Part shown: piece after piece, positions 1-64,000 of the stretch
Numbering within the stretch: position 1 is the stretch's first letter
How the letters are laid out: each line of letters opens with the position of its first letter
Source of the DNA: a virus
DNA length: 64,000 nucleotides
Virus record (IMG/VR): IMGVR_UViG_3300021197_001752
Location: 82,706 to 146,705 of that record
Strand: one strand, 5' to 3'
The notes under the pieces: model-generated
Told to the model about the DNA's origin: nothing
The model's database searches: none
The model's input: the letters and a program-made list of their open reading frames with translations, nothing else
Program-made: the position numbers and the translations under genes

Positions 1-12
1 TCTTACATGCTT

Positions 13-55
13 CCGACACGAGGCGTAAGTTCCCTCAATTATGGTCGTGTGTCGG
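13..55. other. Hairpin-forming inverted repeat near left edge
   Basis: Arms CCGACAC (13-19) and GTGTCGG (49-55) are perfect complements around a 29-base loop. No T-run follows on either strand, so this is not a classic intrinsic terminator. It lies just downstream, in minus-strand sense, of a CTATTTATTA motif, so it could be the 5' end of a transcript or a structured RNA belonging to a gene beyond the window. Confidence 0.3.
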
Positions 56-60
56 GCTTA

Positions 61-70
61 TAATAAATAG
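61..70 (-). promoter_or_regulatory. CTATTTA motif, candidate phage promoter
   Basis: The minus strand reads CTATTTATTA. It is one of eight intergenic copies of a CTATTTA(T/C/A) motif in this window, each pointing toward the next downstream gene. Here the downstream gene would lie beyond base 1. Confidence 0.35.
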
Positions 71-95
71 CACGTTACTTGTGCAAATGTTAAAT

Positions 96-566
96 TTATT
101 TACCCCAGTTAGGGAATCTTTTTTTATAATATATTCTTAGTCGGTTGACCTTGTTGGCGTAAGCTAATATTTTATCTTTGTTCTTTGAAACTTTCCACCC
201 TGGTCCGCCATTATAGCAGGCAGGAAGATTTAGTCCTTGGCATGTTTTATACCTTCTCATTTCTTTCAGGACAACCATCGCTGCAACCGTTGCATGGTAA
301 GGATTAGACATGTCTTTATAAAATGTTTTTCTGTCTTTATATTCCCACTCTCTGCCCCAGAAAGACCAGTTGATTTGAAATAGACCATAGTCATTAGTTT
401 TAGATATACTGAATGGATTTAGTCTAGATTCTACCCACGCTATTGAAACCAGTAGGTATGGGTCTTCTCCAACGGGTCTAGCCTTTTCAATTATTGTATG
501 AGCCATAGACGTCTGTTGTACCGTGAAGTACGACGGGAAACTTAAAGATAATAATAACCACAACAT
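96..566 (-). CDS. Lytic transglycosylase (SLT fold), exported
   Basis: 156 aa. This is a peptidoglycan lytic transglycosylase of the soluble lytic transglycosylase/lysozyme-like fold. A hydrophobic N-terminus (residues 1-18) looks like a signal peptide. The catalytic Glu is E46 in AWVESRLNP, followed by NDYGLFQIN (about 58-66) and CYNGGPGW, the usual three SLT motifs. It would cut glycan strands in the periplasm, as an endolysin or during DNA entry. No strong ribosome binding site precedes the ATG; a second Met at residue 21 would give a cytoplasmic form. Confidence 0.85.
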   Translation of the reverse strand: MLWLLLSLSFPSYFTVQQTSMAHTIIEKARPVGEDPYLLVSIAWVESRLNPFSISKTNDYGLFQINWSFWGREWEYKDRKTFYKDMSNPYHATVAAMVVLKEMRRYKTCQGLNLPACYNGGPGWKVSKNKDKILAYANKVNRLRIYYKKRFPNWGK

Positions 567-576
567 AATGATCTAA

Positions 577-759
577 CTAGAAGCCACAGCATTCATCGGG
601 AAACATATTATTTGAAACTCCCGACTGATTAAAACTAGCAGCATCCTTTGGCACCTCATAAAACTCCATGTCGATCATGAAGGTTTCTAGGGCATCCTGA
701 ATGGTGGGTGCCCAGATTGTAAAGGTCATACCACGGACTTCGATTTGAAAGCAGTTCAT
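577..759 (-). CDS. Small hypothetical protein, 60 aa
   Basis: 60 aa, not recognised. AAAGGAT lies six bases before the ATG, and the ATG overlaps the stop of the upstream membrane protein gene (ATGA), so the two are probably translationally coupled. It has two Cys near the C-terminus (DECCGF) and no membrane segment. Confidence 0.6.
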   Translation of the reverse strand: MNCFQIEVRGMTFTIWAPTIQDALETFMIDMEFYEVPKDAASFNQSGVSNNMFPDECCGF

Positions 760-974
760 TTGTTATCCTTTCGAGAACGCTTATTACGCATATACCGATA
801 TTGTTCCCTCTGCAATCTTTGCAGAGTTAATATTCTTTCTTCTTTTATCCTCTTCAACAATTCTCTCTGCTTCTCTGCGTGCTTTGATTTCAGCCAGGCG
901 ATGAACATTATAGTTCCACCAGGCAAAAGCAGGGCTAACAGAATACCAGCCAGTAGAGTAATCGATGGAAACAC
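756..974 (-). CDS. Small single-pass membrane protein with basic coiled coil
   Basis: 72 aa starting at GTG with AAGGATG upstream. Residues 4-28 are hydrophobic and probably span the membrane. The rest is a Lys/Arg/Glu-rich helix ending RNKRSRKDNK. The reading frame was chosen over an overlapping 83-residue frame because it has a clear membrane segment and an ATGA junction with the next gene. The layout (one membrane helix plus charged coiled coil) recalls holin-accessory or spanin-like proteins, but nothing identifies it. Confidence 0.55.
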   Translation of the reverse strand: MFPSITLLAGILLALLLPGGTIMFIAWLKSKHAEKQRELLKRIKEERILTLQRLQREQYRYMRNKRSRKDNK

Positions 975-985
975 TCATAACATCC

Positions 986-1306
986 TTATACGTCTTCAAA
1001 CAAAAATGGCTCACCATCTTCGTCAAACTGGACAATCAAAGAGAAGTCGTTTTCAATAGTTGTTTTAAACATTTTACTTTTCTTTCCGCTTGATTTTCCA
1101 TTGTTGAGCCAGTAAACCATGTAACTACATGTTTTTTCACCAGCAAGATTCTCGTTTGTTACGTCATGGGCCTCTGTCACCACACCCCAAAGAGAAGGAT
1201 CTTTATAATGTTTTACCCAAGTACCATACGGCAGAGCGTGCTCTGGACGGTCCTCTTTGAGTTTATCGATAATATCACCTAGAATCTCTTTGAAGTGATC
1301 AGACAT
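986..1306 (-). CDS. Small protein with SH3-like barrel signature
   Basis: 106 aa. The middle reads WVKHYKD..LWGVVTEA and then SYMVYWLNNGK, the 'G.WV..(x)GVV....Y.V.W' pattern of small SH3-like barrels seen repeatedly in this window. It starts directly after the stop of the upstream basic-protein gene, with AGAAGGCG as ribosome binding site. Function unknown; the fold is inferred from pattern only. Confidence 0.6.
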   Translation of the reverse strand: MSDHFKEILGDIIDKLKEDRPEHALPYGTWVKHYKDPSLWGVVTEAHDVTNENLAGEKTCSYMVYWLNNGKSSGKKSKMFKTTIENDFSLIVQFDEDGEPFLFEDV

Positions 1307-1780
1307 CTACGCCTTCTTTCTGCTTCTTTTGGTAGACCGCTTTTTAGTTGTTGCCTTAGTAGCGGTCTTACTAGCAGTTCTTGTTTTAGTTACAGTCTTT
1401 GCTTTAGGTTCAGTAGTCGTCTTTTTGACAACTGGGGTGGTTGTAACTTCTGTCGTCACCTTAGTAGTCTTAGCAGTCACTGGCGTGGTCGTAGTGGTCG
1501 TCGCAGCAGTCGTTTCAACTTCCACTGGAGTTGCTTTGGCTTTAACTTCTACAGGGGTAGACGTGGTTGTGGCGCTACCACCAAAAAGTGTTTCCTGAAA
1601 TACCTTATGGTGTTCTTCCTTATCATAACGTGCTTCTGCATCAGCTTTACGAAGAGCCTTCTTTACCTCAACTTCCGTTAGTACTTTAGCACGCTCTAGT
1701 GGCAGGGTGGGATCATCCTGCATCATTTCCCTCATACGATTTATGAATGCCAATCGTCTTCTTTTTCTTCTCTTAGCCAT
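1307..1780 (-). CDS. Lys/Thr-rich basic protein, histone H1-like tail
   Basis: 157 aa. The N-terminus is strongly basic (MAKRRKRRRLAF). After about residue 70 the protein is a low-complexity tail of Thr, Val, Lys and Ala ending KKRSTKRSRKKA. This composition resembles eukaryotic H1 tails and bacterial AlgP/Hc-type proteins, suggesting DNA or RNA binding by charge. AAGGAGGT precedes the ATG and a CTATTTA motif lies at 1808-1816, so it may be made late and in quantity. A role in DNA condensation is inference. Confidence 0.6.
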   Translation of the reverse strand: MAKRRKRRRLAFINRMREMMQDDPTLPLERAKVLTEVEVKKALRKADAEARYDKEEHHKVFQETLFGGSATTTSTPVEVKAKATPVEVETTAATTTTTTPVTAKTTKVTTEVTTTPVVKKTTTEPKAKTVTKTRTASKTATKATTKKRSTKRSRKKA

Positions 1781-1807
1781 TTTATGTAACCTCCTTATTG
1801 GTTTTAT

Positions 1808-1816
1808 TAAATAGTT
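1808..1816 (-). promoter_or_regulatory. CTATTTA motif, candidate phage promoter
   Basis: The minus strand reads AACTATTTA and lies 27 bases upstream of the ATG at 1780. It shares AACTATTTA with copies at 26696, 31641, 34125 and 39273. Confidence 0.4.
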
Positions 1817-2008
1817 CTAATCAATAATCACGCCACCAGTCATGTCTTCGTTCATATCAATAATACAAATGCCACGATCAGAACCTGTAGGTGCTGTGGT
1901 AGACTCTTCATATATTTCATTATGCTGTGGTACTGGTAACTCTAATTCCTGTTCTTTGTAACGTTCCTTACGGCGTCGTTTGTCGGGCAAGTATGGATAA
2001 ATTTTCAT
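1817..2008 (-). CDS. Small hypothetical protein, 63 aa
   Basis: 63 aa, not recognised. The N-terminal third is basic (DKRRRKERYKEQ) and the C-terminus acidic/hydrophobic. GAGGAT lies about 11 bases before the ATG. A sigma70-like promoter sits just upstream at 2051-2078. Confidence 0.5.
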   Translation of the reverse strand: MKIYPYLPDKRRRKERYKEQELELPVPQHNEIYEESTTAPTGSDRGICIIDMNEDMTGGVIID

Positions 2009-2050
2009 GATGGAATATCCTCATGTTAAAGTTTATGACCCCTTATAATA

Positions 2051-2078
2051 GTTATACCTTAAAAATCATTATTGTCAA
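2051..2078 (-). promoter_or_regulatory. Sigma70-like promoter
   Basis: Minus strand: TTGACA (2073-2078), 16-base spacer, TATAAC (2051-2056). It overlaps the 3' end of the PilX-like gene and would drive the 63-aa gene at 1817-2008 and those beyond. Confidence 0.5.
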
Positions 2079-2478
2079 GAGAATAAAAACTTTGATATGT
2101 CACAGATGACTCATGTTTAGTATTTCTTTTATACCAGCCAGTGCTCTGAACATAATAATCACCACGACCTAAAGCCTGACCATACTGACCACAGCAGAAC
2201 TTGATAGTGACTTCATAGTTATGTTTTTCAGACATCCTCTCATTGATCAGGTCAAGTTGCAAATTGGTTCCCGCTAAATTTTTTAGATAGTCATATTCAA
2301 ATCGCATAGCCGCAAAATGATTCATACCGCTTTGTGCAGCCATCGCCGCTTGGTTATGCCTACGTTTATTACCAGCGATCATCATTTCTAAATTGGTGGA
2401 TTGGAAAAGCATGATTGCTAATCCAGTAAGCAGCATACCCATAGTAACAGCTACAATTAGTGCGAACCCTTTCCTCAA
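2059..2478 (-). CDS. PilX-like type IV minor pilin / pseudopilin
   Basis: 139 aa. The N-terminus MRKGFALIVAVTMGMLL is a short basic leader, the prepilin peptidase site G|F and a hydrophobic helix. It is followed by STNLEMMIAGNKRRHNQA, the pattern of the PilX N-terminal family (in host PilX: '...STTLEEKMAGN.RD..LA.QAA'). Host PilX is a minor type IV pilin that helps start and display pili. The usual Glu at mature position 5 is absent, as in PilX. Start is TTG, overlapping the stop of the upstream secreted-protein gene (TTGA). A pilin homologue in a phage is unusual; it might alter pili or receptor access. Confidence 0.7.
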   Translation of the reverse strand: MRKGFALIVAVTMGMLLTGLAIMLFQSTNLEMMIAGNKRRHNQAAMAAQSGMNHFAAMRFEYDYLKNLAGTNLQLDLINERMSEKHNYEVTIKFCCGQYGQALGRGDYYVQSTGWYKRNTKHESSVTYQSFYSLDNNDF

Positions 2479-2813
2479 TATACTACCCTAATATTCCTAG
2501 GCATCGATCGGTTCGGCGGAGGGGCTACTCCACCTGCCTCAACCCAGTTGCGGGGCAGCGCCAGATTTTGTGCAACCCAAGCAGCAGTTGCTTCCTTACA
2601 CCGCTCCCTAGCCTGCCGAGTGAAAGCCCTCTCTAGACAGTTGCGCTCTTCTGTCATCACTCTATTACAAAAGCAAGCTACACGTTGCAGTAGCTCATCC
2701 TCTTGTGAAAGGTTGACGCCCGCAGGTAACGGGGTCTCACTACCAGGCAGAACTCGTGGGCAATCGATTTGCGGGCTAGCAAGTAAAATATTAATTATCA
2801 ATAAAGTCATCAT
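2475..2813 (-). CDS. Exported Cys-rich small protein
   Basis: About 112 aa from the ATG at 2813, placed after CGGAGT; upstream in-frame ATG/TTG codons at 2831 and 2837 are possible. The N-terminal hydrophobic stretch MMTLLIINILLASPQ is a likely signal peptide. Cys residues (including ACFCNR) suggest disulfides in the periplasm. It directly precedes and overlaps the PilX-like gene, so the two may act together at the cell envelope. Not recognised otherwise. Confidence 0.55.
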   Translation of the reverse strand: MMTLLIINILLASPQIDCPRVLPGSETPLPAGVNLSQEDELLQRVACFCNRVMTEERNCLERAFTRQARERCKEATAAWVAQNLALPRNWVEAGGVAPPPNRSMPRNIRVVY

Positions 2814-3048
2814 AATACTCCGAGTAGTCATCGACAATCACTTTGATCGAGCCCTCAAGATTTCCAGTGCCGAGGTACCACTCAAGGTTGTACTCAGTCA
2901 GCACGTCCAATACAATATCTCGCATGGCGCTACTATGACCAGTGACGACCTCAAGAATACTCGCTCGCCGCAGATTTTTTTCGATAAAGCTCGCCGTTAA
3001 ATTTTTTGCCTCATCATGAGGTGCGCCATGTAAGTCTAGCTTGTTCAC
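2791..3048 (-). CDS. Stand-alone Smr domain protein
   Basis: 85 aa from a GTG with AAGGAGAAGAA upstream. It carries LDLHG at residues 4-8 and VVTGHSS near residue 35, the two signature motifs of Small MutS-Related (Smr) domains, which bind or nick nucleic acid. The TGH is a variant of the usual TG.G.HS. It fits the whole length of an isolated Smr domain. Role in the phage unknown; RNA cleavage or branched DNA processing are the known activities of the family. Confidence 0.75.
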   Translation of the reverse strand: MNKLDLHGAPHDEAKNLTASFIEKNLRRASILEVVTGHSSAMRDIVLDVLTEYNLEWYLGTGNLEGSIKVIVDDYSEYYDDFIDN

Positions 3049-3170
3049 TAGTTCTTCTCCTTTTTGTTTGGCAGTCCAAAGAAAGCCGATGCAATAACAA
3101 ATGTAATTACCGTACTAAAACCAACCCAGGCTATAAATGCAAATAGTCCCATTACAATCGATTCAGTCAT
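3048..3170 (-). CDS. Small membrane protein, 40 aa
   Basis: 40 aa, starting MTESIVMGLFAFIAWVG, one hydrophobic helix and a short basic tail ending NKKEKN. TTAGGAGAG precedes the ATG at a good distance. The stop TAG overlaps the GTG start of the Smr gene. Function unknown. Confidence 0.6.
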   Translation of the reverse strand: MTESIVMGLFAFIAWVGFSTVITFVIASAFFGLPNKKEKN

Positions 3171-3181
3171 ATAGTTCTCTC

Positions 3182-3430
3182 CTAACTTGATGATACCACA
3201 ATTAGTTCATTATGATAATGATATTTTTTAAAATCATCAAGATCGCTAGCGGGCGCTAAAACATAACAAAATGTATAATGCTCTGCCCTATGGTCATTTA
3301 GTTCGTACGGGCTCATAGGCTCCAAACCTACCACAATATAAAGGTCTTCTTGTTCATCAAAGTCGGCGTAGTGCTTAATGCGAACCAGAGAGCCGAGTGG
3401 TATTTTCTTTATTCTTGGAGACAATCTCAT
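3182..3430 (-). CDS. Small protein with SH3-like barrel signature
   Basis: 82 aa from ATG 3430 (TGAGGA upstream). It begins MRLSPRIKKIPLGSLVRIK and contains LYIVVGLEP, the 'G.LV.......IVV' pattern of small SH3-like barrels. The start was moved inside a longer frame because that extension overlaps the neighbouring gene by over 100 bases. Function unknown. Confidence 0.5.
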   Translation of the reverse strand: MRLSPRIKKIPLGSLVRIKHYADFDEQEDLYIVVGLEPMSPYELNDHRAEHYTFCYVLAPASDLDDFKKYHYHNELIVVSSS

Positions 3431-3824
3431 ATTCCTCAGGGAAGATCCACCACTTAGGTCCTTTGGGCAGCCAGTGCACATGTACATTAAATGATGACAT
3501 GTCCACTACGATCCCCAGGGTACCCCTTTCGATACTAACGCTTGACCCGCCGTAAATTTCATCCAGCATGTCGGCGTAAATTTTTGGTGAACTCGTGCCG
3601 ATGCCTTGCTTCCCAGCACTACTGCACCCTGGCCCAGAACCATAAGAAGCTTCATAACCGTCCATCGTAAACGCAGGTCCATAAATAACAAACTTTGATT
3701 CCACCAAATCGCCAATAGAAGTTTCCGTAATTTTTTTTATAAGCCGCTGTCTTAAAGGCGGCGCAAGTTTTTCGTAGGCTAGCTGCGCCCTAAGGGCGTC
3801 TGATCCGCTGTGGTTTCCTTCCAT
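3375..3824 (-). CDS. Protein with SH3-like barrel signature
   Basis: 149 aa. A basic N-terminus (LRQRLIKKI) is followed by SIGDLVESKFVIYG and, near the C-terminus, LGIVVDMSSFNVHVHWLP and WWIFPEEYEIV, typical strands of SH3-like barrels. No clear ribosome binding site precedes the ATG. It overlaps the next gene by 56 bases. Not otherwise recognised. Confidence 0.55.
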   Translation of the reverse strand: MEGNHSGSDALRAQLAYEKLAPPLRQRLIKKITETSIGDLVESKFVIYGPAFTMDGYEASYGSGPGCSSAGKQGIGTSSPKIYADMLDEIYGGSSVSIERGTLGIVVDMSSFNVHVHWLPKGPKWWIFPEEYEIVSKNKENTTRLSGSH

Positions 3825-3987
3825 ATAGTAGGTAGGCTACCGCAGACTCCTTGGTCACTTCTTTTTTTCTTATAGTTTCCGCTTAAATGGCTAGCTTTGG
3901 TAAACAACATGCTTTACAGACACATAGGTAGGGCTACCGTAGGCTAAAGGTTTTTTTATTGCAGAAACGCAAAAAGTGTTTTCAAGT
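3825..3987. other. Gene-free stretch with two GGTAG-CTACC dyads
   Basis: No convincing gene. It holds two short inverted repeats, GGTAGGCTACC at 3831-3841 and GGTAGGGCTACC at 3927-3938. They could be operators or small RNA hairpins. Confidence 0.3.
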
Positions 3988-4203
3988 TTAAGGCGCAGTC
4001 GAGAACAATATAAAGTCGTCCTCGTGATAAAGCATTGCCTCCGTATTGCCGTAGTGCGATGGGTGTGCATTATGTACGTACACAAAGCCCCCTTTGTGCT
4101 GCCTTACGACAATGTAGAGATTACCCCCAACACCACCCAGTAGATGATTAGGCGGAAACTTTACAAGGTCACCTATTTTGAACTTGTCGCCTTGAGCGGG
4201 CAC
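3988..4203 (-). CDS. Small protein with SH3-like barrel signature
   Basis: 71 aa from GTG 4203 (AAGGAG nine bases upstream). It reads FKIGDLVKFPPNHLLGG..LYIVVRQHKGGFVYVHN, a clear 'GDLV...YIVV...V.V' SH3-like pattern. It overlaps the end of the upstream gene by 35 bases. Function unknown. Confidence 0.55.
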   Translation of the reverse strand: MPAQGDKFKIGDLVKFPPNHLLGGVGGNLYIVVRQHKGGFVYVHNAHPSHYGNTEAMLYHEDDFILFSTAP

Positions 4204-4552
4204 TGGCTAGTCTCCTTAGATCTTCCCACATGGCTTCTTCAGTGGGATCACTTGCATCGTAGTCCTTAAGGACAACATTTTTTTTCCTAAGGACCCCAAG
4301 CGTAAACTGGATTTTTGGTAGGGACTCTACTGGAATAGGGGAATCCTCCTCGTGCGCAAGGCGGCAGGTCCCGCCACCCATGGCTTCATACGACGCCTTG
4401 AACTGCTCAACGCTGTCACACGCTTGCCAAAGCTGGATGAAACTCTCATGGGTCAGCTTAGCTAAGTAAAAGTAATGCTCTTCCCCGATTTTTGCTACAT
4501 GCTTGTAGTCCCAACCAGGGTTCTCTAAAGTTACAATATTCTCTTGGCTCAT
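4169..4552 (-). CDS. Hypothetical protein, 127 aa
   Basis: 127 aa, not recognised. AAGGAGG lies five bases before the ATG, which overlaps the upstream stop (ATGA). No membrane segment. The C-terminus is basic (LASARSRRQVQNR). Confidence 0.6.
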   Translation of the reverse strand: MSQENIVTLENPGWDYKHVAKIGEEHYFYLAKLTHESFIQLWQACDSVEQFKASYEAMGGGTCRLAHEEDSPIPVESLPKIQFTLGVLRKKNVVLKDYDASDPTEEAMWEDLRRLASARSRRQVQNR

Positions 4553-4749
4553 TTAGCCTCCTTTAAATCATGTTGATAATACCAAAGCTTCTTACCTCGG
4601 TCTGGTCCTTTGAACCAGTCCACTTTGTACTGCGGTAGTGCGCCTGGTTCTTTAAGTTCATTTACAATCAAACCTAAAGTCGATGAGACGACTTGGCCGC
4701 TATGGAGCCCACCACGGATTGCTTGTTGTACTAAGGAACCGATGCCCAT
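4549..4749 (-). CDS. Small protein with SH3-like barrel signature
   Basis: 66 aa from ATG 4749 (GGTGAG six bases upstream); a TTG 36 bases further up would overlap the previous gene. It reads MGIGSLVQQAIRG..LGLIVNEL..YKVDWFKG, matching the 'G.LV...GLIV...Y.V.W' SH3-like pattern. Function unknown. Confidence 0.55.
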   Translation of the reverse strand: MGIGSLVQQAIRGGLHSGQVVSSTLGLIVNELKEPGALPQYKVDWFKGPDRGKKLWYYQHDLKEAK

Positions 4750-4751
4750 TC

Positions 4752-4949
4752 TTAGCTCACCAATTTTAAGTCTGTTAGCATACAATATTCTCTACCCCCG
4801 CCATTTAGCAGCACCGTGCAAATGTACTTGCCGATGTTGCCTTCCCAAGCCATCGGTTGAATCACTTCTACAATGCCCACTAGATCTGGTACATCGCCTG
4901 CCTCCTGGGGTACGCATATTTGCACCATGCTGCCCAACTGGATATTCAT
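4752..4949 (-). CDS. Small protein with SH3-like barrel signature
   Basis: 65 aa reading MNIQLGSMVQICVP..LVGIVEVIQP..YICTVLLNGG, again an SH3-like barrel pattern. The ATG overlaps the TGA stop of the upstream 55-aa gene, so coupling is likely. Function unknown. Confidence 0.55.
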   Translation of the reverse strand: MNIQLGSMVQICVPQEAGDVPDLVGIVEVIQPMAWEGNIGKYICTVLLNGGGREYCMLTDLKLVS

Positions 4950-5113
4950 TCCTCAATGGTGCCTTCCTTGAGCATTAGATAAGCTCGTCGCCCATAGTGC
5001 CCTTGAAGTTCCCACACGATGCCTGTCTCATAAAGCTCTTGGTACAACTCAACCACTTGGCTGTCGTCAAGAGCGTTTTTCTCATAGGCGCTAATCTTCT
5101 CTGCTAAGTCCAT
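4946..5113 (-). CDS. Conserved phage small protein (LQGHYGR type)
   Basis: 55 aa beginning MDLAEKISAYEKNALDDSQ, with AAGGAGG upstream. It contains VELYQELYETGIVWELQGHY followed by GRRAYLM. This D..E...L.Q.L...G..W.LQG.YGR signature is a widespread small phage protein family of unknown function, recalled from general knowledge of phage genomes. Confidence 0.7.
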   Translation of the reverse strand: MDLAEKISAYEKNALDDSQVVELYQELYETGIVWELQGHYGRRAYLMLKEGTIEE

Positions 5114-5123
5114 GGTAGCCTCC

Positions 5124-5306
5124 TTATTGTAAGGTATCCGATTTTATAATACTTTTCTCTATTAGTTCAGCCTTTTCTTCTAACAAAACCACTCTTTCTT
5201 TAATATCGGTTGTCAGAGAGTACAGGGCTGTTACTGCACGTTCTAATGTTAGGAACGCTCTTACGAATTGTTCTAGTTCTAAGTTAGTCAATTTATTCTT
5301 TTCCAA
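5124..5306 (-). CDS. Small helical protein, 60 aa
   Basis: 60 aa, probably two helices with heptad-like Leu/Val spacing (RAFLTLERAV and KERVVLLEEKAEL). Starts with TTG at 5306, or with TTG at 5291, which has GGAAAAG six bases upstream. Not recognised. Confidence 0.5.
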   Translation of the reverse strand: MEKNKLTNLELEQFVRAFLTLERAVTALYSLTTDIKERVVLLEEKAELIEKSIIKSDTLQ

Positions 5307-5503
5307 AAAAGTCTCATTTTTTTAATTTACAATTTTTCAAGTTTTCTAAATTCTACAGAAATTTCATACACATCGTTAATGTCCTTAGGCGGCTTATATA
5401 CCCTCCCTGCCCCCTAGGGACATACTTCCCGTAGGGAGAGGGCCCATGGGTACCCCAGGGGGGTGGGGGCCCCTAGTGTATCACAGTTGGCTACAGCAGG
5501 CTG
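5307..5503. other. Gene-free stretch with GC-rich palindromic block and G4 motif
   Basis: No gene seen. An AT-rich part (5307-5400) leads into a very GC-rich block (about 5400-5475) that stacks palindromes: CCTAGG, GGGCCC, CCATGG, GGTACC and GGGGCCCC. On the plus strand G-runs at 5434-5436, 5440-5442, 5448-5450 and 5458-5463 with loops of 3, 5 and 7 bases fit a G-quadruplex pattern. Base composition is unlike the flanks. Confidence 0.5.
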
Positions 5504-5707
5504 TCAGGCGTTGCCTAGCCTATGCCAGGTGGGCAGTCTGCTGAACTCATTGTGTGTAGGGTATTCCCAGTAGGCATCGTTAGCCATTAGGTAACCGTAG
5601 GCTTTGTCAATGTCCTCTGGTATACTACTCCACCAGTGTTCGGTCACTAGGATACTATCCTCTAGGTTAATAATGTTTACTCTCTGCCGCCCGAAGGGTG
5701 AATGCAT
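5504..5707 (-). CDS. Small hypothetical protein, 67 aa
   Basis: 67 aa from ATG 5707, chosen because AGGAG lies nine bases upstream; a TTG at 5746, directly after the stop of the VWA gene, is the alternative. Rich in Trp and Tyr (EHWWSSIPEDIDKAYGYL). Not recognised. It closes the operon started at the VWA gene. Confidence 0.55.
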   Translation of the reverse strand: MHSPFGRQRVNIINLEDSILVTEHWWSSIPEDIDKAYGYLMANDAYWEYPTHNEFSRLPTWHRLGNA

Positions 5708-5746
5708 AGCGTCAAACTCCTGTCGCTTTTTTTCAAGGGGTGTCAA

Positions 5747-6985
5747 TTAGTCTACAGCGATCACTCGCTCATTGGTTTGGAAGTAGGGACGGCTAGCACC
5801 ACGGCTGTCCGTTAGCCACAGGCGTTGCGCCTTGCAGGCTTTAGGCTTGGGTGCCTCCATGTCCGTAAGGATAATGATACCATCCACGCTGTTGTTGTTA
5901 GCCCAGTCGGTAGGAGCATCGAAGCAGGTACCGCCACACATAACACGCTCAGCCTTTTGGCTCTTGCCCTTCTTCCAGACGTAGACCTTATCAGCATCGA
6001 CCTGGGTATCGAAGGGTACCACGGTAAACTCAGCGAGCTTAGCCAGGTTATTCAACTCAGCGAAGAAGGCTTCTAGCATCTCATCACTGACACTACCAGA
6101 CTGGTCAATGGCAATAGCAATCTTAGCTTGCCGCCGTACCTTCTTGCCTGGGTGGATGTAGGGGTAACGCTTATCAATACGCTTTACCGTGCTGCTCTTG
6201 CTGGCACGCTGGCTGGTCTTGATGAAGTACCTGAGTACCTTGCGCCAGTCTACCTTGGTCTCAAGGCGCTTCATGATCTCTTTGCGTACCCCACCTGACA
6301 CTGAGCCCCAGCCACTGGAAGACTGAGCAGCCTCTTGCGCAGCTTCCTTGATGGCGTTCTTGAGTCGCTCCTTAGCCATCTGGGCTACCTCACTACTGGC
6401 AGCTTCTTCCCAGCCAGAGTGATCATCAAAGTTACCAGGGCTTCCAGAGCCATTACTATTATTTTCTTCTTGCCCGCCAGAGTCGTCACCGCCAGATGAC
6501 TCACCCTCACCGTCGCCCTCTCCATCACCGTCTTGGCTCTCGCCCTCACCCTCGGACTCTTGGTCTTCAGGCATGTTGGCTAAGTACCACTCAGCAGACT
6601 CACCCTTGGGCATGTCTTCAAAGGGAGCGACACCAGGCATACAGCAGTTGTCAGGTAGCTCACCAACCAAGTGGCTATTGATAGCCAGGTCAGCAGCGAT
6701 GTTCCACTTCTGATGAGGGACACCTTCAGGCTTACGGCTGGTAACATGATCAAAGATCAAGTGGTAGAACTCATGTTTGAGTACCCCAGCTTTCTCTACA
6801 TCACTCAGGCTTTCAAAGAAGTCTGGGTTGTAAGCCATCTCAAAGTGACCATTCTCTGGATTGACTCTGACACCCGCAGTAGGGATACCATAGTTTTCCT
6901 TCTTTTCAATCTTACGACTTAGTGCAGCAAAGAAAGGCTCTTTGAGCAGCAAGCGATAAGCATGTAGTCTTAGATCAAAACTCAT
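5747..6985 (-). CDS. VWA-like protein with N-terminal HExxH metallopeptidase-like domain (DUF2201 type)
   Basis: 412 aa. The N-terminal half carries HEFYH (71-75), a zincin-type motif of the DUF2201 N-terminal domain. A low-complexity Gly/Asp/Glu/Ser linker (about 140-180) follows. The C-terminal third is a VWA-like domain with AIAIDQSGSVSDEML and GIIILTDMEAP, including a DxSxS metal site. Such proteins pair with MoxR AAA ATPases, and the MoxR gene is the next one upstream. The pair probably acts as a chaperone or metal-insertion machine on an unknown target. A strong sigma70-like promoter (7007-7034) and GGAAGAG precede it. Confidence 0.8.
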   Translation of the reverse strand: MSFDLRLHAYRLLLKEPFFAALSRKIEKKENYGIPTAGVRVNPENGHFEMAYNPDFFESLSDVEKAGVLKHEFYHLIFDHVTSRKPEGVPHQKWNIAADLAINSHLVGELPDNCCMPGVAPFEDMPKGESAEWYLANMPEDQESEGEGESQDGDGEGDGEGESSGGDDSGGQEENNSNGSGSPGNFDDHSGWEEAASSEVAQMAKERLKNAIKEAAQEAAQSSSGWGSVSGGVRKEIMKRLETKVDWRKVLRYFIKTSQRASKSSTVKRIDKRYPYIHPGKKVRRQAKIAIAIDQSGSVSDEMLEAFFAELNNLAKLAEFTVVPFDTQVDADKVYVWKKGKSQKAERVMCGGTCFDAPTDWANNNSVDGIIILTDMEAPKPKACKAQRLWLTDSRGASRPYFQTNERVIAVD

Positions 6986-7006
6986 TTCATCTCTTCCTTA
7001 CAATTT

Positions 7007-7034
7007 ATAGTACCACACTATGGCTACCTGTCAA
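7007..7034 (-). promoter_or_regulatory. Sigma70-like promoter with shared leader (copy 1)
   Basis: Minus strand: TTGACA (7029-7034), 16 bases, TACTAT (7007-7012), inside GTGGTACTATAAATTGTAAG. The same arrangement, including ATTGTAAGG after the -10 box, occurs upstream of three other genes (8189, 14997, 24879). Confidence 0.75.
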
Positions 7035-7058
7035 GTAAACTACTATATTTATTTGCCC

Positions 7059-7093
7059 TTTAAAAGCAAAAGCCCACCATTACTTCGGTGGGC
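7059..7093 (-). terminator. Rho-independent terminator after moxR-like gene
   Basis: Minus strand: GCCCACC (7093-7087), 8-base loop, GGTGGGC (7078-7072), then TTTTGCTTTT. It ends the MoxR transcript and separates it from the VWA promoter. Confidence 0.85.
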
Positions 7094-7136
7094 CCTGCCG
7101 ATCTCAAGGGAACCTTAGTTTGTGTAAGGTAGAGAA

Positions 7137-8189
7137 TCAGGCTCCCAAGATCTTTGCCAGGTACCCAGCGACGGAATCACCGCCAGCAAGCTCAGCAGCA
7201 TGAAACAGCTTCACTTTGGGTTGTGGCATCCGAGCGACAACTTGCCACAGCTTCATGGCAGCTTCGCTAGGAAGGGTAACGAAGTACTTAGCCAGGTTCA
7301 CAACCTGTTCTTCACTAAGGTCTTCTTCATTGAGTTTTCCAGAAGCGTCAAGCTTCTCAATCAAAGCACAGTTATCATTCAAGGAGAACCCAGCAAGGGC
7401 TTCCGAACGCTCACCGTTGAGCAACTGATCAACCGTAACCTGCCGCTCGTAGTTGGCAGCGAAGTCGTTGAAGGAAACAGCAGCTTCAAAGCCCACGAAG
7501 GACTGAGCAAGGGCGAACATCTGGGGACCTGGGGACTCCAGAAGCTCAGCTTTAGCCAGCACTTGGTTCAACCGATCCCAGCTACGACGGCTAGGGTACC
7601 GCTTGTTAGGCTCGATGTCACCATTATGCTCAAGGTGATCACGATTCTGGTTGATGAAGTCCCAAACCAGGGAGTCAACATTGTCTTTTGCCCAAGACAA
7701 CCAGTCCTCTACCGTGGGCTCAATGTCCCAAACCGACCAACGGTCAAGTTCAGCAGGGTCCATCTCATTGACTTGGTACTGCTCACCGTGCTCACCGCCA
7801 TTGATGGCAGCAAATACGATCGTATCAGCATGAAGGTAGTGCCCGTTGAGCTTTCGGCTGTCCGTCAACTCAAAGATACCCTGGCGAACTTCCAAGGTGG
7901 CACGGTCAACTTCGTCCAAGAAGAGAACAACGGGCTCTTCACAAGCCTGCTTGAACCAATCTGGGGGATTGAAGCTGGTACGGTTGCCTTCAATGCTAGG
8001 CAAGCCAACCAAGTCACCCTCGGTCATCTGGCTGGCACGACGCTCCACTACTGGAAGCTCCATGCCCTTAGCAATCTGGTAAACAACTTGGCTCTTACCC
8101 ACACCGTGGCGACCACGAAGCAGGACAGGCAGGCGAGCGGCAGATACCGCAGGCGCTAAGTTCACAAAGGTTTTGAAGTCTACACTCAT
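7137..8189 (-). CDS. MoxR-family AAA+ ATPase
   Basis: 350 aa. Walker A is GRHGVGKS (26-33), Walker B is VVLFLDEVDRA, and VGLPSIEGNRTSFNPPDW matches the MoxR region between them. MoxR ATPases remodel target proteins together with a VWA partner, which here is the next gene (5747-6985). Both genes have their own copy of the same promoter and leader, and a terminator lies between them, so they are probably co-regulated but separately transcribed. Confidence 0.85.
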   Translation of the reverse strand: MSVDFKTFVNLAPAVSAARLPVLLRGRHGVGKSQVVYQIAKGMELPVVERRASQMTEGDLVGLPSIEGNRTSFNPPDWFKQACEEPVVLFLDEVDRATLEVRQGIFELTDSRKLNGHYLHADTIVFAAINGGEHGEQYQVNEMDPAELDRWSVWDIEPTVEDWLSWAKDNVDSLVWDFINQNRDHLEHNGDIEPNKRYPSRRSWDRLNQVLAKAELLESPGPQMFALAQSFVGFEAAVSFNDFAANYERQVTVDQLLNGERSEALAGFSLNDNCALIEKLDASGKLNEEDLSEEQVVNLAKYFVTLPSEAAMKLWQVVARMPQPKVKLFHAAELAGGDSVAGYLAKILGA

Positions 8190-8213
8190 ATCAATCTCTC
8201 TCCCTTACATCTT

Positions 8214-8241
8214 ATAGTACCATGTATACGCTGGGAGTCAA
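8214..8241 (-). promoter_or_regulatory. Sigma70-like promoter with shared leader (copy 2)
   Basis: Minus strand: TTGACT (8236-8241), 16 bases, TACTAT (8214-8219), followed by AAGATGTAAGGGAGAG and the ATG at 8189. Confidence 0.75.
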
Positions 8242-8587
8242 GGAAACTGCTAAACTTTTTTCACTTTATTTCTCCCTGCGAAAACTGTTTAACAACCATT
8301 AGTATATGGTGTATAATGAGAGTTTATTCCCCTTAGCCTGCTAAATAATCCGCTTGACGCCTTTACATCATCTATGTATTAGGTCCCTCCGCACTTCAAG
8401 GCAGACCAGACATTGGTGTCATACCACTGCCTATTTTATAATCAAAACCTTATTTTTGCACAATTAATAAGCAAACCTCCTGCATAAAAAGTAGGCACCC
8501 CTATGACTTTGCTGTCAACTTGAAAAAAAGCGCCCATTTATTGTCACTCCTAAACACAACTATGCACAAATATTAGGCAAAGCTTCT
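8242..8587. other. Largely gene-free stretch
   Basis: About 350 bases with no clear gene apart from one possible 31-codon frame (8442-8537). A GGCAG...CTGCC inverted repeat at about 8400-8431 encloses shorter ACCA/TGGT repeats and is followed on the plus strand by TATTTTATAAT. A plus-strand TATAAT near 8312 has no gene after it. A small RNA is possible but unproven. Confidence 0.35.
8442..8537 (-). CDS. Possible 31-aa small protein
   Basis: Open frame of 31 codons starting MGAFFQVDSKVIGVPTF with AGGAGTG upstream. No family or composition evidence; could be chance. Confidence 0.25.
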   Translation of the reverse strand: MGAFFQVDSKVIGVPTFYAGGLLINCAKIRF

Positions 8588-8995
8588 TTAAACACGAGAG
8601 GCCTCAACGGCGGCGACCCTGGCGGCTCTTCTTCTCTTGTTCCGTCGTATCCTCAATTGGCTAATCGACACATCGGTCACTCCGTACTCACCCTTGGCAG
8701 CAAGTCCTTCTCTGCCATGCCACATTCGGCTGAAAGCACTACCACTGTACTCATTACCTACTTCATCATAAAAGCCTAACTTATATAACTCTCTTGTAAC
8801 ATGACTATAGAAGTTTCTGTGTGTAGTAATCAACTTAACCCAACCTTCGATATCCTCCATAGAAGCAAACCAGTTACCTGGGGTTCTCCATTCTGTCTCT
8901 CCATTAGGATCATCTATGTTCTTCTGGATGTACTCATCTGCAATCCTATAGATGTGTTCAATCATTTCTTCACTAGGGTCTTCTAATTCAAACAT
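8588..8995 (-). CDS. Hypothetical protein, 135 aa
   Basis: 135 aa. An acidic N-terminus (MFELEDPSEEMIEHIY) and a basic C-terminal tail (RIRRNKRRRAARVAAVEASR). No recognised family, though the tail suggests nucleic acid contact. Weak ribosome binding site. Confidence 0.6.
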   Translation of the reverse strand: MFELEDPSEEMIEHIYRIADEYIQKNIDDPNGETEWRTPGNWFASMEDIEGWVKLITTHRNFYSHVTRELYKLGFYDEVGNEYSGSAFSRMWHGREGLAAKGEYGVTDVSISQLRIRRNKRRRAARVAAVEASRV

Positions 8996-9020
8996 TATTA
9001 TTTGTCGCCCGCTGCTTATA

Positions 9021-9209
9021 TTATAGGATCAAACTTAGCAGCACCAAAAGGCTTAGGATACCTAGCTTCATTTGGGTGCGCTTGTGGTTCTGCTCTAACA
9101 ACTCGACCTTGGATTCTGCATTGATTACTCTTGTATACAATCCCTCTACGTCGTTAGCGAAAATAGAGATTGTCTTGTTGAGCTTCTGCTCTATGTGATA
9201 GTTTGCCAT
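9021..9209 (-). CDS. Small tail-anchored membrane protein
   Basis: 62 aa: a heptad-rich helix (VINAESKVELLEQNHK) and a C-terminal membrane segment GILSLLVLLSLIL. AAAGGA precedes the ATG. This layout (coiled coil plus C-terminal membrane anchor) is common in phage lysis-accessory proteins, but nothing specific identifies it. Confidence 0.6.
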   Translation of the reverse strand: MANYHIEQKLNKTISIFANDVEGLYTRVINAESKVELLEQNHKRTQMKLGILSLLVLLSLIL

Positions 9210-9227
9210 TGTTCTTATGTTCCTTTG

Positions 9228-9416
9228 CTAGTAGATCTTTGGCTCGAAATAGGAAGCGGGCGCTCTGTTGTACCACTCCTCTTCTGTTTGTTCTTGTGTG
9301 GCTCGTTTGTATAATCTCATATACTCTTTGGTCCAAGACTTGCCTCTGTTGCTCCATCTCTTATGTTCTGCTAGGGCGTCGGTCCATGCTGGGTATCTAT
9401 CATATCGCTTATGCAT
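9228..9416 (-). CDS. Small basic hypothetical protein, 62 aa
   Basis: 62 aa, beginning MHKRYDRYPAWTDALAEHKR. Rich in Trp, Tyr, Arg and Lys. The ATG overlaps the TAA of the upstream small membrane protein gene (TAATG). An overlapping 67-codon frame was rejected because it ignores this junction. Not recognised. Confidence 0.55.
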   Translation of the reverse strand: MHKRYDRYPAWTDALAEHKRWSNRGKSWTKEYMRLYKRATQEQTEEEWYNRAPASYFEPKIY

Positions 9417-9553
9417 TAGTGTCTGTCCCTGTCATCATCAAAGCTTTCCATTAGATCTAAGAACCAATCAAAGAACTTATAGAGGTATCTGTTTATTACG
9501 ATGCCTGCTGCAAATGCTACAATCATTGTCGCTACTACTTTTAACGTATACAA
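9416..9553 (-). CDS. Small membrane protein, 45 aa
   Basis: 45 aa from TTG 9553 (GAGGA eight bases upstream); an ATG at 9526 is possible but has no binding site. One hydrophobic segment (LKVVATMIVAFAAGIVI) and an acidic tail ending ESFDDDRDRH. Function unknown. Confidence 0.5.
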   Translation of the reverse strand: MYTLKVVATMIVAFAAGIVINRYLYKFFDWFLDLMESFDDDRDRH

Positions 9554-9554
9554 C

Positions 9555-9719
9555 TTATAAGTCCTCTAGTATTGATTCTTTTATTTTTGTTACGTCGCCC
9601 AATGTTGCTCCGCCTTGGCTGATAAGCAGGTCGAGTAGAACAAGGGCAGCTTCTGCGCCTGGATGCTCGTCGCTATTCAACTGGTAGCGGATCAACCTGA
9701 TTACCTCTGCTCTCTTCAT
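9555..9719 (-). CDS. Small hypothetical protein, 54 aa
   Basis: 54 aa starting MKRAEVIRLIRYQLNSDEHP. The ATG overlaps the TGA of the PD-(D/E)XK gene (ATGA). Helical, no membrane segment. Co-translated with the nuclease module, so it could be an accessory part of it. Confidence 0.55.
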   Translation of the reverse strand: MKRAEVIRLIRYQLNSDEHPGAEAALVLLDLLISQGGATLGDVTKIKESILEDL

Positions 9720-10417
9720 CGCTTCAATTGGGCAATGCCACTGGGGGAGTCTAAGCTAATCGGTGACTTACCCTTGAACTTTAGTCGTGCCTGGGCCCGC
9801 AACAAACCGCTGACTCGCCGAACGCCTGCGGCGTTTAGTGTAGAGCCACTGCGCCCCGCTCGTAACTCAATGTCAATCTCGCCTTCGAGCTTGGGTACGG
9901 GTAGGTTCGCTGGGTTCTCACCCAAATAGAATAAGCCTGCTCCACCAATCTGCATATAGTGGATGCCCTTCTTCTTGTAGTGGTCAATAATAAAAGAAGC
10001 GTCCTCTTTGATTTTAGCGTTGATAGGTTTTAATAATCCTTTTTGCTTTGCTGCCGTCCAAGTGTACTTGTCGCAAGTGGTAGGGAACTTCTCTCCACCA
10101 ATGGCTGAGAGTAGTCGCTCAATAGCATCTACCTTTTGACCTAGTGCTGTGATGATTAGCTCTGCTGTGTTGCCATCTACGGCTTCACTTACCATCTCAA
10201 AGCCACCATTATCGTAGCGTACAGAGGTGCCTCCCATTTGTGCGTGGGAGTCCTGCTTCACTTCTAATAAATATTTTTTACCGCCGACAAAAAAATCTGC
10301 GTCGGCAAGTGTTGCCGATGCGCCTGCCCCCTCCTGAATATCGCCTGCGACCCCTGCCGCTTTCAAAGCTTCAATGACCGTTGTCTCGTAAGCAAACCCT
10401 TGTTCGTTATTACTCAT
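9716..10417 (-). CDS. PD-(D/E)XK nuclease-like protein
   Basis: 233 aa. Near residues 38-54 the sequence ADADFFVGGKKYLLEVKQD places an Asp about 13 residues before E-V-K, the core of the PD-(D/E)XK restriction-endonuclease fold. A basic C-terminal half (LLRAQARLKFKGK) could bind DNA. Its ATG overlaps the stop of the DUF262-like/HNH gene (10414-10417), so the two are probably made together and act as a pair. Fold inferred from motif only. Confidence 0.55.
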   Translation of the reverse strand: MSNNEQGFAYETTVIEALKAAGVAGDIQEGAGASATLADADFFVGGKKYLLEVKQDSHAQMGGTSVRYDNGGFEMVSEAVDGNTAELIITALGQKVDAIERLLSAIGGEKFPTTCDKYTWTAAKQKGLLKPINAKIKEDASFIIDHYKKKGIHYMQIGGAGLFYLGENPANLPVPKLEGEIDIELRAGRSGSTLNAAGVRRVSGLLRAQARLKFKGKSPISLDSPSGIAQLKR

Positions 10418-12390
10418 TGTGCTTCCATTTCTTCCTTTGAGTTATTCATCTCAACTAACTTCAATCGCTCTTCCTTGAGCTTGCGCTCTCTTGGATTCCT
10501 ACACTCGTTACAGTCCGATTTAACACCATCTAAATGTGACTTAGTGTTGTCTAAGGCATACTCACTCCATGGTATCATTTCGCCTGGCTTGCACTTGCTA
10601 CATTCCTTACCCGCAAAACTAAGCTCTCGATCGGTTAAGAAAAACAAGCGGTTTTCGTACAAATGCTCAAGAAGCAATGCCTTGCCTTCTTTGGGGTATA
10701 CTTTCTCCCAATACTCAAACCAATCAGTTGTTTGTCGTGAATTATTATCTTTAGCTAATACAAGCCAGAAGTTACTCTGATCATCACGACCGCCTCTAGC
10801 AAGGGGGATGTAGTGATCGACCTCACAGCGACCTTCCTCTACATCCTCAAGCTCTACGTTTGGAGCGCAAACGCCAGCATCAAATAACTCCATATGATCC
10901 TGCATACTGCTAGCGGCAGTTCGCCTGCACTTGATAGCTTGACTAGCTAACCACTGTGTTTCCCTCTTAGCGTCGTCAGCTTGTAAATAATCAAGCATAT
11001 ATTCAAGGCGCTTATTCATGCCCTTGATACGCCAGGCTGATTTCTTACTGTGTGCCCAAGAATAGATTTTTGGATTCTTTAGTTTTTTAGCCTTTTTCTC
11101 AGCAGCGTCTGCTGCTTTATCCCACTGCCTCACCCTGGTCTCTGAGAATGTGTATTTCTTATCCATCCGATCCTGCATTTTCTCATACATGGACCAGAAA
11201 GCCGAGGCGTCGTTTAGTTCAAAGCCCTGCTTATCAAATGCAACAAGTAAGCTCAAGATATCTGAACGATCGCTTTGATCCATATCACCAATAGGTTCAC
11301 CATCAGTTTTGACGTTTGCATTCCAGATCTTAACAAATTGAGCCCACACAGTGTTAGAAAACCTAGGGTAGTAGTGAACCACATCAGCAGACCTAATGTA
11401 CATGTCTTTAAGCCTGTGCTTATTGTTAATAGTGCTAGGTGTCTGCACCTTACCACCAGTAATCTCTCCAGAAACTCTTGCTTCGTGGTATTTCTCATAC
11501 TGCTGATAATCAGCGTACATACTGAATGCACAAGCAATCAACTCATCGTTGGAGTAACGATAGCAATTTGGATAAATGTCTTTATCCTTACTGCTGACCT
11601 TGAAGTACCTCACTGGTGCTGGGGCGTTATGTTCCGCCTTGTATGCCTTCCAAGTATTATATTCTTCTGCTGCATCGTCACGGGCCAGTATGCAAATCTG
11701 TGTATTTGACGCATTGCGATCTTCGGCATCATTTGTGGTCCCTGTAGAGTGCCAGCGACCGAAAGTCATGTAAATCTCTGGATTGGTGTAGCCAGCGAAA
11801 ACATCGACCGAAAAGGTGAAGTTATTAAGGTAATTCCTATGGTCAATCGTAAGTTCTGAGTAAAGAGCACCGTCAGGATACAGCTTTTTATGCTCGGGGT
11901 CGGTTGGATACCACTTAAATTCATCAGCGACGTATGCTGCGCCTGTCTCTACTCTGTTGTTACAGTCAAAAGACATCAACTCAAAAAGATCTTTAATTTT
12001 TTGATCAAGCTCCCCTCTGTCTTCGCCCTGGATCAAGTAGGCCCCATTAGCGTCTTTTGCCTGAAACTGTAACACCAGACTAACCAAAGTAAACGGCTGC
12101 AAGGGGATGCCACGCATTACCGAATCCATGTAAAAGCTCCGAGTTGCCTTATCCCAAAATCCTCGTCGCTGAAATCCCAAGTTCAGCCAGATCTTTTTAT
12201 AGATCGGCTCGACAGCAGGAACTATTACGCCTGATGGCAACGTCTCGGCAGGGGAACCGATAAACACCTGCCTAAAGGTCGGTCGATAAGTGGTTTGATG
12301 CCTGACCTGCCCACTCGATAGTGTAGCGATCTGGGCGTGATGCGTTGGTTTGATACCTTCATCCCATGTTGGTCTTACTGTGTTTGACAA
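10414..12390 (-). CDS. DUF262/GmrSD-like protein with C-terminal HNH nuclease
   Basis: 658 aa from a TTG with GAGGAGG eight bases upstream. Residues about 50-85 (FQRRGFWDKATRSFYMDSVM, then RGIPLQPF) match the DUF262 pattern 'QR.FW.......DS...G.P'. The usual DGQQR is degenerate (IQGEDRGE). Near residue 545, CEVDHYIPLARGGRDDQSN is an HNH nuclease core, followed by a possible Cys4 zinc finger (CSKC...CNEC). DUF262-HNH architecture is found in GmrSD-type type IV restriction. Here it pairs with a separate PD-(D/E)XK protein. Could be phage-borne inter-phage defence or host genome degradation. Confidence 0.65.
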   Translation of the reverse strand: MSNTVRPTWDEGIKPTHHAQIATLSSGQVRHQTTYRPTFRQVFIGSPAETLPSGVIVPAVEPIYKKIWLNLGFQRRGFWDKATRSFYMDSVMRGIPLQPFTLVSLVLQFQAKDANGAYLIQGEDRGELDQKIKDLFELMSFDCNNRVETGAAYVADEFKWYPTDPEHKKLYPDGALYSELTIDHRNYLNNFTFSVDVFAGYTNPEIYMTFGRWHSTGTTNDAEDRNASNTQICILARDDAAEEYNTWKAYKAEHNAPAPVRYFKVSSKDKDIYPNCYRYSNDELIACAFSMYADYQQYEKYHEARVSGEITGGKVQTPSTINNKHRLKDMYIRSADVVHYYPRFSNTVWAQFVKIWNANVKTDGEPIGDMDQSDRSDILSLLVAFDKQGFELNDASAFWSMYEKMQDRMDKKYTFSETRVRQWDKAADAAEKKAKKLKNPKIYSWAHSKKSAWRIKGMNKRLEYMLDYLQADDAKRETQWLASQAIKCRRTAASSMQDHMELFDAGVCAPNVELEDVEEGRCEVDHYIPLARGGRDDQSNFWLVLAKDNNSRQTTDWFEYWEKVYPKEGKALLLEHLYENRLFFLTDRELSFAGKECSKCKPGEMIPWSEYALDNTKSHLDGVKSDCNECRNPRERKLKEERLKLVEMNNSKEEMEAQ

Positions 12391-12462
12391 GCGTAATACC
12401 TCCTCTGTATTTCTATTGTAAGATTATATTATATTATTTTTTGATATGCGTTAAGGTTTTAT

Positions 12463-12909
12463 TTAAAACTCTTCGCAATGAATTTCTGCTGGGTCGCAGT
12501 CTAACTTTAGCCGCCAGCCTTTCTCGACTGGGTTATCGACAACATAGCTGCGAACTTTATAATAATGCTGCTCGTCTGAAACTGAGATCAAGTCTTGGTC
12601 CGTCTCTACATTGAAAACAAATTTGCAAACTCGAACAGCTTCTTGCGCACCTTTACGCACGCCAGAGCCAACCGCCTTGATGTTCTCACTGTTGGCTAAG
12701 AATACCGCAACCTTGCAGTATCGACCAAACTTGTCCATCTCTTTAGTATGCAGGTTGACTCTTTCGCAACACTTGCGAATATCTGCTGGTGATTTCTTAT
12801 AGAATTTCATAGAGCAGCCGCTCATAGCTCCGAAGACTAACAGCAAGCTAGCTAGGATTCCTAAGTAAGTAACCACGTCAATGGTACTAAGATTCTTTAA
12901 CTTCTTCAT
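12463..12909 (-). CDS. Membrane-anchored or lipoprotein-like Cys-rich protein
   Basis: 148 aa. A hydrophobic segment VVTYLGILASLLLVFGAM leads into SGCS, which resembles a lipobox. The rest has several Cys (RKCCERV, VCKF, LDCDPAEIHCEEF), consistent with a disulfide-bonded periplasmic domain. Not recognised. Confidence 0.55.
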   Translation of the reverse strand: MKKLKNLSTIDVVTYLGILASLLLVFGAMSGCSMKFYKKSPADIRKCCERVNLHTKEMDKFGRYCKVAVFLANSENIKAVGSGVRKGAQEAVRVCKFVFNVETDQDLISVSDEQHYYKVRSYVVDNPVEKGWRLKLDCDPAEIHCEEF

Positions 12910-13087
12910 CCTGTTTTTCGCTTTCTAATTCTAGTTTGTGTCCGCAAAGGGGACAATTCCAATTACCAACTTCTCTAAATGCATATCGGAAGCCGCAAGC
13001 CTCAAGTAGCTTGTTGTTGCGACCAGGCCCCGAAGGGCAAGCATAAAGATAAGTCTTTTTATTTATCTTTGTTCGCACCGAATTCAT
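12887..13087 (-). CDS. Small zinc-ribbon protein
   Basis: 66 aa with ACPSGPG and NWNCPLCGHKLELE; the CPLCG and earlier Cys could bind zinc. An acidic tail ends EKQDEEVKES. Overlaps both neighbours by a few codons. Function unknown. Confidence 0.55.
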   Translation of the reverse strand: MNSVRTKINKKTYLYACPSGPGRNNKLLEACGFRYAFREVGNWNCPLCGHKLELESEKQDEEVKES

Positions 13088-13157
13088 ATCCTATCCAAAA
13101 GGTAACAACCATACATGCCAATACAAGTCCAACTTGTGCCATGTCATGAACGCTCAT
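13059..13157 (-). CDS. Small membrane protein, 32 aa
   Basis: 32 aa beginning MSVHDMAQVGLVLACMVVT, a single hydrophobic helix ending GANKDK. The ATG overlaps the stop of the next upstream small gene (ATGA). Part of a run of tiny membrane-protein genes (13059-13585) that could include holin-type proteins. Confidence 0.55.
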   Translation of the reverse strand: MSVHDMAQVGLVLACMVVTFWIGYEFGANKDK

Positions 13158-13288
13158 AATCTTTTATTAACTTTGTTTTTATACAGCCTGTTACCAATTG
13201 ATTGGTGCAGCTTATCAAGCAATAACACGGTCATTACACTGGTGCCGACGGCGAGTGTGGCAAATCCAAGTCCAGTCCAGCTAGTCAC
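13154..13288 (-). CDS. Small membrane protein, 44 aa
   Basis: 44 aa from GTG with GGAGTGAG upstream. Starts MTSWTGLGFATLAVGTSVM, one hydrophobic helix and a basic tail (NRLYKNKVNKRL). Coupled by ATGA to the next gene and overlapping the previous one. Confidence 0.55.
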   Translation of the reverse strand: MTSWTGLGFATLAVGTSVMTVLLLDKLHQSIGNRLYKNKVNKRL

Positions 13289-13415
13289 GCTTTCTCACTC
13301 CAATTTTGATAAGCACTAAGATACCCTTGTTCTGGAACCATTGTCCAGCAAGGTGACCACGAGATAACAAAACCCTCGCTAACCAGAAGTATAATCTTGC
13401 TAGTAGTGGTTTCAT
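13281..13415 (-). CDS. Small membrane-active or basic protein, 44 aa
   Basis: 44 aa starting MKPLLARLYFWLARVLLSRG, amphipathic and basic, ending GVRKRD. AAAAGGAG precedes the ATG, which overlaps the upstream stop (ATGA). Function unknown. Confidence 0.5.
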   Translation of the reverse strand: MKPLLARLYFWLARVLLSRGHLAGQWFQNKGILVLIKIGVRKRD

Positions 13416-13585
13416 TTCTTGCGGCTCCTTTTCTTCTTAGCTTTCTTGACTTGCACGATATCTGACTTGATCGTGGCGATCTCTGCCTCTAAGCTGTCAA
13501 GTCTGAGGTTTGTCGTATAATAAAATCCCACCAGTGGGATCAACAAGGTAGCAATCGTAACGATTACTTTGACGTCAATCTTCAT
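13412..13585 (-). CDS. Small single-pass membrane protein with basic tail
   Basis: 57 aa: membrane helix VIVTIATLLIPLVGFYY, a heptad-like stretch (LRLDSLEAEIATIKSDI) and a basic tail KKAKKKRSRKK. Overlaps both neighbours with ATGA junctions. The layout recalls spanin or holin-accessory proteins, unproven. Confidence 0.55.
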   Translation of the reverse strand: MKIDVKVIVTIATLLIPLVGFYYTTNLRLDSLEAEIATIKSDIVQVKKAKKKRSRKK

Positions 13586-13758
13586 TCTTTATTCAAAGTT
13601 TCTTTGACAAGTCCTGAAGTTAGTGTCTTGAGCCTGCGAAGTTCTTTGCGTACACGAACGCCAGCAGCCTTGTTGCCACTTGCGGACTTGCCCATATCTA
13701 CTTCCAGCATATCAATAAGATTTTTGATTTCAGCCCAGTTATTTAAAATGTTATTCAT
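13582..13758 (-). CDS. Histone H1-like protein (Hc1 type)
   Basis: 58 aa: starts MNNILNNWAEIKNLIDMLEV, then DMGKSASGNKAAGVRVRKEL. The 'GNKAAG.RVRK.L..LK' signature is that of Hc1-like bacterial histone H1 homologues, which bind DNA. TTAGGAGG precedes the ATG. Possible role in organising phage or host DNA. Confidence 0.65.
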   Translation of the reverse strand: MNNILNNWAEIKNLIDMLEVDMGKSASGNKAAGVRVRKELRRLKTLTSGLVKETLNKE

Positions 13759-13839
13759 TATCGTAACCTCCTAATGGTTATTCTTTATCTAATATATACT
13801 ATGTTCAAGCAAGTGTTTAGCTATTTTATTGTAAAAAAC

Positions 13840-14070
13840 TCAATCACCAAACATATCTTTAGCTAAATCATTAGATGCTTTCTCGACTACGCTCTTCAAA
13901 GCTTCTAGTGCAGCATGAGCCTTGTACATATCAACATAGCTAGTGCAGCCACTGTCATACTCATGTGCATAGTCCATAGCCTTCTCGGCCCAATCCATGG
14001 CATCTTGAATCCTGCCTGCTGTCTCTTCAAAGCTTGTAATTGTTTTATCAATTTTAGTTGCCCAACCCAT
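13840..14070 (-). CDS. Small helical hypothetical protein, 76 aa
   Basis: 76 aa, mostly helical (TSFEETAGRIQDAMDWAEKA), acidic. AAAGGA upstream of the ATG. Lies 15 bases after the zinc-knuckle gene and is probably transcribed from the same promoter. Not recognised. Confidence 0.55.
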   Translation of the reverse strand: MGWATKIDKTITSFEETAGRIQDAMDWAEKAMDYAHEYDSGCTSYVDMYKAHAALEALKSVVEKASNDLAKDMFGD

Positions 14071-14085
14071 GTAGATTCCTTTCTC

Positions 14086-14997
14086 TTAGTCTTGCGACCA
14101 GTTGCTGACCTGGCTGATAAGCTGATTGATCTCTGGCTCAAGGCTAGCGTCAACAAGCCGCTCTCCCGAGTCGTCATCTTTGGTAACGACCCAGTGATAA
14201 ACACCAGAGCATTCGGGACTGATAAGGGTCACATTGTCACCCTTCCATCCGCTGTCCTTATTGACAGGACCGCCAACATAACCGCTGACCAAGCCGTGCC
14301 CGTCTGGCTCTTTCGCATAGTAGCGGTAGTGGCTTTGCTGCTTGAGGTCCTGAGGAATCCGAAGCATACCCTCTTGACCGTCAGGCTTGCGAACCTTGAT
14401 GATGGCTCCCTTGAACCAGTCGTTGAAATCACGTGGAATGCCCGACTCGTCGTCATAATTAGGCTGGGCAACCGCTTCCCAGTTGACACCCGTGACCATG
14501 CACATCACATTTTCATAGTCTTCAATCTTCCAGTTGTACTCTCTGAGCCGCATCAAAGCGCCTGGGACGACGCCAGCATTACTCAAGCAGGCAGCGAGAA
14601 CTCGATGAGCCAGACCTTGCATAGCGTCAGCATCAAGACGATGCTGCTTCTTGGCTGGGCAGGTACGAGCATTGTGTCCATGCTCACCGCAGAAGCCACA
14701 CTGGCGACCACGAGCATTCTTCTTGACCTGAGCAATCTTGCGCTCTTCAATCTCTTCCCAGAGCCAGCGGTCACGCCAGGAGATTTCGTCCTCATCGGCG
14801 TCTTGAATCTTAGCAGCCTCGTTGATCCTGCTGATCCAAGAGGTGGAAGCATAAGCAAGCTCATCTTCCGAGCGGTAAACGCCATACTTCTCAGCAAGTC
14901 TTTCAACTCTGGCGTGTGCTTCTTTGATTTGCGGGCAACCACGACGGTTGTGTCCGTATTGACCACAGTGTTGACATTGATTGGAACGATAGCCCAT
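14086..14997 (-). CDS. Protein with two CCHC zinc knuckles
   Basis: 303 aa. The N-terminus carries CQHCGQYGHNRRGC and residues about 98-111 carry CGFCGEHGHNARTC. Both are C-x2-C-x4-H-x4-C zinc knuckles, which bind single-stranded RNA or DNA. The C-terminal half contains an SH3-like stretch (FKGAIIKVRKPDGQEGMLRI). A strong shared promoter (15020-15047) and AAGGGAG precede it. Zinc knuckles are common in retroviruses and eukaryotic RNA-binding proteins but unusual in phages. Possibly an abundant early nucleic-acid-binding protein. Confidence 0.65.
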   Translation of the reverse strand: MGYRSNQCQHCGQYGHNRRGCPQIKEAHARVERLAEKYGVYRSEDELAYASTSWISRINEAAKIQDADEDEISWRDRWLWEEIEERKIAQVKKNARGRQCGFCGEHGHNARTCPAKKQHRLDADAMQGLAHRVLAACLSNAGVVPGALMRLREYNWKIEDYENVMCMVTGVNWEAVAQPNYDDESGIPRDFNDWFKGAIIKVRKPDGQEGMLRIPQDLKQQSHYRYYAKEPDGHGLVSGYVGGPVNKDSGWKGDNVTLISPECSGVYHWVVTKDDDSGERLVDASLEPEINQLISQVSNWSQD

Positions 14998-15019
14998 ATC
15001 TGTATCTCCCTTACAATTT

Positions 15020-15047
15020 ATATTACCACGGATAGGGGATACGTCAA
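15020..15047 (-). promoter_or_regulatory. Sigma70-like promoter with shared leader (copy 3)
   Basis: Minus strand: TTGACG (15042-15047), 16 bases, TAATAT (15020-15025) in GTGGTAATATAAATTGTAAG. Upstream of the zinc-knuckle gene. Confidence 0.75.
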
Positions 15048-15077
15048 GGAAACTGGCAAATATATTTTATTATTATT

Positions 15078-15662
15078 TTACCTGTCGCCCGTTGAGCCTA
15101 GTGCACCATCGCCTCTGCTTGTGTCGTCGTCATAAATATTATCTGATTCTACCAGGCTGATATTTGTTTCAACCTTTACGAAGACCGCCTGGGCAATCTT
15201 GTCGCCGTCGTGGAGAGTCTGGTTGCGGTGGGTAACGTTGTGAAGGTTCACGAAGATCTCACCAGTATACCCTCGGTCAACAACACAAGCACCCACAAGC
15301 AAGCCACGCTTACTAGCAATACCTGACTTGTTCTTGATCTCCAGCATGTAACCCTCAGGAACTTCGATCCTTAACCCAGTTGGGATTACGGATGAACCAA
15401 ACGGTAGCACGGTTTCAATCTGAGAATCTAGCTCGGGCTTTGGCGTCGGGCAAAAGAACAAGTCCATACCCGCATCAGTGCTGTGGGCCCTCACTGGCAT
15501 CTTAGCATTTTCATGAACTCGCTGTACTCTTACTTGCATATTCTTTTTCTCTACTTTCATTTTATTCCCTGGTCGGTCTGCGCAGGCTGGCTTCAAGTCA
15601 CACCCGCAGTCATAACATTCATCACTAACATTAAATAAATTACTTTGGTCACTGACTGACAA
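15078..15662 (-). CDS. dut: dUTP diphosphatase (trimeric dUTPase)
   Basis: 194 aa. Converts dUTP to dUMP and pyrophosphate, keeping uracil out of DNA. All five motifs are visible: AHSTDAGMDL, NKSGIASKRGL, CVVDRGYTGEI, GDKIAQAVF and SRGDGALGSTG (Phe of the last motif is Leu). The start used is TTG 15662 with GGAG upstream, giving a Cys-rich N-terminal extension (CYDCGCDLKPAC); ATG 15560 with AGGGA would give an ordinary-length enzyme. Overlaps the methyltransferase gene by 14 bases. Confidence 0.85.
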   Translation of the reverse strand: MSVSDQSNLFNVSDECYDCGCDLKPACADRPGNKMKVEKKNMQVRVQRVHENAKMPVRAHSTDAGMDLFFCPTPKPELDSQIETVLPFGSSVIPTGLRIEVPEGYMLEIKNKSGIASKRGLLVGACVVDRGYTGEIFVNLHNVTHRNQTLHDGDKIAQAVFVKVETNISLVESDNIYDDDTSRGDGALGSTGDR

Positions 15663-16218
15663 AATCTAACTCCACATCTGCTTCAACTTCATTGCCATGC
15701 ACGTCCCAGCCATCGGCGGCGGTTCTGGCAAACATTTCTAACTTGGCTTGTTCTGGGAACATCTCTTCAATTCTCTTTCTTACTTCCTCTGGCTTGGCGC
15801 TGTGTTTCCCTCTCATCACTGAGACCATCTGCCGAATGTTGCGGGCACCTCGTGGTTTTGGGATCTTGCCTCGCTTGCCAATCAAACAAAGCTCGACTTG
15901 GCTCATGGTATAAAACCCTGGGTTGACCTTTTGCTTATCCCAGACAAACCCCACAGTTGCCCAGGAGAACCCCCAGGCCTTCAATAGTTCAATCGCTTGA
16001 TCAAGGTGCGGACTCGTTGCCCACATAAACATCAAGCAGTCGTCGTCGCACAAACTTGGTACATCTAACTTCTTTAGATCCTTGAGCTTCATACAGCCGT
16101 AGTGCTTGGTTGCGCCGCCGCTGTCGCTACCACCCTGACCCGTATGCTGAAGCTGCCCCTTATAATCCCAAGGCGGATCTGCATAGATAATCTGATATTT
16201 CTTTACTTCGTCTTGCAT
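15649..16218 (-). CDS. MT-A70 family adenine methyltransferase
   Basis: 189 aa. The catalytic DPPW is in IIYADPPWDYKG near residue 15, and the overall pattern (LMFMWATSPHLDQAIELL, FVWDK) is that of the MT-A70/IME4-like N6-adenine methyltransferases. Probably methylates phage DNA, perhaps against host restriction. Overlaps both neighbours; forms a cluster with a second methyltransferase. Confidence 0.8.
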   Translation of the reverse strand: MQDEVKKYQIIYADPPWDYKGQLQHTGQGGSDSGGATKHYGCMKLKDLKKLDVPSLCDDDCLMFMWATSPHLDQAIELLKAWGFSWATVGFVWDKQKVNPGFYTMSQVELCLIGKRGKIPKPRGARNIRQMVSVMRGKHSAKPEEVRKRIEEMFPEQAKLEMFARTAADGWDVHGNEVEADVELDFVSQ

Positions 16219-16946
16219 AGAACCTCTAACCTTTCGAGGGATTTATTAATATACTCTTCATCAAATTCACAGCCCCTAAACGATCGACCTGTATTTGAAC
16301 AGGCAATCATCGTTGATCCTGAGCCGCTAAAACAGTCTACCACAGTATCGCCAGGTTGTGTATGAGCTTTTATGATTCTCTCTAGCAATGAGATGGGTTT
16401 CTGGGTAGTGTGCCAGCCTGCATATTCCTTGCTTGTGGTGTGGTTGTTCTTAGTCCAAACATCAGTCGGTATCTTGCCCAGCGGATTGTTGCTGGCAGTG
16501 GCACGAACATTCTTCTTCATCTTGTAGGGCACTCGGATATCATCAGCATGAAATGGAAACTCTTTACCTTTGGAATACATTAATATATCTTCATGCTTAC
16601 GGGGAAACTTCTTCTTTGTTCTGCCGCCCCAGTCGTAAGCCCAAATAATCCAGTTTTGATAATGGGCGTCTGGTATCTCGTTGAGAACGTTCAGTTTATA
16701 CCTTAGGAACGTGTCTGTCTTCGTTGTGCCCCAAACATAAAAGCAGGCACCTGGCTTCATGATACGGAAACATTCCTCAGTCCAAACCTTGCACCAATCT
16801 AGATACTCTTGCTCAGAGTCCCACTGGTTATCCCAAGCATCTTTGACAATCTCAAAGTAGGGCGGATCAACCACAACAAGGTCGGCTGATTCATCATCAA
16901 GGGTGCGAAGATATTCCAAACAATCTGCGTGCTTCAAATCAATCAT
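16203..16946 (-). CDS. DNA methyltransferase, N6-adenine/N4-cytosine, beta class
   Basis: 247 aa. DPPY is at about residues 27-30 (VVVDPPYFEI), and the AdoMet motif VVDCFSGSGST lies near residue 207, after the catalytic motif. That order is the beta class of the N6/N4 methyltransferase family. TQKP and E-R-I match too. The recognition site cannot be read from sequence. AGGTAGAG precedes the ATG. With the MT-A70 enzyme it gives two independent DNA methylation activities. Confidence 0.85.
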   Translation of the reverse strand: MIDLKHADCLEYLRTLDDESADLVVVDPPYFEIVKDAWDNQWDSEQEYLDWCKVWTEECFRIMKPGACFYVWGTTKTDTFLRYKLNVLNEIPDAHYQNWIIWAYDWGGRTKKKFPRKHEDILMYSKGKEFPFHADDIRVPYKMKKNVRATASNNPLGKIPTDVWTKNNHTTSKEYAGWHTTQKPISLLERIIKAHTQPGDTVVDCFSGSGSTMIACSNTGRSFRGCEFDEEYINKSLERLEVLCKTK

Positions 16947-16953
16947 ATTTTCT

Positions 16954-17424
16954 CTACCTCGTGAACATGTCTGCTATGTCTGCTGCCCAGGCGTTCGGCT
17001 TACAGATAGGCTCAAAGCCCATGCCCTGGATCATACCTTCAACAGTTGCAAGCATTTTATTACTTTCGGTTTCATCTTTGACATTGACATCTGCGTGTAC
17101 CAACGGAGATCTACCAGTGATGTCTTCTATCATTTGCGCCACTGCGATTGATTCCGTTGTCTCAAATAAAAGTCTCTCTGCTAGTGACTTAAAATTGTCA
17201 ACCTTTACTCTTCGATAGGCCACCAAAACCCCTGAGCCCTTTTGTCGCAGGCATATAGCCGTGCTAACAATTGTATAATCTGTAAACGGCTTACTGTCGG
17301 TACCAACATGGAACGTATACTTATCAGTTGCGCTGGTCTTCTCCAGGGTTGTCTTCAGACAAGGCACAAGCCTACCGCCAAGGAACCTCCACTTACCACC
17401 AGTAGGTAATCGTTTACTCCCCAT
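16954..17424 (-). CDS. RNase H-fold protein of the YkuK/DUF458 type
   Basis: 156 aa. HVGTDSKPF near residue 39 and VHADVNVKDETESN near residue 110 are the acidic motifs of the DUF458 (YkuK-like) RNase H-like family. The substrate is unknown. Lies between the methyltransferases and a conserved small gene; overlaps the latter by 11 bases. Confidence 0.65.
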   Translation of the reverse strand: MGSKRLPTGGKWRFLGGRLVPCLKTTLEKTSATDKYTFHVGTDSKPFTDYTIVSTAICLRQKGSGVLVAYRRVKVDNFKSLAERLLFETTESIAVAQMIEDITGRSPLVHADVNVKDETESNKMLATVEGMIQGMGFEPICKPNAWAADIADMFTR

Positions 17425-17671
17425 CGTGAACCACTAGCTCTACATCAGTATTTTCTGTGTCTGTCTCGACCCAAACACGAGCACCACAGCTTAGTGGCTT
17501 GTGTGGGCTGTATACAACCCTGGCTAGTTCTACACCCTCTTTGGTCATGATGATGGCTTCATGGGCATAGTTGTTCTCTTTGTATGTCTTTACTGTTAAG
17601 ACTGGCTCAAAGGTTTTGTTCTTTGTGTTCCTTCGGATGACGTGTTGGTTGACATGAATTATCTTTTTCAT
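17414..17671 (-). CDS. Conserved phage small protein (PLSCGARVW type)
   Basis: 85 aa beginning MKKIIHVNQHVIRRNTKNKT, with VLTVKTYKENNYAHEA and KPLSCGARVWVETD. I recognise this pattern as a small protein found across phages and metagenomes, without known function. AGAGGAAC and an ATGA junction with the upstream gene. Confidence 0.65.
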   Translation of the reverse strand: MKKIIHVNQHVIRRNTKNKTFEPVLTVKTYKENNYAHEAIIMTKEGVELARVVYSPHKPLSCGARVWVETDTENTDVELVVHDGE

Positions 17672-17928
17672 TGTTCCTCTTCTTCTACGAAAGGATTGAT
17701 CACTGGTGATCGAAGACCGCCACGAGTAAGATCCATAATGATGCCTCTATACAAGATGTCTCTTGCCCCCAGGGCGATTTCTTCGTGGGTAACCATATCG
17801 CTGCTAGTGAACAATGTCTCTACGATACAATCAATTGCTGTCTGATCAAGAGACACTGTGAACTTCATTGTTCCTGATAGGCCACTGTACTCAACGTCAC
17901 CGATCTCTACTTTTAGTTTACTACTCAT
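17668..17928 (-). CDS. Hypothetical protein, 86 aa
   Basis: 86 aa, beta-strand-rich N-terminus (LKVEIGDVEYSGLSGTMKF) and acidic C-terminus (VEEEEQ). AAAGGATTTAGG before the ATG; ATGA junction downstream. Not recognised. Confidence 0.55.
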   Translation of the reverse strand: MSSKLKVEIGDVEYSGLSGTMKFTVSLDQTAIDCIVETLFTSSDMVTHEEIALGARDILYRGIIMDLTRGGLRSPVINPFVEEEEQ

Positions 17929-17938
17929 CCTAAATCCT

Positions 17939-18223
17939 TTACTTTACTTTGGGAATTCCACCGAAGTCGTACATCATATCAAGATACCAGTCATTAAAAG
18001 AACTAGCCTTGGGTCGCTTACGTTTCTTAGCTGGCTTGACTGGAGCCCACTTCATCTGGCGGAGAACCTCACGTAAAACTCGTGGGTCTGTCCGCTTCAG
18101 GTAATTCGTTATTTGATTAGCATGGCGCTGCACCTGGGGCTTGTCCATGTAAGGGCGCTTGTTGCCATGGCTTGGCGCTGCCAAGGTTGTGACTAAAGCA
18201 GTTGCTAAGATAATCTTAATCAT
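17939..18223 (-). CDS. Exported basic small protein
   Basis: 94 aa. MIKIILATALVTTLAAPSHG is a likely signal peptide. The mature part is basic (VKPAKKRKRPKASS), probably acting in the periplasm. Overlaps the end of the upstream HTH gene. Not recognised. Confidence 0.55.
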   Translation of the reverse strand: MIKIILATALVTTLAAPSHGNKRPYMDKPQVQRHANQITNYLKRTDPRVLREVLRQMKWAPVKPAKKRKRPKASSFNDWYLDMMYDFGGIPKVK

Positions 18224-18530
18224 ATTTCACTTTCTTTGGGTCCATGTTTTCAATCTCTTCGTCAGAAACATCTTCGTCAATAAGGTCGTAAATAGAAACT
18301 TTATCCTCTTTCTTGTGCATCTTCCCAGTTAGTATCCCGTGTACTAGCGATGGGCTGATCTTAATTTGATAGTGATTCTTCTTAGCGAACCACTTGGCTA
18401 TCTCTCTCACGCTCATCTTACCTTTTTGCGATCTAATCATTTCTACCTGGCGCTCGGTCAGCTTATGCGAACCCTTCTTAGCTCGCAGTCGATTCTTCCT
18501 CGGTGGTGTCTTTTTATTTTCTTCGCTCAT
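18216..18530 (-). CDS. Helix-turn-helix DNA-binding protein
   Basis: 104 aa. KLTERQVEMIRSQKGKMSVR followed by EIAKWFAKK is a helix-turn-helix with a basic leading arm (RKNRLRAKKGSHK). The C-terminus is acidic. Possibly a regulator. Its start lies about 50 bases from the divergent J-domain gene, so it could act on that shared intergenic region. Confidence 0.6.
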   Translation of the reverse strand: MSEENKKTPPRKNRLRAKKGSHKLTERQVEMIRSQKGKMSVREIAKWFAKKNHYQIKISPSLVHGILTGKMHKKEDKVSIYDLIDEDVSDEEIENMDPKKVKYD

Positions 18531-18567
18531 GATACTATTAATAACACACTTTCCTGATGCCGTAAAG

Positions 18568-18576
18568 CTATTTATA
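18568..18576 (+). promoter_or_regulatory. CTATTTATA motif on plus strand, candidate promoter
   Basis: CTATTTATA lies immediately before the plus-strand J-domain gene. It is the only plus-strand copy found in an intergenic region, which supports the idea that the motif is read in the sense of the gene that follows. Its complement (TATAAATAG) could instead serve the minus-strand HTH gene as a T4-late-type box. Confidence 0.4.
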
Positions 18577-18578
18577 AT

Positions 18579-19247
18579 ATGAGTAATATTAATAAAAGAT
18601 CTAAGATGAAAAACAAAAGACTCAGATCGAAGTACGGGTGGGTTAAAAGCGAAGAGGAGTATACAAGTGACTGCTGCGCTGAAGGCGATAGAGATATGAA
18701 ATCTTCAGATCTTTGGCGTAAGCTTATGGAGTCACGAGGCATATACAGTGGGTATGGTCCTGGGGAGGAGGAGGGCGATGAGCCTGGTGGTCCTATTTCA
18801 ACAGAGGTCAACGATGATGCTAACATATTTGATACCCCAGAAGACCTAGGCCATAACGATGACCCAGATGATGGCGAGGATGTTGAAGCCAGTAAATCAG
18901 CCAAAGACCCCAACGCAAAAAAGCTTTTTAGGAAACTGATAGAAAAAACACACCCAGATAAAACCAACTCAAATGATAACGTAGAAGACTTCTTCAAAGC
19001 TAGAGAAGCATATGAAAACAGCAACCTAGCTGAACTTGTAGCTTTGTGCATGAAGTATAACATTGAAGTGCCTGAGTACTTAGTGGAAGCCGAGAACATA
19101 TCTTTGGAGCAATCTATTAAAGAGATGGAGCAATCTATCAACAGCAAACAGAGTACGCTTGGTTATCTATGGTTCATGGCGAATAGCGACGAGGAAAAGC
19201 AAAGACTACTAGATATGGTGATGGCTCAGTACGGTGACCGCTTCTAG
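18579..19247 (+). CDS. J-domain (DnaJ-like) protein
   Basis: 222 aa, read opposite to its neighbours. Residues about 110-150 read KKLFRKLIEKTHPDKTNS and FFKAREAYENSNLAELVAL, a J-domain with the HPD motif that stimulates Hsp70 ATPases. The N-terminal 100 residues are acidic and low-complexity. No Hsp70 is seen in the window, so it may redirect host DnaK. If transcription starts at the CTATTTATA box, a second ATG at 18606 is the likelier start. The 3' end overlaps a convergent gene by 39 bases. Confidence 0.7.
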   Translation: MSNINKRSKMKNKRLRSKYGWVKSEEEYTSDCCAEGDRDMKSSDLWRKLMESRGIYSGYGPGEEEGDEPGGPISTEVNDDANIFDTPEDLGHNDDPDDGEDVEASKSAKDPNAKKLFRKLIEKTHPDKTNSNDNVEDFFKAREAYENSNLAELVALCMKYNIEVPEYLVEAENISLEQSIKEMEQSINSKQSTLGYLWFMANSDEEKQRLLDMVMAQYGDRF

Positions 19248-19580
19248 GGGGTCAGTCGTCATATGCCGATGAAGCACATAGTCTTGTGCGATATACTTTG
19301 TACCCTCGATAAAAATCTCATATATTCCTTTTGAATCCTTACCTTTCGGCGCTTTGGCTCTAGTAATTATCCCTGAGGTGCCATGGTAGTGCTTGTAATT
19401 ATGCAACACAGGATCAACAATGCTCTTTAGCGATTTAAGTTCTGGTTGAAGAAAGGGGTGATTCGATGTCTGGCTAACCCAGTGGTCTGGTCCATAAGAG
19501 CACATGACAAACCTCTCCTCTTCAGAGGGTTGGTCTGCACAAAACACTAGGTCACCTACAGCAAACTGCATTCTAGACAT
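19209..19580 (-). CDS. SH3-like barrel protein, 123 aa
   Basis: 123 aa with QFAVGDLVFCADQPSEEERF and later YHGTSGIITRAKAPKGKDS and IYEIFIEGTKYIAQDYVL, the 'GDLV...G.I..' SH3-like pattern. Start may be ATG 19580 or 19571. Its 3' end runs 39 bases into the J-domain gene on the other strand. Function unknown. Confidence 0.55.
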   Translation of the reverse strand: MSRMQFAVGDLVFCADQPSEEERFVMCSYGPDHWVSQTSNHPFLQPELKSLKSIVDPVLHNYKHYHGTSGIITRAKAPKGKDSKGIYEIFIEGTKYIAQDYVLHRHMTTDPLEAVTVLSHHHI

Positions 19581-19855
19581 TACTTTGTTTCGTTGAAGCT
19601 GTTGATACGGTTCCTGACCTGATCAATATCTTCAGCCGCATCTTTGATCTGAGCCAGAGAATCTAAGAGAAGGTCTGTGCAGATGTCTTTATCCAAAAGG
19701 ATGTGATCCTTAAACTGTGTTGCACAGGTCTCGATCAGGTCACTCACTAATGATCTCTGTTCCAGTGGTAAGTCCCAGTATCGATCTGCCAACCCAGCAG
19801 CATCTTTAATATGAGACGATAAGTTGTAGTAAATTTGCTCGTCAGATAGCATCAT
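19580..19855 (-). CDS. Helical hypothetical protein, 91 aa
   Basis: 91 aa, nearly all helical, acidic (LSSHIKDAAGLADRYWDL). Overlaps the upstream NlpC/P60-like gene by 14 bases and meets the next gene at TAATG. Not recognised. Confidence 0.55.
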   Translation of the reverse strand: MMLSDEQIYYNLSSHIKDAAGLADRYWDLPLEQRSLVSDLIETCATQFKDHILLDKDICTDLLLDSLAQIKDAAEDIDQVRNRINSFNETK

Positions 19856-20300
19856 TTTTTTCCTCAGTTAGAAGTTGGTGTAGTTTACTTGGAGATAAGT
19901 CAGACAATTCATATACTGGTCCGATAATATTGGTTAGCCTTAGTGCATATATGATCCACTCTGAGCAGTACCACTTGCTCACGCATTTTACAAAGTAATT
20001 CGGTAACGCTTGGCTTACCAACATTCCAACCCAGTCATATTTTTGTCCTTTGGTTTTGCTATAAAATCTTAAGAATATCTTTTTTTGCTCTTCTGTTATG
20101 TGGAATGAAATAAAATCCCATTCACTTTCAACATAATTGCATTTAGTTTTTCTAACGCCTTCAACTATAAACGGCTCTATTGTGTAACATTCTTCATCTA
20201 TTACTAGTTCAGCGTGTGAATACTTGCTCCTGGTCCAATACCTTATGAAGCGATTATGCCATCGACCTTTTCCTTTATAGAAAGCGACCTTGGCTTCCAC
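19842..20300 (-). CDS. NlpC/P60-like (YiiX/permuted papain) hydrolase
   Basis: 152 aa from GTG with AAGGGGG upstream. YSHAELVID (about 27-35) and KWYCSEWIIY (about 109-118) give the His and Cys of the permuted papain-like NlpC/P60 (YiiX/C92) family, here in His-then-Cys order. Known members cut peptide or amide bonds in cell wall or lipid-linked substrates. Phage role could be wall degradation or host modification; no signal peptide is seen. Confidence 0.65.
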   Translation of the reverse strand: MEAKVAFYKGKGRWHNRFIRYWTRSKYSHAELVIDEECYTIEPFIVEGVRKTKCNYVESEWDFISFHITEEQKKIFLRFYSKTKGQKYDWVGMLVSQALPNYFVKCVSKWYCSEWIIYALRLTNIIGPVYELSDLSPSKLHQLLTEEKNDAI

Positions 20301-20310
20301 TGAACCCCCT

Positions 20311-20523
20311 TCAGGTTCCTATGAAATATCCCATAAGAGCCCCGCCTAAGAAAAATATTGGGTTTAGATAGCGATGCATTTCCCGTTGCTGGTGGCATTG
20401 GGCTAACTGAACCGCTAAAGAACCTACTAATTTATCTATGTCTGTCCTAGAGTTTTTAATCAGCAATTGTCCTACAAATGCGATATCATCCTTAGATATA
20501 TTGGGTTTGAAGGGATTATTCAT
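20311..20523 (-). CDS. Small C-terminally anchored membrane protein
   Basis: 70 aa. Polar N-terminus and hydrophobic end PIFFLGGALMGYFIGT. Overlaps the upstream gene by eight bases. Not recognised. Confidence 0.55.
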   Translation of the reverse strand: MNNPFKPNISKDDIAFVGQLLIKNSRTDIDKLVGSLAVQLAQCHQQREMHRYLNPIFFLGGALMGYFIGT

Positions 20524-20875
20524 CTTTATGGAGCCACTTTGGGTTAGAAACCCTTGCCTTGTGCATAACGATACGTAGATGCTTAGCGATAGGCAATGCT
20601 TGCCAAGCCTCTACGGTAAAACACCCTTCAGTTTCGCCATCCTGCGTCACCTCACAACCGAACTTATCGATGAGGCGCTTCTTAAGGTATGTGTACTGTG
20701 TTTTTGTTTCTCTCTGCACATAGATACCAACGATGCCTTTTCCAAAACCGTCAAAGAACTGATCGTTCTTCCACTTCCCAGAAGACACAGCAACTGCATG
20801 TGAATCCTCTGCTAGCCGATAACGAAGACGATTGCTTTCGCAAAACGTTTTAAACCAAGACTTTTCCTCATTCAT
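20516..20875 (-). CDS. Hypothetical protein, 119 aa
   Basis: 119 aa, mixed alpha/beta, basic (KHLRIVMHKARVSNPKWLHK). No membrane segment or recognised motif. Confidence 0.55.
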   Translation of the reverse strand: MNEEKSWFKTFCESNRLRYRLAEDSHAVAVSSGKWKNDQFFDGFGKGIVGIYVQRETKTQYTYLKKRLIDKFGCEVTQDGETEGCFTVEAWQALPIAKHLRIVMHKARVSNPKWLHKDE

Positions 20876-20878
20876 ACT

Positions 20879-21127
20879 CTAACCTTTCATCCTTCTATGG
20901 ATGTTACTGATTACGTCGATCATGGACATACGGCCCGTTACAACACTATTTACGTACATTCTATTATCCTGCAACATGGGTATATAAAGATTCTTCCACA
21001 AATCTATAGTTGGTGGTGATATCTCGGTCAGACCCAATCGAGCAACGTTAGCTTTTGATTGCTCTACACTATCGCCGCCCATCATACTTCTAAGGAAAAC
21101 TAATTCTGCTTTAGTATGCAAGCTCAA
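20879..21127 (-). CDS. Hypothetical protein, 82 aa
   Basis: 82 aa from TTG 21127 with GGAGATAGG upstream. Not recognised. Confidence 0.5.
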   Translation of the reverse strand: MSLHTKAELVFLRSMMGGDSVEQSKANVARLGLTEISPPTIDLWKNLYIPMLQDNRMYVNSVVTGRMSMIDVISNIHRRMKG

Positions 21128-21129
21128 TT

Positions 21130-21243
21130 CTACCTATCTCCAATTCGTTCAGCGACCAGTATGACTGCTATCACTCCCAAGAACGCAAAGCCCAATGCTG
21201 CGTTGACTATGGTATGTCTATATTCTATTACATTTTGCAGCAT
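21130..21243 (-). CDS. Small membrane protein, 37 aa
   Basis: 37 aa starting MLQNVIEYRHTIVNAALGFA with one membrane helix, ending AERIGDR. It lies snugly between two genes (its stop is two bases before the next TTG start), but has only a weak ribosome binding site. Confidence 0.45.
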   Translation of the reverse strand: MLQNVIEYRHTIVNAALGFAFLGVIAVILVAERIGDR

Positions 21244-21246
21244 TTG

Positions 21247-21588
21247 TTAATGCTCTTTGAAAGAAATATGATATTTTTTTAGAGTTATTAACCTGTCGTT
21301 GACCATCTCACTATGAAGCTTCATGGTATCGACCTCTTCTGTGGATACTGGTACCACGCCATCTTTTGGTCTTCTCATTATCAATTCCTCCATCACCCAA
21401 TCAATTTGCCCTGTGACTGTACTGACAAACGCACAAAGATCCCTGAGCATCTCTTTGGTATAGAACTCTTCGTCTTCTTCAAAATTTAGTAGAATAGATT
21501 CTGCATAATTTCTTATCTGCATCAAGTATTCGACGGTAGAGATAACAGTATTTACTTTTATCCCGTAGGTCTTTTTATCGTCAGCCAA
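21247..21588 (-). CDS. Hypothetical protein, 113 aa
   Basis: 113 aa from TTG with AGGGGATG upstream, helical and acidic (YAESILLNFEEDEEFYTKEM). Not recognised. Confidence 0.55.
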   Translation of the reverse strand: MADDKKTYGIKVNTVISTVEYLMQIRNYAESILLNFEEDEEFYTKEMLRDLCAFVSTVTGQIDWVMEELIMRRPKDGVVPVSTEEVDTMKLHSEMVNDRLITLKKYHISFKEH

Positions 21589-21589
21589 A

Positions 21590-21844
21590 TCATCCCCTTA
21601 GCAGCGTCTTACCCGTCTTGAGATGCTCTCGAAGATCAGTGTAACCACCGATAAACCTAGTTCCACTTGGGGTTACTTCGGTTATGATGGGAACAGTCTG
21701 CCAATTATAATTAGACTTCATTTCCTGTAAAAGTTCAGGGTTGCTATCAACTGACGTCACCTGATAGGCTAAGCCACTCTCTCTCAATAGTTCAATTGCC
21801 GATACGCAATAAGGACATGTTGTCCTGGCTACTACATTATACAT
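21590..21844 (-). CDS. Glutaredoxin
   Basis: 84 aa with CPYC active site in ARTTCPYCVSAIELL and the cis-Pro motif WQTVPII, followed by FIGGYTDL. A small dithiol glutaredoxin, likely supplying electrons to ribonucleotide reductase (48153-50024) or other enzymes. Overlaps the upstream gene by eight bases. Confidence 0.85.
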   Translation of the reverse strand: MYNVVARTTCPYCVSAIELLRESGLAYQVTSVDSNPELLQEMKSNYNWQTVPIITEVTPSGTRFIGGYTDLREHLKTGKTLLRG

Positions 21845-22793
21845 TATTTCTAACTACCTCCAATTGTACGGGATGAATATCCTCGTATACTAAATCACCA
21901 AATTTCACGGTGTATGATTCTTGCCCATTAGATAGAAAGTGGCTTGGCACTGGATCTTTTCTAAGAACAAGCCCCAATGGAAAAATACAATCTTTACTAT
22001 CTCTACACCAGTTTACAAATTCCACATAAGCTGGTTCTTGATTCTCCGAGATGCCATGAAAAGAAGAGGAGCCTTTTAGAAACTTTAATAACTTCACTCT
22101 CCTTGGGTGCAACTCTTCGTACTCCAATTTATCACAATATTTCTCAGCCATAGTGATCAAAAGATTTTTTCGATATTTGAAATCAGGTGCGAATAGTCCC
22201 ATCCTAACTTCCACTAAAGATCCAACCTTTATTTGTGCGTCATCCTGCACTCGCCTAATGAAGTCGCTTTCTGTCTCGCCAGTCTCGCTAGTCTGGTACA
22301 TTAGACTGAGACATCTATTAGCCCCAAAAGGGTTACCAAAGCAAGAAAAGGCTAATCTATGACTAAGCATAAAGAAGTGATGATTTGGGTTGATATACTG
22401 ATCATCCTCTAGGAACAGCGTGTGCTTCTCACTAACCATAAATCTTTTTGACTCGCCATGTAGGTTGAATGACAACATCCTACCCTGCGAAGGACGGACC
22501 CCTTCGTATTTTATATTATAGGCCCAGACTGGTCTGCCGTCTTTGTGGCAGAGTCTTTTATATCCTGGCTCGTCATGCAGGAGCGTCCTTAGGAATACAA
22601 GCCGCACTCTGTTAGGGTCCTTCTTGCCAGAAGATACCTGATTAAATCTACGATTAGTTATAGGCTCATAGAATGGATTGTTATATGGTCCCCCAGGCTG
22701 ATCTGAATCGTACCAAAAGTCAATAGGGATCAGGTGGTTGGTAGCATAAAAATCATATAGATTCAGCCAGGTGTTTGGCTTAGTAATCCTCAT
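21837..22793 (-). CDS. Large unknown protein with SH3-like segments
   Basis: 318 aa from ATG 22793, which overlaps the upstream stop (ATGA). Contains two 'G.LV' segments: IKVGSLVEVRMGLFAPD in the second half and YTVKFGDLVYEDIHPVQLEV at the C-terminus, each like an SH3 barrel start. No enzyme motif is visible. Confidence 0.55.
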   Translation of the reverse strand: MRITKPNTWLNLYDFYATNHLIPIDFWYDSDQPGGPYNNPFYEPITNRRFNQVSSGKKDPNRVRLVFLRTLLHDEPGYKRLCHKDGRPVWAYNIKYEGVRPSQGRMLSFNLHGESKRFMVSEKHTLFLEDDQYINPNHHFFMLSHRLAFSCFGNPFGANRCLSLMYQTSETGETESDFIRRVQDDAQIKVGSLVEVRMGLFAPDFKYRKNLLITMAEKYCDKLEYEELHPRRVKLLKFLKGSSSFHGISENQEPAYVEFVNWCRDSKDCIFPLGLVLRKDPVPSHFLSNGQESYTVKFGDLVYEDIHPVQLEVVRNNV

Positions 22794-23020
22794 GTCATGA
22801 AACAGCTTTCTTCCTGAACGCACCAAAGTTCTCCTTCATACAAAATCTCTACCCTGCCACGCCCAAGACCACGATTGTAGACAACATCTCTCGGCTCTTT
22901 TGTGTAGCAAATAGTATTTGCCACGCCTGCCGAATCATATTTTGTTAGCGATGTTTTAGCTGGCAAATAAACCAAGTCACCTTGAGCCAGGAAACTACTG
23001 ATATTAGACTTCCCCATCAT
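22790..23020 (-). CDS. Small SH3-like barrel protein
   Basis: 76 aa with FLAQGDLVYLPAKTSL and GRVEILYEGELWCVQEE, matching the SH3-like pattern. Overlaps neighbours on both sides. Function unknown. Confidence 0.55.
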   Translation of the reverse strand: MMGKSNISSFLAQGDLVYLPAKTSLTKYDSAGVANTICYTKEPRDVVYNRGLGRGRVEILYEGELWCVQEESCFMT

Positions 23021-23405
23021 CAGGATTCTCCTCGGGCTCTTCTACCACTTGGTCTGAGATCTTCTCTAGGAAGCTATTGAACCTCTCAGCTTCAACCAGG
23101 CGGCTCTCGATACTTGATTTGAGCCTCGTTGCCTCAACCTCAGCATCGGTCTCTTCACGGTTATGATAGCCATTAAGAATATTGCCAGCTTGGGCTAGCA
23201 TCATGTCAACGTCTGCCAGGTGCTCCCGAAGTTCATCAAGGTTACCTAAAACTTCTCCTAGTCTGTCTTCGTCAAGTGGGGTCATAATACTTTCGTTGTA
23301 CCCCTTGATCATGTCAAGCAACCGCTGACCCTCGTTTGCTAATAGAGATCTAGATAATGATCTTACCTGATCAATATGGATATTCAAATTGATATTTGCA
23401 CGCAT
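23004..23405 (-). CDS. Coiled-coil hypothetical protein, 133 aa
   Basis: 133 aa, long heptad-rich helices (LGNLDELREHLADVDMMLAQ and ESRLVEAERFNSFLEKI) and an acidic tail (VEEPEENPDDGEV). AGGGAG about ten bases upstream. Not recognised. Confidence 0.55.
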   Translation of the reverse strand: MRANINLNIHIDQVRSLSRSLLANEGQRLLDMIKGYNESIMTPLDEDRLGEVLGNLDELREHLADVDMMLAQAGNILNGYHNREETDAEVEATRLKSSIESRLVEAERFNSFLEKISDQVVEEPEENPDDGEV

Positions 23406-23407
23406 AC

Positions 23408-24184
23408 TTATTTTCTCCCTTTGCTGTATACAGATTTTATAATCTCAACCGTTTCCTGCGGTCCAGATACTTCGTGATATGTTTTACACAAAACAGCTAT
23501 GTCGCTGTCATTTCCGTTCCCGTCGATGCGATCGCCAAAGAACACACACTCCTCTGGTTTCTCATGCATGTTCCTGAAAGCGTAGGACTTATCCCAGCCC
23601 TTGCGGGTGATGTCGATAGAGATCTGTCCGCCCTTCCTGAAGGATAGTCCCCAGCCCTGGAAGGTCTTCTCAAGTTGCTCAATCGCTTTATCTCTTTCAC
23701 CTGATTTACTGTCCCACTTGGCGTAATCATCTCGCTGCTCAAGAGTACAGTTCCTGCCAATCAGAGAGAAGTTGATCAGGGGATCTCGCCACTCGACAAA
23801 CGTACCCGTTTTAAATTTCGTATGATTATCAGCCGCCAGTTTAAGCAGGGTGCTGGTAATATGATTTAGGTCAGCCTGGGAGTAATGATCTGTTAGGCTG
23901 ACCTTGTGAATCAGTTCAGGCACAGGTGGCAAGTTTTCGTCATCCATGTCTAAATTACAGTTCCAGACTCTAGTCCCGTTACATGCATAGATGCGCTCGA
24001 ATGTGCTCAAGATAAAATCATTATCAAGCTGTTCCGCAACCTTGCCAAGGTCAGATCCCGTAACTAAATACAGCTTAGCTGGCACTAGGCTCTTGATCGC
24101 CTTAGCTGTTGTGTCCATGATATGACGACGGGACTCAGTTAAGGTCCCGTCCATGTCAAATATGTATGCTTTTGCTTTGTTCAA
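23408..24184 (-). CDS. Eukaryotic-type phosphomannomutase-like HAD hydrolase
   Basis: 258 aa from a TTG (GAGG upstream). HAD motif I is FDMDGTLT (near residue 9). NFSLIGRNCTLEQRDDYAKW, GGQISIDITRKGWDKSYAF and FFGDRIDGNGNDSDI match eukaryotic PMM1/PMM2 (HAD subfamily IIB, 'PIGR.C', 'GG.IS.D....GWDK', 'FFGD....GGNDF'), including the C-terminal PQETV. PMM interconverts mannose-6- and mannose-1-phosphate. In a phage it may feed glycosylation or act on another phosphosugar. Confidence 0.75.
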   Translation of the reverse strand: MNKAKAYIFDMDGTLTESRRHIMDTTAKAIKSLVPAKLYLVTGSDLGKVAEQLDNDFILSTFERIYACNGTRVWNCNLDMDDENLPPVPELIHKVSLTDHYSQADLNHITSTLLKLAADNHTKFKTGTFVEWRDPLINFSLIGRNCTLEQRDDYAKWDSKSGERDKAIEQLEKTFQGWGLSFRKGGQISIDITRKGWDKSYAFRNMHEKPEECVFFGDRIDGNGNDSDIAVLCKTYHEVSGPQETVEIIKSVYSKGRK

Positions 24185-24255
24185 ATCAGCAACCTCTTCA
24201 GTATTATGTATCTTCTTTTACCACATTATTACCCTGACTGTATAATTTATTATTA

Positions 24256-24879
24256 CTATTTGGCAACCTTTAGACAACGGTCTTCAAGTTTGACCTTGTG
24301 ACCATTCACCAGCACGGTCGATTTAGCGTGGAGTCCGATCGGATGGTTAGCCAAAACAAGCGCAACTTGGTTATGTAAGTCACGCTGCGGCACCAAGTTA
24401 GCGTTAGCACGGATCTTACAGAGCGCACCGATAGGGAAGGCGGCTGGCTCAGTCGCAGTAGCAATAACCTTCTGGGCGTACTTGTTTTTGGTCATGGCAA
24501 CAAACTGACGCTCAGTAGGAATAAACTCCTCGTCTAAGAGAATCTTGCTGGCAAGATCTCGGAAGTACTGAGTGGTGCGATAGTAGCGAGCCACGATGAT
24601 AGCGGTCTCACGGTGGTCAGACTTGTAGGACTGAGCCCACTGCTCACGCCTCAACACAGACTCGTCAGAGTAGCGTTGTTCCATACGTTCAATACACTCA
24701 ATCTGCTTGGCGCTCAAATCGCCTTTGTCCTCAAACTGCTTCTTGAGAGACTCAGCGAACCTACGGTCCCCCTCCGATAACTTCTTAGCCATCAGGGACT
24801 CAAAGCGAGCATCGCCGTTCTGAACTTCAAGGCGCTCTGCTCGTTGAGGGCGGCGGTACATCTGGGACCAGTAACTCAT
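24256..24879 (-). CDS. Hypothetical protein with C-terminal SH3-like domain
   Basis: 207 aa. The N-terminal part is helical and charged (DKGDLSAKQIECIERMEQRY). The C-terminus AFPIGALCKIRANANLVPQ with VALVLANHPI and KVKLEDRCLKV looks like an SH3-like barrel. Preceded by copy 4 of the shared strong promoter, so probably abundant. Function unknown. Confidence 0.6.
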   Translation of the reverse strand: MSYWSQMYRRPQRAERLEVQNGDARFESLMAKKLSEGDRRFAESLKKQFEDKGDLSAKQIECIERMEQRYSDESVLRREQWAQSYKSDHRETAIIVARYYRTTQYFRDLASKILLDEEFIPTERQFVAMTKNKYAQKVIATATEPAAFPIGALCKIRANANLVPQRDLHNQVALVLANHPIGLHAKSTVLVNGHKVKLEDRCLKVAK

Positions 24880-24900
24880 ATCTATTCTTCCTTACAATTT

Positions 24901-24928
24901 ATAATACCACATATTAGGTATTGGTCAA
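24901..24928 (-). promoter_or_regulatory. Sigma70-like promoter with shared leader (copy 4)
   Basis: Minus strand: TTGACC (24923-24928), 16 bases, TATTAT (24901-24906) in GTGGTATTATAAATTGTAAG. Upstream of the gene at 24256-24879. Confidence 0.75.
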
Positions 24929-24935
24929 GGAAATA

Positions 24936-25007
24936 TTATAAATAAATTACACCACCGAGCATAGCAAGAGCCAGCAGTATTAAAATTTCAATTGCGTTTA
25001 GTCGCAC
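24936..25007 (-). CDS. Possible 23-aa hydrophobic peptide
   Basis: 23 codons from a GTG directly after the TAA of the upstream gene: MRLNAIEILILLALAMLGG and VIYL. GGGAT upstream. Hydrophobic enough to be a membrane peptide; small size keeps confidence low. Confidence 0.4.
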   Translation of the reverse strand: MRLNAIEILILLALAMLGGVIYL

Positions 25008-25349
25008 TTAGATATCCCGTCCTTCGTTTGCGCCTGGCAATGCCTTTTCGATCTTTAGTTTATAGAGATCAGTGTTAGGGATAACAAGCTTCCTATCGGT
25101 GTCTAATAAGTGGAAGACAGTTTTGACTGGTGTTTGGCGCATGATCCTTGCTTTCTTTTTGCCATCAATCCACACTAAGTCGTCAACATCAAAGTCGGAC
25201 CCAAACATAAATCTAAGACCTGCTGCAAAGTTCGTAACAAAGTCTCTGAACATGAAAGTAAGAAACGCCGCTACAAACAAAATACCATAGCCGCCAACTA
25301 GGTGTTCTGCTAACTTAACTAATTCATCTGCTAGGCCTTGGTGATTCAT
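25008..25349 (-). CDS. Mini-MscS-like membrane protein
   Basis: 113 aa. One hydrophobic segment (GYGILFVAAFLTFMF) is followed by FVTNFAAGLRFMFGSDFDVD and DLVWIDGKKKARIMRQTPVK, then LVIPNTDLYKLKI. This matches the last membrane helix plus the beta domain of MscS mechanosensitive channels ('G..V...G..G.V..I....T.L...D......PN'). Host MscS proteins are over 280 aa, so this is a cut-down form that may interfere with or mimic host channels. Coupled by ATGA to the SNase gene. Confidence 0.55.
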   Translation of the reverse strand: MNHQGLADELVKLAEHLVGGYGILFVAAFLTFMFRDFVTNFAAGLRFMFGSDFDVDDLVWIDGKKKARIMRQTPVKTVFHLLDTDRKLVIPNTDLYKLKIEKALPGANEGRDI

Positions 25350-25675
25350 TTAAGGTACTCCTTAGCGTAGCCTTCTTGAATGAGCCAGCCATTTATGTTT
25401 TCATCATCAATAAAAACTTCGCCGAGCCAACGACCATACTTACCTTTCTTATCCTTAAACGTCCTAATGACTACTACCTTATTTAATATTCTTTTACGTA
25501 AAGCATCTCGGGACTTGATGCCTTCAGGCTTGCTCTTGCCTCTGACCTCTGGAGTGTTGATGCCGAGGAGCCTTATCTTCTGAGACTTTATTATAATCCC
25601 GAAGCCAAGGTGGAAGTCTACCGTGATGGTGTCGCCGTCATATACTTTTGTGACCATGGCTTTGTACTCATACAT
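25346..25675 (-). CDS. Staphylococcal nuclease-like (SNase) protein
   Basis: 109 aa. KVYDGDTITVDF, KIRLLGINTPEVRGKSKPEG and KGKYGRWLGEV are the SNase motifs with the Asp, Arg and Glu catalytic positions. No signal peptide, so it acts in the cytoplasm, perhaps degrading host nucleic acid. Overlaps its neighbours at both ends. Confidence 0.8.
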   Translation of the reverse strand: MYEYKAMVTKVYDGDTITVDFHLGFGIIIKSQKIRLLGINTPEVRGKSKPEGIKSRDALRKRILNKVVVIRTFKDKKGKYGRWLGEVFIDDENINGWLIQEGYAKEYLK

Positions 25676-26027
25676 TGTAATTATATATCCACTGATATCT
25701 CTTTCTTTTCTCTAAGTAACTTGATTTAAAATCTCTGCCATACGCCTCTTGCTCTGCTCTAATGCGACGGTAAGCCTTTGCACCATCTCTGTACTTGATG
25801 TAACCCCAAGCATAATCCCAAAGATACAATAGCAAGAAGCCGATGACCAGAGTCTCCAGCATTTGCTGGAAGTGGATAGTTTCGTGCCGTTGGGTTCTTT
25901 TATTTATTTCTCCACGGCTAAACACCAGAAAGAAAAGTGTTATGGCACCAATGTTGATCGGAGCAAGGTATGATAACCAGACAGGTATTTTACTGTTCTC
26001 TATAAAAATTGGTTTCCAATTCTTCAT
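25668..26027 (-). CDS. Small membrane protein with HExxH motif
   Basis: 119 aa. A membrane segment (PINIGAITLFFLVFS), then RHETIHFQQMLETL, a zincin HExxH (HETIH), a second membrane segment (TLVIGFLLLYLWDYAWGY) and AEQEAYG with a Glu that could be the third zinc ligand. A small membrane metalloprotease is likely but unproven. Confidence 0.55.
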   Translation of the reverse strand: MKNWKPIFIENSKIPVWLSYLAPINIGAITLFFLVFSRGEINKRTQRHETIHFQQMLETLVIGFLLLYLWDYAWGYIKYRDGAKAYRRIRAEQEAYGRDFKSSYLEKRKRYQWIYNYNV

Positions 26028-26028
26028 T

Positions 26029-26169
26029 TTATTCTCCCCAGTCTTGCCATTGCCAGCGGGTTTCCATATGCTGGCTGAGCTTCTTCTCTGCTTGCCTTAG
26101 TTTGATACGATAATAAACAGTAGGGATTGAAAACACAATTGCTATTATTATAATTGTGGCAAGTATCAT
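26029..26169 (-). CDS. Small membrane protein, 46 aa
   Basis: 46 aa beginning MILATIIIIAIVFSIPTVYY, then a basic helix and a Trp-rich end (ETRWQWQDWGE). The ATG overlaps the TGA of the upstream coiled-coil membrane gene (ATGA). The pair resembles small lysis-accessory proteins. Confidence 0.6.
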   Translation of the reverse strand: MILATIIIIAIVFSIPTVYYRIKLRQAEKKLSQHMETRWQWQDWGE

Positions 26170-26624
26170 CTCATCATCAGGTCGGCTAAGTTCTTGACCC
26201 ACAAGCCGCCTGCTGCGGTTGCAAGGAGCCAGATAACTTTCTGCATCCCATCTCTCCAGTCTTGAAGCTTAGATACTTCAAGGTGTAGACGCTCGACCTC
26301 TTCAAGATCTTTGTCTGCTCTAACTTTCCAAACTTGAAGCTCTTTAGCAAATTCAAGTGCTGGTTTTGAATCCTTAACATACTGAAGACGGCTCTTGGAT
26401 TCTGTTTCTAATTGCTTTATGCGACTGTACAAACCAGAGTCTGGCTCATAAAGACTTTGCTTGATACCACGGACGGAATCTAGTATTTCAGTCTGGGCCT
26501 GTTTGATGTGATCTACCTCGGACAGTAGCTTATCAAAGCCGCCATTCATCGCAGGAGAGTTAACTACTTTGTGTTCAACCTTTTCTAACTTCTCTAATAA
26601 AAGTTTAAGTATTTCATCACTCAT
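26166..26624 (-). CDS. Coiled-coil protein with C-terminal membrane anchor
   Basis: 152 aa. Long charged helices (LLLEKLEKVEHKVV, EEVERLHLEVSKLQDWRD) end in a membrane segment VIWLLATAAGGLWV. Common phage architecture of unknown role, sometimes near lysis genes. Sits after the terminator that ends the GroEL transcript. Confidence 0.6.
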   Translation of the reverse strand: MSDEILKLLLEKLEKVEHKVVNSPAMNGGFDKLLSEVDHIKQAQTEILDSVRGIKQSLYEPDSGLYSRIKQLETESKSRLQYVKDSKPALEFAKELQVWKVRADKDLEEVERLHLEVSKLQDWRDGMQKVIWLLATAAGGLWVKNLADLMMR

Positions 26625-26641
26625 TATTTTTCACCTCGTAG

Positions 26642-26676
26642 AAAAAAATAAAGCCCAGGCAAATGCTGGGCTTTAT
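26642..26676 (-). terminator. Rho-independent terminator after GroEL gene
   Basis: Minus strand: AAAGCCCAG, loop CATTTG, CTGGGCTTT with T-run ATTTTTTT (26649-26642). A strong intrinsic terminator. The A-rich other flank makes it partly bidirectional. Confidence 0.85.
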
Positions 26677-26695
26677 AGTTTTATGGAACTATCAG

Positions 26696-26704
26696 TAAAT
26701 AGTT
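26696..26704 (-). promoter_or_regulatory. CTATTTA motif between GroEL stop and terminator
   Basis: Minus strand AACTATTTA, part of the small inverted repeat AACTATTTACTGATAGTT. It lies upstream of the terminator at 26642-26676, so a transcript from it would be only about 50 bases long unless it reads through. Confidence 0.35.
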
Positions 26705-26717
26705 TTCAGGTTGTCTT

Positions 26718-28301
26718 TTATTCCACTTGTTCCCGTAAAACCGAGCAGTTTGTAGTAATTAAAATACCCGCTGCTGAGGAAGCGTTTGTAACTGCTGATT
26801 TTGTTACTTTCACTGGGTCTATAACACCCACCTCGATCAAGTCCTCGAAGCGACCTGAGCGGACATTGAAACCTATCAACTCAGTGCCCTCCTCTGTAGG
26901 GATCGAGTTGATAACAACGTCACTAGAGATGCCAGCATTATCTAAGATCTGTCGTAGCGGTGAGTAGCAAGCTGTGATCAAGGTTTGATACCCAAGCAAC
27001 TCACCCCGAGTCTCAAAGTTTCTCTCTGGTAAAGCCATTGCCGCTCTGATCAGACTGATGCCGCCGCCTGGTACTACACCTTCTTCTTGGGCGCTGCGCA
27101 CAGCCTCAAGCGCATCTTCAAATCGATGCTTCTTCTCTTCGACCTCTACCTCTGTTGCACCGCCGACCTGTAGCAGAGACACCCCTGATGCAAGACGGGT
27201 GATCCTTTCCTGTATCTTACCTGCCTGATGAAGATCTTCCGTAGCCTCAACTTCGTTCTTCAAGGTCTCCACTAAAGAATCCATCTCCTCAAAGTTGGTG
27301 TTGCCGCCAACAAAGGTTGTCCTAACCTTAAGGATCTCTACACTCTTACATGTACCTAAGTGCTCTAACTTGATATCGCTTAGACGGATGCCACTGTCAC
27401 GACTGATAAATGTGCCTCCTGTTGTCGTAGCAATATCAGATAAGATAGCTCGGCGCTCCTCGCCGTATTCAGGTACCTTGATTGCAGCGATCTTCATTCC
27501 GTTACGCATACGGTTGATAATCAAGGCTGCCAGCAATTGACCAGAGATCTCTTCGGCGGCAATGATACAAGGCCTTCCATCTCTAGCGATGACCTCAAGT
27601 ACTGGTAGCATCTCCTCCAGTGAATCAAGCTCGTGATCTGTTGTCAGCACTAAAGCATTATTATATTCTACTGCATTTCTTCTGTGGTCAGTAACAAACT
27701 TAGCTGAAACATAACCTGCTGCAACTTTGAAACCCTCAATGACGTCTAGCTTGGTCTCTAACGACCTGCTCTCTTCAATCTTAACTGCTCCGTCCTTACC
27801 TGCTGCAACTACCGCTGATGCGACTAGCTTACCAATAGTGCTGTCCCCATTCGCTGAGACTGTGGCAACATGCTGGATGTCTTCCTCTGACGAAATAGGA
27901 CTAGACATAGTATCTAGCGTACTCAGGATATCCTCAGTAGCCATGTCAATGCCACGTTTCATCTCAACGCCTGAAACACCTACCGCTAATTGTTTCTGAG
28001 CTTCCTTGAGCAAGTCACGGGCAATCACGACAGTCGTAGTCGTGCCATCGCCACTAGCCTTCTCCGTTTCCATGCTAGCCTGGCGAACCACGTCAATCCC
28101 TGCCTGCTCAAAGTCATCCTCCACTTGCACTACTCGTGCGACACTGACGCCATCCTTAGTTACAATGGGTGGTGCCCCTCGTTGATACAGGATAACATTC
28201 TGTCCTGCTGGTCCGAGCGTTGAGCTAACAGCGTTTGCTAGCTTGTTCACCCCTGCCAATAATTTGTTCTGTGTCTCTGCGCCAAATAATATATTTGCCA
28301 T
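26718..28301 (-). CDS. groEL: GroEL-like chaperonin (Cpn60)
   Basis: 527 aa, near full length (E. coli GroEL is 548). ATP-binding motifs TLGPAGQNV, GDGTTTTVV and the C-terminal-domain VVPGGGISL are intact. It lacks the Gly-Gly-Met tail. It would fold phage proteins such as capsid or tail subunits. A GroES-like partner lies elsewhere (47616-47873). GGGGAG precedes the ATG and a strong terminator follows. Confidence 0.9.
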   Translation of the reverse strand: MANILFGAETQNKLLAGVNKLANAVSSTLGPAGQNVILYQRGAPPIVTKDGVSVARVVQVEDDFEQAGIDVVRQASMETEKASGDGTTTTVVIARDLLKEAQKQLAVGVSGVEMKRGIDMATEDILSTLDTMSSPISSEEDIQHVATVSANGDSTIGKLVASAVVAAGKDGAVKIEESRSLETKLDVIEGFKVAAGYVSAKFVTDHRRNAVEYNNALVLTTDHELDSLEEMLPVLEVIARDGRPCIIAAEEISGQLLAALIINRMRNGMKIAAIKVPEYGEERRAILSDIATTTGGTFISRDSGIRLSDIKLEHLGTCKSVEILKVRTTFVGGNTNFEEMDSLVETLKNEVEATEDLHQAGKIQERITRLASGVSLLQVGGATEVEVEEKKHRFEDALEAVRSAQEEGVVPGGGISLIRAAMALPERNFETRGELLGYQTLITACYSPLRQILDNAGISSDVVINSIPTEEGTELIGFNVRSGRFEDLIEVGVIDPVKVTKSAVTNASSAAGILITTNCSVLREQVE

Positions 28302-28307
28302 CTTACT

Positions 28308-29327
28308 CTACTCCCCACGTTCTTTCGGATAGGACAAGCCTACCTTTTTTGGATTATTATCATTGAACAACTTGTATAGTTGTTTTGTTTCTTTCTTTGT
28401 TCTGCCTAAGATAAAACAGTACTTGTGCTTCGGTGGCACGACACGCCACTCACAGCTTTCTCGGTACTGTTTCTCTTTGGCTTTGAGCTTGTCTTTCAAG
28501 CCAGGGGTAGTAACTTCCATTTCTTTCCATTTGGGAGTATACTTACCCATGTATTTCTTCCATTCGCTAGCACCTATGCCTAATGACTCAGCATAGCGTT
28601 TATATTTAGATTTCTTGCGAAAATCTCTATCACTAAACCAACCTCGGGCTTTGTCCTTAGGATCACGATATACTTTCGCTGTGCCCGACGTTTGACCAAG
28701 GTAGGTCCAGTTGAGTGCCTGGTAGATTGTCCCTAACTCTTTAGCAAGAGGATCACTGTAGGCTTCAAACGCTCTGAACCTTGTGTTCTGAACCATCCAC
28801 TTACACGATCTGGATACAATCCAAGATCCCAAATTCTTAGGAGCCCAACTGATAGACGCACCTCGTGATACTAGCTTGACCATGTTCTTGTTATCTTTAC
28901 CGATCAGGTGGCTGAAGGTATTAGGAACTGCCATAACCACAACGCCTGCTAACTCGCCTGTCTTTTTCATCCTAGCTGTGAACCTGTGGGTTGGTCGATT
29001 AGGGAGACAACCTAGGAACTCGTGGCGAATAATAAAGTCTCTGACCTCATCGCATTGTTCTTTGTACTTCTTGACGTCGGCTCTGTATTCCTTATGTTTC
29101 TTCTTATACACTTTTTCAGTATAACAATGTGGCAGCATCAGCTTAGCGGGTTCCGCAACAGCCACAAAGTCAAAGTCAGTAGTGCGTAGAGACTCAGCCC
29201 ATGCCAAGTCCTTACCTATCTCTTGTAGGTCTTCTTGCATGTTGCGAAGCCTAACTTCGTATTGCCAACAATGCTCTGCTTCTAAATCTTTGAATCGCTC
29301 AAAGGGGTCAGCTTTCTTAGCTTTCAC
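28308..29327 (-). CDS. Mom-like DNA modification protein (GNAT-type), putative
   Basis: 339 aa from GTG (GTGAGG upstream). The core reads RHEFLGCLPNRPTHRFTARM, GELAGVVVMAVP, KLVSRGASISWAPKNLGSWI, RAFEAYSDP and TIYQALNWTYLGQTSG. The 'FLG..P...T..F.A...G.L.GVV..G.P......L..........N..S........Y.D....E.GTIYQA.NW.Y.G' pattern is that of phage Mu Mom-type enzymes, which add a methylcarbamoyl group to adenine N6. That assignment is from memory of the family pattern, not a search. Confidence 0.5.
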   Translation of the reverse strand: MKAKKADPFERFKDLEAEHCWQYEVRLRNMQEDLQEIGKDLAWAESLRTTDFDFVAVAEPAKLMLPHCYTEKVYKKKHKEYRADVKKYKEQCDEVRDFIIRHEFLGCLPNRPTHRFTARMKKTGELAGVVVMAVPNTFSHLIGKDNKNMVKLVSRGASISWAPKNLGSWIVSRSCKWMVQNTRFRAFEAYSDPLAKELGTIYQALNWTYLGQTSGTAKVYRDPKDKARGWFSDRDFRKKSKYKRYAESLGIGASEWKKYMGKYTPKWKEMEVTTPGLKDKLKAKEKQYRESCEWRVVPPKHKYCFILGRTKKETKQLYKLFNDNNPKKVGLSYPKERGE

Positions 29328-29340
29328 CGAGCCTCACTTT

Positions 29341-31332
29341 CTATGGGATCTTAATTGTCATCTTACCTTTGTTGCCAGTAGCAAAGTAGTTCTTGCCACC
29401 GTCAACTCGGATCTCGCCATCAAACTTAGCTGGGTAGATAATATCTAATGGTCCCGACTTTATGCCTGTATCACCCTCTGCCACATAAGCTCCCCTCTTT
29501 GCGTAGATCTGTACTAAAGGTAATCTATTATACATCGCTTTAGCAAAGTTTGTAAAGATCTTTTCTCCATTTTTATCTTGCGCATTATTGACTGTCTGTT
29601 GTGCAAGTTTTGCCATGCCAGCAATAATATGGAGCGCCTCGCTATAATCAGACTTGCCTGTGTTGGGATTGAAGAGTGCCTTGAACTTATCAAGTTTGGC
29701 TTTTATATTTTTGTCTGCTACTGGTGCCATCTCTCTAGGCCATCTCTTAGCTTTTTCAGCCTTCATCAACTCTCTAATTTGGTTGTACTGATCCCCTGTC
29801 AGATTGTAGTCGCCTGCTATTTCAACATGCATCCGTATAACTAAATCCCACCAACTATATCTTTTGTCAGCCATCATATCCACAATGCCTGGGTCTTCTG
29901 TATTGCCAGTGTATAAGTTTATCCCTGAAGGGTTGCCTGGTCCATACAATTCTATTAGCTGCTGCTTCTCTTCCTGCTCTATATCCGCCAACTCTGCATA
30001 GAGTTCTGCCACGCTTGGGTTAGCACCTTTCCCAGCCTTTGAACTAACCATGATATCTTGCTTATCACCAAAGTGAACATAGCTATCTTTTAGCTTTTCG
30101 TTCTTAGACATGGGCCATGATACACCGTCGCTCTCAGTCCAGTTGTTAACGCCTCGTGGCTTGAGTAAATTCTCTAGGGCACTGTCGAGTACAGCGTCGT
30201 TACCCAAGTATGTCTTGTTGCCTGCGGCTAAGAATATTGGACCTGTGACTTCGCTTAGGTATTTGAAAATTGATGGTAAGTACTGATCTCTGTTTTCCTC
30301 TGACTCGAATTGCAGAACAGGTAAGGCTTGCCCAGCCACTGCTGCTTTGAGATAAGCAGGAAGACTTCTTGCTAAAGCGGTGTCTATCTTGCTCAACACG
30401 GACTCATCAAGTGAGCCTGGAACTGAATCAAGAGCCATCTTTTGATCACGGCTGCCGCCCAGTAAACTAGGACCTACCTCTTGAATCTCTTTGCCAGCCT
30501 GTGTGGTCTTAGAGCCGAAGCCTGTCTGTTGTCGAAATTGTGTTTGCTGCCATGGTGGTCCTGGGCTTGTCTGCCCGCTGCCATATTTTATAAAAGCGTA
30601 CACCTCTTTTCCCAGAGCCTTTCCTTTATCTGCCTTAGCAAAGAGAATCTGGACTGACTTAACTCTGGAGGGTAATTTATCCTCTTGCCCTTCGGCGCTG
30701 TTATACAGGACAAGCTTACTGAGCTTGCTGTTAGACAGGGCTGACTTCAAGTCGTTGGGGGTGGGAATTTTATTTTGCTTGGCTATAAGTTGATAAACAG
30801 CTAGAGCGAGTTGCGCTTGATTTGTTATTGTTTCGGGCTCGCCTATCTTAATAAACTGTTGCCCGACTGTCTCAATCGCTTGACCTTCCTTGTTGGTAAG
30901 CTTAAGTCCAACGGTGTCTGGGTGCATCACACCCCTGCCTTCTTGAATAATCTCGTTAATACATTGCTCTATGAGAAATTCTAGCCCCATCTCTATGGTT
31001 CTTGTTTGCGTCTCTCTCATGCTATGTTGGGTATCTTTTATCCCAGCCATCAGAGTGGGGCAAGTTTGACGTAGGTCATCTACCATATCAGGGCAGTCAC
31101 AATTATTATGACCAAACTCAACATAATCATCGATACTGTCGGCTTGCTCAGGGCTGACAAATAACCCCATAGTAAATATATAACGCTGCTTATCGTTCAT
31201 GGCGTCAAAGTCTCGATCGTAATTATATCCATTGACGTTTAGTCGCTGGTTCAATTGGTTGATCTTATTCTTGTATTCCATCGCCACGTTAGGATCTGAC
31301 GCTAGAGATTGGTAGGGATTGTGCCCTGGCAT
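29341..31332 (-). CDS. Large unknown protein, 663 aa
   Basis: 663 aa with GGAG upstream. No recognised domain. There is HFGDKQDIMVSSKAGKGANP near residue 425 and a beta-rich C-terminus with YFATGNKGKMTIKIP. It lies directly behind the first of the IIKEE-tagged genes (31334-31618), with one base between them, so it may be a partner or substrate of the tagged proteins. Could be virion-associated; evidence is context only. Confidence 0.5.
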   Translation of the reverse strand: MPGHNPYQSLASDPNVAMEYKNKINQLNQRLNVNGYNYDRDFDAMNDKQRYIFTMGLFVSPEQADSIDDYVEFGHNNCDCPDMVDDLRQTCPTLMAGIKDTQHSMRETQTRTIEMGLEFLIEQCINEIIQEGRGVMHPDTVGLKLTNKEGQAIETVGQQFIKIGEPETITNQAQLALAVYQLIAKQNKIPTPNDLKSALSNSKLSKLVLYNSAEGQEDKLPSRVKSVQILFAKADKGKALGKEVYAFIKYGSGQTSPGPPWQQTQFRQQTGFGSKTTQAGKEIQEVGPSLLGGSRDQKMALDSVPGSLDESVLSKIDTALARSLPAYLKAAVAGQALPVLQFESEENRDQYLPSIFKYLSEVTGPIFLAAGNKTYLGNDAVLDSALENLLKPRGVNNWTESDGVSWPMSKNEKLKDSYVHFGDKQDIMVSSKAGKGANPSVAELYAELADIEQEEKQQLIELYGPGNPSGINLYTGNTEDPGIVDMMADKRYSWWDLVIRMHVEIAGDYNLTGDQYNQIRELMKAEKAKRWPREMAPVADKNIKAKLDKFKALFNPNTGKSDYSEALHIIAGMAKLAQQTVNNAQDKNGEKIFTNFAKAMYNRLPLVQIYAKRGAYVAEGDTGIKSGPLDIIYPAKFDGEIRVDGGKNYFATGNKGKMTIKIP

Positions 31333-31333
31333 G

Positions 31334-31618
31334 TTATTCTCCGCTTAAGGCTGCTAATATTTCCTGTCGGATCATAGCTTCAAGTTCCAAACTTTCGTTC
31401 TTCTCTTCTTCTTCCTCATCGGCGTCACCGCCTTCTTTATCAATGATAGCTTTCTGAAGACCGTCGGGTAACTCGTCTTGATCACCCTTGAGTTTAGGAT
31501 TATCGTCATACTTCTTAGTTGATTTTTCTTCTAAGCCCTGGCTCTCTTCATCGAGCTTCTGCTGCTCCTCTTTGATGATTTCCTTAAGCCTAGCCTTAGT
31601 AATTTGAAATGTGTTCAT
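31334..31618 (-). CDS. Acidic protein with IIKEE N-terminal tag
   Basis: 94 aa. The N-terminus QITKARLKEIIKEEQQKL carries the peptide shared with eight or more proteins at 36-39 kb. The rest is acidic and low-complexity (DADEEEEEKNES). It is predicted to be disordered and could act as a chaperone-like or scaffold partner of the 663-aa protein that follows. Confidence 0.6.
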   Translation of the reverse strand: MNTFQITKARLKEIIKEEQQKLDEESQGLEEKSTKKYDDNPKLKGDQDELPDGLQKAIIDKEGGDADEEEEEKNESLELEAMIRQEILAALSGE

Positions 31619-31640
31619 GGTAAAAAAGTACTCCTCAATG

Positions 31641-31651
31641 TATAAATAGTT
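31641..31651 (-). promoter_or_regulatory. CTATTTATA motif, candidate phage promoter
   Basis: Minus strand AACTATTTATA, 23 bases upstream of the ATG at 31618. Confidence 0.45.
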
Positions 31652-31653
31652 TT

Positions 31654-32265
31654 CTAACTGGCAAAATCCCGCTCTTCAAACAGAGTATAGGTAAATGAAT
31701 TACCAAATGCTTTAGCCGAGTTGTTGCAAATCTCAATAAATGTATTATAATCATCCACCTTTTGGAACACCTGGCAGCCAGCCGACCACCTCTCAACTAA
31801 GTAAGATTGTGTCCTAGGGTTGCTCCTATGAATGTTGATTCCGAATAGGCCTTCTTGTGTTTCTTCGCAGCCATAATCCAAGATGTCATCCTTGTTGTTA
31901 TCTCGCCAAACACGAACTGGCTTTCTCTGGCATAGAGCTTCGTATTTACCCTGGTGCTTAGCTAGCTTCCAAGTCGAACGATATTGACCTGGGATGAGAA
32001 TAGCTGTGCCCTTTGGGCTCAATGGGTTTTCTAACCAGTGCTTGCCTGGGTCTGTAGTCGCACTCCAGACATGGTGTCTCCACTCTCCATTCTCTCGGTA
32101 GACGGCACAGATGTAGTCATCGAAACGATTACTCTCTGGGTTGTCTACTCTGACTCCAAAGATATTGACATTATAATCTTTATTGCCGTCAAAAAACATA
32201 TAGCCTTTTTTCTCGTAAGCAGCAACGACCGCATCTTTGTCAGCAATAATTTCTTCTAAGTTCAT
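31654..32265 (-). CDS. L,D-transpeptidase (YkuD)-like protein
   Basis: 203 aa from ATG 32265, chosen because AGGAG lies nine bases upstream and it starts just after the ClpP-like gene. FGINIHRSNP and ERWSAGCQVFQ near the C-terminus give the H...S-x-G-C catalytic signature of YkuD L,D-transpeptidases, here with an insertion before it. Such enzymes cross-link or remodel peptidoglycan; related phage proteins may trim it. No signal peptide with this start. Confidence 0.55.
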   Translation of the reverse strand: MNLEEIIADKDAVVAAYEKKGYMFFDGNKDYNVNIFGVRVDNPESNRFDDYICAVYRENGEWRHHVWSATTDPGKHWLENPLSPKGTAILIPGQYRSTWKLAKHQGKYEALCQRKPVRVWRDNNKDDILDYGCEETQEGLFGINIHRSNPRTQSYLVERWSAGCQVFQKVDDYNTFIEICNNSAKAFGNSFTYTLFEERDFAS

Positions 32266-32281
32266 CACTTCTATCTCCTGC

Positions 32282-33034
32282 TTATTCTGGGACATCCCAG
32301 AAAGACTGGTCGAGGATTCTGTCGGCAATACCATACTCAATAGCTTGTTTAGCATTAATATAAACATTTGTTTTCCGCTCCATCATCTTCTTGATCATTC
32401 TCTTATTCATGTTGGTGACACTAGCTAAAGCCTCTACGTATTGATCTTGTAACCACTTTGTTTCTTCATACTCAGTTTCAAGCTCGTGCATAGCACCATG
32501 GTGACCTGCTCGTAGAGAATGGATCATCACTCTGGTATTCTTGCCAATGAACCTACAGCCTTCCGCACCTGATGCTAACAGTAGAACACCTGCTGACATA
32601 ACCTTGCCGAGCCCTACTGTTTCGATAGGCGTTGATGATCTCATCGATAACATCAAATCATGGATACCAAACATGTCGGCAGCGTTACCGCCAAAGGTTG
32701 AAATATAAAACTGCATTGGCTTGACTGCCATGTACTGTTTTGTTTTTTCTGTATTTATTAGAACAAGACTATTGTTGTAGTTGTGATAAATCAATGCTGA
32801 GATAATAGCAGATGCTGACTCCTCATCAAGATTACCACAAAAGTTAATTGCTCGTGGAGTACGTTTCTCGGTGGGCACCTCAACCAAGGTTGGCACCACT
32901 TCTCTTATCTCGTCTTCGGTCATGTCTTCAATAGAGACAACCTCTAAAGCAATGTCAAGGTCAGCTTCGGTTTCTGGTACCAGAACCTCGACCTCTTCTT
33001 TGCTACTCTTCCTCTTCGTCTTCTTCGTTGGCAT
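32282..33034 (-). CDS. ClpP-like serine protease, possible prohead protease
   Basis: 250 aa. S147 in GKVMSAGVLLLASG and H172 in RVMIHSLRAG are the ClpP Ser and His; the oxyanion Gly-Gly is in STFGGNAAD. Where ClpP has its catalytic Asp before the 'F.SA..A..YG..D' segment, this protein reads TNVYINAKQAIEYGIAD, without Asp at the expected place. The acidic N-terminal 60 residues are extra. Some phages use ClpP-fold proteases for head maturation, and the gene sits in the tagged-protein cluster. Confidence 0.75.
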   Translation of the reverse strand: MPTKKTKRKSSKEEVEVLVPETEADLDIALEVVSIEDMTEDEIREVVPTLVEVPTEKRTPRAINFCGNLDEESASAIISALIYHNYNNSLVLINTEKTKQYMAVKPMQFYISTFGGNAADMFGIHDLMLSMRSSTPIETVGLGKVMSAGVLLLASGAEGCRFIGKNTRVMIHSLRAGHHGAMHELETEYEETKWLQDQYVEALASVTNMNKRMIKKMMERKTNVYINAKQAIEYGIADRILDQSFWDVPE

Positions 33035-33386
33035 AAGTATTTCTTCCTTCTTCGGGTAATAGGTCTTTCATAAGATCGCTTTGCCTAAATTGGCTAGCGT
33101 ACTTACTGTATATAGATTGCTCCTGGCGTGTAAAGTATACCTTATCTTCACCAGTTTGTTCATCAAATTCAAATCTAAATTCAAGTTGATCATCTCGATA
33201 CTCGATCAATGCTTGAATATATTGGGTTAGATCCCCTACTTGCATAGCACCTTTCTCAATCTGGTCATATGCAAAGTTGAGTACTCTGCTGGCAACAAAA
33301 AGCTTTTCAGCAGAGACTACCTTATCATCGTCACTAACTTTAGTAAACTTTAGCAGCGTTAGAATATCTTTTACTCTCGCTCTCAT
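33003..33386 (-). CDS. Hypothetical protein, 127 aa
   Basis: 127 aa, helical, basic N-terminus and very acidic C-terminus (EEGRNTYANEEDEEEE). Overlaps the ClpP-like gene by 32 bases. Not recognised. Confidence 0.55.
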   Translation of the reverse strand: MRARVKDILTLLKFTKVSDDDKVVSAEKLFVASRVLNFAYDQIEKGAMQVGDLTQYIQALIEYRDDQLEFRFEFDEQTGEDKVYFTRQEQSIYSKYASQFRQSDLMKDLLPEEGRNTYANEEDEEEE

Positions 33387-33410
33387 AACTTCCTAATTCT
33401 TTAGGGCTAA

Positions 33411-33451
33411 ATAAAAAAAGATGTAGACCAAGTTGCCCTGGCCTACATCTT
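33411..33451 (-). terminator. Rho-independent terminator
   Basis: Minus strand: AAGATGTAGGCC (33451-33440), loop, GGTCTACATCTT (33429-33418; one G-U pair), then TTTTTTATTT. Follows the acidic protein gene at 33483-34067. Confidence 0.85.
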
Positions 33452-33482
33452 ACTTTATAAATGACAAAGTGTAAAGCTTTCT

Positions 33483-34067
33483 TTACTTCTTGTTAAGGAT
33501 GCGCTCAAGAACTCTCTTGAGTACGGCTTCTGTTAAAGCCTCTTCATCTACAACCTCTACGACGGTATCGTCTTTGCGGTTATAGTGATCGCCCATGCCA
33601 TGATCCATTGCTGGATCTGCCATTGCTGGGTCTTCGTGTGCCATGGCAGCATCCCCTTCATCACCAGCTTCCATTTCTGGCATTGGTGACTCTTCCCCTT
33701 CATCATCTTCCTCAGTCTCAACACCGAATGGCTCAAGAGCTTTTAAGATAGCTTGGACAACATCCATGCCGTCGGCATCGGATGCTCCGTCCTCTTCCAT
33801 CTCGACTTCCATATCACCTTCTTCCTCGCCCTCTTCGTGAGCCTCTTCTTCGATGGCGTTTTCCCCAGTAGCGGCTTCCAATTCGGTTACCGTTTCTGTT
33901 TCGGTCTCATCTTCATCAGTTTCGTCTGTCTTGGAGTTCTCCGTGACAGTCTCCTCTGTTACTTCTTCTTCTTCTGTGAAGAATGTTTCGCTGATGACGC
34001 TAACGTCAGCTAACTTAGCCCATCTGCGGATGGTCTGTTCATTTAGTAGTTTATCTTGCTTTGTCAT
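33483..34067 (-). CDS. Highly acidic protein, possible scaffold or prohead core
   Basis: 194 aa. Starts MTKQDKLLNEQTIRRWAKLA; residues about 30-160 are almost all Glu, Asp, Thr, Ala and Met. The C-terminus returns to a helix (TEAVLKRVLERILNKK). It has its own promoter and terminator. Acidic, low-complexity proteins with helical ends are typical of phage scaffolds, and several [LI]-x-E sites are present near the N-terminus (VISE). Role inferred. Confidence 0.55.
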   Translation of the reverse strand: MTKQDKLLNEQTIRRWAKLADVSVISETFFTEEEEVTEETVTENSKTDETDEDETETETVTELEAATGENAIEEEAHEEGEEEGDMEVEMEEDGASDADGMDVVQAILKALEPFGVETEEDDEGEESPMPEMEAGDEGDAAMAHEDPAMADPAMDHGMGDHYNRKDDTVVEVVDEEALTEAVLKRVLERILNKK

Positions 34068-34089
34068 TTATTCAACTCCTTAAAAATCA

Positions 34090-34117
34090 GATATACTTAG
34101 ATGACGTCATTCGTCAA
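34090..34117 (-). promoter_or_regulatory. Sigma70-like promoter
   Basis: Minus strand TTGACG (34112-34117), 16 bases, TATATC (34090-34095). The spacer holds the palindrome TGACGTCA. Upstream of the acidic protein gene, whose ATG is preceded by AAGGAG. Confidence 0.45.
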
Positions 34118-34124
34118 CTGTTAG

Positions 34125-34133
34125 TAAATAGTT
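34125..34133 (-). promoter_or_regulatory. CTATTTA motif with small inverted repeat
   Basis: Minus strand AACTATTTA, within CAACTATTTACTAACAGTTG, an eight-pair inverted repeat (one G-T) with a four-base loop. Shares this form with the copy at 26696. Confidence 0.4.
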
Positions 34134-34145
34134 GTGTAAAAAGTA

Positions 34146-34412
34146 TTATTCCTCCATGAAATCAAAAAGTCCTCTTTTACCTGCTTTTTCCATCGCTTTA
34201 TCTTGAATTTGTTTGACTCTAGGGAAGCTAATCTGCAATCGATCTGCCACATCTCGCAAGCTAAGACCACCTGGATTTTTATTCGCACAAACGACAGAGC
34301 AGTTGCTATCACCCTCATAATCAATCCAGTGCCTACACTCTTGCTTATCACAAGATTTACTGAGCCTGTCAAAGAAGTCAAAGCAAATGCTACCGTTTTC
34401 TAATTTATACAA
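34146..34412 (-). CDS. Sigma-70 region 4-like DNA-binding protein
   Basis: 88 aa from TTG with GGAG eight bases upstream. The C-terminal half reads GGLSLRDVADRLQISFPRVK followed by QIQDKAMEKAGK, the helix-turn-helix of sigma70 region 4. Three or four Cys in the N-terminal half (SCDKQECRHW, NCSVVC) might bind metal. Probably a phage transcription factor; a candidate reader of the CTATTTA motif. Confidence 0.7.
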   Translation of the reverse strand: MYKLENGSICFDFFDRLSKSCDKQECRHWIDYEGDSNCSVVCANKNPGGLSLRDVADRLQISFPRVKQIQDKAMEKAGKRGLFDFMEE

Positions 34413-34413
34413 T

Positions 34414-35460
34414 TTATTTTCTCCGACCGTTTTGTGCAGTCATGATATGTGTTCCACTTTCCATTAGTCCAGCAGAAGTTTGACGGGCCCATTCTACTTT
34501 GTGTTGCAACTCGGCAACAGTGCGTGCACCAGAGTAAGATAAGCCACTCCTGATGCCACCGTCAAGATCCTTAAGAATGTCAACAGCACTACCCTTGAAT
34601 GGGATATAAGAAGCAACACCCTCTGGCGTGGATGATTTGCTGCGCCAGTCCATCTGGGCATCCTTAGAAGCCATGCCACGGTATTCCTTCACTCGACTAT
34701 TATCAGGCAGAGTAATAATATCCCCTGGACTTTCCGTGGTGCCCGCTAACATAGAGCCACACATCACAAAGTCAGCGCCTGCGGCTAAAGCCTTGACCAT
34801 ATCGCCAGAGTTCTTGAGTCCACCGTCAGCGATGATGGCAACGTCTCTATCAGTTCTAGCACAATCAAAAATAGTTTGTAGTCCTGGGAGTCCATGACCA
34901 GTCACTAACCGAGTGCTACAGATGGAGCCGCCGCCAATGTTGCAGCGAACTGCATTAGCGCCCCAGTCGGCTAAGTCGTTGATGCCCTCAAGCGTGCAGA
35001 CATTGCCTGCTATGATATAAACATGATTTCCATATTCTTCCCGCAGAGTCGTAAGAGCATTCTTCATCAGGGAGTGGTGACCGTGGGCTACGTCTACACA
35101 AAGGATATCTACCCCAGAAGCGATTAGAGCTTCTGAGCGTTCTAGGTAATCTCCCGTCACACCAATCGCAGCAGCGAGTTTCTTCTCGACCCATTCAATA
35201 GAGTTGGCTGCTTCGATCGCCATCTTCTGCTGCTCTGCAATAGAGTTATAACGATGGAGCACAGCTAAGCCACCAGCCTTACTCATGGTAACCGCCATCT
35301 GTGCTTCAGACACTGTGTCCATTGGCGATGCTATGATAGGCAGAGTGAACTCCCTGTGTCCTAGGTAGCTCGTTGCATCCACCTCGCTTCTGCTTTCGAT
35401 GTCGCTATATTGCGGCACGATTAGCATGTCGTCATAAGTGACAGCTTCTTTAAACTTCAC
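34414..35460 (-). CDS. guaB: IMP dehydrogenase / GMP reductase family enzyme
   Basis: 348 aa from GTG (GGAGAAGAAG upstream). The catalytic loop [15 protein letters not shown] has C181. [18 protein letters not shown] and [18 protein letters not shown] match IMP dehydrogenase ('PEGVE..VPYKGS...GGLRSGMGY.GA'). The CBS domain pair of cellular IMP dehydrogenase (about 488 aa) is missing. It would oxidise IMP to XMP toward guanine nucleotides. GMP reductase is the close alternative; YRGMASKDA favours IMPDH. Confidence 0.85.
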
Positions 35461-35728
35461 CTTCTTCTCCTACTAGTTGATTAACTTTATCTTGGCATTC
35501 TGGGCAGAACAAGCGAACCATTTCGTTCTTAGCTCTAACCACGACTTTCCAACTCATGTGTGCCTCCCTTGTCTTAGGAAATTCTATACTACAAGTAGAA
35601 CATGTTTTGGGTAGTTTGTCAAACAAATTAATTTGTTTTTGCATACGTTGCTGGGCTTCGTCTGACGCCTGCTTTTGTTTTTTGGTTTTAGCCTTACGCT
35701 TAAGGCGCTTCTTCTGCTTCTTGTCCAT
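35450..35728 (-). CDS. Small zinc-binding protein
   Basis: 92 aa. Very basic N-terminus (KKQKKRLKRKAKTKKQKQ), then CSTCSIEF and LFCPECQDK, a C-x2-C...C-x2-C zinc site. AAGGGGATG before the ATG. Overlaps the start of the IMP dehydrogenase gene by 11 bases. Probably nucleic acid binding. Confidence 0.6.
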   Translation of the reverse strand: MDKKQKKRLKRKAKTKKQKQASDEAQQRMQKQINLFDKLPKTCSTCSIEFPKTREAHMSWKVVVRAKNEMVRLFCPECQDKVNQLVGEEGEV

Positions 35729-35782
35729 TGCATCCCCTTCTCTATAAGGATACCATACCTACACTATTTGTAAAGGATTTAT

Positions 35783-36700
35783 TTATTCTTCTTCTGAAGA
35801 TTCTTCTGAAGGTGCATCACCTGAAGTGTCCTTAGCAGCAAGCTGTACGTTCATCCAAGATTGACCCAATGGGTTTTCAACTGGGGCTTCGGCGAATCTC
35901 TGCACTGATCTTGTCGATTCCTTGGTTGGTGGTACTGGCTCGTTGTTGACAACGATTGTAAAGTTATTGGCACCAAATAACTCTTGATAGTTTTCTTTAT
36001 TGTCCTGAACTTGTTGCCACATCTTCTCTACTTCTTCAGGGTCTAGCTTTCTTTCTCTCTTGGCATTTTGTTTTAGTGCACGTTCAAGCGAGGTGTCCAC
36101 AAAGATCATGTAGGTGTCGTAGCCAAGATCAATTAGGCGTTGGCGCTTTTTCACCATCTTGCTATAATCTTTACCAGTGCCGTCAATCAGCATCCCCAGG
36201 CGACCTGCGGCATAATAGCCCTGAAGCTTTGCTAACTTACCTTTAGCGACGGCTCGGGTAGAATCGCTTCGGTCGCCCAATAGGCCGATCTGGGCTGCAA
36301 GTTCTGCTGCATCCTGACCTTTATACTCGCCTGCTTCTTTAGCAAGCTGAGAGATGGCACCCAAGTCAGCAAGTGGGATACCCATCTTCTTTAGCCCGAT
36401 CTCGAATAGGTTATCACTGTTAACATATTTAAGCCCATAGCGACCCACGAAAGAAGAAGCGTCGAAGGTCTTAGCCTGACCAGCTTCTCGGGCATCAAAC
36501 ATTACATCAGCCACATAAGACTTGCCACTGCCTGGTCCGCCCGCCGTAAATACAGCTTTGAGAATGCCCTTATCGTAGACACCCTCATCCAGTAGTTCTT
36601 CGTTGACTACCCCAGGATGATCAAGTAAATAACTTTGACGCTCCTGTAGCATCTCGCCCTGTGCTTCTTTGATTAGTTGCTTAAGTTGTTTGATATCCAT
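35783..36700 (-). CDS. Zeta-toxin-like P-loop kinase with IKEA N-terminal tag
   Basis: 305 aa. Walker A AGGPGSGKSYVADVMF lies near residues 52-67; GMLIDGTGKDY and IFVDTSLERAL fit the zeta toxin/UDP-GlcNAc kinase-like P-loop family. The N-terminus MDIKQLKQLIKEAQGEML is a variant of the shared tag (LIKE followed by Ala, as in T4 capsid targeting sequences). The C-terminus is acidic. It could phosphorylate a nucleotide, sugar or end group; a virion-packaged toxin is an inference. Confidence 0.65.
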   Translation of the reverse strand: MDIKQLKQLIKEAQGEMLQERQSYLLDHPGVVNEELLDEGVYDKGILKAVFTAGGPGSGKSYVADVMFDAREAGQAKTFDASSFVGRYGLKYVNSDNLFEIGLKKMGIPLADLGAISQLAKEAGEYKGQDAAELAAQIGLLGDRSDSTRAVAKGKLAKLQGYYAAGRLGMLIDGTGKDYSKMVKKRQRLIDLGYDTYMIFVDTSLERALKQNAKRERKLDPEEVEKMWQQVQDNKENYQELFGANNFTIVVNNEPVPPTKESTRSVQRFAEAPVENPLGQSWMNVQLAAKDTSGDAPSEESSEEE

Positions 36701-36705
36701 GCTAC

Positions 36706-37632
36706 TTATTTACTTCCCATTTCTAACAAGACATTCCTAAATTCTTCTTGAATGATTTTGTTTAGAGCACTGTTTGTCATTTTGATATGACGTTGCTTGC
36801 TTTCGCCAAATGGTAGCTCGCCCTGACCTTCTGGCTCGGCTGCCAAACCTTTGGTCTGACTCTTATAAAGGCTGCCGCCTTGCGCCAATAGATTCAACAC
36901 ACCCTTTACGCTGCCGATGTTTCCATGACCACCTCTTAGTTTCTTGAGGGCATCATATTTCTCGTCTTCGAGCTTATCATCACCAAAGGGGAACTGTACA
37001 CTAAGGTTGAATGCGGTTTTAGATGTGTCGCCTCGGTTTGGAATAGCCTTGAGTTCTATCTCAATATGCTCTGGGTAGAATATATCATACCTCAAAACAC
37101 CTGTGGTGATTGACTCTATGTGAGCAATTGGCTTGTTCTTCATATCTGGAATAATATTTGCCAGCACTTTAGCTAAGTGATCTTCATACTCTACAGCAGC
37201 TTTGACCAATGCATCATAAAGGTCGTTGTCTCTACCACGATCTAGCAAGCCAGCGTGGATGGCCTTGTTCGTCGCCGCCAGGTTCATCTCGCCTTGGGTT
37301 TCTTCTGCTAGCTCTTGTCTAATAATATTTTGTAGTTGTTGTTTTGTGATTTTCATTTTATTCTCCCTTTCATCTAGACCGCCATACATTGTGACTATCT
37401 GTACCGCAGCCTTGTTTACGAGGTCAAAAGGTATCTTATCAAATCTACTCTGGAGATTTTTGATAGTGTATTGTATCTTTTCTTCTTTGTTGTTGCCTTT
37501 GGTAAACTTCTTAATTTTGTCAACACCACCAAATTGCTTAATATAAACGTCAACCATTTTCTGCACGTCCGCTTCGTCGGTGCTGAGCGCCTCTCTAATC
37601 ATTTGACGTATTTGATCTTTGGTAATCTTCAT
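36706..37632 (-). CDS. Double-tagged fusion protein with internal start
   Basis: 308 aa. Residues 1-16 (MKITKDQIRQMIREAL) and again residues 93-109 (MKITKQQLQNIIRQELA) carry the shared tag, with no stop between. The internal ATG at 37356 has AAAGGGAG just upstream, so it looks like two adjacent genes fused in frame, or one gene giving two products. Near the C-terminus ALNKIIQEEFRNVLLEM is a third similar stretch. The middle region (DLYDALVKAAVEYEDHLAKV) is not recognised. Confidence 0.65.
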   Translation of the reverse strand: MKITKDQIRQMIREALSTDEADVQKMVDVYIKQFGGVDKIKKFTKGNNKEEKIQYTIKNLQSRFDKIPFDLVNKAAVQIVTMYGGLDERENKMKITKQQLQNIIRQELAEETQGEMNLAATNKAIHAGLLDRGRDNDLYDALVKAAVEYEDHLAKVLANIIPDMKNKPIAHIESITTGVLRYDIFYPEHIEIELKAIPNRGDTSKTAFNLSVQFPFGDDKLEDEKYDALKKLRGGHGNIGSVKGVLNLLAQGGSLYKSQTKGLAAEPEGQGELPFGESKQRHIKMTNSALNKIIQEEFRNVLLEMGSK

Positions 37633-37636
37633 TTTG

Positions 37637-37810
37637 CTATCCTTCGCTATCTACCAGTCTGTCTAGGATAGCTTGCAGTCTTTCATATTGGGACTTATGT
37701 GCCTGCACGGCTTTCTTAAGCTCTGCTATAACATCATTCATCGTGTCTTTGTCACTATCTGAGATTTCTTCCCTAATAATCTTTCTTAGCTCGCCTTTGC
37801 TAATCTTCAT
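37637..37810 (-). CDS. Small IIREE-tagged protein, 57 aa
   Basis: 57 aa beginning MKISKGELRKIIREEISDS, then a single long helix (VIAELKKAVQAHKSQYERLQ). The ATG overlaps the TAA of the upstream tagged gene (TAATG). Member of the shared-tag family. Confidence 0.7.
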   Translation of the reverse strand: MKISKGELRKIIREEISDSDKDTMNDVIAELKKAVQAHKSQYERLQAILDRLVDSEG

Positions 37811-38058
37811 TAGTTCTTGCCGTCTTCATTTGCTATTGCTTGCATTATCATACGCAGTGAATCGGCGTCCTCCTGAAGCGGGTGATAATCGCCTTCTTGG
37901 TTTTCAATATACTCCGTAAGAGCATTATAGCCGTCTTCCAGAAGATCAAGGGCTCTGGCGAGAGGACCGCCGTAGGAGTCATAAGGGGCATCACCCTCAA
38001 ACTCTTTGAGTAACTCTTCTTTAATAATCTTTTGTAGTTCTTGTTTGGTGATTTTCAT
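37810..38058 (-). CDS. IIKEE-tagged protein, 82 aa
   Basis: 82 aa beginning MKITKQELQKIIKEELLKEF, then acidic helices (LARALDLLEDGYNALTEYIE). ATGA junction with the upstream tagged gene. Body not recognised. Confidence 0.7.
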   Translation of the reverse strand: MKITKQELQKIIKEELLKEFEGDAPYDSYGGPLARALDLLEDGYNALTEYIENQEGDYHPLQEDADSLRMIMQAIANEDGKN

Positions 38059-38246
38059 TTTCTATCTGCTCCCCTGGATAAGGTGTTTAGAGCATTATAA
38101 ATTTCTTTCATCCGAGAATCCTCAAAACTAAGTTCGTTACTTGTGTCATCCACAATGTCTTGTAAAGCGCCCTGTGCGCTGGCTAGCACCTGTGAAGTAT
38201 ACGCTTCTTTGATTATGCTTCGTAGCTCTTCTTTAGTGATTTTCAT
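38055..38246 (-). CDS. IIKEA-tagged protein, 63 aa
   Basis: 63 aa beginning MKITKEELRSIIKEAYTSQ; IIKE followed by Ala is the form closest to T4 capsid-targeting cleavage sites. The rest is one or two acidic helices. Body not recognised. Confidence 0.7.
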   Translation of the reverse strand: MKITKEELRSIIKEAYTSQVLASAQGALQDIVDDTSNELSFEDSRMKEIYNALNTLSRGADRK

Positions 38247-38249
38247 TTC

Positions 38250-38627
38250 TTAGCCCCAGTCGTCTTCGTCTGGTAGACGGCGACCTGACTCTTTGGTTAG
38301 CATCTGAGCGGCTTCCACAGCTATTTGCTCGTCTGCGCCTTGGTCCTCTAGTTCCTTCTTGAACTCCATAAACACACCAGTGGTTGCTTTAAAACGTTCA
38401 TCGCTCAGCATCGCCTTTTGACCGTCGCTGAGAGTCTTGCCTAGAGCCACAGCCCTAAGGACATAAGTGTATTGGTATGTCTCTTTGTCAGTCATTTCTT
38501 CCTTATCCAAGCCAAGCTCCTTGAGGATTGCTTTGACAACCTCGTCTCGACGCTCAAGCTGGTTACCTTTATATGTGACTTCTGTAATATACTTGCGCCA
38601 CTCTGATAATAATTCTTTCATCAACAT
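38250..38627 (-). CDS. Protein with MKELLSEWRKYITE N-terminus
   Basis: 125 aa. The N-terminus MLMKELLSEWRKYITEVTY resembles a second class of short N-terminal leader with L-S-E and I-T-E cut-site matches. The body is helical and charged, ending RRLPDEDDWG. Start ATG 38627 or 38621. In the tagged cluster; function unknown. Confidence 0.6.
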   Translation of the reverse strand: MLMKELLSEWRKYITEVTYKGNQLERRDEVVKAILKELGLDKEEMTDKETYQYTYVLRAVALGKTLSDGQKAMLSDERFKATTGVFMEFKKELEDQGADEQIAVEAAQMLTKESGRRLPDEDDWG

Positions 38628-38722
38628 GCCCCTTCGCAGCTAGCGCAAGCGCAACAGCCGCAGCAGCAGCAACAGTGGCTGCTATTGAATAGATTAACTA
38701 ATTTGTGTAATAGGTTTTTCAT
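38621..38722 (-). CDS. Tiny cysteine-rich protein, 33 aa
   Basis: 33 aa: an N-terminal amphipathic helix (MKNLLHKLVNLFNSSH) followed by CCCCCGCCACASCEGAC, ten Cys in 17 residues. The ATG overlaps the stop of the upstream tagged gene (ATGA) and its end overlaps the next gene's start. Metal binding or multiple disulfides are possible. Not recognised. Confidence 0.55.
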   Translation of the reverse strand: MKNLLHKLVNLFNSSHCCCCCGCCACASCEGAC

Positions 38723-38988
38723 GAGTCCATCTCCAAGGCTAACATGATCTCGTCCATTGCCTTAGAGATGCTCCTAGCAGCATCATCAAGATAACTCTGC
38801 GCATCTTGGATTGGAACACTGCCACCCATCTTATCAACAAGGTCGTTTGAAAGTGAACCGATCTTTTGACGCATCTCCATTAAAGCTGCAACATGTGGCT
38901 GGTCTGCGTGAGGGTTTTTACCAAGGTCAGCGTAGCGCCCGACCTCTTCTTTGATAATCTGCCTTAGCTTTGCTTTGGTGATCTTCAT
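38719..38988 (-). CDS. IIKEE-tagged protein, 89 aa
   Basis: 89 aa beginning MKITKAKLRQIIKEEVGRY, then a helical body (AALMEMRQKIGSLSNDLVDK). Body not recognised. Confidence 0.7.
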   Translation of the reverse strand: MKITKAKLRQIIKEEVGRYADLGKNPHADQPHVAALMEMRQKIGSLSNDLVDKMGGSVPIQDAQSYLDDAARSISKAMDEIMLALEMDS

Positions 38989-38989
38989 T

Positions 38990-39229
38990 CTAGACGTCCA
39001 TCTTGCTCATATCGATATCGCCAGCAGGCTCACCGCTTGGCTTCGTTCCGCCATGGCGATTCTGCATAGCCAGAAGATCATCCATAATCTCTGGTGTTCC
39101 GCCCATCTCTTGGGCTACTCGCATAAGCTCTTGGAACAGCACTTCCATTTGTGTGCTGTACTCTTCGTTGAGTTCTTTAGCAACTTCTTCTTTAATGATT
39201 TCTTTGAGTTGTTCTTTAGTAATCTTCAT
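38990..39229 (-). CDS. IIKEE-tagged protein, 79 aa
   Basis: 79 aa beginning MKITKEQLKEIIKEEVAKEL, then helices rich in Met and Glu (QMEVLFQELMRVAQEMGG). First gene of the tagged run; a CTATTTATA motif lies upstream at 39273-39283. Confidence 0.7.
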   Translation of the reverse strand: MKITKEQLKEIIKEEVAKELNEEYSTQMEVLFQELMRVAQEMGGTPEIMDDLLAMQNRHGGTKPSGEPAGDIDMSKMDV

Positions 39230-39272
39230 TTAGTAAATCCCCTTTGGGCACCATGTGGGTGCGGTAATACAA

Positions 39273-39283
39273 TATAAATAGTT
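39273..39283 (-). promoter_or_regulatory. CTATTTATA motif, candidate phage promoter
   Basis: Minus strand AACTATTTATA, 44 bases upstream of the first tagged gene (39229) and just after the DnaE stop. It would drive the tagged-protein run. Confidence 0.45.
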
Positions 39284-39291
39284 GCTATATG

Positions 39292-42200
39292 TTATAAAAG
39301 CCTAAGATTATGCTTGATACTATAGGTACTAAATCCCCATCGTGGTTCGTGCTTGAGCTTGCCAACGTAAATACGATTAGTTTTAATGATGTCCGTGTCT
39401 TTCACACCCCAGCATTTGATCTGCTCATCCGCCCCGTTGTGATCGGTGACTGACACAATATAATATTTCTTACCGTGCTTTGTCTTCTTGACTTTAATCT
39501 CTCTTGGGATGAACCAACAAAGAATCAATTCTGGATCATACTCGGAAATCGGTGGGCAGCCTTTGTTCATAAGAGACTCCCGTGTAAAGTCATCCATGAT
39601 AAGGTCAATAGGATAGATACCTGTTAGAGTCGTTAGATGCTCTATCTTTTCTTCCTTTGTGAAGCTACCTTCATCTTTATATGTTTCGATATTTTCATTT
39701 AGGTTCTTCTCCTTGCGTGGACGATCGACAGCCACAGAAGACCAAAAGTGCTTCATGCCTGTGAAGCGATCATCCATCAACTCATTGAGCGCCTGGCTGC
39801 GCACTAGGACGTCCAACGCCTTCTTGTTGAGCTTGGAGTACGTAATGTCTTCATTGAAAATAAACTCTTCAATCTTGTTGAAGGGTCGATTATCTAGGAT
39901 CTGCTGAATGGCTGTTGAGCCCAAGCCCTTGATCGCAGTCAATGGTTGGATCAAGTTCTTGCCGTCGGCGTCAATCTCCCAAACCATCCCTGACTTGTTG
40001 ATGCTAGCAGGAACAATATTGAACCCAAACTTCTTAGCTGTGTTGATTGCTGCCATCTTGCGCTTTTCTGGTTCTTTATCTAAGAACGCTGCGATCCACT
40101 CGGTCGGATAGTAATGTGCCAACCAAGCGCACTGGAACGACACTGCCCCATACGAAACTGCGTGTGACAGGTTGAAGCCATAGCCTGAGAAGAATACCAT
40201 CTTTGCCCAAAGGTCTTTAGCAACCTGCTCCGATAGTCCCTTATCATTACAACCTTTGAGGAACTTAGCATAGATCTTCTCTCTTACACTGTCCTTGCCC
40301 GTACCACGCTTAGTAAGAACTTTGCGGAGGAGGTTCCCTTCGTCTAGTGTGATGTTGTCTCCCAGCTTGTGAGCCAGCATAGCCAACTGCTCTTGGAACA
40401 CTAACAGTCCGTATGTATCCCCTAGCACTTCTTCAATAAGCGGGTGCTTATATACTACCTGATCTGGATTACTCTTGTTGGCGATATACATCTGATCTGC
40501 TTTTGCCGACAAAGGTCCTGGTCTAAAGATCGCCGTGATGGCTGCAAAGTCCATAAGTGACTCTGGCTTGGCTTCTTGACAGAAGGCCTGTGCAGGTCCA
40601 CTAGTCATTTGAAAGACGCCTGCCCACTTGCCCTTATGGAAGATGTTCTCCCAGACTGCCTGGTCATCAAAGTCAATCACATTAGGATGAAGTTGCTCGT
40701 CGTAGAAGGCACGTACCTGCTCAAACGTTGGATCTTCAATACCGTGGTGGCGCTTCAAGACGTGGCGAATTGCTCCCGAGATCATGCGGAGAGTTGATAG
40801 CCCAAGCAAGTCAAACTTAATAAACCCTAGCGGTTCCAAGTGTCGAACGTTCTGACCCTCGCTCCATGGAGTCTGCATCACGCCACCTGAGTTGATCAAT
40901 GGCATATGCTTATCTAGATTCTCTGCCACTACGATACCGCCTGCGTGCCTACTAACACTGCGGACATTACCAAACAGGTTATCAACATGTGTAGCAATAT
41001 GCGGATACTTATCAAAGAACTCCTGAAGCGTTTCGCTATATTCTTTTACCTCATCAAACGTTGGAACATAAACGCCCGCTGTTTGTCCGTGCGCTGCCTT
41101 AGCCTTGGGGGTAGCCTCGCTCATCATGACGCCCGTAACTTTATTCACCTCTGCAAAGGGGACGCCATAGAACTTGCCAATGTCCTTGATAAGTGAGCGC
41201 AACTGTAGTGTATTGAAGTTGCTAATTGGTACGACGTTGACGCCGAGCTTGCCCCACTCTTCTGCTAGCTGCTCCTTGAGTTGCATTGGCTCCTCAACAT
41301 CGAAATCAATATCGGGATAGCCTTTGCCGCCCTTGGTCAAGAACCTCTCGAACTGAAGGCTGTACTTGATCGGATCAACCTGGGTAATGTCTAGGACGTA
41401 GGATAGCAACGATCCTGCTGCCGAGCCTCGCCCGAGACCAACAAGCATCTCCTCTTGTGCCCTATCGCTAATAGCCTTCATAGTCAAAAAGTATTGGGCG
41501 AAGCCACGGTCCTTGATGACAGACAACTCATACTTGAGCCGCTCGACATACTCTGGATCTTTTAGGTCTTTCTCCTTTAGTCCCTTCAAAGCCTGCCTTG
41601 TTAGTGTTTCCATCGCTGTCGTGCCCTCTGGAACAACAAAGTCTGGCAACCGCACCTGACTATCTGGAAGGAAGTCTTCAATCCGATCGTATGCAATATG
41701 ATGTGTGCGCTCGATGCTGGCACGGACAAAGCTGTCATCATACTCAATCTTAGATCGCCCTGCATATTTCTCATATGCCTCCCACATCTGATCACCGTTG
41801 CGAGGATACAACTCGTAGCCGATCTCCTCTACCGATTCTGGTAGTCGATGGGCGTCCTGATCTTCATAAGGAGCTTTACCTCCCCACCCAATGCGGCGAT
41901 ACATCTCACGGTCCTTCCACAACTCTGGTCGTGGGTAGTGACTGTCGGATGTACTGATAACCTCTGCGCCCATCTCTGTGCAAGCTTGGATGATTAGATC
42001 GTTGACAATGTGCTGCTCGGAAATATCGTTCCACTGGATCTCCCCATAGAACCTATCACCAAAGATGTCTTGAAACTCACCGATCGTCTGGCGCATCGAT
42101 GCTAAAACCATATCTGCGTCGTACTCGTGTGTGACTGGATCACGGTGTTTCCAAAAGTCCCCAAAGAGCGGTCCCGACATGCAAGCACTGCTGACGATCA

Positions 42201-42720
42201 ACCCCTCATTATGCTTGTCCAACATCTCAAAGTCAATGCGGGGGTAACGGTAAAAATTCTCGGGACGGTAACTGTCCGATACAAGCTTGAATAGATTATT
42301 CAAACCGACTTGGTTCTGCGCTAGGATGACCAAGTGCCTGCGGATGTTGAGGGGGTTGAACTTCTTTTGCCTGTTCTCATCCTCGACAACCATAGCAAAC
42401 TCTTCTTTCTTCTGGCGCTTGCTGTTGGCTTTATGTTCTTCGTACTGCTGCCGCCACTTCTTATGCGACTTAATAAAGTAAGCCTCGCAACCGTAGATGG
42501 CTTTGAACTCCTTACCTTCCTCACGCATCTTCTTAAGATGCTCAACCTGAAATGATAGCCCGTTCATATGACCATGGTCTGTGAGCGAGTGGGCGTTCAT
42601 CCCATTCTCAAAGGCGAAGTCCATATGTTCGCCTGGCATACCTAAGCCATCAAACGGGGAAAGTCCTGAGTGGGCGTGGAGTCCCACAAAAGGAATCTTG
42701 CTCTCGATTCGTTTTGTCAT
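39292..42720 (-). CDS. dnaE: DNA polymerase III alpha subunit (DnaE-like)
   Basis: 1142 aa from ATG 42720 (AAAGG six bases upstream; a TTG two codons earlier is possible). N-terminal PHP domain: GLHAHSGLSPFDGLGMPGEH and SLTDHGHMNG. C-family polymerase core: LGRGSAAGSLLSYVLDI and GYPDIDFDVE with the catalytic Asp pair. It is the main replicative polymerase candidate. A textbook promoter (42747-42775) precedes it. A C-family polymerase together with a family A polymerase in one phage is notable. Confidence 0.92.
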   Translation of the reverse strand: MTKRIESKIPFVGLHAHSGLSPFDGLGMPGEHMDFAFENGMNAHSLTDHGHMNGLSFQVEHLKKMREEGKEFKAIYGCEAYFIKSHKKWRQQYEEHKANSKRQKKEEFAMVVEDENRQKKFNPLNIRRHLVILAQNQVGLNNLFKLVSDSYRPENFYRYPRIDFEMLDKHNEGLIVSSACMSGPLFGDFWKHRDPVTHEYDADMVLASMRQTIGEFQDIFGDRFYGEIQWNDISEQHIVNDLIIQACTEMGAEVISTSDSHYPRPELWKDREMYRRIGWGGKAPYEDQDAHRLPESVEEIGYELYPRNGDQMWEAYEKYAGRSKIEYDDSFVRASIERTHHIAYDRIEDFLPDSQVRLPDFVVPEGTTAMETLTRQALKGLKEKDLKDPEYVERLKYELSVIKDRGFAQYFLTMKAISDRAQEEMLVGLGRGSAAGSLLSYVLDITQVDPIKYSLQFERFLTKGGKGYPDIDFDVEEPMQLKEQLAEEWGKLGVNVVPISNFNTLQLRSLIKDIGKFYGVPFAEVNKVTGVMMSEATPKAKAAHGQTAGVYVPTFDEVKEYSETLQEFFDKYPHIATHVDNLFGNVRSVSRHAGGIVVAENLDKHMPLINSGGVMQTPWSEGQNVRHLEPLGFIKFDLLGLSTLRMISGAIRHVLKRHHGIEDPTFEQVRAFYDEQLHPNVIDFDDQAVWENIFHKGKWAGVFQMTSGPAQAFCQEAKPESLMDFAAITAIFRPGPLSAKADQMYIANKSNPDQVVYKHPLIEEVLGDTYGLLVFQEQLAMLAHKLGDNITLDEGNLLRKVLTKRGTGKDSVREKIYAKFLKGCNDKGLSEQVAKDLWAKMVFFSGYGFNLSHAVSYGAVSFQCAWLAHYYPTEWIAAFLDKEPEKRKMAAINTAKKFGFNIVPASINKSGMVWEIDADGKNLIQPLTAIKGLGSTAIQQILDNRPFNKIEEFIFNEDITYSKLNKKALDVLVRSQALNELMDDRFTGMKHFWSSVAVDRPRKEKNLNENIETYKDEGSFTKEEKIEHLTTLTGIYPIDLIMDDFTRESLMNKGCPPISEYDPELILCWFIPREIKVKKTKHGKKYYIVSVTDHNGADEQIKCWGVKDTDIIKTNRIYVGKLKHEPRWGFSTYSIKHNLRLL

Positions 42721-42746
42721 GTGCAACCTTTACTTTGCTTTTTTAT

Positions 42747-42775
42747 ATTATACTATTCTTCTTCGGATTTGTCAA
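42747..42775 (-). promoter_or_regulatory. Consensus sigma70 promoter for dnaE
   Basis: Minus strand TTGACA (42770-42775), 17-base spacer, TATAAT (42747-42752): a perfect match to the sigma70 consensus, lying at the end of the upstream gene. Confidence 0.8.
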
Positions 42776-43115
42776 GCTCTTCTTTTTTACCGAAGACTTC
42801 TTTGGTGCCATCTTGATATGTGATGATCGTCTGATTGGCTGGATGTGGTTCAATGTGAACCTTCACGAAGTCGCTCATACTATCAAAGATAGCGATACCG
42901 CCACGGGGTGGAGGATAAAGCCAATGGACAACACATTGACCTGTTGCCATCTTCACTCCCTCGATTACCACGCCTTCGCCTGAGACTCCTGTTTCGTCTG
43001 CCTGGCGATATACTGTGAAACTAGTAATCCCTCTAGGTGCCAACTTTGAAGGTGGCTTAGGAATTAAGTCATCTGGCAATTCTTCGTCCGATACTTTATT
43101 TTCTTCATCTGACAT
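42753..43115 (-). CDS. Conserved phage protein, SH3-like
   Basis: 120 aa from ATG 43115 (GGAGG eight bases upstream). SFTVYRQADETGVSGEGVVI and TGQCVVHWL, IAIFDSMSDFVKVH form the pattern 'GVSG.G.V.EGV....G..V..W......S...YDS..D...'. I recall this as a conserved small protein in phages and bacteria; function unknown. Its 3' end contains the dnaE promoter. Confidence 0.65.
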   Translation of the reverse strand: MSDEENKVSDEELPDDLIPKPPSKLAPRGITSFTVYRQADETGVSGEGVVIEGVKMATGQCVVHWLYPPPRGGIAIFDSMSDFVKVHIEPHPANQTIITYQDGTKEVFGKKEELDKSEEE

Positions 43116-43134
43116 TTTCATTTCCTCCATGGGT

Positions 43135-43371
43135 CTACAACAAAGCAGCAGTAACGATTTTGTTTAATCTGTTCTTGCAAACTGTTCTGACCTCATCTCC
43201 TCGGTAAATTTCTTTCCTGTGTTCGGGCTGATTCCAATACTCATACATATCGTCTTCCACCCAATCTATCCTAAGGCTAGACCATGAGTCATCGCCCTCT
43301 GCAATACTTTTAATTATGCCGAGTCTCAATAAACCGTTATGGTCTTGCCAAACAACGTCGCCGATGTTCAT
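43135..43371 (-). CDS. Small SH3-like barrel protein
   Basis: 78 aa beginning MNIGDVVWQDHNGLLRLGII with LRIDWVEDDMYEYW, the 'GDVV...G.I...W' pattern. Not otherwise recognised. Confidence 0.55.
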   Translation of the reverse strand: MNIGDVVWQDHNGLLRLGIIKSIAEGDDSWSSLRIDWVEDDMYEYWNQPEHRKEIYRGDEVRTVCKNRLNKIVTAALL

Positions 43372-43372
43372 G

Positions 43373-44173
43373 TTATCCGATCAACCTTCCTATGTCCGAA
43401 GTGATTGCTAATGCCATTATTCCTACCACAAATGCTAAACCGACATAGGACAACCAAGTACGAGTTTTGTACTTGACCTTTCGCCCCATGACTGCCTCTG
43501 TTATAGAGAATACCACATGTCCGCCATCTAGTAAAGGGATTGGTAACAAATTAATTAAACCTAAGTTAATACTCAAGAAAGCTATCCACTGATATATAAA
43601 GCCATTGTCTTTAGTTTGGGTTGATCTTGCCTGTGCCTGCTCTGTGATCTCATAGATAGCTACGGGTCCGCCAACGTCTTTTACTGACACCCCTCTTTCC
43701 TTGATCACATCTATTGCCTTGTATATAGTATAATACATCTTGTGTGTTGTGTCAACACTTGCTTTCCAAGCGTATGGCGCACTAACCGTGCCCACGTTTG
43801 AACCATCTGGTGCCTTCACATCTGGCCAAGGCATTCCCCAAAGGTACAAAAAGAATATAGCATAAGGTAGGGCGAGGTTAGTGACGGGTCCTGCTAAAGC
43901 AGTTATCATTCTTTTAAGTGGGTGTACCGCCCAAAAGGATCTAGGATTCCTTGTTGCATTATTATAATCCTCTTCTCCCTCGAACTTAACATAGCCGCCA
44001 AGAGGCAATATACCAAGAGACCACTTGTTGCCAAATGCATTGAATGAAAAAATTTTCGGTCCAAAGCCCACTGAGAACTCTTTGATGCCGATGCCGCATA
44101 ATCGACCGACAACATAATGCCCCAACTCATGAATGAAAACTAATGATAATATTATTACTAATAAGAGAAGCAT
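43373..44173 (-). CDS. Site-2 protease (M50 family, RseP-like)
   Basis: 266 aa, polytopic membrane zinc protease. HELGH is at 15-19 and the second motif LLPIPLLDGGHVVF lies near residue 210-225. It lacks a clear PDZ domain between them (cellular RseP is about 450 aa). S2P proteases cut membrane-bound regulators. Neighbours are a membrane coiled-coil protein and a trypsin-like lipoprotein, which together resemble a two-step intramembrane proteolysis pathway. Confidence 0.85.
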   Translation of the reverse strand: MLLLLVIILSLVFIHELGHYVVGRLCGIGIKEFSVGFGPKIFSFNAFGNKWSLGILPLGGYVKFEGEEDYNNATRNPRSFWAVHPLKRMITALAGPVTNLALPYAIFFLYLWGMPWPDVKAPDGSNVGTVSAPYAWKASVDTTHKMYYTIYKAIDVIKERGVSVKDVGGPVAIYEITEQAQARSTQTKDNGFIYQWIAFLSINLGLINLLPIPLLDGGHVVFSITEAVMGRKVKYKTRTWLSYVGLAFVVGIMALAITSDIGRLIG

Positions 44174-44637
44174 TGAAAGTCACCATACCTTTGTATTTTA
44201 TTTTTGTCATCTTTTCGCACAGGTATTTCGGGTAGCCCGTAACCTGGTATTATCCATCTTTCTTTTGGCTTACATTCAATTGGCTGCCAAAACTTCAGAT
44301 GATTATGAATTTTCTTATTCTCTTCTTTTAGTTTATTTATATCATTGCTCTGCTGAGTGATTACTCTCTCCAGATTAAGCACTGCGTGGCTTGCAGCTTT
44401 ATGCAAATTCTCTTCTAAATTTATCTGATTATAAAGATAAAGCAAGAATCCCATAAAAACAGCACAAACTATTATGGCTACTACTGATGTCCACATAGCC
44501 GCAGAAAGATAGTTTGGCTTTGATACTGGCTCTGGTGTGACGTCATAAAACTGTGGCTCTTGATCTTGAACAGAAGCATAAGCGTTCTCTTTCATCCTTC
44601 TGTAAGCTTCCCGTTCTCTATCGTTCATGGGCGGCAT
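44158..44637 (-). CDS. Single-pass membrane protein with periplasmic coiled coil
   Basis: 159 aa from ATG 44637. Cytoplasmic N-terminal 45 residues, membrane helix WTSVVAIIVCAVFMGFLLYL, coiled coil (AVLNLERVITQQSNDINKL) and a C-terminal domain with two Cys. Between a site-2 protease and a serine protease, so it could be their substrate; unproven. Confidence 0.6.
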   Translation of the reverse strand: MPPMNDREREAYRRMKENAYASVQDQEPQFYDVTPEPVSKPNYLSAAMWTSVVAIIVCAVFMGFLLYLYNQINLEENLHKAASHAVLNLERVITQQSNDINKLKEENKKIHNHLKFWQPIECKPKERWIIPGYGLPEIPVRKDDKNKIQRYGDFQCFSY

Positions 44638-45533
44638 CACGGTCTCGGGGGCTCAATGGTTTTTATTTCTGTAGAGTCCAAGCTCATGTTCTTTCTTGCC
44701 CACAGGTCCATTTCCGAAGAGACTACTGTATCAATCACAAATGTACGTATTGAATTCAGGTTCGATCCTAGACCTACACTCTCCATAGCTGGGAAGCCTG
44801 CAAAGATCATTGACACCAATTCACCCTTTGCATTAAGGATAGGTGACCCACTAGACCCTGGCTTTGTGGGTAATGTGAAAAACATATAACTTTTGTATCC
44901 TACGCCAGCATAATAGCCATCGAACATAAGCAGCATCCCTGGTCCAAATATGCCCCTTGGTGCTGCTGGGTTGTATACCTTCTCGCCCATTCTTGGCATC
45001 TTCTTAGAGATTGGTATTACCCTAGGGCGATGGCGAGCCTTGTAACCAGTAACCTTCAGCACGCATACATCAGCGGTCATATCATATGCAACAATCTCTG
45101 CCCCCTTTAGAACACCCCGATAAGATAGTGTAACGTATGTACTAGCCACTGTAGTCAAGGAGAAGCCATCAATTTTCTTATCTTTTATTTTCTTCTGACA
45201 AGAGTGACCCGCTGTCAAAGCATACGCTATCGTAGGGTCTACATCACTATGACCTATGATAGCCCCTGAGGAAGTATATCTAACAGCACCGACTGTGCAT
45301 TTCTCACCTTTTTTGCCATCCTTGTCTGTTATCGTCTGACATGCTTGAATGGCATGGGTAGCCTCTACACGCACGAATGAAGCAAATGGCATTCTCTCGT
45401 TAGGCTGGGCAGTTTCTGTAAGGGATTGCTTGGTAGAATAGCATCCACCCATGCAACCCATTTGAAATAACACCAGCAGAGTGGCTAATCTTAGTATTGG
45501 TATTTTTACTCTCATGTAGTAAATATGAGGCAT
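44637..45533 (-). CDS. Trypsin-like serine protease, lipoprotein or exported
   Basis: 298 aa (or from Met 7). The N-terminus ILRLATLLVLFQMGCMGGC is a lipoprotein-like signal. The chymotrypsin-fold triad is H110 in ALTAGHSC, D155 in YDMTADVCVLKV and S228 in KPGSSGSPI. Probably a periplasmic protease. Divergent from the exported-protein cassette on the plus strand and upstream of the site-2 protease. Confidence 0.75.
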   Translation of the reverse strand: MPHIYYMRVKIPILRLATLLVLFQMGCMGGCYSTKQSLTETAQPNERMPFASFVRVEATHAIQACQTITDKDGKKGEKCTVGAVRYTSSGAIIGHSDVDPTIAYALTAGHSCQKKIKDKKIDGFSLTTVASTYVTLSYRGVLKGAEIVAYDMTADVCVLKVTGYKARHRPRVIPISKKMPRMGEKVYNPAAPRGIFGPGMLLMFDGYYAGVGYKSYMFFTLPTKPGSSGSPILNAKGELVSMIFAGFPAMESVGLGSNLNSIRTFVIDTVVSSEMDLWARKNMSLDSTEIKTIEPPRP

Positions 45534-45604
45534 TTTGGTGTTTTGTTGACTAGTTACGAATGTTTATGACACTTCTGTGTTCAAAGGTGGGATTCTAACA
45601 AGTT

Positions 45605-45901
45605 ATGAAATTACTATCAATCATATCAATAATATCGTTTTTACTACTGGCTCCTTCGGCTTCTCTCGGGAATAACGTCAGTGTCGCTAACCAGAAGAGG
45701 GCTTCTTTGGTTATTGAACAGGCTTGGAAAGAGGCTACTGAGGGTCGTTGGAAATATACCAAAGACGATGTAAATATTACCAAGCAAGTTCTAGTTACTC
45801 TTGTAAAGGGTGTGAAGTTTATGGATATAGAAACTCACAAACCCCTACATAAGGAGATAACTAAACTTCCTTTCGTAACCTATGCTGGGGAAGCAAAGTA
45901 A
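45605..45901 (+). CDS. Exported small protein, 98 aa
   Basis: 98 aa, plus strand. MKLLSIISIISFLLLAPSAS is a signal peptide. The mature part is not recognised (ASLVIEQAWKEATEGRWKYT). AAAGGTGGG lies 12 bases before the ATG. First gene of a three-gene cassette of exported proteins. Confidence 0.6.
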   Translation: MKLLSIISIISFLLLAPSASLGNNVSVANQKRASLVIEQAWKEATEGRWKYTKDDVNITKQVLVTLVKGVKFMDIETHKPLHKEITKLPFVTYAGEAK

Positions 45902-45910
45902 CATGCAAGG

Positions 45911-46378
45911 ATGTCTAAAAGAACAAAAGTATTAGCTCTAACACTTTTTCTAATCTCTTTTGGGACTCTATTATCTTTTCTTATTTTTGCCGAACCTACT
46001 CCGCAAATTATAATTCCTAAACAAACAACATATTATTTAGAAGGTCAGCAACGTAATTGTTTGTGGGTTATCCAGACCCTAGACACCTTAGATACTGGTG
46101 ATAACGTCATGACCCGTATTGCCATTGGGATACCATCAGCTACTAAAGTCGGGGTCATCAAAGGCGTAATACAAGCCTCAAAAGGAAACCAATTACTTTT
46201 AGCATTCGCAATGCCAGGAATGGAGGCAAACCCTCCTATTATATTAAGTGCGGACATTCCCGATACCCTACCAGCAAAACAATTATCTTTTAGCTGGCTT
46301 GGTAGTGAGATGTTCAAAATGAAACTTTTTTATGACCAGAAGGCTTGCTTAGAGAGCGTAGCCGAATGGATAAAGTAA
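45911..46378 (+). CDS. Exported or membrane-anchored protein, 155 aa
   Basis: 155 aa. LALTLFLISFGTLLSFLIF is a signal anchor; the rest is a beta-rich extracytoplasmic domain with two Cys (RNCLWVIQ, KACLESV). Its stop overlaps the start of the MopE/VWA gene by 13 bases. Not recognised. Confidence 0.6.
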   Translation: MSKRTKVLALTLFLISFGTLLSFLIFAEPTPQIIIPKQTTYYLEGQQRNCLWVIQTLDTLDTGDNVMTRIAIGIPSATKVGVIKGVIQASKGNQLLLAFAMPGMEANPPIILSADIPDTLPAKQLSFSWLGSEMFKMKLFYDQKACLESVAEWIK

Positions 46379-47619
46379 CTAAACTATTACTGATAGTTCT
46401 ACTAAGCTCCTGCCAGGCGTGCATTGAGGACGAGGAACTAGTACCACTTGAGTGTCGCCCTGGTGAACAAGTATTGTGTAACCATGAAGGGATAGATTAT
46501 CCTCAAGCTGACACAGACCCCGTACCCGATCGAGCAGGTCAGTGCTCCTACGGCTTGAGGACATGCGATTTTCGTGGCTGGTCTGAATGCGTTGGAGCTA
46601 TGGGACCCTCAGAAGAAGTTTGTGATGGGATAGACAATGATTGTGATTCCGTAATAGATGAGACTTATCCCGAGGAGAGTCAGTTATGCGGCTTTGTAGA
46701 GGGTGCAAACTATGGGGTAGGCATATGCAACATTGGGGTCATGACTTGCGATAATGGAACTGTTTATTGTAGTGGGCACGTTGGTCCTTCTGATGAAATC
46801 TGTGATGGTTTAGATAATAATTGCAACGGGACAACAGATGAGGGAATAGCAAATTCTACAGCCATCGTATGTTACGAAGGCCCAGAAGGTACAATGGCAG
46901 TAGGCGAGTGCCGTGCTGGTGTTCGATATTGTACGGATGGAAGCTTCAATGTTCCCTGTGATGGACAGATACTACCTAGTATTGAAATTTGTGATAACAG
47001 GGATAACGATTGCGATGGGGTAGTCGATGAGGGGTTCGATACTCGTGGTGTAGATTTGGTTTTTGTTATCGACGTATCTGGCTCATTTGACCAAGAGATA
47101 GAGTCAATGATACAGGGTATCGCTCCCCTTTTAGACGACCCAATAACGAGCACATTTCGATTTGGACTGGTTGCTGTAGGTACCGCAGGCAATGGCGAGA
47201 TAAGACCTGCTCATCAGTATGCAAGGATGGTTTCTGATTTTGTCGCTGCTGATGAATTCCTGGAGATCTTAGAAGCCGCCAGGATGATACAGAGTTCTGG
47301 GGTGGAGCCAACCATTGACACAATGTTCTGGTCGATGACTCTCTACCCTTTCAACTGGAGGGCTGAAGCACAAAAGGTAATTATAACGATGACTGATGAG
47401 GTAGCTCAATCTGTCTTAGGAAAAGACTGTGCAGAGATCTCTGCGATTGCCCAAGACGATCTTTTTGAGCTTTTTGTTTTTGCCCTACGACCACACCAAA
47501 ACACATTCCTAGCTTGTGTTCACGGAGAGCACCGAAGGCTATTCACTCCCGCTGTCAACTCTGAGACAGTGTTCTTGCAGATAAGGCAAATATTTGACGA
47601 TCTATGTATGGGCGATTAG
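46366..47619 (+). CDS. Lipoprotein with MopE-type Cys/Asp repeats and VWA domain
   Basis: 417 aa from ATG 46366. KLLLIVLLSSC is a signal peptide with lipobox Cys. Three repeats of the MopE/'putative metal-binding' type follow: EVCDGIDNDCDSVIDE, EICDGLDNNCNGTTDE and EICDNRDNDCDGVVDE. Then a VWA domain with FVIDVSGSFDQEIESM (DxSxS) and later IITMTDEVAQS. Such proteins are surface lipoproteins in Myxococcota and relatives. In a phage it is likely a host-envelope modifier, acquired from the host lineage. Ends four bases into the convergent co-chaperonin gene. Confidence 0.8.
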   Translation: MDKVTKLLLIVLLSSCQACIEDEELVPLECRPGEQVLCNHEGIDYPQADTDPVPDRAGQCSYGLRTCDFRGWSECVGAMGPSEEVCDGIDNDCDSVIDETYPEESQLCGFVEGANYGVGICNIGVMTCDNGTVYCSGHVGPSDEICDGLDNNCNGTTDEGIANSTAIVCYEGPEGTMAVGECRAGVRYCTDGSFNVPCDGQILPSIEICDNRDNDCDGVVDEGFDTRGVDLVFVIDVSGSFDQEIESMIQGIAPLLDDPITSTFRFGLVAVGTAGNGEIRPAHQYARMVSDFVAADEFLEILEAARMIQSSGVEPTIDTMFWSMTLYPFNWRAEAQKVIITMTDEVAQSVLGKDCAEISAIAQDDLFELFVFALRPHQNTFLACVHGEHRRLFTPAVNSETVFLQIRQIFDDLCMGD

Positions 47620-47873
47620 CCAGTAACACAAACCACACGATTCTCTAACAACAGATGGTATTGCCTGCCCTCATAGTGAATAATTTCTGGGTCGGTACTG
47701 TGCGCAACCACTACATCACCCACGTTCAACCCTAGACTACAATCAGTAGAGGTAGCGGTAATTTTATAAGCTATATGAGACTTCTCTTGGTATTCTTCTG
47801 GAATGATAAATGATCCCGTGTCTTGTTGCTCTTCGTAGGGTTCTACCATCAGTCTTCTGTTAACTGGCTTCAT
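47616..47873 (-). CDS. groES: GroES-like co-chaperonin
   Basis: 85 aa from ATG 47873 (GGAGAG nine bases upstream, ATGA junction). MKPVNRRLMVEPYEEQQDTG, SFIIPEEYQEKS, LNVGDVVVAH and YHLLLENRVVCV follow the Cpn10 order: 'P..DR..V......G...P......V..VGD.V......L..E.D..A'. About the size of T4 gp31-class co-chaperonins. It is the probable partner of the GroEL at 26718-28301, 20 kb away. Confidence 0.7.
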   Translation of the reverse strand: MKPVNRRLMVEPYEEQQDTGSFIIPEEYQEKSHIAYKITATSTDCSLGLNVGDVVVAHSTDPEIIHYEGRQYHLLLENRVVCVTG

Positions 47874-48103
47874 GATAATTCTCTCCATTGCTCGGTAAGC
47901 ATTATAAATTGTGTCTGTGTTACTGTGCTCCATTCACGCTCGTTGCAGTGCTTGCAGTAGCACTCTACAGCAACATTGCCCTCTGGGAGAGCACGAGTGC
48001 GCCCAGAGGGAAGCCAGCTATGCTTGATCTTGTTCTGCTTTGGTTGGCGTGCACAAAAACCTTCTTTCAGGCTTTCAGGCATAATAAAGTTTAGGGTAGC
48101 CAT
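47870..48103 (-). CDS. Small zinc-ribbon-like protein, 77 aa
   Basis: 77 aa. A single CYCKHCNERE gives one Cys pair, with an earlier GFCARQ. Beta-rich C-terminus. GAAAGGAGC upstream of the ATG, ATGA junction with the co-chaperonin gene. Function unknown. Confidence 0.55.
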   Translation of the reverse strand: MATLNFIMPESLKEGFCARQPKQNKIKHSWLPSGRTRALPEGNVAVECYCKHCNEREWSTVTQTQFIMLTEQWRELS

Positions 48104-48127
48104 AACGGGCTCCTTTCTATATTTTAT

Positions 48128-48156
48128 ATATTACTTTACTCTGATTAGAATGTTAA
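48128..48156 (-). promoter_or_regulatory. Sigma70-like promoter
   Basis: Minus strand TTAACA (48151-48156), 17 bases, TAATAT (48128-48133). Would drive the zinc-ribbon and co-chaperonin genes. Confidence 0.45.
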
Positions 48157-50024
48157 GTAATTTCACACTGTCCGCCTGCACAAGCTGCCTCACCCTTGAG
48201 ATCTGTGTTGTCGTCAAACTCAACAATTTTAGTGAGGTCCAAAGAGGTTAGAGACTTGACCATTTCTTCATACTGTTCCTTAGTGCAATTCTCGAATGGT
48301 GCCTGGACATAAGAGCCACCGTCGTCAGGTAAAACGCTTAGGCCATTATAGCTAACATTGTTTTTCCACATCCATTCGCCGACCTCTTCCCATTCATCAT
48401 TCTTGATTGAGATAGTTGCCGAAACATTGTGAGTGTTCTGCCCTGTTCGGTGCCCAGGGCGAATCCATTCTTTTGTCACCTTCTTGACTCTTTTCAACAA
48501 ATCCAATGCTGACTCTGTTCTTAGGATTGATCCATCAGGGGCTTTTTGTGGGATACTGATAACGGCTGTATCGTGAGGTCTAAAGTAATCATCCTCCACA
48601 AGCTCAGGGTGATGAACTGATAGGTGCGTATAAATTGCTTCATTTTTACCCACACGAAGCCGCCGAATATAATAATCGTTGTGCCAGGCGTGGATGCCAC
48701 TGGAGGTTCCCAGGGTCAAACTCGTGGTGCCAGCAGGCTTTACACAGGTGGTGCGAGACGCCGAGCGAATACCAATAAGTTCGGCTACCCTAACGTTCTC
48801 TTTCTTTACATTCTGAGATGCTTCTTTTAGGGATATACCGTCTGCAAGCACACGACCTGAAGCGATGCCAGTCAGGGAAACACCAACAAGTGCGTCTCTT
48901 TCCGTGTTGCGTTGCCAGACTGGTCGTAGATAATGAAAGTCCGTATAGCCTGCTTGGAGCGTGCCGATGAAGGCTGCTGCCTGGACTCTTTCATTTAGAT
49001 CTTCTTGGCTTTTGATATTGCTAGCATTAACCTCTGTTAGATTACAGAACTGGTGTGGTCGAAGAGCAATTTCACAGCATGGGTTTGTACCCCAGTCTTT
49101 ATCGTTCGAGAGATAAAAACCAGGCTCTCCTGCGCCTGATGCCTTGATCCTTTCCCATAGATTCATAAAATACTCTTTATCAACCTTGTGCCGCAATAAA
49201 ACGACGGAGTTGTTCGCTCTACCTCGCTGTGGGTTAATCTCCCACCAGTTGCCTGACTTCGCTGCGATCATCTCGTCATCGTCGGCTGAGAACAGAGAAA
49301 TCAAGGCGGCTCGACGGATTCCGCCTGCCAATACAGCGTCAGCCACATGGCAAATGATATCATGTACCTCAATCGAGCTTAAATTATCGCCGTCGCTCTT
49401 CTCACTCAATAAGCCCTCAATCTTCACTAGGCACTCACGTAAAGGCTGCGGTCCTGGGGCTTTACCGCCAGATGTTACAAGGCGAGCACCCTTAGGGCGA
49501 ATATCACTAAAATCAAATCGTAATTTCGAGCCGCCATAGAAGTAGCTACGCATAAGATATTTAACGGCATCAGCCCATCCTTCAATACTATCATTGATCA
49601 AGTACCTCCGAGTTCTTTTTGGGTTAGGTTTACGAATTTCTGGTAGTTCCTCAATGTGGTGATTTTGGACTGAAAAGCCCACACCAGTGCCACCCAATAG
49701 GAGAAACATTGTCTCGCCAAAAGCACGCCAATCATTTATTGGTGTATAGGCACAGTTGAAGATCCTGTTGGGAGCGATCTCAATTGGTCTCCCCCCAAAC
49801 TGCATAGAGCGCATCGATGGAAGAACCTTCTTGTCATAAACAAGCTGATACTTCTCACGAATCTCACCCTCCAGTTTAGGATACTTCTTGATGTGCATAT
49901 TCATGTTCCGAGTAACTAACTCTGACCATGTTTCCCTACGTTGATCTTCAGGTAAAAACCTGGCGTACTTCATGTAAACTGTTATATCAGATAGGATCTT
50001 GTTTGATAATTCTGGCTCGGGCAT
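48153..50024 (-). CDS. nrdJ: Class II ribonucleoside-triphosphate reductase (adenosylcobalamin-dependent)
   Basis: 623 aa from ATG 50024 (AAGGAGTG upstream), not from the ATG 54 bases earlier. RIFNCAYTPINDWRAFGETM and FLLLGGTGVGFSVQNH, NPCCEIALRPHQFCNLTEVN, and TCVKPAGTTSLTLGTSSG match the monomeric B12-dependent reductase of Lactobacillus RTPR type. The C-terminal CAGGQC is the redox Cys pair. No B subunit is needed. It makes dNTPs for phage replication; cobalamin supply by the host is implied. Confidence 0.85.
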   Translation of the reverse strand: MPEPELSNKILSDITVYMKYARFLPEDQRRETWSELVTRNMNMHIKKYPKLEGEIREKYQLVYDKKVLPSMRSMQFGGRPIEIAPNRIFNCAYTPINDWRAFGETMFLLLGGTGVGFSVQNHHIEELPEIRKPNPKRTRRYLINDSIEGWADAVKYLMRSYFYGGSKLRFDFSDIRPKGARLVTSGGKAPGPQPLRECLVKIEGLLSEKSDGDNLSSIEVHDIICHVADAVLAGGIRRAALISLFSADDDEMIAAKSGNWWEINPQRGRANNSVVLLRHKVDKEYFMNLWERIKASGAGEPGFYLSNDKDWGTNPCCEIALRPHQFCNLTEVNASNIKSQEDLNERVQAAAFIGTLQAGYTDFHYLRPVWQRNTERDALVGVSLTGIASGRVLADGISLKEASQNVKKENVRVAELIGIRSASRTTCVKPAGTTSLTLGTSSGIHAWHNDYYIRRLRVGKNEAIYTHLSVHHPELVEDDYFRPHDTAVISIPQKAPDGSILRTESALDLLKRVKKVTKEWIRPGHRTGQNTHNVSATISIKNDEWEEVGEWMWKNNVSYNGLSVLPDDGGSYVQAPFENCTKEQYEEMVKSLTSLDLTKIVEFDDNTDLKGEAACAGGQCEIT

Positions 50025-50052
50025 CGATGTGTCACTCCTTGTTATAATATAT

Positions 50053-51552
50053 TTATTGGGTTGCTTGCTTGTTAGCAAGTTTTCTAAATTCTTCTTTACT
50101 CAGACTAGAATGCTTGCCAGTGTTGCTTTGGGCCTTCTGGCTTTCATTTGCATCACTCAGCTTCCTCTTCTTAGTTTTATACTTTTGATACTTATCTTGA
50201 AGATGTTGCTTTTGTTCCGCCTGGGTCCTTGAGACTACCGAGTTGAGATCCGAACCTTCTTGAGCTTTCAGAACCCTAAGCTTGACTCTGCTAGTATCAA
50301 TTTCCATAGGGAACACGATGCCGTCAGGACCATTCCTGTTTTTCGCAATGAACATTCGTCCACCGTTTTCAACCTTATCTTCTGCTGTTCTGGAGATGGT
50401 GCAAATGAAATCAGCGACAAAGCATTTATTGAAAGCCTCACTAATTGATTCCATTGTAATAACCTCCGCATTCAACCCACTTCGATTGGTCTGGCTGGCT
50501 GTCCAGACTGGTAGGTCAAACTTTTGAGCGATGCCTCTCAGTTCTTCATAAATACCTTCGATATTATGGCGGTGCTCGCTCCTGTAATTAGTAGTCACAG
50601 GGCGCAATAGATCAGCATAATCGACAATAACCAGTTCAGGTTCAATGCCTCTTTGTCGGAGCCTTTCTAGGGACGACTCCAAAGTCTTTGTAGTTGCAGA
50701 CTTTGTAGGATATTCTTTAATAACTAGCTGCCCATCTAGAGTAGTAATTTTTTCTTTAATCTTATCTTTGTGGTCATGAAGGTTCGACAGTGGAATCGTA
50801 GTAAGACAAGAGTCATAGCGCATACCGACTACACCTTCAGCCAATTCTAGCGTATAGTGCATAACAGTTTTGCCCATAGCAACTGCCATAGCTCCAAGGT
50901 GAACCAAAGCCATTGATTTGCCAGCGCCTGTTGGGGCAATAACCACACCAAGCTCACGCTTACCAAGACCACCTCTGGTGATATTATCAACCTCTTCCCA
51001 GGCGGTAATAACAGGATCTCTGGCTTTCATGATATATCTTTGTTCAAAATCCTGAACGAAGTCGTGACCATGGCTGTCATCTAGACCGAGCTTGAGTGCC
51101 GTATCAATAACCTTATGAATCTCGTTGAAAGAAGATGTTTGCAACAAGCCGACCGATTTAAGAATGGCTTCTTTGAGCTTTTGCTTCTTGCAGAAGTCAA
51201 GTGACTTCTCTTTTACAAAGTCAGAATCTTCATCACTTATTTGATCAGTTTTGAGCTTAGATAGGTATTCAATCACCTGCTTGCGTACCACATCAGGATA
51301 ATCGTCCATCTCAGTTCTAATCACCGAAACCATAGTTTCAAATGTAGGATGAACCCCATACTTCTCTTTGTACTGAAAGACTAGCTCTACGAATGCTTGC
51401 AAGTAGCGAAGCTCTAAAAACTTGATATCTAGTACTTCGGTCATTTGATTGGCAAAGGAGCGATCAAGCAAGACCAGCTTACCTAACTTTTCTTGGAAAC
51501 TTTTCCCAAACTTAGAAAAACTATCTTCTTCTGTTAACCTTTGGTCGGTCAT
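50053..51552 (-). CDS. Replicative DNA helicase (DnaB/gp41-like)
   Basis: 499 aa. RecA-fold helicase core: VVIAPTGAGKSMALVHLGA (Walker A), LELAEGVVGMRYD, LVIVDYADLLRP (Walker B) and VWTASQTNRSG. The N-terminal part is helical, as in DnaB. Unwinds DNA ahead of the polymerase. A primase domain is not visible in this gene. Confidence 0.88.
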   Translation of the reverse strand: MTDQRLTEEDSFSKFGKSFQEKLGKLVLLDRSFANQMTEVLDIKFLELRYLQAFVELVFQYKEKYGVHPTFETMVSVIRTEMDDYPDVVRKQVIEYLSKLKTDQISDEDSDFVKEKSLDFCKKQKLKEAILKSVGLLQTSSFNEIHKVIDTALKLGLDDSHGHDFVQDFEQRYIMKARDPVITAWEEVDNITRGGLGKRELGVVIAPTGAGKSMALVHLGAMAVAMGKTVMHYTLELAEGVVGMRYDSCLTTIPLSNLHDHKDKIKEKITTLDGQLVIKEYPTKSATTKTLESSLERLRQRGIEPELVIVDYADLLRPVTTNYRSEHRHNIEGIYEELRGIAQKFDLPVWTASQTNRSGLNAEVITMESISEAFNKCFVADFICTISRTAEDKVENGGRMFIAKNRNGPDGIVFPMEIDTSRVKLRVLKAQEGSDLNSVVSRTQAEQKQHLQDKYQKYKTKKRKLSDANESQKAQSNTGKHSSLSKEEFRKLANKQATQ

Positions 51553-51590
51553 GCTATTCTCCTGGGTATACTACAATACCCCAAATGCTA

Positions 51591-52571
51591 CTATTTGTTT
51601 ACTACAATTTGCATACAAGCTTGAAATAAGTTATCTACGCTAATACCGCTGATCCCATGTTTCAACAAAGACATTCTAAAATCATTCTTTTGTAGTTCTG
51701 GTGTAAAATCGCTGACTGCTTCTGATAATCTTTGTTGACCCTGAAGGGAAATCATCGGCTCATACAACTGTACAATATCATAATTGTCTTTTAGTGTTCC
51801 TGAACATTCCAAGATAGTGCCATAAACCTGTGGCTGTTTCGTGGACTCTCTTGCCTTCTCTTCACAGAAGTCAAACACCTGTTGTAAAATATAATCTTTA
51901 TCCTCACACAGGAACGGGAACCTCTTTGCCACGGTGGCCATACCGACTCGTGGAGCACCCATGATGTTGTCTGACTTGTCCCCAGCGATTGCTTTAGCGA
52001 TAGCAAAATTCCTAGGGTGGATCTTAAACTCCTCCACAATGGAGTTTTTATTGTGAACCTTTTTAGCTGTAGGGCTGTATAAGATAGTCTTATCATCGCA
52101 TAGCTGAAGGAAATCTTTATCGTTTGAGTAGATAATTTTCTGATATTCTGCGTAGTGATTAGACTTTGTAGCCCAAGCTATAACGTCATCCGCTTCGATA
52201 TCGTCTAGCGACAACTGTAATACTGGCAGCTTCTCAAGATATTCAATCAGCATGAGAAGTTGTTGTAACTTATTTTCTGCCTCTTCCTCGGCAGTGAATT
52301 TATATTCTCGATTGAGACGTGGTGGCTTACGTCCCGCCTTATAATCTTTATTTATTTCTTTACGCTTACGAGAGCCGTTAGCGCCTTCCCACGCTATGAT
52401 TACAGCGTCAGGTTTGGTTTCAGACATAGCTTTCTTGAGTGAATTGATGAACCCCACCATTCCACCAATATGGGAACCGTTAGCATCTAAGCTAGGATTC
52501 ACCACATAAGATCTAATAAAGTTGTTCATGCCATCGATTAGTAATAATCTTTTATGCGTCACGTCGATCAT
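51591..52571 (-). CDS. 5'-3' exonuclease / RNase H (T4 rnh / FEN-like)
   Basis: 326 aa from ATG 52571 (GGAG seven bases upstream). LLLIDGMNNFIRSYVV, IIAWEGANGSRKRKE, LDDIEADDVIAW, YSNDKDFLQLCDD and AIAGDKSDNI are the acid-rich motifs of the FEN/5'-exonuclease family. Removes RNA primers on the lagging strand. Overlaps the end of a small gene by 20 bases. Confidence 0.88.
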   Translation of the reverse strand: MIDVTHKRLLLIDGMNNFIRSYVVNPSLDANGSHIGGMVGFINSLKKAMSETKPDAVIIAWEGANGSRKRKEINKDYKAGRKPPRLNREYKFTAEEEAENKLQQLLMLIEYLEKLPVLQLSLDDIEADDVIAWATKSNHYAEYQKIIYSNDKDFLQLCDDKTILYSPTAKKVHNKNSIVEEFKIHPRNFAIAKAIAGDKSDNIMGAPRVGMATVAKRFPFLCEDKDYILQQVFDFCEEKARESTKQPQVYGTILECSGTLKDNYDIVQLYEPMISLQGQQRLSEAVSDFTPELQKNDFRMSLLKHGISGISVDNLFQACMQIVVNK

Positions 52572-52713
52572 CTTCATACTCCAAATTTGCTACTATGTTC
52601 CAAGCTCGGTCTCTCATGTTTTTCAATGTAAATGCGCAAATCTGCCCATCGTCTTCAATTGGTACCGCAATCTTGATATGCCTTGGCATCTCCAGCATAA
52701 TAAAACCCTTCAT
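52552..52713 (-). CDS. Small hypothetical protein, 53 aa
   Basis: 53 aa starting MKGFIMLEMPRHIKIAVPIE with GGAGGTGAAGA upstream. The ATG overlaps the stop of the deaminase gene by ATGA. Not recognised; probably translated with the exonuclease. Confidence 0.6.
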   Translation of the reverse strand: MKGFIMLEMPRHIKIAVPIEDDGQICAFTLKNMRDRAWNIVANLEYEDDRRDA

Positions 52714-53120
52714 TCTTCACCTCCAAAATATATTACTCCATGATCGTGCTCTGTTGTAAACACTGCCTTGCGAAAGCCGTGCGCTTCTAAAGCTCTTTGG
52801 CACATACTGCACGGTAGCGACATGCCAATCTGATCACTTCTGCCTTTCCTGGCGACATAGATAGTAGCACCTTTAAGCTGCTCTTTATTCTTCACTCTGG
52901 AGATAGCGTCCATCTCGGCATGTATAGACTTGCAGACCATCTCGCCGTCTTCGTCTTCCACCACAGCATTAGGATGCGTCTTGATCCTGTTTACCCCAGA
53001 AGATAAAACTCTTCCCCCTCTGACAATAACGGCAGCATGTCTGTGCTGGACGCTATAATCAGAGTTGGAAGAGTCTATCTTTCTGATAGCTGCGCTAAGA
53101 AACTTATTTCGGCGACACAC
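52710..53120 (-). CDS. Cytidine/deoxycytidylate deaminase family protein
   Basis: 136 aa from GTG. CKSIHAEMDAI gives the zinc ligand and catalytic Glu (HAE); SLPCSMCQRAL gives the PCxxC zinc ligands. A dCMP deaminase-type enzyme would make dUMP for thymidylate synthesis and fits with the dUTPase. Other deaminase substrates are possible. Confidence 0.8.
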   Translation of the reverse strand: MCRRNKFLSAAIRKIDSSNSDYSVQHRHAAVIVRGGRVLSSGVNRIKTHPNAVVEDEDGEMVCKSIHAEMDAISRVKNKEQLKGATIYVARKGRSDQIGMSLPCSMCQRALEAHGFRKAVFTTEHDHGVIYFGGEE

Positions 53121-54201
53121 TGGTGTCTACACTTTGATCATATCCAATAATAAGTTCATTGTGTAGAACGTCAAGGATTCTACTGCGAAATCTTTCATCT
53201 TTTATTAGGCGTGGATAGTCAGTTTTCTGAAACTTCTTCTCCTCACCGTCAGTATACTTTAGTGTATACCATGCGCCCGCTCGGGTACAGCCATCTGTAC
53301 CAGCAACAACCTTGAGCCAAGAACCCTCGTCATCAACACCAACTTTATTATTTGCCAGGTCGAATAACACATCAAACTCGCAGGTCCTGTTAGGTGGTCC
53401 AAACCGATTCTTTACAATCTGGGCTGAGGTTCTGTAGCCGATAAGTGCTCCTTGGTCATTGGTGATAATCCCGTTAGCTTTACCTGTGTGCCTAGTAAGC
53501 CATACACGGGCAGAGGCCTGGTAGGGTAGTCCCTTACCGCCTGGTTCAACTCTCGTATCTCCAAACATTTGTCCAATGTTTGTCTTGAGTTGATTAGTCA
53601 AAACAAGAGCGATCTTCTGTTGACCAATCATCTCGGTAATCTTGCGTAGACCACGAGCGATAACTCGTGCTGATACACCGATTTGAGAGTTGGGGTCATA
53701 GCTGCCCTCGACCTCTGCCCGTGCTGGGGTTGCCGCCACGCTATCCCATACAATACAAACCAAACGATCTGGAGCCTTCTGTCTTACATTAGCAATAACA
53801 TTTTCAATTGCCTGGAAGGTGTCCTCTAGGGTTTGTGTTTGCAGGTATAGGAAATCCTCGTCAGTACTAAGACCTAGGTTCACCATCCACCCAGGATCAC
53901 TAGCGTTCTCGGTATCAATATAGATAGCGATTCCACCCTTCTTCTGGGTGTTTGCTAAGATATGTGTCGCAATTAAGCTTTTACCGCTCTGCGATTCGCC
54001 TGCAATAGTAGTGATCTTTCCTACTGGTACCCCACCGTCTGCTCGGTTAGAGATAATTAAATCGAGGACTGTAGACCCTGTAGAGATCCAAGTCTTGACT
54101 TCTGTGGGATTTTCACCGTGTAAGTCATAAGCGATTGTATGCTTTGCTTGTTTATTGAGGGAGTTCCTCAAATCATTTACAAGTACATTAGTTTTTGCCA
54201 T
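53104..54201 (-). CDS. RecA/UvsX recombinase
   Basis: 365 aa (ATG 54201 or 54204). GESQSGKSLIATHI is Walker A; LVCIVWDSVAA is Walker B; LVLTNQLKTNIG and TRVEPGGKGLPYQASARVW match RecA loops. Catalyses strand exchange in phage recombination. AGGAGG just before the double ATG; promoter at 54221-54248. Confidence 0.9.
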   Translation of the reverse strand: MAKTNVLVNDLRNSLNKQAKHTIAYDLHGENPTEVKTWISTGSTVLDLIISNRADGGVPVGKITTIAGESQSGKSLIATHILANTQKKGGIAIYIDTENASDPGWMVNLGLSTDEDFLYLQTQTLEDTFQAIENVIANVRQKAPDRLVCIVWDSVAATPARAEVEGSYDPNSQIGVSARVIARGLRKITEMIGQQKIALVLTNQLKTNIGQMFGDTRVEPGGKGLPYQASARVWLTRHTGKANGIITNDQGALIGYRTSAQIVKNRFGPPNRTCEFDVLFDLANNKVGVDDEGSWLKVVAGTDGCTRAGAWYTLKYTDGEEKKFQKTDYPRLIKDERFRSRILDVLHNELIIGYDQSVDTSVSPK

Positions 54202-54220
54202 CATACCTCCTAGTACTGAT

Positions 54221-54248
54221 ATTATACACTAAGATTCTACTGCTGTAA
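54221..54248 (-). promoter_or_regulatory. Sigma70-like promoter for recA-like gene
   Basis: Minus strand TTACAG (54243-54248), 16 bases, TATAAT (54221-54226). The -35 lies within the end of the SlyD-like gene. Confidence 0.45.
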
Positions 54249-54648
54249 TTTCAAAGTTAAGGTTCTTGCCAGCCATCGGATGATTGAAGTCAAGAGTTAC
54301 CTTAGTATCTTCAACGTTGACAATCTGTGCAGTTACAGGTTCTCCATTCTCCCCTTGGCCAGACACATACTCACCAACCTGAAAGTTGAAGTTCTCGTCA
54401 AACGATTCTTTACCAACTTCTTGAATAAGAGTTGGGTTAGTGGGTCCATAAGCTTCTTCTGGTCGAAGACGAATCTTCTTAGTTTGACCGACCTTCATAT
54501 CTGAAACAGCCTTCTCAAAGCCTGGGATTAGTTGCCCAGTGCCAACTTCGACTTGCAGTGCAGCGCCTCTGCTCTTTGAATCATCAAAGACCGCTCCGTC
54601 ATCGAAAGTGCCAACGTAGTGAACGTTGATTGTTTTACTAGTAGTCAT
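54229..54648 (-). CDS. FKBP-type peptidyl-prolyl isomerase, SlyD-like
   Basis: 139 aa. VHYVGTFDDGAVFDDSK and GQLIPGFEKAVSDMKVGQ are the FKBP core; the insertion after EAYGP and the closing LDFNHPMAGKNLNFEI are those of SlyD-type isomerases with an IF chaperone domain. No His-rich metal tail. It probably aids folding of phage proteins. Lies between recombinase and SSB genes. Confidence 0.82.
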   Translation of the reverse strand: MTTSKTINVHYVGTFDDGAVFDDSKSRGAALQVEVGTGQLIPGFEKAVSDMKVGQTKKIRLRPEEAYGPTNPTLIQEVGKESFDENFNFQVGEYVSGQGENGEPVTAQIVNVEDTKVTLDFNHPMAGKNLNFEITAVES

Positions 54649-54687
54649 TATACTATTCTCCTTTATAAAGTATTATCCCCGAAGGGT

Positions 54688-54711
54688 GAGGCACCTGTAA
54701 TCCCGTGCCTC
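54688..54711. other. Hairpin between SSB and SlyD-like genes
   Basis: GAGGCAC (54688-54694) and GTGCCTC (54705-54711) form a seven-pair stem with a ten-base loop. On the minus strand it is followed at once by CCCTTCGGGG, a short stem with a UUCG-type loop, then GATAATAC and the ribosome binding site. No T-run; may be an attenuator or processing site. Confidence 0.4.
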
Positions 54712-54733
54712 CCTGCGGATTAGCGAAGGTCAA

Positions 54734-55483
54734 CTACGCCAGAAGCTCGTCAAAAGCCTTATCGATGTCGTTGGTTTCCGTCTCAGCCTTACCGCCATAC
54801 TTGGTAGTGCCCTCTGAAACGTCCGTGCTGCCACCCTCAAGCGTCTGATCGAGAAGCTTTTGTGCATCCTCAGTCGAAGTCTCTGGGAAGACTTCAGCGA
54901 AGACAGGCATGGTTTCCAAGATCGTATCGATCTCCTTGTCAGTCTTCATAAGCTTAGACGTCTTGCGCATTGGGCGGATCTCCGTGGTAGGATACATTTG
55001 TCCTGCCTTCTTGCCATACTCTAAACGAAGATCAGTACCCGAATGTGGATCAGTGATATCACCATAGTCTGGATCAAGCACGACGTTCAACAAAGACTCA
55101 TAAGTGGTCTTTGAGAAGCCCCAAATACGAACACCCTTTTCTTCTTCGCCACGAACGACGACGGGTGCAAATACTCGCATACGAGGGAAGAAGTTCCGAG
55201 CCTCTTGCTTGGAAGCTTCCGTGCCTTCGTTCCACAACTGATTGCCGAACTCAGCGATCGGATCGACCCGACCAAAGGTGCGTGGGCTAATCATGCTGGT
55301 GTTGTTATCAGCGCCCATGCGGTAATGGAAGAGGTAGTCACGGAATGGATCGCCATCCTTCGGACAAACGATACGAATAGTCTGTGTCCCCTCTTCTGGT
55401 TTCCAAAAGGTGTCGTTTGAACCGCCACCCTTATTAGTCAAGGCAGAGTGCTTCTGCCGCATCTTACTTAAGTCAATACCCAT
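54734..55483 (-). CDS. Single-stranded DNA-binding protein (T4 gp32-like)
   Basis: 249 aa. FWKPEEGTQTIRIVCPKDGD and FRDYLFHYRMG, then FFPRMRVFAPVVVRGEEEKG, form the OB-fold pattern of T4-type gp32 in marine phages. The C-terminus NDIDKAFDELLA is an acidic SSB tail. Coats single-stranded DNA and contacts helicase and recombinase. A promoter lies at 55521-55548. Confidence 0.75.
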   Translation of the reverse strand: MGIDLSKMRQKHSALTNKGGGSNDTFWKPEEGTQTIRIVCPKDGDPFRDYLFHYRMGADNNTSMISPRTFGRVDPIAEFGNQLWNEGTEASKQEARNFFPRMRVFAPVVVRGEEEKGVRIWGFSKTTYESLLNVVLDPDYGDITDPHSGTDLRLEYGKKAGQMYPTTEIRPMRKTSKLMKTDKEIDTILETMPVFAEVFPETSTEDAQKLLDQTLEGGSTDVSEGTTKYGGKAETETNDIDKAFDELLA

Positions 55484-55520
55484 TGTATTTCTCCTTTACT
55501 GGTTAGTTGACCTTGAGACC

Positions 55521-55548
55521 ATATTAGCACACTTTTTACGGTGTGTAA
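55521..55548 (-). promoter_or_regulatory. Sigma70-like promoter for SSB gene
   Basis: Minus strand TTACAC (55543-55548), 16 bases, TAATAT (55521-55526). The spacer contains a CACAC...GTGTG inverted repeat that could be an operator. Confidence 0.5.
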
Positions 55549-55587
55549 CGCTTTTAAAATCTTTTTTTGTTTTTACTGGCAATGCAG

Positions 55588-55797
55588 TTAGTTGTAGTGA
55601 TCGTTGTCTTCAAGAAGCTGACGCACAGCCTTGAGTCTGTATATAAAATAGAATATGGCAAAGATGTATCCAAAGGTAAATCCCGTGACTTCAGTTACTA
55701 CTATGTCATAAAAAATGCAAGCTGTCAAGAAAATAAGTATAAAATAATACCCACTAAGAAATGCCATAGCTCGCTTTGTTAGTTTACCGTTTTCCAT
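55588..55797 (-). CDS. Small membrane protein with two helices
   Basis: 69 aa. Two hydrophobic helices (FLSGYYFILIFLTACIF and TFGYIFAIFYFIYRL) and an acidic end. Upstream is the palindrome at 55820-55837. No clear ribosome binding site. Not recognised. Confidence 0.5.
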   Translation of the reverse strand: MENGKLTKRAMAFLSGYYFILIFLTACIFYDIVVTEVTGFTFGYIFAIFYFIYRLKAVRQLLEDNDHYN

Positions 55798-55819
55798 ATA
55801 GTAAGTATACTTCAGGTTG

Positions 55820-55837
55820 TTCTCTTTGTAAAGAGAA
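55820..55837. promoter_or_regulatory. Near-perfect 18-base palindrome
   Basis: TTCTCTTT-GT-AAAGAGAA: two eight-base arms with a two-base centre. It lies 23 bases upstream of the small membrane protein start. Likely a repressor site or short hairpin. Confidence 0.35.
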
Positions 55838-55862
55838 ATATATTCTTATTGTTATAATAGTT

Positions 55863-56276
55863 TTAGTCGAATTTGATTTCGAGTATCTTCTCTAGGATCA
55901 CTGGGATTGCCTTGAGGGCATTACCGTGTGAAACTATAACATGACTTCTATATTTTTCCCAGTCCAGCTTTAGGTGCTTGCCACGCTGGCCGCCGTGCTC
56001 TGCTTCGATAGCGAGGTTGAGCCCGTTGATCGTATAAAGAGTATTAGTCTTCTTCTTGCGATGTACTCTGATGGTGTAATATTCATTCTTGATGACTGCT
56101 TGTCCCTGCAAGGATGAATTATATGTTATGATTTTCTTTTTAGGATCAGACTTTTGCGACAGCACAAAGATAAATTTATTCGTCAAAGAGACCGTATCTA
56201 ATATTTTCTCTATTGCTTTGTCTATCTCTTCTTCTTCGCCACGTACAAACGTAGCTAGCAAAACTCCTCTATCCAT
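55863..56276 (-). CDS. Hypothetical protein, 137 aa
   Basis: 137 aa from ATG 56276 (AGAGGTAAAG upstream; GTG two codons earlier possible). Alpha/beta, with FVLSQKSDPKKKIITYNSS and EAEHGGQRGKHLKLDWEKYR. Not recognised; conserved-looking and possibly DNA binding. Confidence 0.55.
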   Translation of the reverse strand: MDRGVLLATFVRGEEEEIDKAIEKILDTVSLTNKFIFVLSQKSDPKKKIITYNSSLQGQAVIKNEYYTIRVHRKKKTNTLYTINGLNLAIEAEHGGQRGKHLKLDWEKYRSHVIVSHGNALKAIPVILEKILEIKFD

Positions 56277-56315
56277 TATCACTTTACCTCTTATATGTTG
56301 AGACTTCTCGCTCTT

Positions 56316-57146
56316 TTATAAATAGGGTGTGGATTGTGGAATATCCGTTAAGTACAAAGAATACCTAACACTCGTATCGCCTTTCATAGAGTATGCTTTG
56401 AAGTATGTGTTGGGATTCTGAGCTAATTTAAGAGTCTGGTGGTTCTTTATTTCCATGAGTACGGACGTTGTAAAGTCTTCCTCTGGGATTCCAAAGTAGT
56501 ATATCCTCTCCTTTACATCGGACTCTTCAAGTGGGTAAAGAAGGTGATCCTCTCCCGCATCAGAAAAATAACCCAAGCTCGCAATTCTAGTGGATTGCCT
56601 AGTGACCTCATAATTTGATCGATCAGGAGTTACGTGATCCATGTATATCAACATGCTAATCAGAGAATATATTTTATTGTTTAGTTCTGACTCTATTTCC
56701 TTGAGGGAAACCTTTTCTATATGCTTCTCCATCTCCTCCATAGAAATCATGTAAAACCGTTCAAATTGACCAGAGCGAGTCATCTCCTGTAGGACACCAA
56801 ATGTTATCTTATTGTTTATTTTTTCTGTTGGGCTGCACCAAGTCAAGCTCGGAGAAAGGAAAAGTATTGAACATGAACAACGCTTGATCATCTCCGCAAC
56901 CCTCAAGAAGCTTCCGTTAGATGCAGATGAGCCATTGATGATGATCATTACTTCATCATTCTTCCTATATTTTCTAAAAACTTTTGTCAAATTCTTAGAA
57001 TCAAACTTCTTTTCGTATGTCTCCATATCAGCATGACCACCTAGTGCTTCATCGCTGATTGTGTCAACCAAATAGTTCTTTTCGCTCTTAAAAGCTTCTG
57101 CTGTTTTACAAGCTGCGTCACCCAATCCTAGTATTCTATAAGCCAA
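56316..57146 (-). CDS. Possible divergent tubulin/FtsZ-like protein
   Basis: 276 aa. N-terminal RILGLGDAACKTAEAF resembles a nucleotide-binding first loop, MIIINGSSASNGSFLRVAEM sits where tubulins have GGGTG(T/S)G, and FLSPSLTWCSPTEKINNKIT with FERFYMISMEEMEKH follows the FtsZ order. The Gly-rich signature is degenerate. I recall a family like this ('GDAACKTAE', 'LQEYARSGVFER') in T4-like cyanophages. The fold assignment is low-confidence. Confidence 0.35.
   Translation of the reverse strand: MAYRILGLGDAACKTAEAFKSEKNYLVDTISDEALGGHADMETYEKKFDSKNLTKVFRKYRKNDEVMIIINGSSASNGSFLRVAEMIKRCSCSILFLSPSLTWCSPTEKINNKITFGVLQEMTRSGQFERFYMISMEEMEKHIEKVSLKEIESELNNKIYSLISMLIYMDHVTPDRSNYEVTRQSTRIASLGYFSDAGEDHLLYPLEESDVKERIYYFGIPEEDFTTSVLMEIKNHQTLKLAQNPNTYFKAYSMKGDTSVRYSLYLTDIPQSTPYL
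56317..56325 (-). promoter_or_regulatory. CTATTTATA motif, candidate phage promoter
   Basis: Minus strand CTATTTATA, 41 bases upstream of the ATG at 56276 and overlapping the stop of the gene at 56316. Confidence 0.4.
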
Positions 57147-58353
57147 GTTTTGTCTTCCTCATATCACCATAGTTTTTGCCAACACTAACATTGACTCCAT
57201 ACTGACCATATCTAGTTTGCGCCATTGTATTCATCATTTTTTCTATCAGTGGGCGATCAGCTAGCGATAGGTCTATGACAATAGCATCATGTAGGACGAA
57301 CGCCACTTCGCTGCTGCTGCCCTTGACAATATCCCAAACCTTCCTAAACTGCTCGTAACATAAGTCAGCAGTTGTAGATTGTATTAGGTAGTTGGTAAAT
57401 AAACGCTCGCTGACTGGTATCTCTCTGTGGTAGGGAGTCATAATTAAATTAACATCTAAGTGTTTAGATTTCAGTGCTTTGGTATCATAAACCTTTGCTA
57501 GCGAATTTCTCCACTTTTTCAGTTCTTCCGAGTTAGACCCATACAGCCAGGAAAAGAACAATACTTTTGATTCTTCTCGTGAAACTTGGCTATCAAAAAC
57601 GTTTTTTACGTTCCAATCGTGGACATCACCAGTTGGTTGCTCCTGCCCGCTGAGTGCCAACAGTGTCCGCAACTCAGCACCATTGAAGTCTAGCTCAACA
57701 AAAAGATCATTTGAGGGTACGATGATCTCTCGATGTTGTTTCTTCAGGGTGAATATCGGGAATGATCTCTGAGTACACGTTAGCCTACCAGTCCTAGTAG
57801 AGAAAAGATTGTACTTGATTTTAGTGTAACCCCTGTTGAGTCTCTCAAGAACCAATCTAGCACTTGGCTCATTTTTTATAGCCCGCACCTTCATCGGATC
57901 AATACTGATATCATAGGCCTCAACGTCACGAAGCATCTCTAGGGTAGATAACAGATGTCTGTAATTCGGCGGGCGCTTAGTGTTCTCTATGACCCAATTG
58001 CTAATTAGATTTTTCATGTTACAGAGATCTTTTAGGAATTTCTCTGGGATTAGCTCAAACAAGCAGTGCTGAGAGGTACTTATCTTGGCAGTAGCGTTTG
58101 CCTTAAAGAAGGCTTGCATCCTTTCCTTTACGATCTTCCACTCATCCGCCAGATGTTCAGGGCAAATCTCATCAAGGGTCTGACCTAAAACATATATCTC
58201 TGCATAGTCTACCCCTCGATAACCTTCCATGGATGCTGTGTACTTCCATGTTCTCGTTAGGTTTTCAGGAAACTCTTTTGGGTTGTACGTCATACTGCCA
58301 CCGTGAAAGATGCCAGAACACTCTTTTTTATCGTCTATGGTTTGGAATAACAT
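57136..58353 (-). CDS. Small family A DNA polymerase (PolA-like), no exonuclease domain
   Basis: 405 aa. Only the polymerase domain is present. FSTRTGRLT (184-192), motif A LFVELDFNGAELRTLLAL (Asp at 222), motif B SREESKVLFFSWLYG (R259, K263, YG 271-272) and motif C FVLHDAIVID (His355-Asp356) are present; the usual Glu after HD is Ala. No 3'-5' or 5'-3' exonuclease domain. AAAGGGATT before the ATG. With a DnaE-type polymerase elsewhere, this may be a gap-filling or repair enzyme. Confidence 0.8.
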   Translation of the reverse strand: MLFQTIDDKKECSGIFHGGSMTYNPKEFPENLTRTWKYTASMEGYRGVDYAEIYVLGQTLDEICPEHLADEWKIVKERMQAFFKANATAKISTSQHCLFELIPEKFLKDLCNMKNLISNWVIENTKRPPNYRHLLSTLEMLRDVEAYDISIDPMKVRAIKNEPSARLVLERLNRGYTKIKYNLFSTRTGRLTCTQRSFPIFTLKKQHREIIVPSNDLFVELDFNGAELRTLLALSGQEQPTGDVHDWNVKNVFDSQVSREESKVLFFSWLYGSNSEELKKWRNSLAKVYDTKALKSKHLDVNLIMTPYHREIPVSERLFTNYLIQSTTADLCYEQFRKVWDIVKGSSSEVAFVLHDAIVIDLSLADRPLIEKMMNTMAQTRYGQYGVNVSVGKNYGDMRKTKLGL

Positions 58354-58391
58354 AATCCCTTTCTACCACATAATTTATGTTTTGTTCAATT

Positions 58392-59678
58392 TTAATAGTT
58401 TGGAATCAATGAAGATGGATCAAAATCCTCGTCATCCTGCACATTCGTAGGTAGCGGAGCAAAAGGTCCAATTATTTCATTCTCTATGGTTCTGACCGCC
58501 TCTTTGTACCCTCTTGCAGTGGGCGCACCATGGGGCGTCATTGCGTCCATAATGTTATATAAATGCCGAAGTCTTTTCTTATCTTTATAAAGTTCTATTT
58601 TTATGCCTCGCTCGAACATCCTCATATAATAATGACCTCTTACAGCCCAGCGGTATTTATATTTACCCGTTACAAACGACTCATCCATCGTAGCGTCGCC
58701 TATTTGGTCTCTTTCGTATACCTTGCTAACTGAACCGCACTTATAATTTTCTTTTATGATCTGTTCAAACAAGTACGGATTTCTTTCTACGTAAGCATTG
58801 TACATATCTTTAAGGTACGCCGCTAAAATGTTCATATCAACAGGGCTAGTTATCTTATACATCGAATCTTGAATTATTGCAATGTTTTCTGTTATATTAT
58901 CTGTTAATTCTAGACCGCTTTTTGCTGCATAACGTTGCATAGCAGCAGAGCCCAAATTAGCGACCAAGCGCCAGGGTGCGTTCCTGTCAATTAAAAATCC
59001 AAACTGTTTTACGGTATCAGCAAAGAATAGGAAGTTTGGATCATTGATATACACTGAAGACTTCTCAAAATCATCCGAATAGTCACCTCTGCCTATATCA
59101 ATCACTAATCCTGTCGTGTATGGAGTGCAATAAGTGCTTTCAACGAATCCTGTCCTCGTAAGTGGCAATAATTTACCTAAATGCTTTGAAAAGCCGCCAA
59201 AAACTTCTAAAAATCCAGAAAAACCCTTTATTCTCTTGTTTTGCTTGCTAAAAATAAGAAATTGCTCTACAAAGACACTAAAAATCTTATCTTTCATAAA
59301 TCTATCGTATTCTTGGTTGACGCTACTCCAACCACGGGTCACTTCTAGGTTAGCAAACGGACCTCTAGGTACTATCTTGCCCTCTTTCAGGCAAGCGTCT
59401 AATTTATCAACCAAATCACCAAAAGCATCAGCTATAAAGCCTGGTGCGAACATGGCAGCGTTGTTTTTAGTGGCTTTTAGCGGCGAAAGAGTGCTTTCCC
59501 TAAGGGCTATAACCTCATTGTCGGTGTTCACTCTGCCGTACAACCTGTTGTCATCCCACAGAGATATATGGTTTGGAATAAGATCCTCAGGGAAAACCTG
59601 TTCATAGTAAGCCTTCTTCTCCCTAAAGCTGTCTGTTGAGCCAAGCGAGTTATTTCCAAAAGACACTGGTCTGGTCAT
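58392..59678 (-). CDS. Virion-associated protein, 428 aa
   Basis: 428 aa, no recognised domain. The ATG overlaps the stop of the hub-like gene (ATGA), so it is made with the tail genes. MTRPVSFGNNSLGSTDSFRE and an end DDEDFDPSSLIPNY. Probably a tail or baseplate component by position. Confidence 0.5.
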   Translation of the reverse strand: MTRPVSFGNNSLGSTDSFREKKAYYEQVFPEDLIPNHISLWDDNRLYGRVNTDNEVIALRESTLSPLKATKNNAAMFAPGFIADAFGDLVDKLDACLKEGKIVPRGPFANLEVTRGWSSVNQEYDRFMKDKIFSVFVEQFLIFSKQNKRIKGFSGFLEVFGGFSKHLGKLLPLTRTGFVESTYCTPYTTGLVIDIGRGDYSDDFEKSSVYINDPNFLFFADTVKQFGFLIDRNAPWRLVANLGSAAMQRYAAKSGLELTDNITENIAIIQDSMYKITSPVDMNILAAYLKDMYNAYVERNPYLFEQIIKENYKCGSVSKVYERDQIGDATMDESFVTGKYKYRWAVRGHYYMRMFERGIKIELYKDKKRLRHLYNIMDAMTPHGAPTARGYKEAVRTIENEIIGPFAPLPTNVQDDEDFDPSSLIPNY

Positions 59679-62338
59679 TTGTTATTGCTCCTCTTGCTGG
59701 TACTCTTTGGGGCAATTTCTTTATATGCCTGCCAGCGACAATCAAGCGTGGTTTTGAAGTCACCACCATTTAAATCATGAGTTACCTTGGTAATAAAATA
59801 ATAACCACCGATTCCAATTTTTATAGAGGCGTTCTCCATAGCATAATCAGCATCTATGTATACCATTTGGCCCTGCCAAAAGTGCGGGGCACCAACTAAA
59901 TCAACTGTAGCGTTTTGTGGCACTGTTGGGAAGTCTGCCGATCCGTCACGAATATTCATTGTCCTGATGTGCTCTGACACATCCATCTCGCTAAACTTGA
60001 TAGATTTTACAGGTCCTCTGCCAGCCGCTAAAACTAAGTGGTATATGCCCCTACCATTATCGACCTTTTCTTCGCCTGGAAGTGAGGGGTTCTGGACTAA
60101 GGAAAGAATCAAATAGTTGTTCAAGTCTTCCATATTGATGCTGCCCTCGGCTTCTCTTTTGACGGAAAATCCTCTTGGGTTTGTGGTATTCGTGTTGAAC
60201 TCTATTGATGATTTCGTATATTCTATTCCAGGCTTCAGTGCTTTACCGTTGACATTGGGTGCTGTAAAGGGGACAATGAATGGCTCAAATTTAGATTTAC
60301 CTTCACCAGTTAGACCTGCGTTCGACATCTCAGCAGCTACAAATTTCATGAAATCATCTATAAAGCCACGAAGGGGTATGTTGGTTACGTTTCTTTTTAC
60401 ATATTTCTCAAAAAAGAAGTATTCAAATGCCGCTAGCTGAATTGGTATATCAGCTATGCTAAAAGGGGTAAGTCCTTTGGCATTTGGCAAGTCAAGGAGG
60501 ATTGTGTCTAAGACTATTCTAAATGTTCCCTCTTTCTTATTTAAGTTATGAGTAAAGAATCCCGAACTATGGAATGCAGTATCTAGTATATCCCCAAGTC
60601 GAACAAATGTAATCGGCACCATGAAGGCGCTGTTTCCATCCTTGTCTTTATTTTTAGCTGCTGCGGCTGAAATTGTAAAGGGCACGCCAGAAGCTAAGCC
60701 GCCTCTTTGGTTTTTTCTCGACTCCTTGCTCGATGCACCAGCAGCGTCAAAAACTGCTGAACTGATTGAGGCTGCCAAAAAGGTTGGTGGGCTAGATAAG
60801 CCCCGTCCTCTTGATGCAGTTGTTTCAACAGAGGAAGATACTGATTCTTTGTCTGTATTTTCATCATTGAGTTCAGCAGAGATTCCAAGCTCAGAAGCTC
60901 TGACCTGGAAGGACATCACTCCCCCAGTTGCCTCAAGACGCTCTAAGAAATTCCTATAGACATTGCCCTTGATAGCATCACCAATTTTCTTATGTATCTT
61001 CTTAAACTTACTCAAAGTTTCACGAAGATGATTAAGTTCCTTACCGCTATCTGCTGATGATTGTAGCTTGACTATTTCAATATCTTTTTTGGTGATGTTA
61101 ATTAGGTGCTGCGTAATATCAGGATCTAAACGTATCCTAGCTTTATTCTTCGATAGTGCAGTTGCATTCTTAAGACCATTCCTCTTTTGCTGTATGAGGC
61201 TATAAAAGTACCCATCCTTTACACCTGCGTTTCTAATCCTCGGCAACTCTGCAAGTATGACCTCATGAATTGGCTTACCGAATATCTCCGTAACAGGCAG
61301 CAAGTTTTTTGACTTTGTGCTCGTCACACCAATTGGGTCGCCTTTACGATTCTTAATGTTATGGTGTGGTGTTGATCTTTGCACTTTCCATGGGTTTGTA
61401 AAAATGTTAGATTCATTTGCAGACATGGTATCATCAGCATAACCAGTCATCTCTATGGATAGCTTTATCTCACCTTGGTCACCAAAATCAATACTGTATT
61501 TATTAACGTTGAGTAGCAGCGTAAGGGCTGACCTTTCTAAGAAATTATATAAGTTTTTAGTTGGCACATTACCAGTGCGATCTTGTGGCAAATCTGCGCC
61601 CTTATTTGTAGCCCAGCCAATCACAGCTTTGAGTGGTGCTGGATCTATGCGCTTGGCGACAGGTCTTATCTTCTCTTCTGGTAATAACTTTATTCGCCCA
61701 GCCTTGTCTGGCTTTAGCCTAGCTGCCATTGCTTTGCGCTCTTGTGCTAAGGCTTGCATTTGTGTCTTGGGGTTATCTTGCCCACCTTTATTGTAAGCCT
61801 CACTCTTCTTCATCAGTTTTATCAAATGTAAGTAAGGACCCTGCGATAAGTCTGCCATGTTCTTAAAATACAATTCCATACTGGCTTGGACTGATTTGAA
61901 CTTGAATTTATTGTCGATCGATACATGGAACCTAGTGATGCCCACATCTCGACCCTTGGCTTGGCTAGCGAATATATCTAAATTGCCGCCCTCAGTTGCC
62001 TGGCTATATGTGGCTGATGTGTGACCGCTAAAGTGAACTGGCACATCTGGTCTAGGCTTTCCGTCAGTACCTTCACCCTGCCTCAAGAATAATCTTATCT
62101 TTGGCATCAGCCCACTCAACTGTGCTGGTAGTGCTCTCATATAAGCATCGATACCTGTAGTTTTATTAAATTGAGAGACAAGCTCACAAGGATCAAATTT
62201 AGTATGGATAAGATGCTTAGTGAACTTTGTGCCATTACTCTTATGAATTGCAGGCTCAAGGATCTTCAGGCTATTTATCAAATAAGCCTGTACGTTACCT
62301 CTTAGTACTGCATTATCTTGTTTATCATTGCTGGCCAT
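59675..62338 (-). CDS. Baseplate hub-like tail protein, 887 aa
   Basis: 887 aa. Near the C-terminus QMVYIDADYAMENASIKIGI and GGYYFITKVTHDLNGGDFKT with TLDCRWQAYKE form the 'yfITkv.h....g.f.T.l.c.w' ending common to phage hub/late-control-like baseplate proteins. Long helical and beta regions precede it. Its gene lies one base from the LysM-like baseplate gene. Confidence 0.55.
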   Translation of the reverse strand: MASNDKQDNAVLRGNVQAYLINSLKILEPAIHKSNGTKFTKHLIHTKFDPCELVSQFNKTTGIDAYMRALPAQLSGLMPKIRLFLRQGEGTDGKPRPDVPVHFSGHTSATYSQATEGGNLDIFASQAKGRDVGITRFHVSIDNKFKFKSVQASMELYFKNMADLSQGPYLHLIKLMKKSEAYNKGGQDNPKTQMQALAQERKAMAARLKPDKAGRIKLLPEEKIRPVAKRIDPAPLKAVIGWATNKGADLPQDRTGNVPTKNLYNFLERSALTLLLNVNKYSIDFGDQGEIKLSIEMTGYADDTMSANESNIFTNPWKVQRSTPHHNIKNRKGDPIGVTSTKSKNLLPVTEIFGKPIHEVILAELPRIRNAGVKDGYFYSLIQQKRNGLKNATALSKNKARIRLDPDITQHLINITKKDIEIVKLQSSADSGKELNHLRETLSKFKKIHKKIGDAIKGNVYRNFLERLEATGGVMSFQVRASELGISAELNDENTDKESVSSSVETTASRGRGLSSPPTFLAASISSAVFDAAGASSKESRKNQRGGLASGVPFTISAAAAKNKDKDGNSAFMVPITFVRLGDILDTAFHSSGFFTHNLNKKEGTFRIVLDTILLDLPNAKGLTPFSIADIPIQLAAFEYFFFEKYVKRNVTNIPLRGFIDDFMKFVAAEMSNAGLTGEGKSKFEPFIVPFTAPNVNGKALKPGIEYTKSSIEFNTNTTNPRGFSVKREAEGSINMEDLNNYLILSLVQNPSLPGEEKVDNGRGIYHLVLAAGRGPVKSIKFSEMDVSEHIRTMNIRDGSADFPTVPQNATVDLVGAPHFWQGQMVYIDADYAMENASIKIGIGGYYFITKVTHDLNGGDFKTTLDCRWQAYKEIAPKSTSKRSNNK

Positions 62339-62339
62339 C

Positions 62340-62684
62340 TTATGCCCTCATAATTCTTAAGACTTGTTCCAATGGTAGGGGTATATATACTGTCTCACCC
62401 AATACAAAATGAGCTTCTGTAGGCTTTTGATTGAATAATGCGATTACCCACCAAAGGGAAGGATCATTGTAATATTTGTTAGCTAGATTGAATAGCCTAG
62501 CTTTCGAGTCCCAAATGACTTCTATTATCTGAAGCTGCGCTATCTCATCGGTATCTGGGTATCTGAACACAGGAGTATCATAATGATTGAGCACTTTAGC
62601 ATCACGTTTGTTGTCTAGAAATTCTCTTTTATAGTTCTCATCATCATTCCTAATGACTTCTCTCTGGAAATATCTATTCTTCAT
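62340..62684 (-). CDS. LysM-like baseplate wedge protein (T4 gp53-like)
   Basis: 114 aa. The centre reads YNDPSLWWVIALFNQKPTEA and VLGETVYIPLPLEQV, a LysM-type segment ('W..IA..N......l..G..l.IP'). T4 gp53 and related baseplate proteins have this form; it would bind peptidoglycan or other baseplate parts. Located between two large tail genes. Confidence 0.65.
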   Translation of the reverse strand: MKNRYFQREVIRNDDENYKREFLDNKRDAKVLNHYDTPVFRYPDTDEIAQLQIIEVIWDSKARLFNLANKYYNDPSLWWVIALFNQKPTEAHFVLGETVYIPLPLEQVLRIMRA

Positions 62685-62700
62685 TGCTGCCTCCTACGTC

Positions 62701-63621
62701 CTACTTTGGTCGATACATGCCCACACGACCTTGTGGGGTTAGTGCAGAGCTTGTAACCTTATTCTTTTTAGCTGCCTTTATCTTGTCAGCTTTCCTGTTT
62801 TTACTATCGGGCGAGACGCCATCGGCGTTGGCATCCGTGCTAGGTGTACCTGACTGGTTATTGGTAGAATTTGAATCCGCCTGGCTTGGCTGTCCTGGGG
62901 GTGTTTGGAAAGCTGCGCCGTGTGGCAGGTTACGATCATATGGGTATTGCCCGTTCTTATCGCCTCGCCATTTCCAGTTTTCTCCATCCTTAAACCACCC
63001 AAGTTCATGTTCATGAAGAACATTGAATGTTATATTCATGGTATAACCTTTTGGATACATTTTGCCCTCTTTGTCTATAACAAAGCCGTGCTCGAAGTTT
63101 GGTGCAGTGTTGACAACGTTTATATACCCTAGAAGACCTTCTGCATTAGATCCCTGTATGAGGTTGCCAAATTTTATCCTCATCAAAGGAGCGGCTGAAA
63201 TTGTGCTTGTTCCAGTTTCACCGCTGCCATCATATGCTGGATACATAAAACTCTCAAGACGACTTATTTTCCCAAGGTTGAAAAGTGCATCGACTTCATC
63301 TTCTGCTACAATATCAAACGAAAAGTTAATTAATCTAGTGGTGCCCGTGTAGACAGCGATCTGGTCCATGCGACCATAAACTTTTGTGCCTTGGAACTCT
63401 GCATTGAAACTATCATCAAAGCTGGTTACCATAGCGGCAAATGTAACAGAGTAGCTAGTTGGTACGTGAGTAAACGTTATTCTTAGACCCTGATTGTATA
63501 GAGATGAAATTGCACCTCCTAGATCATTTGGAACATCCAGAACACCCTGTAAGGATTTTTGTTGCCTATCTGCCTGCGAATCTGGTTTAGGTAGATCAGT
63601 AGGTTTCTTAGTATTACTCAT
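62701..63621 (-). CDS. Tail/baseplate structural protein, 306 aa
   Basis: 306 aa. GLRITFTHVPTSYSVTFAAM, RLINFSFDIVAEDEVDALFN and FNVLHEHELGWF match a tail protein type seen near gp53/hub genes in contractile phages. The C-terminal part (ADGVSPDSKNRKADKIKAAK) is low-complexity and basic. Specific homologue not identified. Confidence 0.55.
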   Translation of the reverse strand: MSNTKKPTDLPKPDSQADRQQKSLQGVLDVPNDLGGAISSLYNQGLRITFTHVPTSYSVTFAAMVTSFDDSFNAEFQGTKVYGRMDQIAVYTGTTRLINFSFDIVAEDEVDALFNLGKISRLESFMYPAYDGSGETGTSTISAAPLMRIKFGNLIQGSNAEGLLGYINVVNTAPNFEHGFVIDKEGKMYPKGYTMNITFNVLHEHELGWFKDGENWKWRGDKNGQYPYDRNLPHGAAFQTPPGQPSQADSNSTNNQSGTPSTDANADGVSPDSKNRKADKIKAAKKNKVTSSALTPQGRVGMYRPK

Positions 63622-63643
63622 AATAGTTTACTGTGTCTCCATA

Positions 63644-64000
63644 TTAAGTAGCAACACTCATCTTTTCTTCTACCAAGTCGCCAACGACCTTACCAAGATT
63701 TATTCTATCTAACATCAAATTCACAGTCGAGGGCCCGCTAGCAACCTGGGCTGCTGGGGCTGGTGCTCTTTGCTGGCTGCTTGCTGCATTGTTTGCAGCT
63801 ATCCCTGTTCTCTGATTCGCCGCCGTGGACACCATATCGTTTGCAAACTGAACATTAGTTCCTGCTATGATTGTGTCTCCATCGTTAAGAGCAACAAGGT
63901 CGCCCTTGTCAAATAACATTCTTTCACCATAAGATGAGGTTGAAGCTTTGCCGCTAGAAACATAATCGTTGGCTCTACCCACTGACACATAATCGTCTGC
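63644..64000 (-). CDS. C-terminus of large tail protein, possibly tape measure (partial)
   Basis: The frame is open to the right edge of the window, so the start is missing. Visible: ADDYVSVGRANDYVSSGKAS (a near repeat of D-Y-V-S), LFDKGDLVALNDGDTIIAGT and an ending VNLMLDRINLGKVVGDLVEE. The '.LMLD...LG.VV' ending is common in tape measure and other long tail proteins. Placement next to baseplate genes fits. Confidence 0.45.
   Translation of the reverse strand, partial: ADDYVSVGRANDYVSSGKASTSSYGERMLFDKGDLVALNDGDTIIAGTNVQFANDMVSTAANQRTGIAANNAASSQQRAPAPAAQVASGPSTVNLMLDRINLGKVVGDLVEEKMSVAT

Follow-up and report, generated by a model that had tools for sequence, protein, structure and literature searches.

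A short N-terminal peptide recurs on small phage ORFs

The locus raises the question of why a run of small phage ORFs with differing bodies should open with one and the same short peptide. In the phage record under study (G000, 146.7 kb), this N-terminal peptide, termed tag A, has the consensus MKITKxQLKQIIKEEL. Within the window (the whole stretch of 64,000 nucleotides analysed), exact tag A opens six ORFs, all on the minus strand (starts 39229, 38988, 38246, 38058, 37810 and 37632), whose shared start reads MK-I-[TS]-K-xx-[LI]-xx-[IM]-I-[KR]-E-[EA] (Table 1). All positions at which a first-pass annotation had placed the peptide were confirmed, with that at 31618 offset by three residues and that at 36700 a weak match. 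Outside the window the record holds five further copies of tag A, and its 1.9–11.3 kb region carries copies of both tag A and a second peptide, tag B. Two of the window proteins have close counterparts in a close relative, G001, at 91% identity with the same tag (79-aa protein) and at 97% identity (94-aa protein). The 308-aa ORF contains an internal tag A at 37356, exact apart from ending IRQE, and is a fusion of two tagged proteins, since its G001 homologue begins at the internal tag.

Table 1 Tagged and associated features of the window (slash, putative cleavage site)
Feature	Position	Strand	Tag or remark
Acidic protein, 94 aa	31334..31618	(-)	Tag A offset three residues, MNTFQITKARLKEIIKEE
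Acidic protein, 194 aa	33483..34067	(-)	N-terminal LLNEQTIRRWAKLADV, resembles RWxxLAG
P-loop kinase, 305 aa, AAA_33 / zeta-toxin-like	35783..36700	(-)	Weak tag A, MDIKQLKQLIKEA
308-aa ORF, fusion of two tagged proteins	36706..37632	(-)	N-terminal tag at 37632, internal tag at 37356
Tag-like segment, degenerate third copy, C-terminus of 308-aa ORF	36709..36792	(-)	IKMTNSALNKIIQEEFRNVLLE; also in G001 homologue
Tag A protein, 57 aa	37637..37810	(-)	MKISKGELRKIIREE
Tag A protein, 82 aa	37810..38058	(-)	MKITKQELQKIIKEE
Tag A protein, 63 aa	38055..38246	(-)	MKITKEELRSIIKEA
Tag B protein, 123 aa	38250..38621	(-)	MKELLSEWRKYITE/V; within the tag A cluster
Tag A protein, 89 aa	38719..38988	(-)	MKITKAKLRQIIKEE
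Tag A protein, 79 aa	38990..39229	(-)	Tag DNA 39185-39229, MKITKEQLKEIIKEE

The recurrence of tag A is not a matter of chance: a strict regular expression matched 10 of the 182 gene calls in the record and none of 2000 N-terminus shuffles, a strict DNA pattern matched the window three times against 0.00 expected, and a looser pattern gave up to 20 matches per phage record with 0 in the reversed control (26 records). Pairwise differences between the window copies were 0.20, 0.18 and 0.45 at first, second and third codon positions. Because the third position varies more than twice as much as the other two, conservation acts on the peptide rather than on the DNA, as had been proposed at first pass. 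The head-to-tail clustering of the copies, among which recombination could matter, might instead suggest an element acting as DNA or RNA (a start-site repeat, recombination seed or translation ramp), but the excess of third-position changes and the existence of in-frame internal copies leave such an element with a negligible chance of being the main explanation.

A second peptide matches the functional positions of the T4 capsid-targeting sequence

Tag B (consensus MKxLLxEWRxFLxE) is carried by about nine proteins of the record, only one of them inside the window. In the T4 capsid-targeting sequence (CTS) MKTYQEFIAE/A, residues 4 and 7 serve targeting and residues 8 and 10 processing (PMC9026906). 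The W-x-x-[FY]-[LIV]-x-E core of tag B has spacing identical to Y4xxF7-I8-x-E10 of T4 and matches all four functional positions, with aromatic residues at those of Y4 and F7; when a tag B profile was run against 255 T4 genes, ipII and ipIII ranked 6th–7th (a tie for 6th). Tag B differs from the T4 sequence in being four residues longer and in having Trp in place of Tyr. Tag A, by contrast, has L8, I11 and I12 in place of the Y and F of T4, and because it lacks these aromatics we filed it as CTS-like in its working rather than as a member of the same sequence family. The T4-like character first suggested for the tag is thus borne out by tag B, whereas tag A itself is unlike T4 in sequence.

The likeness to the CTS of IPI, IPII and IPIII extends to a short N-terminal peptide common to unrelated small proteins, a hydrophobic-x-Glu ([LI]-x-E) motif at its end and a gp21-type protease in the same phage. 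The system also departs from that of T4: tag A is a different sequence, often with a second phi-x-E (phi, hydrophobic) at residues 21–22, up to about 20 proteins are tagged per phage, and two tags occur together and are exchanged.

The first-pass annotation did not include the tag B ORF at 38250–38621, the degenerate C-terminal copy in the 308-aa ORF or the copies at 1.9–11.3 kb.

Tagged bodies are diverse and the tags are exchangeable

Across IMG/VR, 347 tagged ORFs fell into 267 body families (clusters), 220 of them singletons, in line with the earlier remark that the bodies differ. At the fixed positions within residues 1–15, conservation reached approximately 4 bits per column, as against approximately 0.3 bits beyond residue 22. 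Some bodies are nevertheless homologous across tags: those of L077/L342 (tag B) and L111/L344 (tag A) are 76% identical (E 1.9e-28), a GNAT pair comprises L037 with tag A and L100 with tag B (E 3e-18; both above the Pfam cut-off), and AAA_33 kinases were found under either tag. Since homologous bodies can bear tag A or tag B depending on the phage, the two tags are exchangeable modules. These observations bear on the possibility, named at first pass as one that would undo a targeting role, that the N-terminal similarity reflects an ordinary helix common to members of a single divergent domain family. The tag is indeed predicted to be helical, in low-confidence models only, but 220 singleton bodies, unrelated domains, conservation that ends at about residue 22, a body found under both tags and fusions that retain an internal tag make this account scarcely credible and in practice exclude it.

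Domains recognized among the tagged proteins were ART-PolyVal, GNAT, kinase/zeta-toxin and pentapeptide repeats; most bodies have no known domain, and many are short and acidic. T4 Alt acts against RNA polymerase. It is an ART that is packaged and injected (PMC5512222), and T4 Ip1-3 are injected GmrSD inhibitors whose leader is the only part they share (PMC12373910). The tag B protein G000:7299-7832 (177 aa) likewise carries an ART after a phi-x-E tag but matches ART-PolyVal (PF18760, E 6.6e-8), of the polyvalent-protein clade, with no match to the Alt family in Pfam or PHROGs scans. Polyvalent proteins have related effector domains (ART, GNAT) and are predicted to be injected; theirs are large multidomain proteins, whereas in the present phages every small domain is tagged separately. 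By analogy, the type of cargo suggests that the mature tagged proteins would be injected into the host. The analogy covers putative injection and counter-defence for the minority of bodies that have a known domain. The tagged ART and the 308-aa ORF gave poor AlphaFold models (pLDDT 46 and 32, respectively), which were therefore left out of fold searches.

Tagged genes are associated with a gp21-type prohead protease

The T4 gp21-type prohead protease (phrog_207) is encoded by 22 of the 24 records that bear tags, among them G001, where it lies at L141:13928-14524. The corresponding figure for random contigs at least ~55 kb long is 5 of 23 (Fisher P-value 1.1e-6), and tag A occurred in none of those 23. 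G000 is itself a fragment with no head genes and no protease, such that head genes were read from G001; for this reason the T4 Peptidase_S77 model PF03420 found no match in G000, and phrog_207 is the better probe. In six records (G006, G013, G017, G019, G020 and G023) tagged genes adjoin the protease gene or lie within ~1–2 kb of it, whereas in the giant phages (240–293 kb) most tag clusters are distant from the protease. A ClpP-like gene at 32282–33034 was set aside as a candidate processing enzyme, since G002 bears the same tags but has no convincing homologue of it.

The tagged genes that flank the protease occupy the place of the T4 gp67/gp68 region and, like gp67 and gp68, are small and encode short acidic products. 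The conserved protein directly after the protease also has a tag-A-like start, M[KN]KSELKxxIKxLVKECIKEV. These features would suit tags that bring proteins to the prohead core merely as core or scaffold components, degraded or retained as the head matures, with few or no injected effectors among them. However, the T4 pair is degraded and has no common N-terminal tag, and here varied tagged ORFs stand in its place; the ART, GNAT, kinase and pentapeptide-repeat domains, together with bodies of such extreme diversity, better suit cargo, and the T4 prohead core holds core proteins and injected cargo alike. We accordingly regard a purely structural role as unlikely, if the strongest of the alternatives. 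A sorting or interaction signal that has nothing to do with the head, for example one that docks proteins to the tail or baseplate, to a membrane site or to a protein of the host, could account for the distant clusters of the giant phages and for a tag A with no T4 equivalent by sequence. Against it stand the tight association with the gp21-type protease, the tagged genes adjoining it, the exchange with a tag B of T4 capsid-targeting pattern and the phi-x-E that ends both tags, and we consider it distinctly improbable.

Putative cleavage sites within the tags

Tag A ends in I-[KR]-E, with phi-x-E14 in 99.5% of families, and tag B has phi-x-E in 37 of 40, although the search patterns partly select for both. 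In tag A, a second phi-x-E, present in half of the families at residue 21 or 22 (17% and 34%, respectively, compared to 2.7% when shuffled), coincides with the point at which conservation stops. The N-terminal regions of the lineage's major capsid proteins (MCPs), with sites assigned by homology with T4 FLTE/A, end QLLKE/A, QLLRE/T, QLISE/A and QIVSE/A. Glu follows IKE14 (position P1′) in 84% of families, whereas T4 and lineage MCP sites mostly have Ala or Thr; a bias towards small P1′ residues was not specific to phi-x-E among Glu residues in just 26 comparison cases. Tag A may hence be cut at the phi-x-E of residues 21–22, instead of or besides IKE14, though the later motif could also follow from a continuing amphipathic helix. 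Of the cut after IKE/IRE proposed at first pass, the motif itself stands, but Glu and not Ala follows it in most families and residues 21–22 offer an alternative. In the part of the literature on phiKZ and SPN3US available to us, ejection-protein propeptides belong to head proteins that a gp21-related protease cleaves after Glu, and each propeptide has several sites; these phages form another group, and that part describes no comparably short, strongly conserved tag.

Proposed mechanism

Unrelated bodies, tag swaps, the link and adjacency to the protease, the phi-x-E motif and the likeness of tag B to the T4 sequence, all read from sequence data, support the internal-head tag of the first-pass annotation. 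We consider it probable (roughly 0.8) that tags A and B are capsid-targeting propeptides, in an expanded variant of T4 capsid targeting. The tags would bind the scaffold core during head assembly of T4-type phages, so that many small unrelated proteins would be enclosed in the prohead; the gp21-type protease would then cut after hydrophobic-x-Glu, within or at the end of the tag (tag A, I-[KR]-E14 and/or phi-x-E21/22; tag B, [LIV]-x-E14). The mature proteins would thereby be freed, and many would presumably be ejected into the host with the DNA. We give an even chance to a more far-reaching combination, in which widespread large uncultured phages share a standardised, interchangeable A/B cargo code for up to ~20 small effectors per virion, tag A being a CTS with no sequence relation to the T4 one, which may have another core partner and be cut in two steps, at 14 and 21–22. 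N-termini would then suffice to read off all the proteins that such an uncultured phage injects.

Were the capsid-targeting reading true, two peptide patterns would turn hundreds of ‘hypothetical’ ORFs of uncultured phages into predicted head-packaged and probably injected proteins, which could be listed for a given phage on the basis of its sequence. As injected proteins act ahead of phage gene expression, the result would be a searchable catalogue of first-strike candidates for counter-defence and host takeover. The occurrence of the same cargo under two different tags would serve as a natural experiment on the requirements of capsid targeting, and new tags would become available for phage-head protein delivery.

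Occurrence in known phages and an acidic neighbour

These exact tags are absent from the isolates Mel-JY01 and immuto, which have the same MCP and protease types, and tblastn searches of isolates with the 20-residue tags on their own turned up weak matches only. Among nine isolate or reference records checked, none had a tag array, the one exception being three sensible tag-A-like matches, and one frame with a stop, in the 484-kb metagenomic phage LR756508. A search of the open literature, preprints being outside its scope, returned no ‘MKITK’ in connection with phage and no described tag of this kind. Nor did virion proteomics come to light for any of the tagged phages.

RWxxLAG is a C-terminal motif of scaffold proteins of the lineage, and LLNEQTIRRWAKLADV of the 194-aa acidic protein is similar to it; this protein is tentatively a possible core protein.

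Two exchangeable N-terminal tags in a phage lineage

Short N-terminal tags on unrelated proteins, noticed in the first-pass annotation, are confirmed in the 146,705-bp IMG/VR virus record G000, of which the window is bases 82706-146705. They are of two kinds, tag A (MKITKxQLKQIIKEEL-type), which that annotation described, and tag B (MKxLLxEWRxFLxE), which it did not. We regard both as predicted capsid-targeting peptides (probability about 0.8, judged from sequence); the earlier capsid-targeting reading is supported. Each coordinate of that annotation checked out on re-examination; of its nine proposed tag copies, six stand as minus-strand ORF starts and one as an internal copy, the remaining two being offset and weak, respectively. 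Ten of the 182 G000 gene calls match a strict tag A regular expression (0 matches in 2000 N-terminus shuffles). Tag copies differ at third codon positions in 45% of comparisons, versus 18-20% at first and second positions, so the peptide rather than the DNA is the conserved unit, as had been claimed.

Positions of tagged genes and neighbouring window genes
Feature	Position	Coordinates	Strand	Remark
Tag A ORF starts	39229, 38988, 38246, 38058, 37810, 37632	window	minus	tag at N-terminus
Tag A, internal copy	37356	window		in frame within ORF starting 37632
Tag A, offset copy	31618	window
Tag A, weak copy	36700	window
Further tag A genes	1899-2165, 9593-9907, 9904-10296, 10293-10562, 11026-11331	G000 record
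Tag B genes	~5.6-9.6 kb	G000 record		run of small genes
Tag B ORF	38250-38621	window
GroEL-like chaperonin	26718-28301	window		by eye only
IMP dehydrogenase	28308-29327	window		by eye only
ClpP-family protease	32282-33034	window
Acidic protein	33483-34067	window		RW-x-x-LA[GD] near N-terminus
Mom-like DNA modification protein	34414-35460	window		PHROGs
Ribonucleotide reductase	48153-50024	window		PHROGs

Both tag arrays persist in G001, a close relative of 174,625 bp whose proteins show, for the most part, 85-96% identity. In that genome the 308-aa window ORF has a homologue that begins at the internal tag, and the window ORF is therefore a fusion of two tagged genes; locus L078 encodes another, independent protein with two tags.

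The strict tag A DNA pattern occurs in at least 119 IMG/VR stretches. A looser pattern, sought in 26 records, gave up to 20 copies per phage, phages of 240-293 kb included; tag B is present in 12 of these records, and the reversed-control pattern of either tag had 0 matches in the same 26. Across the genomes of ~85,000 species of bacteria and archaea, just 10 stretches matched the strict pattern, and every one of them lay in a metagenome-assembled bin; tag A is therefore a phage feature.

Bodies and cargo

Clustering by body sorts the 347 unique tagged ORFs (a few tag B matches are likely false, e.g. a GIY-YIG-like ORF in L088) into 267 groups, of which 220 have a single member, bearing out the earlier claim of unrelated bodies. 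One body of 74-76 aa carries tag B in three loci (L077/L342/L343) and tag A in two (L111/L344), with 76% identity over 54 body residues and no similarity between the tag regions. A GNAT family bears tag A in L037 and tag B in L100 and others (E = 3e-18), and P-loop AAA_33 kinases were found with either tag. The tags are thus exchangeable between bodies, and the same bodies under either tag are the strongest evidence that both do one job.

Pfam searches of 138 representatives matched ART-PolyVal, GNAT, AAA_33 and zeta-toxin (two each) as well as pentapeptide repeats, with weak LigT and SAM-lyase matches; most bodies have no known domain. By analogy, ART, GNAT and kinase-type cargo would fit the predicted injection, because the T4 ART Alt (PMC5512222) and restriction inhibitors Ip1-3 (PMC12373910) are packaged and injected.

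Relation to the T4 signal and predicted cleavage

Residues 1-10 of IPIII make up the T4 capsid-targeting sequence (CTS); positions 4 and 7 matter for targeting, processing involves positions 8 and 10, and cleavage by gp21 follows L/I-x-E (PMC9026906). T4 MKTYQEFIAE↓A has the pattern aromatic-x-x-aromatic-aliphatic-x-E, which recurs in tag B with identical spacing. A position-specific profile built from 51 tag B cores only, run on 255 T4 gene N-termini, placed gp61.1 at the top, with ipII and ipIII sharing rank six; gp61.1 (NC_000866 18966-19130), annotated as hypothetical, has the CTS-like N-terminus MKTFKEFIKED. Tag A, in contrast, lacks the aromatics, so T4 family membership is claimed for tag B alone, and for tag A only a similar mode of action is proposed. 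What is new is this pair of exchangeable tags, one following the T4 pattern and the other with a novel sequence, on up to ~20 proteins per phage, an arrangement that, as far as sequence goes, expands known T4 capsid targeting.

By homology with T4, the major capsid protein (MCP) sites of the lineage are QLLKE↓A, QLLRE↓T, QLISE↓A and QIVSE↓A. In 99.5% of families tag A has a phi-x-E (phi, hydrophobic) ending at residue 14, and in 84% Glu comes next. In 17% of families a second phi-x-E ends at residue 21 and in 34% at residue 22 (shuffles, 2.7%), and sequence information falls to ~0.3 bits just past these residues. Ala, Gly or Ser follow the 21/22 sites in 42%, compared to 20% at other positions (p = 1e-5); no such excess was found relative to other Glu residues there, and a continuing amphipathic helix is an alternative explanation of the pattern. 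Under the cleavage reading, the prohead protease would cut tag A at residues 21-22, as main or additional site.

Link to head genes

Head genes absent from G000 were read from G001: terminase, portal (phrog_213, 1e-75), gp21-type protease (phrog_207, 1.6e-51), scaffold-like protein and gp23-type MCP (phrog_138, 3e-71). The protease model phrog_207 was matched in 22 of 24 tag-bearing records versus 5 of 23 random IMG/VR contigs of ~55 kb or more (Fisher p = 1.1e-6), and tag A was absent from the same 23 contigs. Tagged genes adjoin the protease gene or sit within ~1-2 kb of it in G006, G013, G017, G019, G020 and G023, a neighbourhood occupied in T4 by gp67 and gp68; in G023 the two genes immediately upstream of the protease bear tags A and B, the latter on the swapped body. 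Most tag arrays of the giant phages are distant from the protease.

The gp21-type protease gene is followed, immediately or at a short distance, by a conserved gene (L141:14521-14892; L151:16814-17200; L163-L173) whose product, a candidate for a core protein and for the docking partner, has a tag-A-like start, M[KN]KSELKxxIKxLVKECIKEVLxEEG. Prohead proteases of giant phages (L178-L180; G005, G014, G008) start with KLLTEW, RLLQEW or similar, like tag B; the propeptide of the protease itself may be the source from which tag B was copied. The RW-x-x-LA[GD] motif of the acidic window protein, possibly MCP- or core-binding, is shared with scaffold-like proteins throughout the lineage, which carry it C-terminally (L141:15671-16687). 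Besides the gp21-type protease that G001 leads one to expect, there is the window's ClpP-family protease gene.

In Flavobacterium phage immuto (L321-L329) four proteins (record positions 1803, 103762, 117587 and 118588) share an N-terminal peptide particular to that phage, MENFDLKKFLVENKLTxNSxLLxE, perhaps another lineage-specific capsid tag; immuto also has a tag-B-like gene directly after its protease. In G001, ~15 small ORFs starting with MKxGDLVR variants (L141:2644-6243) form a paralogous expansion of tiny proteins.

Follow-up and report, generated by a model that had tools for sequence, protein, structure and literature searches.

Several described systems resemble parts of the locus reported here. 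T5 Llp (PMC9586334) and Rtp45 (PMC12685063) are phage lipoproteins that block the receptor. Like them, the MopE-VWA lipoprotein described below would be a phage-encoded lipoprotein at the outer membrane of the infected cell, a location proposed here, but Llp and Rtp45 are small single proteins without a VWA domain, repeats or a dedicated protease. MopE-repeat surface proteins (PF11617), found in Myxococcota and others, are exported and carry the same Cys- and Asp-rich repeat, the repeats being up to about 50% identical; most of these bacterial matches belong to far larger proteins, and they stop short of the VWA domain considered here. The HtrA/DegS proteases share export, a Trypsin_2 domain and a full catalytic triad with the protease of our locus (tryp), whereas tryp is a probable lipoprotein with no PDZ domain found and is the fixed partner of a VWA lipoprotein. 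Finally, as in the DegS-RseA-RseP system, a trypsin-like exported protease has an M50 protease and a single-pass protein nearby; unlike that system, the locus has no PDZ domain and no recognised anti-sigma substrate, and its M50 protease is only sometimes adjacent.

A conserved four-gene unit in large phages

The window is a 64,000-base stretch (G000:C1:82706-146705) of an IMG/VR virus record of 146,705 bases. Phage genes include those for a baseplate-wedge-type protein, a DnaE-type polymerase, a DnaB-like helicase, ribonucleotide reductase (RNR), a GroES-like protein and GroEL. No integrase was detected in the 146,705-base record, which may be incomplete, and the phages carrying the unit are large, uncultured and probably lytic. 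The phage's own GroEL and GroES-like co-chaperonin are encoded far apart in the genome (window 26718-28301 and 47616-47933). Outside the window, at about 47857-64307 of the full record, is an island of sugar-nucleotide and glycosyltransferase-type genes (UDP-GlcNAc 2-epimerase, APS kinase, GDP-mannose dehydratase family and glycosyltransferase 2; L004, L005). The minus strand carries nearly all other genes in the window. Another credible plus-strand gene (18579-19247) is conserved in four relatives; in G002 and G008, distant relatives of it are found directly downstream of MopE-VWA and convergent with it. A plus-strand candidate at 13915-15135 looks antisense, as stops break its frame in relatives. 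The features of the locus are:

43373-44173, minus strand: M50 (RseP-type) site-2 protease (PF02163, 1e-56)
44158-44640, minus strand: single-pass membrane protein with weak spanin (Rz-like) similarity (phrog_739, 2.2e-04)
44637-45533, minus strand: tryp, probable lipoprotein trypsin/HtrA-like serine protease, 298 aa, the divergent arm of the unit
45534-45604, no strand: divergent intergenic region with conserved sequence blocks, probable promoter region
45605-45901, plus strand: P2, small exported protein with an N-terminal signal sequence, 98 aa
45911-46378, plus strand: P3, exported and probably anchored by an N-terminal TM helix, beta-rich domain, 155 aa
46366-47619, plus strand: MopE-VWA, probable lipoprotein, 417 aa (PF11617 three times, PF00092)
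about 46600-47600, plus strand: allele-exchanged segment, from DNA similarity to L008
46615-47034, plus strand: three MopE repeats, residues 84-99, 144-160 and 207-223 (Pfam, sequence)
47053-47514, plus strand: VWA domain (Pfam)

The original prediction described three exported proteins at 45605-47619 on the plus strand, against the direction of nearly all other genes, ending with a lipoprotein that combines three MopE repeats with a VWA domain. All three open reading frames were confirmed, and the Pfam matches of the last lie above the curated cut-offs, in support of the predicted surface-protein type. The predicted span misses the divergent protease gene at 44637-45533 (minus strand). Relatives conserve every gene of the extended unit, so the cassette is more than a chance arrangement.

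Relatives of MopE-VWA are encoded in at least 194 stretches of viral contigs. Unit loci were retrieved by tblastn, followed by HMM scans with all four families, and the order tryp(-) P2(+) P3(+) MopE-VWA(+) was found in 176 of the 176 retrieved IMG/VR loci with all four genes; these represent about 67 distinct contigs, as several scans fetched the same contig. Every locus with P3 in the HMM scan also had the other three genes, and partnerless protease matches comprised two at contig ends (L363, L375) and five that are more distant (e.g., L370). The four genes form a stable phage module, conserved as one unit.

The unit occurs in at least three genomic settings. The window's phage group has it among replication genes, with DnaE/M50 on one side and GroES/RNR on the other; a second group has it surrounded by fibre-like structural genes, and in a third setting (L331, L352) it adjoins M50. 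MopE-VWA is opposed in direction to its neighbours in the loci inspected. The RNR-side interval is without the unit in L088, L089 and L145. More distant phages have longer MopE-VWA genes (about 620-750 aa) without P2 and P3, some of which are located between RNR and DnaE in the same direction as their neighbours.

MopE-VWA most likely starts at ATG 46366, which overlaps the P3 stop, rather than at TTG 46345. Its N-terminus has a lipobox-like LSSC followed by a second Cys, suggesting that it is probably a lipoprotein. The Cu-binding_MopE match covers three stretches (EVCDGIDNDCDSVIDE, EICDGLDNNCNGTTDE and EICDNRDNDCDGVVDE; E 5.9e-14, 52.4 bits vs. a cut-off of 27), and the VWA match has E 1.4e-05 (25.9 bits vs. 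23.8). The MIDAS residues D236, S238, S240 and D344 are invariant in 37 relatives, with T or S at position 316. Variation within the VWA domain is concentrated at residues 271-290, 301-310 and 351-370, and the MIDAS core is nearly fixed. The structural model is of moderate quality (pLDDT 75), and in a Foldseek comparison the VWA part of it resembles VWF A domains and those of integrin I type.

The protease matches Trypsin_2 (E 1.9e-11), its profile matches the HtrA structure 1l1j (E 4.3e-09), and the catalytic triad H110, D155 and S228 is invariant in 34 relatives; no PDZ domain was matched by Pfam at E up to 1. In P2, residues W41, W49, P89 and F90 are invariant in 29 relatives, as are C50, W52 and C146 of P3 in 37. 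The AlphaFold2 model of P3 (pLDDT 90.8) has a helix at residues 3-26 followed by strands. No confident structural relative of this fold was identified, the best matches being lipocalin/calycin-like barrels (E 0.14), and a profile match to type IV pilins was discarded (E 0.25).

Bacterial repeats and exchanged alleles

Bacterial relatives were searched for in bacterial and archaeal contigs and in 141 sampled genomes of one MopE-rich phylum, 56 of which had matches. In the collections searched, bacterial matches to MopE-VWA are confined to the repeats (about residues 58-230) and leave out the VWA domain. The one exception is L176, from a Uhrbacteria bin, whose weak match (22-29%) is the only bacterial one to run into VWA. 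Full-length relatives occur in viral contigs. Isolated phages gave no MopE-VWA homologue and only a short, non-significant match to tryp, and P3 was not found in ten MopE-rich bacterial genomes in a search that had no positive control. A literature search for MopE plus VWA in phages also found nothing. By these sequence comparisons the MopE repeat occurs in bacteria as well, and the whole MopE-VWA gene is phage-borne so far as searched.

Within phages, the lipoprotein gene has a history different from that of its neighbours. The window and L008 are 87% identical in the VWA domain, and only 36% and 33% in protease and P3; the window and L013 are 68% identical in VWA, vs. 86% in protease and 95% in DnaE. 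DNA similarity between the window and L008 climbs at about 46600 and drops after about 47600. AU tests reject a single VWA clade both for the window with L013 and L017 (p = 0.0046) and for all seven window-locus domains (p = 2e-84), and for the protease they reject a grouping of the window with L008, L007, L010 and L011 (p = 8e-61); the groups were picked after the identities were seen, and the p-values are descriptive. Across 29 units, the correlation of identities is 0.94 for tryp and P3, 0.08 for tryp and VWA, and 0.09 for tryp and MopE, the latter two rising to about 0.5 when five distant units are added. Because the identity of MopE-VWA is uncoupled from that of its neighbours (r = 0.08 vs. 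0.94), there is a solid case from sequence comparison that its alleles move between phage lineages, with protease and P3 descending together. The exchange may simply reflect easy recombination of a well-conserved gene.

Promoter region and accessory genes

The intergenic region of the unit is conserved within phage groups, and the window, L013 and L017 share an identical block, GTTTTGTTGACTAGTTACGAATGTTTAT. The second group's region contains ACTA(A/T)TTA, an exact motif that is lacking in the window's. CTATTTA is the top enriched 7-mer upstream of genes in a second-group phage (8 of 15 occurrences on that strand), and many of the genes downstream of it are virion-type or leader-bearing. A sigma-70 promoter scan did no better than on shuffled sequences. 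In the second group the unit sits behind the phage's own promoter-like motif, and the sharing of this motif with virion-type genes may imply late expression.

The leaders in question are near-identical N-terminal sequences (MKITKSQLRKIIKEEL..., MKKLLTEWRKFLKEE...) found before unrelated bodies in many ORFs, at about 1900-11360 and 118488-121693 of G000 (the latter at about 35783-38988 of the window) and in L246-L248 and L086. They resemble the capsid-targeting sequences of T4 internal head proteins. A AACTATTTA-like motif is enriched upstream of virion-type and leader-bearing genes (G000, L246-L248) and may be the late promoter element of this lineage.

In the window, the genes for tryp, the single-pass protein and M50 overlap. 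The last two are overlapping or adjacent and stay paired in both main groups, and only the window's group has them joined to the unit. Linkage of M50 to the unit is seen in that group and in L331 and L352; second-group genomes have M50 at another place. M50 was found in five unit-bearing records, the largest (127-191 kb) included, and in none of five tested records with a solo MopE-VWA, an absence that is weak evidence as many records are fragments. Our literature search for site-2 proteases in marine phages found nothing.

Possible roles in the infected cell

Export signals and domain content together argue for a role of the unit in the envelope, and the envelope role in the original prediction is plausible. 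The same prediction regarded the cassette as a moron taken from the host lineage, a reading for which the abundance of MopE repeats in Myxococcota-type genomes and the reversed orientation could be cited. A recent host origin is now largely refuted and highly improbable: sampled bacteria share only the MopE repeats, with L176 as the weak exception, full-length relatives were found only in phage contigs, related phages hold distant MopE-VWA genes, the unit and its phages share a long history, the record has no detected integrase, and in the second group a promoter-like motif of the phage itself precedes the unit. Apparent restriction of full-length homologues to phages would also fit a virion component, such as an adhesin or tail part, and the second group's unit does lie among fibre-like structural genes. 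We nevertheless regard this as very improbable, given the Sec and lipoprotein signals, an orientation opposite to the structural genes, and the location among replication genes in the window's group. It is improbable, too, that MopE-VWA serves as an adhesion or aggregation factor that sticks infected cells together or to new hosts and so spreads progeny. The resemblance of the VWA fold to integrin I and VWF A domains and the MopE repeats in large surface proteins of Myxococcota-type genomes agree with this, but the protease and small partners are left unexplained, and the surface exposure it calls for is putative.

The unit could be a lysis or release module, in which the exported protease and the lipoproteins act with the spanin-like 44158-44640 protein at the end of infection, either to weaken the outer membrane or to clear proteins from the envelope. 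That this weakly Rz-like protein adjoins the unit, that the protease is placed in the periplasm, and that the second group's promoter-like motif is common to virion-type genes all agree with lysis; we consider it unlikely, as the second group has its spanin-like gene far from the unit, neither a holin nor an endolysin gene was seen next to the unit, and lysis systems do not usually include a VWA binding domain. A proteolysis cascade, with tryp as site-1 and M50 as site-2 protease acting on P3 or the 44158-44640 protein to signal or adjust envelope stress, would account for the overlapping genes in the window, the adjacent M50 in L331 and L352, and the presence of M50 in five unit records vs. 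none of the five solo records. However, M50 is unlinked in the second group, a Pfam search of the unit region gave no anti-sigma or PDZ domain, and MopE-VWA would be left unexplained, so that such a cascade seems quite unlikely.

The best single guess is superinfection exclusion, by analogy with T5 Llp and Rtp45 and from the exchange of binding-domain alleles. In this reading, which we favor while rating it somewhat short of an even chance, the four genes encode an envelope-acting module made during infection that hinders adsorption or DNA entry of further phages. The module would be read divergently from its own promoter region, and all four products would be exported to the envelope of the infected cell. 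There, tryp, as an HtrA-like serine protease lipoprotein, would mature the system or remove envelope proteins, with P2 and P3 as exported partners, of which P3 probably has its anchor in the inner membrane. MopE-VWA, probably at the outer membrane, would be a metal-dependent binding protein (through its MIDAS and probably calcium-binding repeats) that attaches to, or masks, a target in the periplasm or at the surface, and later phages would be hindered in adsorbing or in delivering their DNA as a result. Gene anatomy, intact catalytic and MIDAS residues, conservation as a unit and exchange of MopE-VWA alleles are established; we infer the outer-membrane location, complex formation, timing and exclusion function. 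Remodelling of the infected-cell surface is consistent with the sugar-nucleotide and glycosyltransferase genes on the phage. On the other hand, known exclusion lipoproteins are small single proteins and not a four-gene unit with a protease, which argues against exclusion. Superinfection exclusion is often early, and the possible late expression of the unit likewise counts against it, as does the possibility that alleles are exchanged only through easy recombination of the gene.

More speculatively, and on balance doubtful, the unit may represent a proteolytic, modular system for exclusion or envelope reprogramming, in which swapped VWA alleles give specificity, in company with an HtrA-like protease, two partners and sometimes an RseP-type protease. 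Such a system had no counterpart in the literature searched. Most genes with which uncultured large phages act on the envelope lack annotation, and the unit adds to them a MopE-VWA family that appears phage-specific. A fixed protease-partner-adhesin unit with a freely exchanged putative adhesin is a testable candidate for a role in phage-phage competition or in control of the host surface.
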